A stretch of 19,441 bases of DNA, taken from positions 1 to 19,441 of the forward strand of contig PLUZ01000346.1 in the NCBI GenBank assembly GCA_003162995.1. Direction: 5' to 3'. The translations under genes and the position numbers were made by a program. The first letter of the stretch is position 1; each line of letters begins with the position of its first letter. The notes under the pieces are model-generated. The model was not told the DNA's origin. It did not search any database and saw nothing but the letters and a program-made list of their open reading frames with translations. This DNA is from Methylocapsa sp. (lineage in GTDB: Bacteria > Pseudomonadota > Alphaproteobacteria > Rhizobiales > Beijerinckiaceae). This document shows positions 1 to 19,441 of the stretch, one piece after another.

Positions 1-19
1 GGCGTTAGGGGGAGCACTA

Positions 20-46
20 TTGACACGACAGATTCACCACTTTAAC
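20..46 (+). promoter_or_regulatory. possible promoter upstream of the glycosyltransferase gene
   Basis: A perfect TTGACA lies at 20-25, and a weak -10-like TTTAAC lies at 41-46, giving a short 15-base spacer. It precedes a leader hairpin (59-92) and the glycosyltransferase gene. The spacing is suboptimal, and the hexamer could occur by chance. Confidence 0.25.
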
Positions 47-58
47 GGCTTGTCGCTC

Positions 59-92
59 GCGTCTGCAGCCGATTGCCCTAGGGGGCAGACGC
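59..92. other. leader inverted repeat (8-bp stem)
   Basis: GCGTCTGC (59-66) and GCAGACGC (85-92) form a perfect 8-bp stem around an 18-base loop that itself contains the palindrome CCCTAGGG (76-83). No T-run follows, so it is not a classical intrinsic terminator. It lies between the possible promoter and the first gene, so it could be a leader hairpin or the end of a transcript entering from the left edge. Confidence 0.4.
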
Positions 93-174
93 TGGACACT
101 TGACCGAGGCGAGACGAAATTGCCTTGTGTATCATGGAGTTAGACGTAAGAAAGTACGAAGGAAGGGAATTGTT

Positions 175-1398
175 TTGCTCTATTCGTTTGTGGTGCCTAC
201 GCGCGAACGGCCAGATGTCTTAAAAGGGACAATTGGGAGCATACTCAATCAGACCCGCTCCAATTTCGAAGTCGTGGTCATGGACAACGCGAGTTCTCCT
301 GCGACCAAGGATGTCGTCGATAGTTTCCAAAGCCCTCATATCCGTTACTTCCGCTCAGATGAGCGCCTTGCCATGACGGACAACTGGGAGCTTGCCCTTC
401 AGCACGCAACCGGTGATTACGTGACCGTCCTTGGCGATGATGATGGAGCGCTTCCTGATGCGGTCGAAATCGCGGAAGAAATTCATAAAGTGTGGCCCGG
501 CGCTCTTCTGACCTGGCGGCCTCTCATCTATTTCTGGCCAAATACTTTCATCGAGGCCTATAGAAACCTCGTTCACATGCATCTCGGATCGCGCGTCGAA
601 GAACGCAGCGCAAGGGCCTTGTTGAAGGACGTCTATGCCTGCAAAAAACTCTATGATGAGCTCCCCTCGCTATATGATTCATTTGTCCCCCGGAATTTGA
701 TTGAAAAAATCCGGGCAAAATACGGCCGCTACTTTCTGAGCCTCTCACCCGATATCGCCTCTGGTTTGATCAATGCCTTGATAGCCGAGACCTACATTTA
801 TTCTTATAGGCCGCTCGCCATTCGCGGCATCTCCTATCACAGCACGGGAACGTCTCAGAGTTTCCCTCATGTCGAAAATAGCCCGGCCAAATTATTCAGT
901 AAGGAAGTGAAGGGCGGAACCTGGGACAAAGCTCTCCACGAAAAGCTCGCCGGTGACTTCATTATCGAAGTCAGCATCACCAGTGAGTTCCTCTGTTTCA
1001 AGGAAAAGTACTTCCCTGACGACCAGGAAATCCAACCAGATATGAGACGGTTCATAAAATGGTTTTGCAAATCCGCGCCCCGTTTCATGGCACGGTATGA
1101 CGAGGTCAAGGAAGCAATTTACACAATGGCTAAGAAGAATGGCGTGCCTTCTTGGAGCATCCGGATTCCTCCCCGCTGGCCTTCGATCGAGCAAGTAAAA
1201 CGCAATCAAACGTATGATAAAAACACAAATACGTTATATTGGTCGTTTTACGCTAATGAAAATCAAATAAAGAATATTGCCGACTTTGCACAGCTTGCGT
1301 CTAGCATCAGCGCTTCAAAAGAGAATCTGGAGATCGTTCACTTGCCTCAAAAACTGTCAGTCGCCGTCCGTTTGATGAAAGCTTGCGGCTTAAGATGA
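175..1398 (+). CDS. family 2 glycosyltransferase
   Basis: The protein probably transfers a sugar from a nucleotide donor to a lipid-linked or polysaccharide acceptor at the cytoplasmic face of the inner membrane. The N-terminus reads YSFVVPTRERPDVL, the typical first strand of a GT-A fold. It is followed by an NQT-type helix and the metal-binding acidic motif GDDDGA (D88-D90 from the start chosen here). The open frame runs back to a TTG at 100. The TTG at 175 is preferred because AAGGAAGGGA sits 7 bases upstream and the protein then begins directly at the domain. The result is about 407 residues. No transmembrane helices are evident. The C-terminal third is AT-rich (about 1200-1380), unlike the genes downstream, which suggests separate acquisition. 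Donor and acceptor cannot be told from sequence. A sugar from one of the two neighbouring pathways is a reasonable guess. Confidence 0.85.
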   Translation: MLYSFVVPTRERPDVLKGTIGSILNQTRSNFEVVVMDNASSPATKDVVDSFQSPHIRYFRSDERLAMTDNWELALQHATGDYVTVLGDDDGALPDAVEIAEEIHKVWPGALLTWRPLIYFWPNTFIEAYRNLVHMHLGSRVEERSARALLKDVYACKKLYDELPSLYDSFVPRNLIEKIRAKYGRYFLSLSPDIASGLINALIAETYIYSYRPLAIRGISYHSTGTSQSFPHVENSPAKLFSKEVKGGTWDKALHEKLAGDFIIEVSITSEFLCFKEKYFPDDQEIQPDMRRFIKWFCKSAPRFMARYDEVKEAIYTMAKKNGVPSWSIRIPPRWPSIEQVKRNQTYDKNTNTLYWSFYANENQIKNIADFAQLASSISASKENLEIVHLPQKLSVAVRLMKACGLR

Positions 1399-1745
1399 AT
1401 TAGCTGCTAGCTGGTCTTGTTATAATTATGTAGTAATGGCGTACGCTTATTTTTCTGGCTCTAATTCTTCACATGCTTTTCATTTTACTTTATTGAAAAG
1501 GCGCCGTCATTTTAACATAGCCGGAGATTTTACAGCTATTAAAAAGAATCCGCCGCAAGGAATGCGCGGGCGCGCTTGGCAGAACTTGCCGCCGTGGCAT
1601 CCCTATGCGCGATTGGTTTGACCGGCCGGCAACGATCAGTCGCCAATTCACAGGCCCAGCCTCCGCAGTTTGACAATCGCGCGGGAGGCGTGCTTAAAGG
1701 CATTTCACATTTCCCAACAAAATATAAATCTCATTCGGGGCTATT
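1399..1745. other. AT-rich intergenic region
   Basis: This 347-base stretch separates the glycosyltransferase from the eight-gene operon. Short open frames at 1436-1621 and 1576-1782 have no good ribosome binding site, no recognisable domain and atypical composition, so they are not called. The first half is AT-rich and includes TATAATTATG near 1420. The only other signal seen is the possible operon promoter at 1670-1698. Confidence 0.5.
1670..1698 (+). promoter_or_regulatory. candidate sigma-70 promoter of the eight-gene operon
   Basis: TTGACA (1670-1675) is followed after 17 bases by CTTAAA (1693-1698). The predicted transcript would start near 1705 and give a leader of about 40 bases before the TTG start at 1746. 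The -35 box is perfect and the -10 box is poor. A second AT-rich hexamer, TATAAA (1723-1728), lacks a matching -35. Confidence 0.4.
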
Positions 1746-2330
1746 TTGTCGTACGGTTCGGAGTTCTTTTCCGATGTCATAGAAGTTTCTCGGCGATTCG
1801 ACGTGAATGCGGTCGAGCAAATGGCAAATGAACTTGCCTCTCTTCGTGAAAGAGGCGGGCGTCTTTTCTTGCTTGGCGTCGGCGGAAGCGCTGGGAATTG
1901 CAGTCATGCAGTCAATGACTTCCGGAAACTCTGTGGAATTGAGGCCTATAGTCCCATAGACAACGTATCCGAACTGACGGCTCGAACCAATGACGAAGGC
2001 TGGGATACGGTCTTTACCGGCTGGCTCGAGGTCAGCCGCCTGAACGCGAATGACGCGATCCTCATCTTCTCCGTTGGAGGCGGTGATGCTCAACGTAATG
2101 TCAGCGTCAATATCGTCAAAGCGGTGGATCTTGGCAAGGCGCGCGGCGCGCGGGTACTCGGCATCGTTGGACGTGACAACGGCCACACTGCGACGCGCGG
2201 CGACATTGTCATCGTGGTGCCGCCGGTCAATGCGGACCGCGTGACGCCGCTGTCGGAAGCTTTCCAAGCGGTGGTCTGGCATTGCCTCGTTTCGCATCCG
2301 GCACTTCAGATTCGCGCGACCAAATGGTGA
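1746..2330 (+). CDS. SIS-domain sugar-phosphate isomerase, GmhA-like
   Basis: SIS-fold proteins of the GmhA type convert sedoheptulose 7-phosphate to D-glycero-D-manno-heptose 7-phosphate in the cytoplasm. The 194-residue length matches GmhA. The phosphate-binding loop is GVGGSAGNCSH, where GmhA normally has GNGGSxxDAQH, and a second glycine loop (FSVGGGDAQRN) matches the SIS fold. By eye, the positions of the GmhA catalytic Glu and Gln look like Asp (in HAVNDF) and Ser (in PLSEAF), and the late His falls one position off. The reaction may therefore be a variant one. The start is a TTG with GGGG 5 bases upstream; no in-frame ATG exists near the N-terminus. It is the first gene of the operon, 9 bases ahead of the phosphatase gene, which supports a role in making a heptose or related sugar phosphate. 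The SIS family call is firm; the substrate is inferred. Confidence 0.85.
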   Translation: MSYGSEFFSDVIEVSRRFDVNAVEQMANELASLRERGGRLFLLGVGGSAGNCSHAVNDFRKLCGIEAYSPIDNVSELTARTNDEGWDTVFTGWLEVSRLNANDAILIFSVGGGDAQRNVSVNIVKAVDLGKARGARVLGIVGRDNGHTATRGDIVIVVPPVNADRVTPLSEAFQAVVWHCLVSHPALQIRATKW

Positions 2331-2339
2331 GCATCAGCT

Positions 2340-2897
2340 ATGGCGGGCGGCGGGAAGGCAGTCTTCCTCGATCGGGATGGTGTACTCGTCGTGCCGGATT
2401 TCCGCGATGGGCGCAGCTTCGCGCCGACATCACTGGATGAATACCGCTTGTATCCTGAGGCTCGCGATTGTCTTGATCGGCTGCGCATTGCGGGGTTCCG
2501 GCTCATCGTGGTGACAAACCAACCAGATGTCGGGGCCGGCCGGATTGAACGCGATGTCGTTCAAGAGATGCACCGGCGTCTGGCTGCTGCTTTGCCGGTC
2601 GATGCAATTATGACGTGTTTCCATACCAGGCAGGATCATTGCAATTGCCGCAAACCGGCGCCCGGGATGATTTTGGCCGCCGCCCACGAATTCGACATCG
2701 ATCTCGCGCGCAGTTTTATGATAGGCGATCGCGCTAGCGACATCGAGGCCGGCGCGGCCGCCGGATGCCGGACGGTCTTCATTGATCTCGGTTACGTTGT
2801 GGAAGAGACCACAGAACACCCAAATTTTACCGCGACATCGCTGAACGGCGCCATTACATGGATCTTGTCCGCAACCGAAGATCGAGCGACCTCATGA
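2340..2897 (+). CDS. HAD-IIIA phosphatase, GmhB-like (heptose 1,7-bisphosphate 7-phosphatase type)
   Basis: GmhB removes the 7-phosphate from heptose 1,7-bisphosphate so that the 1-phosphate can be nucleotide-activated. All HAD motifs are present: FLDRDGVL with nucleophile D11 and D13, VVTNQ at 58-61, CRKPAPGM with K105, and MIGDRASDIEAG with D130 and D134. A zinc-binding loop of the GmhB/histidinol-phosphatase type is visible (C93, H95, C101, C103). The 185-residue length is typical. The ATG start lies 9 bases after the isomerase stop. Its own stop overlaps the transaldolase start by 4 bases (ATGA at 2894-2897), so the two are probably translationally coupled. Imidazole-glycerol or histidinol phosphatases share these motifs, but the neighbours favour a sugar bisphosphate. 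Confidence 0.9.
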   Translation: MAGGGKAVFLDRDGVLVVPDFRDGRSFAPTSLDEYRLYPEARDCLDRLRIAGFRLIVVTNQPDVGAGRIERDVVQEMHRRLAAALPVDAIMTCFHTRQDHCNCRKPAPGMILAAAHEFDIDLARSFMIGDRASDIEAGAAAGCRTVFIDLGYVVEETTEHPNFTATSLNGAITWILSATEDRATS

Positions 2898-3616
2898 ATC
2901 GGATCGACAATTTGAAGATAAAGCTGTTCGCGGATGGGGCGGATTTTGACGGCATGGTCGCGATGCGCAAAAACCCCTTGATCAAAGGGTTTACCACGAA
3001 TCCGACGCTGATGCGGAAGGCCGGCGTGACCGATTATGAAGCCTTCGCGCGGAGCGTGCTCGCCAAGATCACCGACCTTCCGGTTTCCTTCGAAGTCTTT
3101 GCCGATGATTTTGATATGATGGAGCGGCAGGCGCGCGTCATCGCGACCTGGGGACCGAACGTCAACGTCAAGATTCCCGTCATGAACACCGAGGGTGTTT
3201 TTACCGGGCCGGTCATCAGCAGTCTCTCGCGCGACAACATTCCACTCAATGTGACGGCGATCATGACGGTTCAGCAAGTCGCGGACGTCGGCGAGGCTCT
3301 CTCGCCTGACGCGGCCGCGATCATTTCGGTCTTCGCCGGACGCGTTGCTGACACGGCGGTCGATCCGATGCCTCACATGCGCGCATGCCGGAAGGCGATC
3401 GCGAGCCGGCCGCGAGCCCAACTCCTATGGGCGAGCCCGCGGGAACTTCTCAACATTTTTCAGGCGGATGAAGTTGGCTGCGACATCATTACTGCAACCA
3501 ACGATATCCTAGCAAAACTGCAGATAGTCGGGAAGGATCTCACTGACTATTCACGCGAGACCGTGCAGATGTTTTACCACGACGCAAGGGCTTCCGGGTT
3601 CAGCATCTCGATCTAA
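2894..3616 (+). CDS. small transaldolase / fructose-6-phosphate aldolase family protein
   Basis: Transaldolases move a dihydroxyacetone unit between sugar phosphates through a Schiff-base lysine, and sedoheptulose 7-phosphate is one of their substrates or products. Family motifs occur in order: LFADGAD (11-17), GFTTNPTLM (32-40), VNVKIPV with the predicted Schiff-base K93, NVTAIMT (119-125), ISVFAGRVADTAVDP and LLWASPRE. The 240-residue length is closer to the short FSA/TalC group than to the 316-residue TalA/B type. The ATG at 2894 is chosen because it overlaps the previous stop as ATGA and the domain begins 11 residues later; an upstream in-frame ATG at 2858 would overlap the phosphatase gene by 40 bases. 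In this operon it could supply or shape the seven-carbon precursor for the isomerase. That role is inferred from context. Confidence 0.88.
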   Translation: MNRIDNLKIKLFADGADFDGMVAMRKNPLIKGFTTNPTLMRKAGVTDYEAFARSVLAKITDLPVSFEVFADDFDMMERQARVIATWGPNVNVKIPVMNTEGVFTGPVISSLSRDNIPLNVTAIMTVQQVADVGEALSPDAAAIISVFAGRVADTAVDPMPHMRACRKAIASRPRAQLLWASPRELLNIFQADEVGCDIITATNDILAKLQIVGKDLTDYSRETVQMFYHDARASGFSISI

Positions 3617-3620
3617 GCAT

Positions 3621-3640
3621 GAGACGCCAGTCTCGGCGTC
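3621..3640. other. overlapping inverted repeats between transaldolase and epimerase genes
   Basis: In the 45-base gap, GAGAC (3621-3625) can pair with GTCTC (3630-3634), and GACGCC (3623-3628) can pair with GGCGTC (3635-3640). The two stems are mutually exclusive. No T-run follows. This is the only sizeable gap inside the operon, so an RNA processing or translation-control role is possible but unproven. The AGGGA ribosome site of the next gene (3651-3655) follows directly. Confidence 0.35.
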
Positions 3641-3661
3641 GGAAATCACGAGGGACCTCAA

Positions 3662-4675
3662 ATGTCACGGATGTTCAACCGCATCTTCGTAACCGGAGGA
3701 GCAGGGTATGTCGGCAGCCGCCTGGTGCCGCAGCTCTTATCGAGCGGCTACAAAGTGACTGTCTATGATATCTTGTATTTTGGCAGCGAATTCCTGCCAA
3801 AGAACGATCCGAACCTCCGCGTTATTGAAGGCGACATTCGCAATACGGTCAAGCTCGGCGCCGCACTCGAAGGCCATGATGCTGTCGTCCACCTTGCTTG
3901 CATCTCGAACGACGCCAGCTTCGAACTCGACGAAAATCTCTCGACCTCGGTCAATTATGACGCTTTTGAGCCCATGGTCCTTGCGGCAAAAAAGGCTGGA
4001 ATCAAACGTTTCGTTTACGCCTCGTCATCCTCCGTCTATGGCGTCTCGGATAAGCCCGACGTCACCGAGGATCATCCCCTCGTGCCGCTGACGCTTTACA
4101 ACAAATATAAGGGCCTCTGTGAGCCTCTCCTCAGAAAGCACACGGATGAGAAATTCATCGGCGTGACTTTCCGGCCGGCGACGGTTTGCGGCTATGCGCC
4201 GCGCCAGCGCCTGGATCTCTCGGTCAATATTCTTACGAACCATGCGGTGAACAATAACAAGATCACCGTCTTCGGAGGTTCGCAACTGCGGCCCAATTTG
4301 CATATTCAGGACTATATAGAAGCCGTCCAGCTGTTCCTCGCCGCACCCGACGAGAAAATCAGCAATGAGATCTTCAATGTCGGCTACCAAAACATGTCGA
4401 TCATGGACATTGCAGAACTCGCGAGGAAGGTCGTTCTCCAGGAGTATCCCGACCGTAAGGACATCGAGATCGCCACCATGCCCACCGCCGATATAAGGTC
4501 GTATCATATCAATTCGGACAAGATCTATCGCCTGCTGGGCTACCGGCCGCGCCACACGATCGAGGATGCGGTGCGGGAGCTCTGTCAGGCATTCAAGGCC
4601 GGCAAACTGCCGAATAGCATGAATGACGATTTCTACTTCAATGTGCGTCGCCTGACACGGCTCAAGGCGGCTTGA
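3662..4675 (+). CDS. extended SDR NAD-dependent epimerase/dehydratase (first of two)
   Basis: This protein probably epimerises, dehydrates or reduces the nucleotide-activated sugar made by the operon. The Rossmann motif is TGGAGYVG (11-18) and the active site is S123/S124 with Y146-x-x-x-K150 (YNKYK). The segment LACISNDASFEL resembles that of many polysaccharide-cluster SDRs of unknown substrate. It has 337 residues, the usual length for the family. The ATG at 3662 has AGGGA 6 bases upstream; an in-frame ATG at 3671 is an alternative. The stop overlaps a TTG two codons ahead of the next gene's ATG. Sequence cannot separate 4-epimerase, 4,6-dehydratase or reductase activity. Confidence 0.88.
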   Translation: MSRMFNRIFVTGGAGYVGSRLVPQLLSSGYKVTVYDILYFGSEFLPKNDPNLRVIEGDIRNTVKLGAALEGHDAVVHLACISNDASFELDENLSTSVNYDAFEPMVLAAKKAGIKRFVYASSSSVYGVSDKPDVTEDHPLVPLTLYNKYKGLCEPLLRKHTDEKFIGVTFRPATVCGYAPRQRLDLSVNILTNHAVNNNKITVFGGSQLRPNLHIQDYIEAVQLFLAAPDEKISNEIFNVGYQNMSIMDIAELARKVVLQEYPDRKDIEIATMPTADIRSYHINSDKIYRLLGYRPRHTIEDAVRELCQAFKAGKLPNSMNDDFYFNVRRLTRLKAA

Positions 4676-4677
4676 GG

Positions 4678-5685
4678 ATGAAGCCCATTTCAGTTGTCAC
4701 CGGAGGCGCCGGCTTCATCGGCAGCCATATGGTTGATCTGTTGCTGATGCGTGGCTTTGCGGTGCGCGTCATCGACGATCTGTCTGGCGGACACCGCAGC
4801 AACCTCGTCCATCACGAGGGCAATGCTGATCTGACGTGTGCATGGAAAGACATCCGTTCTCTGGAGCCGAACGATCCGGTCTTCGAAGGGGCGAAATACG
4901 TCTTTCATTTCGCCGGGATAGGCGACATCGTACCCTCGATCGAGCGGCCGATCGATTACATGGACATCAACGTCCAGGGCACCGTTCGCGTGCTTGAATG
5001 CGCCCGCCGCGCCGGCGTCGAGAAGCTTGTCTATGCAGCTTCCTCTTCCTGTTATGGATTGGCCGAGACGCCCACCCGGGAAGATCATCCGGTCAGTCCG
5101 CAATATCCCTATGCCTTGTCCAAATATCAAGGCGAGCAGGCGGCGTTCCACTGGCGCCAAGTTTACGCGCTGCCAGTCAACACGATCAGCATATTCAATG
5201 CCTATGGCACCCGTGTGCGGACAACGGGCGCCTATGGCGCCGTCTTCGGGGTCTTTTTCCGCCAGAAGCTCGCAGGCAAGCCTTTCACGGTGGTAGGCGA
5301 CGGCACCCAGCGACGTGATTTCGTCTATGTGACCGATGTGGCGAAGGCTTTTCTGGCGGCGGCTGAAACAGATCTTGTCGGGCACCGCTTCAACGTCGGG
5401 GCGGGCCATCCGCGTTCAGTCAATGAGCTAGTCAAAATGCTCGATGGAGATGTCGTCTATGTCCCGAAACGTCCGGGAGAACCCGACTGCACCTTCGCCG
5501 ATATCACCAAGATAACGACCATGCTCGGCTGGAAGCCAGAGGTAACTCTCGAGCAGGGCGTGCCTCTAATGATGAGAGACCTTCTTCATTGGAAGGATGC
5601 GCCGTTGTGGGATCCGCAATCCATCGCCGCCGCGACAAAGCCTTGGTTTGATTTTCTCGGCCGAGCCGAGAATCGGGGAGGCTGA
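4678..5685 (+). CDS. extended SDR NAD-dependent epimerase/dehydratase (second)
   Basis: This resembles UDP-glucose / UDP-GlcNAc 4-epimerases and related NDP-sugar SDRs. The Rossmann motif is TGGAGFIG (8-15). The catalytic residues are the serine cluster ASSSCYG and Y145-x-x-x-K149 (YALSK). The segment GDGTQRRDFVYVTDVA is the typical substrate-side loop. It is about 335 residues long from the ATG at 4678. A TTG two codons earlier (4672) overlaps the previous stop as TTGA, so coupling is likely with either start; AAGG at 4664-4667 is the best ribosome site. Only 2 bases separate its stop from the next gene. It differs clearly from its SDR neighbour, so this is not a recent tandem duplication and the two probably do successive steps. 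Confidence 0.9.
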   Translation: MKPISVVTGGAGFIGSHMVDLLLMRGFAVRVIDDLSGGHRSNLVHHEGNADLTCAWKDIRSLEPNDPVFEGAKYVFHFAGIGDIVPSIERPIDYMDINVQGTVRVLECARRAGVEKLVYAASSSCYGLAETPTREDHPVSPQYPYALSKYQGEQAAFHWRQVYALPVNTISIFNAYGTRVRTTGAYGAVFGVFFRQKLAGKPFTVVGDGTQRRDFVYVTDVAKAFLAAAETDLVGHRFNVGAGHPRSVNELVKMLDGDVVYVPKRPGEPDCTFADITKITTMLGWKPEVTLEQGVPLMMRDLLHWKDAPLWDPQSIAAATKPWFDFLGRAENRGG

Positions 5686-5687
5686 GC

Positions 5688-7241
5688 ATGTTGGGACTGC
5701 TCACCGCGCGCTATCAACACAAGATCAAGACTCCCCAAGAGATCCGAGACCTCATCGGCCCCATGCCACGCAAGAACAAGGTCGTCATGTGTCATGGCGT
5801 CTTCGACGTTGTTCACCCAGGACACGTGCGCCATTTGCTCTACGCAAAAAGCAAAGCGCCGGTCCTCATCGCGAGCGTTACAGCCGACCGTCATATTACC
5901 AAGGGAATGCATCGGCCGCATGTGCCGCAGGATCTGCGCGCCATCAATCTCGCCGCTTTCGAGATGATCGATTACGTGGTGATCGATCCAAATCCGACAC
6001 CGATCGAAAATCTCAAGATCATTCAACCGGAATTCCTCGCCAAGGGATACGAATATACCTCCAGCGGGTTGCCGCCGGCGACCGCTGAGGAAGCAGAGAC
6101 TCTCCGCGCCTACGGCGGAGACATTATCTTCACACCCGGCGATATCGTCTACTCGTCGAGCCAGCTCATCAATCTGGCACCGCCGATGTTAAAACTTGAG
6201 AAGCTCCAGCTCTTCATGGAGCGTCATGACGTCACCTTCGCCAACATGCGGCGCACGCTCGACAAGCTGGCAGGCCACAGAATTCATGTGGTCGGCGACA
6301 CGATTGTCGACAGCTACACCCATTGCGCCATGATTGGCGGGCAAACAAAAACGCCGACCATGTCGGTCATGTTCGAGCGAAAGACCGATTTCATTGGTGG
6401 TGCGGCGATTGTGGCCAAGCACTGCAGAGCCGCAGGCGCCGAGGTAACGTTCACGACGGTGCTCGGCGACGATGCGTTTAAAGATTTCGTCCTTGACGAT
6501 TTGACGAAGGCCGGAATCAAGGTGCGGGCCTTGATCGACAAGCGCCGCCCGACGGTCAATAAGAACGCGATTGTGGCCGGCGGCTATCGTCTACTCAAGG
6601 TCGATACTCTCGATAACAGCTCGATCCCCGACAAAATTTTTGCGGAAATGACCGATTCGGTTCGGAACACAAAGGCAGATGCCGTCGTCTACGCGGACTT
6701 CCGCCACGGCATTTTCAACCGGCGGACGATCCCGGGCTTCATTCAGGCGATTCCTGAAGGCGCTTATCGCGTTGCCGACAGTCAGGTGGCGAGTCGTTGG
6801 GGCAATATTACCGAGTTCAAGGGTTTCGATTTGATCACGCCGAACGAGCGCGAGGCGCGCTTTGCAATGGGCGATCAGGATTCCGGCGTCCGGCCGCTCG
6901 CCTCCGCACTCTATGACGCGGCGGAATGCAAGCTTCTGATCCTCAAGCTCGGCGAACGCGGTGTTTTGACCTGCACCAGTCGGGATCACGAGTCGCTAGA
7001 CAGCTTCTTCGTGATCGACAGTTTTGTAGAAAACCTTGTCGATCCGGTGGGCGCCGGCGATGCTTTGCTTGCCTATGCAACACTCGCCATGCTAGCGAGC
7101 GGCGACGAAACACAAGCTACCATTCTCGGAACAATGGCTGCGGGCTCGGCATGTGAGGTCGACGGCAATATCCCGATCCTGCCAAACGATGTGCGGTTTC
7201 GCCTCGACAAGGTCGAGCAGCAGATGAACTACGCCACATGA
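5688..7241 (+). CDS. bifunctional nucleotidyltransferase-PfkB kinase, HldE-like with reversed domain order
   Basis: HldE enzymes phosphorylate heptose 7-phosphate at C1 and later transfer a nucleotide to heptose 1-phosphate. Here the cytidylyltransferase-type domain comes first: GVFDVVHPGH (37-46, with the HxGH nucleotide-binding motif) and YSSSQLI near its end. The ribokinase/PfkB domain follows: GGAA at 237-240, the PfkB stretch GAEVTFTTVLGDDAF, and the C-terminal anion-hole/catalytic motif DPVGAGDA (G455-D458). E. coli HldE has the kinase first and the transferase second. The 517-residue length is slightly more than that of HldE (477). The ATG has GGGGAGG about 6 bases upstream. The gene fits between two SDRs and an oxidoreductase, all nearly touching. 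The nucleotide (ADP, GDP or CDP) and the exact sugar are not determinable by eye. Confidence 0.9.
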   Translation: MLGLLTARYQHKIKTPQEIRDLIGPMPRKNKVVMCHGVFDVVHPGHVRHLLYAKSKAPVLIASVTADRHITKGMHRPHVPQDLRAINLAAFEMIDYVVIDPNPTPIENLKIIQPEFLAKGYEYTSSGLPPATAEEAETLRAYGGDIIFTPGDIVYSSSQLINLAPPMLKLEKLQLFMERHDVTFANMRRTLDKLAGHRIHVVGDTIVDSYTHCAMIGGQTKTPTMSVMFERKTDFIGGAAIVAKHCRAAGAEVTFTTVLGDDAFKDFVLDDLTKAGIKVRALIDKRRPTVNKNAIVAGGYRLLKVDTLDNSSIPDKIFAEMTDSVRNTKADAVVYADFRHGIFNRRTIPGFIQAIPEGAYRVADSQVASRWGNITEFKGFDLITPNEREARFAMGDQDSGVRPLASALYDAAECKLLILKLGERGVLTCTSRDHESLDSFFVIDSFVENLVDPVGAGDALLAYATLAMLASGDETQATILGTMAAGSACEVDGNIPILPNDVRFRLDKVEQQMNYAT

Positions 7242-8173
7242 AAGTCGTCGTCGTTGGACTGGGCGTCCAGGGCCTCAAGCGCCGGCGTGTCGCGGGCGCC
7301 GATTACGTGGCCAGCATCGATCCCTTCAACCTCGATGCGGAGTATCGCTGCATCGAGGATGTTCCGCTCGCGGATTACGACGCGGCCCTCTGCTGCATTC
7401 CCGATGGGCCGAAACAGGAGATCCTCTCCTATTGCCTGCGTCACGGCAAGCATGTGCTGGTCGAGAAACCACTCTGGACGAAATCAATCGAGGCGATCAG
7501 CGAGCTCGAGAAGCTCGCCCGCAGCAAGGGCGCCGTCTGCTATACCGCCTATAATCACCGTTTCGAGCCGCATTTCATGCGCATGCGGGAACTGGTAGCG
7601 TCCGGTGTGCTCGGCCGCATCTATTCTTGCCGGATGTTTTATGGGAATGGAACCGCTCGCCTCGTGCGGGAATCGCGATGGCGGGACGACGGTGCTGGCG
7701 TGCTGGCGGATCTCGGCTCGCATCTTCTCGACACGAGCCGATTCTGGTTCGGAGATTTGGAAGACAAATTCGAGATCTATGCTGCAAATTGCTTTGAGAA
7801 CCGGGCGCCCGATCATGTCGTCATCGGCAGTGAACGGCTGCCGTTGCGTATCGAGCTGGAAATGACGCTGCTGTCCTGGCGCAATCATTTCACCTGTGAC
7901 ATTCTCGCCGAACATGGCACCGCTCATATCGAATCCTTGTGCAAATGGGGGCCTTCCATTTTCACTTACCGCAAACGCGTTCTGCCGAGTGGCAGGCCGC
8001 CCGAAGAGGCTGTAACGCTCGTAAACGAGGATCCGACTTGGGTGGCTGAATATGCGCATTTCAAGCATCTTTGCGAGACGGGCGTGCCGGCCGATCTGAC
8101 GAATGATCTCTGGCTCGGACAGACCTTGTCGCGATTGGGCGGCCTCGCCACACGTTGGACCTCCGGGGCATGA
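7238..8173 (+). CDS. Gfo/Idh/MocA family NAD(P)-dependent oxidoreductase
   Basis: Members oxidise or reduce sugar hydroxyls, often on nucleotide-activated sugars in polysaccharide operons. The N-terminus has a dinucleotide loop GLGVQG (7-12). The family signature EKP is at 76-78 (HVLVEKPLW), and the C-terminal domain has YNHRF and DLGSHLLD, with a likely active-site H162 and D165. It is 311 residues, a little short for the family (usually 330-380) but with all core motifs. It starts with an ATG overlapping the previous stop as ATGA. Its own stop overlaps the Nudix start in the same way. Location suggests a late oxidation or reduction of the operon's sugar. The substrate is unknown. Confidence 0.9.
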   Translation: MKVVVVGLGVQGLKRRRVAGADYVASIDPFNLDAEYRCIEDVPLADYDAALCCIPDGPKQEILSYCLRHGKHVLVEKPLWTKSIEAISELEKLARSKGAVCYTAYNHRFEPHFMRMRELVASGVLGRIYSCRMFYGNGTARLVRESRWRDDGAGVLADLGSHLLDTSRFWFGDLEDKFEIYAANCFENRAPDHVVIGSERLPLRIELEMTLLSWRNHFTCDILAEHGTAHIESLCKWGPSIFTYRKRVLPSGRPPEEAVTLVNEDPTWVAEYAHFKHLCETGVPADLTNDLWLGQTLSRLGGLATRWTSGA

Positions 8174-8661
8174 CGAATGACTCGATGCCTGATCCATTTC
8201 TGACTGGGCGCGGCCCTTGGCAGCCCAACCATGCCGTCGCGGCGCTTATCCAAATCGTGGACGGACGCTATGTTTTGCAGCTGCGCGATCCCAAGCCGGA
8301 GATTTTCTATCCCGATCATTGGGGCTGCTTCGGTGGCGCGATCGAGCCCGGAGAGAGGGACGAAGAGGCCCTGATGCGGGAACTGCGGGAAGAACTCGGC
8401 CTCTCGCTCGCCGATGGCGCGGCGGCGCGCTTCACCTCTTTCACTCATGATTTCGGCTTCGCCGGCGTGGGCGTGCTCCGGCGAGTCTATTTCGAGATTC
8501 GGCTCCCTGCCACTGATCTGTCCGCCATGCAACTGGGCGAGGGGGCCGATATCGGGGCCTTCGCCGCCGAAGAGGCGTTAGGGCGCCTGCGGTTAACGCC
8601 CTATGACGCCTATGCGCTCTGGATGCATCACAATCGCGCGCGGATCGGCACCAACGTCTGA
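8170..8661 (+). CDS. Nudix hydrolase
   Basis: Nudix enzymes cleave nucleoside diphosphates linked to another group, including NDP-sugars. A complete Nudix box runs from G56 to L78: Gly, five residues, E62, seven residues, R70-E71, then E74-E75 and G77. It is 163 residues from the ATG at 8170, which overlaps the previous stop as ATGA. An upstream TTG at 8155 is possible but would give a longer overlap. Being last in an NDP-sugar operon, it could act as a control or housecleaning enzyme on the pathway's nucleotide or sugar, or as a mannosyl-hydrolase-like step. The box is certain; the substrate is not. Confidence 0.9.
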   Translation: MTNDSMPDPFLTGRGPWQPNHAVAALIQIVDGRYVLQLRDPKPEIFYPDHWGCFGGAIEPGERDEEALMRELREELGLSLADGAAARFTSFTHDFGFAGVGVLRRVYFEIRLPATDLSAMQLGEGADIGAFAAEEALGRLRLTPYDAYALWMHHNRARIGTNV

Positions 8662-8739
8662 CTCCACTTGTGACCGGCGCCACCCGCCAAAACATTGGCC
8701 CTACCCGCACCCGGACGTCGAGTATTAACTATGATCGCT

Positions 8740-9654
8740 TCAAGTTGAACCGCTAATGTTTCCTTCTGTCCGCCACCAGGCAACTGCTTCAGCCAATCCC
8801 TCTCGAAGATTATATTTGGGTTGAAATTTCACTTCGTGAGAGAGGCGCATGATATCCGCCTCGATAATTGCAGGCTCCTTCAAAGATAACGGCCTTGCGC
8901 CAAATTCGATGCAGTGCGCATTGCCCGTCTCTTCTGCAATCAATTCCAAGAGAGAACGCAGCGTTGCCGCCTCCCCTGACCCAATATTGACCGGCCCAGT
9001 CACATCGCTATCGAGGAGCGCGGCAAAAGCGCTTGTGGCGTCGCAAACATGCATGAAATCCCGCCGCTGCAGGCCATGGCTCGTCGGAAATGCCGCTCCA
9101 GAGAGAAGGGCGCAAATGGCATCGCTCACGAGCCGGCCTCTTTTCTCTCCTGGACCATAGAGGAAGAAGATTCGACCCCAGGCGAGCGATAGCGGCGCGA
9201 TGTCCGCATAGGCCATGAGAACACGACGGAGAGCATCCTTCGATGCGCCATACAAGGTTTCAGGCGCGCAACGAGACTCGGTTTCGTAAAACCGGTCAGG
9301 TCCCCACTGATATTCCGCGCAGGTCCCGGCGATCACGGCACGCAAGCCGCCAGTCTCCACAAATGTTCGAACGAGATTGAGACTGGCGCTGACCCAATCC
9401 AAATTGAGTGGCGAGCCCCAGAATTGTCCCGGCTCTGCATACCAAGCAAGATGAAGGAGATGCGTGGCCCGTGCAGATTGCACTGCTGAGCGGAGCTGTT
9501 CCGCTTGCAGAATATCAGCTTGGTGAAAAACCACCTGCTGGCACTTTGGAGGACTGCGTCCGGCCACATGGATCTCAAAGCCACGTGCCTGCAAAGGGGC
9601 AAGGACGCGGGCGCCGAGGAAACCAGTGGCGCCGGTCACGAGCACACGCCTCAT
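8740..9654 (-). CDS. extended SDR, probable NDP-4-keto-6-deoxysugar reductase/epimerase
   Basis: This is the last gene of the minus-strand operon and probably does the final 4-keto reduction that yields the finished CDP-sugar. The Rossmann motif is GATGFLG (8-14) and the active site is Y135-x-x-x-K139 (YGASK), with AGTCAEY supplying the usual Ser/Thr position. It has 304 residues from the ATG at 9654, chosen because it overlaps the stop of the upstream rmlC-like gene as ATGA (9651-9654). The open frame extends 20 codons further upstream, but that stretch (Arg/Pro-rich) lies inside the neighbour and does not look like protein. The operon ends 78 bases from the convergent Nudix gene. Confidence 0.88.
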   Translation of the reverse strand: MRRVLVTGATGFLGARVLAPLQARGFEIHVAGRSPPKCQQVVFHQADILQAEQLRSAVQSARATHLLHLAWYAEPGQFWGSPLNLDWVSASLNLVRTFVETGGLRAVIAGTCAEYQWGPDRFYETESRCAPETLYGASKDALRRVLMAYADIAPLSLAWGRIFFLYGPGEKRGRLVSDAICALLSGAAFPTSHGLQRRDFMHVCDATSAFAALLDSDVTGPVNIGSGEAATLRSLLELIAEETGNAHCIEFGARPLSLKEPAIIEADIMRLSHEVKFQPKYNLREGLAEAVAWWRTEGNISGST

Positions 9655-10181
9655 GGGATCCAGTCGGGAAACTGGAGGTCGCGGTCGGCGATGATAGCGA
9701 CGGGCTCGGGCCAAGTGATGCGAAGGGCCGGATCATTCCACCGGATCCCACTCGCTGTGCCAGCTATGAACGGCGTATCTATCATGTAAAGCACCTCGGT
9801 TGCGTCTTCCAAAACCTGAAATCCATGCGCGAAGCCCGCCGGGACGTAGATCGCGTGCCTATTTTGCGCGGAAAGCTCAACCGCAAGTGTCTCTAAATAA
9901 GTCTTGGACGCCTTCCTGAGATCGACGATGACGTCGCAAATTACGCCACTCGTGCAACGCACAAGCTTCGTCTCTTCATGTGGTTTTGCCGAGAAATGCA
10001 TTCCGCGCACTGTACCCCGGCGGGCGTTAAACGAAACGCTCGATTGCGGGAAGCGATTGATTAAACCATTGCGCTGAAACTCGTCCTCGCAGAAGGTTCG
10101 TGCGAAGAAGCCTCGTTCGTCCGCATGAGCTTCCGGCTCGATCAAATAAGAGCCAGCCAAGGCGAGCGGCTGGAAGTTCAT
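9651..10181 (-). CDS. RmlC-like cupin epimerase (NDP-4-keto-6-deoxysugar 3,5- or 5-epimerase)
   Basis: RmlC-type enzymes epimerise C5, and often C3, of NDP-4-keto-6-deoxyhexoses. The protein has 176 residues, as in the family, with RGMHF carrying the catalytic base H62, VPAGFAHGF (113-121), Y132, the GIRWNDP segment and D168 as the likely partner of H62. The position of the second conserved tyrosine of RmlC (six residues after Y132) is F138. Loss of this tyrosine, together with the C-methyltransferase next door, suggests a specialised C5 epimerase like those of methylated deoxysugar pathways. AGGGA lies 7 bases ahead of the ATG. Ten bases separate it from the methyltransferase stop upstream, and a 4-base overlap joins it to the SDR downstream. 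Confidence 0.92.
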   Translation of the reverse strand: MNFQPLALAGSYLIEPEAHADERGFFARTFCEDEFQRNGLINRFPQSSVSFNARRGTVRGMHFSAKPHEETKLVRCTSGVICDVIVDLRKASKTYLETLAVELSAQNRHAIYVPAGFAHGFQVLEDATEVLYMIDTPFIAGTASGIRWNDPALRITWPEPVAIIADRDLQFPDWIP

Positions 10182-10191
10182 CTCACTGTCC

Positions 10192-11421
10192 CTAGCTCAT
10201 CACGAGATCTGGAATGGCTGTCACGAAATGACCTCCCCACCCGCGGATTTCGTTTAATTGCTCGGCAATTTCATCCCTTAAATTCCACGGCAGAATTAAC
10301 ACATAGGCTGGCTTTAGCGCGAGCATTTGCTCGGGGGAGACGACCGGTATGCGGCTACCTGGGAGGAGCGTGTTCTGCTTATGAGGTGAGCGATCGCCGG
10401 CCACATGGACGAGTTCCGGGCCAATCCCGCAATAATTCAGAAACGTATTACCCTTAGCGGCAGCGCCATAGGCGCAAACAAGCTTTTTCTGGTCTCGCGC
10501 CCTAATCAAGAAATCGAGGGCCCGGCATTTGATATTCACCACCCGCTCGGCAAAACCGGCATATCCCGATAAGTCGAAAAGCCCCGCAGCGCGTTCCTTT
10601 TCAATGAGTTGCTCAACGCTTGGCATTTGCGGATGCGACGCCGTGTCATGACAAACGAAGACGCGCAAGGACCCGCCATGGGTCGGTAATTCTTCGGCAT
10701 CGAAAGCCCGTAAACCAACCCCTTTCAGCACATTCATGACAACGCCAAGAGAAAGGTAAGAGAAATGCTCATGATAAATCGTGTCGAACTGGCTGTCTTG
10801 GATCAATCGAAGAAGGTGCGGGAACTCAAATGTCGCGACCCCCTCCGGCTTTAGGAGGATTTTGAAGCCACCAACGAAATCGACGATATCGGGAACATGC
10901 GCAAGAACGTTATTCGCCACCATATGATCCGCCAGATGTCCGGCTGCCGCCAGCGTCCTGGCAGCGTCTCGACCGAAAAACATGACTTCCGTTGGCACGC
11001 CACGCGCGATAGCAACCTCGGCTACATTGCCTGCCGGCTCGATACCGAGGACAGGGACATCGCCCGCCACGAAATACTGCAGCAAGTAACCGTCATTGCT
11101 CGCCACCTCGACAACCTTATGCTGTGGGCCGAGATGAAAGCGATCCTTCATGGCAATCACATAAGCTTCCGCGTGCTGAAGCCAGCTTTTCGAGAAGCCT
11201 GAAAAATATGCGTAGTTCGAGAATATGTTTTCTGGACTTTCAAATTCCTCGAGTTGAACGAGAAAACAGCCGTCGCATACATAGGCGTGCAGTGGATAAA
11301 AGACCTCGCCCTCGCGCGATTTCTCTGCGGGCACGTAAGAATTTGATAATGGGGATAGGCCGAGATCGGCGAAAGTGTGCGTCAACGCTGCACCGCAAAT
11401 ACGACAGGTTCCATTCTTCAC
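10192..11421 (-). CDS. SAM-dependent NDP-sugar C-methyltransferase (TylCIII/TcaB9 family)
   Basis: This family adds a methyl group to C3 of 4-keto-6-deoxysugars. All three parts are visible in the 409 residues. The N-terminal zinc-binding segment has C6, C9, C49 and C52. A Rossmann SAM-binding loop reads EVASNDGYL (105-113). The signature YHEHFSYL (216-223) contains the Tyr, Glu and His thought to be catalytic in TcaB9. The C-terminal half, with YGAAAKGNTFLNY, matches the family's terminal domain. The start is a GTG at 11421 overlapping the rfbG stop as GTGA (11418-11421). Placement after rfbF and rfbG predicts CDP-4-keto-6-deoxyglucose or an epimer as substrate. C3 as the site is inferred from the family. 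Confidence 0.92.
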   Translation of the reverse strand: MKNGTCRICGAALTHTFADLGLSPLSNSYVPAEKSREGEVFYPLHAYVCDGCFLVQLEEFESPENIFSNYAYFSGFSKSWLQHAEAYVIAMKDRFHLGPQHKVVEVASNDGYLLQYFVAGDVPVLGIEPAGNVAEVAIARGVPTEVMFFGRDAARTLAAAGHLADHMVANNVLAHVPDIVDFVGGFKILLKPEGVATFEFPHLLRLIQDSQFDTIYHEHFSYLSLGVVMNVLKGVGLRAFDAEELPTHGGSLRVFVCHDTASHPQMPSVEQLIEKERAAGLFDLSGYAGFAERVVNIKCRALDFLIRARDQKKLVCAYGAAAKGNTFLNYCGIGPELVHVAGDRSPHKQNTLLPGSRIPVVSPEQMLALKPAYVLILPWNLRDEIAEQLNEIRGWGGHFVTAIPDLVMS

Positions 11422-12512
11422 GATCGGCTCCTCCCAAGATCACCGTAACGGGCGATCTGGGCAATGGTTATGGAGGCCGACTCTTCCCCCTTGAGTTGCG
11501 CTTGATACCAATCAATCGTCCAAGCGAGGGCCATGTCCAGATCGAGCCGGCTGTTCCAACCTAGTCGCGTTCGCGCTTTTGAAGCGTCTACTTTAAGGAA
11601 GCCTGCCTCATGAGGGTGAGGCTTATCGGAGAGATGCCATCTGGCACCGTTTGCCCACATGGCCGCCAAGCGATCGACGACATCAGACACCGGCCGGCAA
11701 TCCGTCTCGACAGGGCCGAAATTCCAGGCTTCGGCAAAGGCTGCTCCTTCCTTCGAAGCGAGACATTCCGCAAGACGGATATAACCGCTGAGCGGTTCGA
11801 GCACATGTTGCCAAGGGCGGATCGCATGCGGGCTACGAATCTCGACAGACTCGCCCTTCCCGAACGAACGCACGATGTCTGGAATGAGCCGGTCGCGCGA
11901 CCAGTCGCCGCCACCAATCACATTGCCAGCGCGCGCCGTCGCGACATTGCAACGCCGCCGGGGCCGGGTTTCAAAAAAGGACGTTCGATAAGCACTCGCG
12001 ACAAGTTCAGCGCATGCTTTCGAGTTGCTATAGGGATCGCGGCCGCCCAAGGGTTCGGTTTCACGGTATGCCCAGTGCCACTCACGATTGTCGTAGCACT
12101 TGTCGCTCGTGACCACGACAGCCGCTTCAACGGACTCAGTCATACGAATGGCTTCAAGGATGTGAACCGTCCCCATCACATTCGTCGCATAGGTTTCCAC
12201 GGGATCCTGGTACGAGGGCCGCACGAGCGATTGCGCGGCCATGTGGAAGACGATTTCCGGTCTGGTTGACTTCACACACTCGCAAACAGAATCGAGATTG
12301 CGGATGTCGCTATAGTGCCGCTCCTTATGATCCTTGAACGCCAGCCGATAGAGGCTCGGCTCAGTATTGGGCGAAAGCGCAAAGCCTATGACTTTGGCCC
12401 CGAGCGAATTGAGCCACAGCGATAACCAGCTTCCCTTGAATCCCGTGTCGCCAGTGATCAGAACCGATCGGCCGCGCCAAAAATCGGGAGAAGGATTTAC
12501 CAAACCTTCCAA
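11418..12512 (-). CDS. rfbG: CDP-glucose 4,6-dehydratase
   Basis: The enzyme converts CDP-glucose to CDP-4-keto-6-deoxyglucose in the cytoplasm. RfbG-type features include FWRGRSVLITGDTGFKGSWL near the N-terminus, HMAAQSLVRPSY, TSDKCYDN, the catalytic YSNSK, and GNVIGGGDW, which together separate it from dTDP-glucose dehydratase. The length is about 364 residues. The start is uncertain. In-frame TTGs lie at 12533, 12512 and 12503, with no ATG or GTG. The 12512 start has AAAGG 9 bases upstream, while 12503 best matches usual N-terminal length. Each overlaps the end of rfbF slightly. It receives CDP-glucose from RfbF and feeds the C-methyltransferase. Confidence 0.93.
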   Translation of the reverse strand: MEGLVNPSPDFWRGRSVLITGDTGFKGSWLSLWLNSLGAKVIGFALSPNTEPSLYRLAFKDHKERHYSDIRNLDSVCECVKSTRPEIVFHMAAQSLVRPSYQDPVETYATNVMGTVHILEAIRMTESVEAAVVVTSDKCYDNREWHWAYRETEPLGGRDPYSNSKACAELVASAYRTSFFETRPRRRCNVATARAGNVIGGGDWSRDRLIPDIVRSFGKGESVEIRSPHAIRPWQHVLEPLSGYIRLAECLASKEGAAFAEAWNFGPVETDCRPVSDVVDRLAAMWANGARWHLSDKPHPHEAGFLKVDASKARTRLGWNSRLDLDMALAWTIDWYQAQLKGEESASITIAQIARYGDLGRSRS

Positions 12513-13270
12513 GGCGCCTGACCTTTCGCCCAAAGGTTTTCAAGATGGGTTTTATCTCTCAGCGTGTCCATCGCCTGCCAAAAACCTCCATGCGGATAGG
12601 CGAAGAGCTCCCCATCGCGTGCGAGTGCTTCCATCGGCTCGCGCTCCCAAATCGTGGAATCCCCTTCAATATAGTCCAACACTTTTGGCGAGAGCACAAA
12701 AAAACCTCCGTTTATGCTTGCGCCATCACCAGCAGGCTTTTCACGAAAGTTCTTGACCAAATTGCCCTCCAATTCGAGGGCCCCGAACCGTCCAGGCGGC
12801 AAGACGCTGGTGACGGTCGCGAGCCGGCCATGAGCTTTGTGGAAAGCAAGAAGCTTGGATAAATCAATATCGGCGACGCCATCGCCATAGGTGAGAAAAA
12901 ACGCCTCGTCGTCGGTCAGATAGTCTCGAATCCTCTTGATGCGGCCGCCCGTCATTGTGGCGTCTCCCGTTTCAATGAGAGAGACTCGCCAATCTTCGGC
13001 GCCACTCCGGTGATAGTCGATGGCGCCATTGACGATGTTTACAGTCACGTCGCTGAGATGCAGACGATAATTGAGAAAATATTCTTTGATAATGTAACCC
13101 TTGTAGCCAAGACAAATCACGAAATCCGAGACGCCATGCGCAGAAAAAATCTGCATGATATGCCACAGAATGGGCCGTCCTCCGATCTCGACCATCGGCT
13201 TTGGCTTCGTATCCGTCTCTTCCGAGAGTCGCGAACCAAGTCCCCCTGCCAAAATCACAGCTTTCGTCAT
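12497..13270 (-). CDS. rfbF: glucose-1-phosphate cytidylyltransferase
   Basis: The enzyme makes CDP-glucose from CTP and glucose 1-phosphate, the first committed step of CDP-deoxysugar pathways. The N-terminal signature AGGLGSRLSEETDTKPKPM, followed by VEIGGRPILWHIM, is diagnostic for RfbF. YGDGVADID, the acidic metal/nucleotide site, and the C-terminal GFWQAMDTLRDK also match. The 257-residue length is exactly that of the family. The ATG at 13270 has a weak GGGA site upstream. It is the first gene of the five-gene operon, and the 327-base gap upstream probably holds the operon promoter, including a 15-base dyad at 13368-13382. Confidence 0.95.
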   Translation of the reverse strand: MTKAVILAGGLGSRLSEETDTKPKPMVEIGGRPILWHIMQIFSAHGVSDFVICLGYKGYIIKEYFLNYRLHLSDVTVNIVNGAIDYHRSGAEDWRVSLIETGDATMTGGRIKRIRDYLTDDEAFFLTYGDGVADIDLSKLLAFHKAHGRLATVTSVLPPGRFGALELEGNLVKNFREKPAGDGASINGGFFVLSPKVLDYIEGDSTIWEREPMEALARDGELFAYPHGGFWQAMDTLRDKTHLENLWAKGQAPWKVW

Positions 13271-13597
13271 CGATGGATCCCGAGGCCGTTATGCTCATTG
13301 AGAAGGACTGGCGAAAATTGCAGGCCGTCATTGTTTAATTGGACTTAAAAGCTTTATCAACGATACGCAATTTGCAAAATTGAGCAATACGCACACTCGA
13401 CACCCTGGCAATTCCGCATCGTTTCGTAACCGGAGCGCAGCGCTGCCTCTCATGACTTAAGCTTGTTTTGCCAAACGCAAACCGCCGGCTTGGGGCGGCT
13501 ATGGCGGCTTCCGCCCTACTTTGGCCTCAAAACTTAAAACGTATAGCGCTTCTGCTCATAGATCGATCCTCTCCCCGACATCAAATAAGAGACAACA
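13271..13597. other. divergent intergenic region between rfbF and the L,D-transpeptidase gene
   Basis: This 327-base region must hold promoters firing both ways. Apart from the dyad at 13368-13382, it contains an AT-rich patch (13330-13385) on the rfbF side and a GC-rich repeat (GGCGGctatGGCGG...CCGCC, about 13497-13516) on the transpeptidase side. No convincing -35/-10 pair was found and no gene is supported. Confidence 0.5.
13368..13382. promoter_or_regulatory. operator-like dyad upstream of rfbF
   Basis: CAATTT (13368-13373) and AAATTG (13377-13382) form a perfect 6-bp inverted repeat with a 3-base centre, in AT-rich DNA about 100 bases upstream of the rfbF start. The size and position suit a dimeric regulator. 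No partner can be named. Confidence 0.35.
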
Positions 13598-14212
13598 ATG
13601 GCGCGTACATTTGCAGGCACTGGACTTCTCCTTGTGCTTTTGAGCGGATCTCCGGCTAGTGCTATCGATAACCCGCTCAATGGCATACAGCTGGCAAACT
13701 TCAATCCTCTCGACCGGGGTCCACTGGCCGACTTTCTCAATCTTTTTCGCGAGCAAGCCATACCGCGCCGGGTCGTGCTTTGGCACGGCGGTTACGCACC
13801 GGGAACGGTTGTGATCTCGACGAAGGAACGCCGTCTCTATTATGTCCTTCCGGGCGGCGAAGCGATCCAGTACGGCGTTGGTGTCGGCCGGGAAGGCTTC
13901 ACCTGGTCCGGCACCAAGACAGTGACCATGAAACGCGAATGGCCGGATTGGACGCCGCCGCCGCAAATGCTTAAGCGCCGTCCTGATCTGCCGCGCCATA
14001 TGCCTGGCGGATTGGACAACCCGCTCGGCGCGCGCGCGATCTACCTTGGCTCAAGCATGTACCGTATTCATGGGTCAAATGAGCCGGATACAATCGGGGC
14101 AGCGGTGTCGTCCGGCTGCATTCGGATGACCAACCAAGACGTCACTGATCTTTTCGAGCGGGTCAAATTGGGCACGAAAGTTGTCGTGCTTCAGCAAAGT
14201 GCCCAACACTGA
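13598..14212 (+). CDS. secreted L,D-transpeptidase (YkuD domain)
   Basis: L,D-transpeptidases make 3-3 peptidoglycan cross-links or attach proteins to the wall in the periplasm. A signal peptide is clear: M-A-R-T then a hydrophobic stretch, with cleavage expected after ASA at residue 22. The YkuD motif is intact: catalytic-site H158 in YRIHGSNEP and the nucleophile C174 in SSGCIRM, 16 residues apart. The region before it (GTVVISTKERRLYYVLPGG) is the usual start of the catalytic domain. It has 204 residues, typical of short alphaproteobacterial single-domain forms. ATG at 13598 has a weak AAGAGA site. It is transcribed away from the CDP-sugar operon and is probably its own unit. A link to the polysaccharide locus is only positional. 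Confidence 0.93.
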   Translation: MARTFAGTGLLLVLLSGSPASAIDNPLNGIQLANFNPLDRGPLADFLNLFREQAIPRRVVLWHGGYAPGTVVISTKERRLYYVLPGGEAIQYGVGVGREGFTWSGTKTVTMKREWPDWTPPPQMLKRRPDLPRHMPGGLDNPLGARAIYLGSSMYRIHGSNEPDTIGAAVSSGCIRMTNQDVTDLFERVKLGTKVVVLQQSAQH

Positions 14213-14409
14213 AAAACCTTTGGGCCCCCGAAGCTGCTGACACCGAATTCAGTGGTGAGATTGGCGGCCGAGCGGGTGTGAGGTTTATGCAAGCGAAACG
14301 GAGAGAGAAAGGAACGCTCCGGGAAAGAAGCGATAGCGGCACACTTGAAACAAAGGCGGCTCGTGAGACATGGTTTTAAGAACGCGATCTGCACGTTTAA
14401 AGAGCCGCA

Positions 14410-14682
14410 TCACTCCAGACTTTCCGGGGGCTTCACGCTCTTCACGAGCTGCCTGGCATAGTCGCGCAGCCTGGCCGCTACTTTCTGCAGATGTTCCGGA
14501 TTGGCAGTGCCTTCCCCCGCGCCATTTTCCATTCCCTGGGCGAAGAATTCGGCCCAGTCAGCCACCTTGGCCGGATCGACAAGATGACGCTCAGCTAACG
14601 CACCGATGAGTGCTAGGTTCTGAAACATTGCCGTGGTATTCGCCACAGCTACTTCCTTTTTGAGTTCGTCTTGCTTGGTCAT
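14410..14682 (-). CDS. small helical protein of unknown function
   Basis: I do not recognise this 90-residue protein. It looks fully soluble and helical, with a Lys/Glu-rich start (MTKQDELKKEV), alanine-rich middle helices and a charged C-terminus (RLRDYARQLVKSVKPPESLE). No cysteine, signal peptide or membrane segment is present. Composition and codon use resemble those of neighbouring real genes, which supports it being expressed. The ATG is preceded by TTTAGG, a weak ribosome site. It stands alone, with a repeat element just upstream of its start (14730-14840). Confidence 0.65.
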   Translation of the reverse strand: MTKQDELKKEVAVANTTAMFQNLALIGALAERHLVDPAKVADWAEFFAQGMENGAGEGTANPEHLQKVAARLRDYARQLVKSVKPPESLE

Positions 14683-14729
14683 TGCAGCCTAAAGTCATTT
14701 CAGGAAGTACGGCGCGCGCTCACGCCCTT

Positions 14730-14840
14730 TAGAGCATGTCCCGAAAAAGTTACTCGGCTTTTTCGGGACATGCTTTAAATCTTTGAATCTGAGTGATACC
14801 TTTTCGATCACGTGATTCCACATCTGGGGCAAGCGCTCTA
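14730..14840. repeat. composite intergenic stem-loop repeat with terminal inverted repeats
   Basis: A 111-base element is bounded by TAGAGC (14730-14735) and GCTCTA (14835-14840). Its left half is a perfect 16-bp hairpin: GCATGTCCCGAAAAAG (14734-14749) pairs with CTTTTTCGGGACATGC (14758-14773) around an 8-base loop. The right half is a second hairpin: GAATC (14785-14789) with GATTC (14814-14818), and inside it GTGAT (14793-14797) with ATCAC (14807-14811). The first arm resembles dispersed intergenic repeats of Hyphomicrobiales (RIME-like), so many copies are expected in this genome. It encodes no protein. It may also end transcripts entering from either side. Confidence 0.75.
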
Positions 14841-15027
14841 GCGTGCCCATGGCCAGGGTGACCTGATGTTACCTGGCCAAGCCATCATGGAGTTGGCGGA
14901 AAATCTGCTTTTCTCTCTCGCAAAATATACCCTCATATAAATAAATATGATATTTGTCACAATATATATATCACATACTTGTGAATTATGGAGTGTGGCC
15001 TTGAAACTTCTCAGCCAAGCTCTCGTT

Positions 15028-15549
15028 CTAGGGCGGCATGCCCGCTTTGAATGGCTCCTCGTGCCAATCAAGCAATGCGCCGTCATCGGCCGCTAAGAGA
15101 GCCGCAGCTTCGGCGCGATGCTTGAAGGATAGAACTTCCCGGCTCCCTCTCTGCCAATAGAATAGTATTAGCTGATGATTTGCCGCGCAAAGCCAAAGAG
15201 CAGAGAGTTGACGGACGCCCGGTTTAGCCGCTCGTCTCCACCTGTGACGGGTCTTGGTCTTGGAGCCATTTGACAGGGCCTCATCGAGTCCGCGGACACC
15301 AAGGTTCTTCAAAGGCCTAGATGCACGGTGGAAGTTGGGCGCAACCAATCCAACGACGTAGCCGATTTGGAGGCTTGTGGTCAGCACGCCGAATTGGAAA
15401 AACCAGCCGAGAAGGCTGTTCTCCATGTGCGCGGGGTTAATCTGAACAAGAACGGCGGCGAGCCCACAAGCGGGAATAAGAACAAACCACTTGAAGAATC
15501 GTCCAAGAATCATCCCAAATAGGATGCCCCCAACGACTAGAATACCCAT
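15028..15549 (-). CDS. small inner-membrane protein of unknown function, with unusual C-terminal extension
   Basis: I do not recognise a named family. Residues 1-70 hold three predicted membrane segments: about 3-17, 20-37 and 47-69, the last ending LQIGYVVGLVA. A cytosolic tail of about 100 residues follows (Arg/Lys-rich, then ALWLCAANHQLILFYW, then acidic). The hydrophobic half looks like a normal small membrane protein. The tail is odd in composition and could be a later extension caused by loss of an earlier stop. The ATG at 15549 has GAGG 8 bases upstream. Upstream DNA is AT-rich with a dyad at 15617-15637. Confidence is good for the N-terminal half and low for the tail. Confidence 0.6.
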   Translation of the reverse strand: MGILVVGGILFGMILGRFFKWFVLIPACGLAAVLVQINPAHMENSLLGWFFQFGVLTTSLQIGYVVGLVAPNFHRASRPLKNLGVRGLDEALSNGSKTKTRHRWRRAAKPGVRQLSALWLCAANHQLILFYWQRGSREVLSFKHRAEAAALLAADDGALLDWHEEPFKAGMPP

Positions 15550-15916
15550 AATGGTGCCTCGTCAGGAAAAATATTCATGCACGCATAATAGCAGCGGTCT
15601 AGGTTGCTTCAAGCTGTGCATTAATATTGTAAATGCATTACTAGATAACATAATAATATATTAATCAATCGATGAATTGCAATGCGCAAGACCCATTTGA
15701 GTTTGAATAGACATCAAGGCAAAGTGGTCAGCGGGCTCAATCTCTCAGGTGGCGAGTTCCCCCTGGATAAGCGATTCGCTTCTCTACCCTCATGCCGGCA
15801 GTAGCGCTGCGTTTAGACACCTCGCCAAAGCTTGATCCCAGAAAGTTGCAGACTTTTCAAGATCATGCTCTCGCAGGCTCACCCCAGCTCTGCGTGCGAG
15901 CTCACGTTTTGTGCGG
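15550..15916. other. AT-rich intergenic region with no supported gene
   Basis: This 367-base stretch lies upstream of the membrane-protein gene (minus strand) and downstream of the small exported-protein gene. Its core (about 15615-15680) is very AT-rich and carries the dyad at 15617-15637. Open frames reaching into it (such as 15790-16074, minus) run across the better-supported gene at 15917-16231 and are not called. No clear terminator was seen. Confidence 0.5.
15617..15637. promoter_or_regulatory. operator-like dyad upstream of the membrane-protein gene
   Basis: TGCATT (15617-15622) and AATGCA (15632-15637) are a perfect 6-bp inverted repeat separated by 9 AT-rich bases, about 70-90 bases upstream of the minus-strand start at 15549. 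This geometry is common for dimeric regulators. No regulator can be named. Confidence 0.3.
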
Positions 15917-16231
15917 TTAGTCGGACACATTGCCGGGGCCTTCCGGATGCGCGGGATCGGCACCCAATCCCATTCGGCCGCGCGTTCCGGATTCACCATA
16001 GGCTTTGCGGTCGCAATCATCGAGCGACATGCAGGGAGGTTGGATTTGGTAATACTCCCGCCACGGATATTCACTCGCGCGTGGCCGGTAGCGGTACTTG
16101 CCGCGAGCCTCGTCTTCTACGGTTGCTGCCAGCAAAATTAAAGCGGCAAAAACAAGAACCGCCAGGGACGAAGCGATAGCACGGCGGTTGCCATGACAAC
16201 TGGCTAGGCGGCGTCGGCGTAGCCTCGTCAT
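15917..16231 (-). CDS. small exported protein with PEGPGNVSD C-terminus (copy 2)
   Basis: This 104-residue protein has a basic start (MTRLRRRRLASCHGNRR) and one hydrophobic segment (about 19-36, AIASSLAVLVFAALILLAA). It then has a polar, Tyr/Arg-rich region with two cysteines (PPCMSLDDCD) and a C-terminus SGTRGRMGLGADP...PEGPGNVSD. The last 23 residues nearly match the end of the protein at 16687-16956, the main reason to accept both as real. The hydrophobic segment could be a signal peptide or an anchor, and the mature part would be periplasmic. Its ATG overlaps the stop of the gene upstream as ATGA (16228-16231), indicating co-translation. Function is unknown. Confidence 0.65.
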   Translation of the reverse strand: MTRLRRRRLASCHGNRRAIASSLAVLVFAALILLAATVEDEARGKYRYRPRASEYPWREYYQIQPPCMSLDDCDRKAYGESGTRGRMGLGADPAHPEGPGNVSD

Positions 16232-16515
16232 GGGAGCGCACCCGCTGCTGGGTTCTTTCCTTGAAGCATGGCTCCAAGGCTGCCGCTCATCATCTCGGGG
16301 TGTTCAATACAACCATATTGAACCGTAAAATCCGGTCGAAGCTCGCTGAATTGCGCCGCGCGGGCTCTGTCCTCACAGCGAATGTACCCAGGGACTCGCC
16401 TGGTTATAAAACCACGACGATGCGCTCCATGCCGTGGATATGCGGACACGGGGCCCGGAGCGAAAAGCATGAGAACGGCGGCGGACGCCGCAATATTGGC
16501 GAGTATCCGCGTCAA
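16228..16515 (-). CDS. small secreted protein of unknown function
   Basis: From a TTG at 16515 the protein is about 95 residues with a textbook signal peptide (TRILANIAASAAVLMLFAPGPVSA, cleaved before YPRHG). That TTG has GGGAG 7 bases upstream. The frame can be extended to a GTG at 16551, which has no ribosome site. The mature part is small, rich in Arg and His at its start, and has two cysteines (IRCEDR and YGCIEH) that could form a disulfide in the periplasm. It lacks the PEGPGNVSD motif of its neighbours. Its stop overlaps the next start as ATGA. No family is recognised. Confidence 0.6.
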   Translation of the reverse strand: MTRILANIAASAAVLMLFAPGPVSAYPRHGAHRRGFITRRVPGYIRCEDRARAAQFSELRPDFTVQYGCIEHPEMMSGSLGAMLQGKNPAAGALP

Positions 16516-16686
16516 GGCGTTTCTCCCACGCGACACGGTTTTTTGAAGCACTCGGTTTTTGATGCCAGATCAAGGGTGACGCATCCTGCCGTTCCTCCGC
16601 CTTAGCTTATCTTGCGGAACGCAGAGTCAACGGTGCGCAACGTCCGCGACCGACCTCGAAAGTCACTGATCAGACCGATAAACTGA

Positions 16687-16956
16687 TCAATCCGATACGT
16701 TGCCAGGACCTTCCGGGCGCATTGGATTGGCGCCCAAACCTTCGCGGCCGCGCGTTCCAGAACGATCGAAATGGGCGCGATCCCAGCGCGAAGGAGCAGT
16801 TTGCGGGTTTGGGGTTACGGAGCCGCCGTAAACCTGATCGGCTGGGGCCGGATAAAGCTGCTGGGCGCTAGCCGCGCCAAACGAGGCGGCCAGCGTTGCG
16901 GCTGCAAGCCCCACCGTCAGCGCTTTGCGACGTGCGCTCGCGATAAAGATTTTCAT
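16687..16956 (-). CDS. small secreted protein with PEGPGNVSD C-terminus (copy 1)
   Basis: This 89-residue protein has a strong signal peptide (MKIFIASARRKALTVGLAAA..., cleaved after ASA before QQLYPAP). Next comes a Pro/Asn/Gln-rich spacer, and the C-terminus SGTRGREGLGANP...PEGPGNVSD is shared with the protein at 15917-16231. The ATG has GGAG 7 bases upstream, a strong site. It sits 171 bases ahead of the two-gene pair and may lead a three-gene unit. Upstream lie a TATAAT box and a perfect 10-base palindrome. It is probably periplasmic, about 62 residues when mature and likely unstructured in part. Function is unknown. Confidence 0.75.
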   Translation of the reverse strand: MKIFIASARRKALTVGLAAATLAASFGAASAQQLYPAPADQVYGGSVTPNPQTAPSRWDRAHFDRSGTRGREGLGANPMRPEGPGNVSD

Positions 16957-16990
16957 GATATTCTCCAGTCTTGTCAGGCTCAGTATTCAC

Positions 16991-17045
16991 TTGTCGACAA
17001 CTGAGCGACAATAGTATTATAGGCGCGGGATCGCCGTATTGTAGA
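16991..17045 (-). promoter_or_regulatory. candidate promoter and palindromic operator of the small secreted-protein gene
   Basis: On the minus strand a perfect TATAAT (17016-17021) lies 18 bases from TCTACA (17040-17045, 4 of 6 matches to TTGACA). The predicted transcription start is near 17009. A perfect palindrome TTGTCGACAA (16991-17000) lies about 10-18 bases into the transcript, a typical repressor position. The start codon is at 16956. Confidence 0.4.
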
Positions 17046-17853
17046 TATGTATAGTATAAAACTATTTTCATATATGTTGTTTCATAAAAGTAATTTTAAG
17101 AACAGCATGCTTGCCCGGCACTCCGCGAAAATAAGTAACTGCCGCGCCGTGGATCGAGATCGCAAATGGAATAGTCATCCGCAGCGCAAGGCGCCCGTTA
17201 CATGCCGTGTACATTCTGCGGCGGCTGCGCCATGGGGCGGGCTGTCATGCCCCGGCACGGAGCATCTGCAATTCGCACCGTGACGCCTGATGCAATCGTC
17301 TCCTGGGGCTGCCGACCATCCCGTTGCGGCCAGGCCACTTGCTCCAGCTGGAAGCGCCATTCAACCGGACGCTCTCCTGCACATAAGCTCACAAAGCAAC
17401 GAATCCTAAATACCACCGGGCTAGATGAATTGTATTTTAATATCACTTGAGTATGAGGTCATGTATTTAACGACTCGGTTCACGCGGTGATTGCTGCGAT
17501 GGAGATTGCCATTGTTGTGATGATGTAAGCCCCCACTGTGGCAAGGCGAGCTACGTCCTTCAAAGGCCCCAGCTTCGCCGTCGCTTCACATTCGCCGCGT
17601 TCGTGATTATGATTTTCAGCTTGCTCGCACCAATTCGGACGCTGACCAATGTCATTCCGAATATCGCCATTCGTATCATCAGCGCAGAACGAGGCGGGCT
17701 CCAAGGCGAAGGGGAAATCACTGACGCCTTCCCGGCTCGCGCAACGCTGAGAAAACCCGCTCCTCCTTTAGAAAGGACACGCTCTGTAGAAAGGACACGC
17801 TCAACTACGCTGCCTAATCGTCTTACGGCTTATGCCCTGATAAATAGGGTGCC
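17046..17853. other. long region with no supported gene
   Basis: About 800 bases hold no convincing gene. The first part (17046-17100) is AT-rich. Open frames of 60-85 codons occur on both strands (for example 17198-17446 minus, 17480-17704 minus and 17603-17857 plus), but they overlap one another and lack domains and good ribosome sites. The minus frame at 17480-17704 ends in a hydrophobic run (YIITTMAISIAAITA) and is the least implausible. An RND operon usually has an adaptor gene here, but no adaptor remnant could be recognised. An 18-base tandem repeat is at 17769-17802. Confidence 0.5.
17769..17802. repeat. short tandem direct repeat, 18-base period
   Basis: TAGAAAGGACACGCTC occurs at 17769-17784 and again at 17787-17802, identical over 16 bases with a 2-base spacer. 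It lies about 55 bases upstream of the RND remnant. It may be a replication-slippage duplication or paired regulator sites. Confidence 0.6.
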
Positions 17854-17856
17854 TTG

Positions 17857-18153
17857 ATGGCATTGGTCATGTTCATGCTTCGACGGCCGTATACGGTCAT
17901 CGCCAGCGTCATACTCCTTTGTATCACAGGCTTTGGCGCCGTGCTTCAACAGCAAAACATGATCCTGCCGTCAGGCGATGTTAAAATCGGCAGCGAGGAT
18001 TACAAGCTCACGGCGAACAATAGCCCCAAGTCCATCACCGCCATAAACCAGTTCCCTGTAAAAAAGGCCGCTGGCCGAATCATGTTCATGCATGATGTCG
18101 CGCATGTTTGCCAATCTATAAGAAGGACGGCATTTTACAGCTCTTGCGTATGA
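17857..18153 (+). pseudogene. internally deleted remnant of an RND efflux permease
   Basis: The first 32 residues (MALVMFMLRRPYTVIAS...) match the N-terminal membrane helix of RND permeases, such as the gene just downstream (MWIVQIALKHPYTFIV). The protein then jumps in frame to QNMILPSGDVKIG and on to INQFPVKKAAG and MHDVAHV, which align with residues 211-264 of the downstream protein (QNLILPAGDQKIG, INGLPVKVVNG, IRDVAYV). About 178 codons of the periplasmic porter domain are missing. After DVAHV the similarity stops and the frame ends 13 residues later. The start still has AGGGTG 7 bases upstream. It cannot work as a pump. Divergence from its neighbour shows an older paralogue, not a recent duplicate. 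Confidence 0.75.
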
Positions 18154-18191
18154 CTCTGGCTATTTGAGGCGGGACTTTAGGAGATCGCAGC

Positions 18192-19441
18192 GTGTGGATC
18201 GTTCAGATTGCTCTGAAGCACCCCTATACCTTCATTGTGATGTCGCTGCTCATTGCAATCTTTGGCTCGTTGGCGGCGGTGCGCACGCCGACGGATATAT
18301 TCCCCAACATCAACATCCCGGTCGTCAGCGTGGTCTGGACTTACACGGGCCTTTTGCCGGACGACATGTCCGGCCGAGTCGTCTATTACTACGAGCGCAC
18401 CTTGACCGCGCAGGTGAGCGATATCGAGCACATCGAGTCGCAATCGCTCAACAGCTATGGTGTGATCAAGATATTTTTCCATAAGGACGTCAACATCGCC
18501 GCCGCGGTGGCCCAGGTAACTGCTACCTCGCAGACCGTCCTGAAGCTGCTGCCGCCCGGTATCACGCCGCCTTACGTCCTCAGCTACAACGCCTCGAGCG
18601 TGCCGATCCTCCAGCTTTCTCTCTCGAGCACCAAGCTGCCGCAGAGGGAACTGTTTGACCAAGCACAGAATTTCATCCGCCCGCAGCTCGCCACGGTTGA
18701 GGGCGCCGCCGTTCCGTCCCCTTACGGAGGGAAGATCCTCCAGGTGCAGGTCGATCTCGACCAACGAGCAATGCAGGAGCACAACGTATCGGCCGAGGAC
18801 GTCCTTAACGCCGTATCCGCGCAAAACCTCATCTTGCCTGCCGGGGACCAGAAAATCGGCCCCTTCGACTGGAATGTCGCGCTCAATGCCAGTCCGATTA
18901 TACTCGACCAAATCAACGGCCTCCCGGTGAAGGTGGTCAACGGCACTGTGATCTACATCCGCGACGTTGCCTACGTCCACGAGGGCTCCCCCCCGCAAAC
19001 CAATGTGGTGCGAGTCGATGGGGTCAAGGCCGTGCTGATGACGATTCTGAAGTCCGGTTCGGTCTCGACTCTCGACGTCATCGACGGGATCAAGGGACTG
19101 CTGCCGAGGATCAAGGAGACCTTGCCCTCCAGCATCAATCTGCATGCCGTGGGTGACCAATCGGTATTCGTCAAGGCCGCCATTTTCGGCGTGCTCCGGG
19201 AGGGGCTGCTCGCCGCTGCGCTGGTCGGAGTGATGATCTTGCTCTTCCTTGGCAGCTGGCGCTCCACGATGATCATCATCATCTCCATTCCTCTCTCCAT
19301 TCTGTTTTCTCTTGCTGCCCTATCCTGGCTCGGCGAGACCATCAACATCATGACGCTTGGCGGCTTTGCTCTTGCCGTCGGCATGCTGGTTGACGAAGGA
19401 ACCGTCACGCTCGAAAACATTTTCTATCATCTTGAACAGGG
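18192..19441 (+). CDS. RND family efflux permease (partial, runs off the window end)
   Basis: RND permeases use the proton gradient to export drugs, solvents or metals from the inner membrane and periplasm, together with an adaptor and an outer-membrane channel. The frame stays open for 416 codons to the window edge. It begins with GTG at 18192, with AGGAG 8 bases upstream. Visible parts are the first membrane helix (WIVQIALKHPYTFIVMSLLIAIFG), then TDIFPNINIPVVSVVW and the porter domain. Helices 2-4 follow, with GMLVDEGTVTLENI. D401 and E402 in that motif match the proton-relay Asp pair of AcrB, the second being Glu here. The sequence looks like the HAE1-like side of the superfamily. Only about the first 40 percent of a normal 1000-1050-residue protein is inside the window. 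Confidence 0.92.
   Translation, partial: MWIVQIALKHPYTFIVMSLLIAIFGSLAAVRTPTDIFPNINIPVVSVVWTYTGLLPDDMSGRVVYYYERTLTAQVSDIEHIESQSLNSYGVIKIFFHKDVNIAAAVAQVTATSQTVLKLLPPGITPPYVLSYNASSVPILQLSLSSTKLPQRELFDQAQNFIRPQLATVEGAAVPSPYGGKILQVQVDLDQRAMQEHNVSAEDVLNAVSAQNLILPAGDQKIGPFDWNVALNASPIILDQINGLPVKVVNGTVIYIRDVAYVHEGSPPQTNVVRVDGVKAVLMTILKSGSVSTLDVIDGIKGLLPRIKETLPSSINLHAVGDQSVFVKAAIFGVLREGLLAAALVGVMILLFLGSWRSTMIIIISIPLSILFSLAALSWLGETINIMTLGGFALAVGMLVDEGTVTLENIFYHLEQ

Follow-up and report, generated by a model that had tools for sequence, protein, structure and literature searches.

In this study, we analysed an operon of eight genes within a stretch of 19,441 nucleotides (the window) from a Methylocapsa sp. 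With a probability of about 0.62, its genes form the front half of a conserved route comprising about 14 genes, which would lead to a nucleotide-activated, C-branched higher-carbon sugar (C8 or longer), most likely for a surface polysaccharide. The pathway is uncharacterised and widespread, and a literature search of CC-licensed PMC papers yielded no report of it. The initial annotation, which had seen a self-contained eight-gene route from a seven-carbon precursor, is partly supported: the pathway idea is right, the gene set was incomplete and the chain length was probably wrong. The operon provides a testable model that assigns genes to steps and is linked to the bradyrhizose locus.

The eight reading frames are all open, and the domains initially assigned to them hold. 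The starts of the transaldolase and Nudix genes were corrected, to 2894 and, most likely, 8170, respectively. The operon and its neighbours are organised as follows:

100..1398, + strand: GT2-family glycosyltransferase ORF upstream of the operon (Pfam), a neighbour by position alone
1746..2330, + strand: SIS-domain ketose/aldose phosphate isomerase (SIS), outside the GmhA equivalog, with an altered phosphate loop (SVGGG) with insertion
2340..2897, + strand: HAD-IIIA phosphatase, GmhB-like (HAD), by profile match
2894..3616, + strand: transaldolase of the TIGR02134 family (TAL), by profile and conserved catalytic motifs
3662..4675, + strand: SDR1, extended SDR (epimerase/dehydratase), reciprocal best hit of bradyrhizose cluster gene 3
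4672..5685, + strand: SDR2, extended SDR, epimerase-like (Pfam)
5688..7241, + strand: NTK, with an N-terminal PF01467 nucleotidyltransferase and a C-terminal PfkB kinase, the order opposite to HldE
7238..8173, + strand: GFO, Gfo/Idh/MocA-family oxidoreductase (Pfam)
8170..8661, + strand: Nudix hydrolase (NUD; Pfam), with relatives further downstream in other clusters
8740..13270, − strand: divergent cluster of a nucleotidyltransferase (RfbF-like), a GDP_Man_Dehyd-family SDR (RfbG-like), a C-methyltransferase, a dTDP-sugar 3,5-epimerase family protein (RfbC) and an SDR, names read from Pfam hits

Four of the seven junctions within the operon are overlaps of 4 bases (HAD/TAL, SDR1/SDR2, NTK/GFO and GFO/NUD), and the other genes are separated by 9 (SIS/HAD), 45 (TAL/SDR1) and 2 bases (SDR2/NTK). 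Promoter-like sites numbered 5 (3.0 expected from shuffled sequence) and terminator-like sites 8 (7.4 expected). Going by its gene families, the divergent cluster is a separate 6-deoxysugar branch. Such a branch also lies 5' of SIS in a stretch of Methylobacterium sp. NEAU 140 (L036).

Conservation of the operon was assessed in GTDB r220 contigs, in which 276 relatives of NTK were confirmed; 80 of these loci were examined. The run from SIS to GFO (SIS-HAD-TAL-SDR1-SDR2-NTK-GFO) is intact in 35 of the 60 relatives with room for it and is not conserved by chance, whereas in the other 25 at least one of its genes was missing by the method used, or had moved. Absence of the gene set from other genomes, which the initial annotation had named as a refutation, was therefore not observed. 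A Nudix gene directly 3' of GFO was seen in 0 of 53 relative layouts. As a rule, f1, the first gene of the second half, takes this place in these layouts. Where there was room, GFO was present in 76/77 relatives and f1 in 68/69; among the 80 loci anchored on NTK, those with room contained SIS in 43/62 cases and TAL in 57/70. Such gaps count against the proposed pathway, as does the absence, within the stretch read (short in some), of a transaldolase from 7 and of NTK from 10 of 23 SIS-anchored loci. The gene order of the cluster is kept across phyla, and its carriers are mostly Gram-negatives. Among 72,556 plasmid records, 42 matched NTK, the best with 31% identity.

The second half of the pathway lies on another contig of the same genome (C158) and, in relatives, downstream of the operon. 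Its order on C158, f1-f4-f6-f10-TKN-TKC, matches the order elsewhere, and it comprises a UDP-glucose-dehydrogenase-like (UGDH-like) enzyme without the catalytic Cys (f1), SDRs, methyltransferases and a split transketolase. The source genome is 88.6% complete and has the two halves on separate contigs; both are found in the single stretch L036. At the catalytic position of f1, the 65 of 67 aligned rows with a residue there have no Cys (Asn in 61, His in 4; 2 gaps). The initially proposed tailoring by two SDRs and one oxidoreduction was drawn from an incomplete gene set; the UGDH-like and ThDP genes belong to the second half.

A ThDP enzyme was detected in 48 of the 53 relatives with 9.9 kb of downstream sequence. 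In 46 of these 48 it is of a single type (transketolase, TK, in 29; E1 in 13; acetolactate-synthase-like, ALS-like, in 4), and 5 of the 53 loci have none of the three. NDP-sugar genes are accompanied by a ThDP carboligase, whether decarboxylase-, TK- or alphaKADH2-type, in the source genome on C158, outside the window. In passages of a 2025 review, the ThDP enzymes able to use ketones as acceptors are assigned to the decarboxylase, transketolase and alphaKADH2 superfamilies, and branched sugars are given as examples (PMC12247030). Each of the three superfamilies in the clusters is known or proposed to branch keto-sugars. Because a ThDP enzyme is part of the second half, a C-C extension of the sugar is predicted. 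Three types of ThDP enzyme are exchanged on one gene scaffold, and the clusters could serve as a source of test enzymes for branching by transketolase, a route that, according to the same passages, still awaits experimental evidence (PMC12247030).

The operon proteins are distinct from the enzymes of core heptose synthesis. None of them reached the GmhA, HldE or GmhB equivalog cut-offs: SIS scored 49.6 bits against GmhA (cut-off 209.45), the phosphatase 119.2 and 82.5 against GmhB (cut-offs 178 and 149.6) and NTK 138.3 against HldE (cut-off 521). In the profile search, SIS matched SIS_2 with 27.0 bits (cut-off 27), and the transaldolase passed TIGR02134 with 350 bits (cut-off 281.95), its catalytic motifs being kept in 50/50 aligned rows. 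NTK does not follow the domain order of HldE, in which the kinase precedes the nucleotidyltransferase. All 44 relatives chosen for comparison (16 of class A, 14 of class b, 9 of class c and 5 viral) have the reverse order, whereas 10 of 12 chosen canonical loci had the kinase first (1 order not called, 1 dropped with no kinase hit). A separate HldE kinase above the curated cut-off occurs beside the cluster kinase in 4 of the 6 relatives tested. The initial proposal is supported in that the operon belongs to a conserved NDP-sugar pathway, which has a transaldolase of its own and is separate from the synthesis of core heptose. On the co-occurrence with HldE, we rejected a replacement of the core heptose pathway. 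That the operon is a diverged substitute for core ADP-heptose synthesis is highly improbable also in view of its tailoring and ThDP genes, which would be superfluous for core heptose, and of the SIS score, even though no HldE kinase above the cut-off was found in the source genome or in the Methylobacterium and Methylocystis relatives.

Because the source genome has two further PF00923 (transaldolase-family) genes outside the cluster, the cluster transaldolase is probably dedicated to the pathway. On balance, its product would be octulose 8-phosphate (C8), with C7 as the main alternative: with erythrose 4-phosphate as acceptor, the same enzyme would yield ordinary sedoheptulose 7-phosphate. 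It is doubtful, however, that the transaldolase only boosts sedoheptulose 7-phosphate while SIS, NTK and HAD act as GmhA, HldE and GmhB, leading to a tailored C7 sugar or, via transketolase, possibly a C9 sugar. These three are the nearest named families of the operon enzymes, and the bradyrhizose cluster, which combines SIS and NTK but lacks a transaldolase, could have a heptose as its entry. Against a modified heptose stand the scores below all three equivalog cut-offs, the additional PF00923 genes, the pairing of transaldolase with SIS in 76 of 80 phage contigs, and the SVGGG loop of SIS, which was present in 37/37 and 79/79 rows and is unlike the aligned GmhA and bradyrhizose-cluster SIS rows. 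The seven-carbon precursor initially proposed is the weaker reading in view of the two other PF00923 genes, the SIS loop and the lack of a transaldolase in the related bradyrhizose cluster; among characterised routes, the C8 lincosamide pathway comes closest in its gene logic. The transaldolase is suggested to set the chain length of the sugar.

For the C8 reading, we infer every substrate, the order of steps and the product. With ribose 5-phosphate as the acceptor of a C3 unit, the transaldolase would form octulose 8-phosphate, which SIS would convert into the aldose phosphate. NTK, through its PfkB half, would then form the 1,8-bisphosphate, the HAD phosphatase would remove its terminal phosphate, and the nucleotidyltransferase half of NTK would yield the NDP-octose. 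SDR1, SDR2, the Gfo/Idh/MocA enzyme and the Cys-less f1 may epimerise, oxidise or dehydrate this sugar to expose a carbonyl, to which the split transketolase (in other strains the E1-type or acetolactate-synthase-type ThDP enzyme) would add a C2 unit. Potentially, reductases and methyltransferases carry out the last steps.

The front-end module SIS-phosphatase-transaldolase was also detected in T4-like uncultivated phages, where genes for an HddA-like kinase, a nucleotidyltransferase and a glycosyltransferase accompany it. Should it function in this way, it would constitute a phage sugar pathway of a new kind. A search of 50,697 named-phage records gave 19 matches to NTK, each covering no more than 80% of its length, and the phage-type SIS had no match at E 1e-5. 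A thymidylate-synthase family enzyme (phage DNA modification) was found in 0/12 viral records, many of them fragments. One may tentatively envisage a single widespread pathway family that supplies octose-derived, ThDP-extended higher-carbon sugars to the surface glycans of Gram-negatives, bradyrhizose being one product of a sister branch. In this view, T4-like phages infecting uncultivated hosts would have acquired the same octose front end (SIS-phosphatase-transaldolase) and would combine it with a kinase, a nucleotidyltransferase and a glycosyltransferase of their own for C8 glycosylation of host envelope, virion or DNA.

The glycosyltransferase inside the phage modules would also suit a sugar destined for a secreted small molecule or for protein glycosylation, as would the lincosamide precedent and the statement, in the same review passages, that TK and alphaKADH2 branching enzymes are mostly known from specialised natural products (PMC12247030). 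Such a destination is nevertheless unlikely: a GT2 gene adjoins the operon with the 6-deoxysugar cluster next to it, a Pfam scan of the 19 window ORFs gave no PKS or NRPS domain, and in the ORS278-like genome a distance of 35-39 kb separates the bradyrhizose cluster from the rfaL primer site.

Bradyrhizose is a ten-carbon sugar (C10) whose biosynthesis is, to our knowledge, unsolved. Disruption of gdh by insertion in the Bradyrhizobium ORS285 cluster yields a mutant that lacks bradyrhizose, with polar effects not excluded (PMC4743980). The operon is related to these genes, and the link is partial. Against the 20 proteins of the window and C158, 7 of the 11 ORS285 cluster proteins gave reciprocal best hits, with 30-44% identity. 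The 11-gene cluster (gdh locus, ORS285/ORS278) has in common with our pathway the reversed nucleotidyltransferase-kinase fusion, SDR1, SIS, gdh (f10-like), both transketolase halves and an f6-like methyltransferase. It lacks relatives of the transaldolase, Gfo, f1, f4, SDR2, Nudix and GmhB-like genes, and it alone has a zinc ADH, an APH kinase, a second nucleotidyltransferase (NTP transferase) and a protein that is HAD-like by eye. In spite of the reciprocal hits, bradyrhizose or a closely similar bicyclic sugar is quite unlikely as the product, given the identity of 30-44%, the nine genes found only here, the four found only there and the separate clades of the two kinase domains. In each of three genomes that carry the bradyrhizose cluster, a single PF00923 gene is present, away from the cluster, and the bradyrhizose gdh primer pattern occurred in 0/397 genomes of the window's own family.

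By analogy, the lincosamide octose pathway seems a closer match to the operon than does ADP-heptose synthesis. The latter (GmhA, HldE, GmhB, HldD) draws its isomerase, kinase, phosphatase and nucleotidyltransferase from the same superfamilies, but the operon differs from it in its sub-cut-off scores, its reversed fusion and its own transaldolase. The lincosamide pathway was reportedly completed by a 2020 paper; we take LmbL and LmbZ to be UGDH- and Gfo/Idh/MocA-family enzymes, and LmbP and LmbO presumably belong to kinase and nucleotidyltransferase families other than those of the operon. In this pathway, a transaldolase (LmbR), isomerase (LmbN), kinase (LmbP), phosphatase (LmbK) and nucleotidyltransferase (LmbO) are followed by an epimerase (LmbM), dehydrogenase (LmbL) and oxidoreductase (LmbZ) acting on a C8 sugar, as outlined in PMC4351081 and PMC12945683. 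The same set of activities is found here, including a probably dedicated transaldolase and tailoring by UGDH-family (f1 on C158) and Gfo/Idh/MocA enzymes, the likeness being one of enzyme family and activity only. Unlike the lincosamide pathway, kinase and nucleotidyltransferase form one PF01467-PfkB fusion, a ThDP enzyme is a feature of the clusters, and the carriers are mostly Gram-negatives. ThDP-branched sugars are known from yersiniose (YerE, decarboxylase type) and from AviB1/AviB2, presumably E1-type, and a split transketolase is proposed for miharamycin/amipurimycin; here, these types are interchangeable within a conserved cluster. Whereas YerE starts from a hexose-derived CDP-keto sugar, the cluster described here also builds its own precursor.

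All eight genes of the operon (1746..8661, plus strand) are present in the window, in one direction and tightly spaced, as the initial annotation had described. The gene family names agree with Pfam and NCBIfam, but the isomerase (SIS), the phosphatase (HAD) and the nucleotidyltransferase-kinase fusion (NTK; nucleotidyltransferase N-terminal, PfkB kinase C-terminal) score below the curated GmhA, GmhB and HldE cut-offs. The transaldolase (TAL) is above the TIGR02134 cut-off (NCBIfam). The proposed sugar pathway held in outline, but its gene set was incomplete and its start is probably one carbon short; the pathway follows known sugar-nucleotide logic in altered form. The idea of a self-contained pathway was not supported: the operon is half of a larger pathway, whose back half sits on a second contig (C158) of the same genome (4.36 Mb, 584 contigs including the window's 19,441 bp, 88.6% complete). 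Its order is f1-f4-f6-f10-transketolase N-transketolase C-methyltransferase-RmlD-like SDR, with a radical SAM gene beyond, and f1 starts 67 bases from the contig end. According to Pfam, f1 belongs to the UDP-glucose/GDP-mannose dehydrogenase family, f4 and f10 are SDRs and f6 is a methyltransferase. In the window, the Nudix gene directly follows the oxidoreductase (GFO), where other loci have f1. In Methylobacterium sp. NEAU 140, one 21.5-kb stretch (L036) holds the front half, the back half and a cluster resembling the minus-strand one of the window. Further features of this genome are:

Window 1399-1745: 347 bases separating a GT2 ORF from SIS, within the lowest-G+C 1-kb bin (0.472); a possible promoter or leader region, in which promoter/terminator-type site counts were not above shuffles.
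Window 8740-13270, minus strand: RfbF/RfbG/C-methyltransferase/RfbC/SDR-like cluster adjoining the operon, with a 59-74% identical counterpart 5' of SIS in NEAU 140 (L036 3-4000).
Window 15917-16231 and 16687-16956, minus strand: a pair of small ORFs with a common C-terminal motif, GTRGRxGLGAxPxxPEGPGNVSD.
L141 1192-2436: a radical SAM/SPASM protein adjoining the back half.

At E 0.001 or better, NTK matched 6588 of the 7998 candidates scored, the top 120 of these matches being listed; a scan in which each GTDB species was represented by one genome confirmed 276 relatives. The best 80 of these loci were examined; their titles name Alpha-, Beta-, Gamma- and Deltaproteobacteria, Nitrospirota, Acidobacteria, SAR202, Bacteroidia and Actinobacteria, although many are MAGs whose taxon labels may be wrong. 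Counting NTK-strand genes no more than 9 kb away at loci with room, we found SIS in 43/62, HAD in 52/67, TAL in 57/70, SDR1 in 65/71, SDR2 in 72/76 and GFO in 76/77, and from the back half f1 in 68/69, f4 in 58/61, f6 in 49/57 and f10 in 33/54; the families were defined on these same NTK-picked loci, so the counts describe that set alone. The seven-gene run from SIS to GFO is unbroken in 35/60 loci, and the run NTK-GFO-f1-f4-f6-f10 in 26/54. An independent check anchored on SIS covered 23 stretches, drawn from 22 class-sample genomes, and found TAL in 16, HAD in 14, NTK in 13 and f1 in 13, two stretches (L297, L298) being nearly alike by look and several stopping early. A GHMP kinase accompanies SIS and TAL in three of the 23, one of which also has NTK. 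Close to the window's genome, a whole-NTK match is rare (2/60 genomes: its own and one of the same order), and same-genus genomes among these 60 have at most separate HldE-like pieces. Cluster-type SIS occurs at E 1e-40 or better in 23/289 genomes of the class sample, own genome counted.

Core heptose synthesis is separate from the cluster. Besides the cluster kinase, TIGR02198 is matched above its cut-off in four of six relatives tested; the other two and the window's genome gave just cluster-type or weaker matches. All 12 genomes searched carry PF00923 gene(s) away from the NTK cluster (two in the window's genome), although this family covers both transaldolase and fructose-6-phosphate aldolase and some may be aldolases; in this survey the NTK contig of G421 stops short of the TAL position, and the second gene of G425 lies on its NTK contig, about 20 kb off. 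In TAL the catalytic-motif residues are kept in 50/50 rows, among them the Schiff-base Lys and the Phe typical of transaldolase rather than fructose-6-phosphate aldolase. SVGGG is the phosphate loop of SIS in 37/37 rows (viral-contig rows counted) and in 79/79 rows of a second, viral set. In the SIS beside canonical HldE of an ORS278-like genome it is STSGRS and in the bradyrhizose SIS SGSGNS, both aligning without insertion. At the position of the UGDH catalytic Cys, set by alignment to 4a7p, 67 f1 rows have Asn (61), His (4) or a gap (2) and never Cys, which makes it unlikely that f1 oxidises its substrate to an acid through the usual mechanism.

SIS relatives are also encoded on 216 IMG/VR stretches (E 0.001 or better). 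Among the best 80, which, one query's own contig aside, are 53-61% identical and whose SIS genes fall into 48 clusters at 95% nucleotide identity, TAL is found on 76, HAD on 75 and NTK on one.

L192-L271 (IMG/VR), e.g. L226 6093-6677, L204 10566-11306 and L244 6369-7361: six-gene module of uncultivated, putatively T4-like phages.

The run nucleotidyltransferase-SIS-HAD-TAL-glycosyltransferase-GHMP kinase (PF01467, SIS_2, HAD, TAL_FSA, Glycos_transf_1 and GHMP kinase in Pfam/NCBIfam) is strictly consecutive in 34/58 stretches with room by ORF clustering; read by eye, 19 of the remaining 24 differ by a single additional or absent ORF and five are more divergent. The GHMP kinase is nearest HddA (158.6 bits, cut-off 600), and the viral transaldolase (260.5 bits) falls below the TIGR02134 cut-off (281.95). 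The phages are called T4-like because PhoH (40/80) and T4-RNase-H-like (55/80) families are present; no INPHARED record matched the viral-type SIS. Going by the module contents, the SIS-HAD-TAL triad travels as a unit, with kinase and nucleotidyltransferase exchanged. A condensed form of the bacterial pathway, TAL-SDR2-NTK-f1 plus E1 alpha/beta, the f6 methyltransferase, SIS and a DegT aminotransferase, lies on phage contig L121 (1783-21140), flanked by terminase, head-tail adaptor and major head genes.

Among 242 Bradyrhizobium genomes, the reversed fusion is 58-62% identical to NTK in seven, 31-34% in 14 and 27-30% in 60 (class sizes counted manually from the listing). The second and third classes come out as one clade each in the kinase tree, where the window's class groups in one set with viral rows. 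The ORS278 rfaL primers (PMC4743980) lie in G605 and the ORS285 gdh primers in G587, in both cases with an exact forward and a once-mismatched reverse primer; we take G605 and G587 to be these two strains or very near relatives. The rfaL site of G605 lies 35-39 kb from the fusion and gdh, a distance given as 40 kb in excerpts of PMC4743980. The G587 locus reads NTK, NTP transferase, SDR, SIS, gdh, transketolase N, transketolase C, zinc ADH, a protein without Pfam match, APH kinase and methyltransferase, eleven genes, as the same excerpts count for the bradyrhizose cluster. In a comparison with 20 proteins from the window and C158, seven of its proteins gave reciprocal best hits (NTK 31%, SDR1 42%, SIS 30%, gdh/f10 34%, transketolase N 41% and C 44%, methyltransferase 42%). 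Three genomes with this cluster have one PF00923 gene each, outside it. Bradyrhizose is a ten-carbon bicyclic monosaccharide (abstracted from PMC9912281); it was missing in gdh insertion mutants, polar effects remaining possible, and its genes were described as unknown in the portions of PMC4743980 at hand. Third-class fusions at L189, L190 and L191 stand with SDR1, SDR2, split transketolase, two DegT aminotransferases and an f6-like methyltransferase; such loci perhaps make an amino higher sugar.

A ThDP enzyme is found by Pfam in 48/53 loci having 9.9 kb downstream: split transketolase (29), E1 alpha/beta (13), acetolactate-synthase-like (4) or E1 plus ALS (2), with none of these types in the other five. 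As far as excerpts of a 2025 review go (PMC12247030), ketone acceptors are known solely for the decarboxylase (YerE-like), transketolase and alphaKADH2 superfamilies, each exemplified by branched sugars, and a transketolase role in branching still needs experimental evidence. Circumstantial evidence points to a two-carbon addition by the ThDP enzyme, because one scaffold bears any one of three ketone-accepting types.

Core heptose synthesis is not known to need a dedicated transaldolase. By analogy, ribose 5-phosphate would be the acceptor of the transaldolase here, and a C8 first product is slightly favoured (about 55%). The lincosamide octose genes encode, in the sections seen of PMC4351081 and PMC12945683, transaldolase LmbR, isomerase LmbN, kinase LmbP, phosphatase LmbK, guanylyltransferase LmbO, epimerase LmbM, dehydrogenase LmbL and oxidoreductase LmbZ, and, by enzyme family, the same set of activities is present in this cluster.
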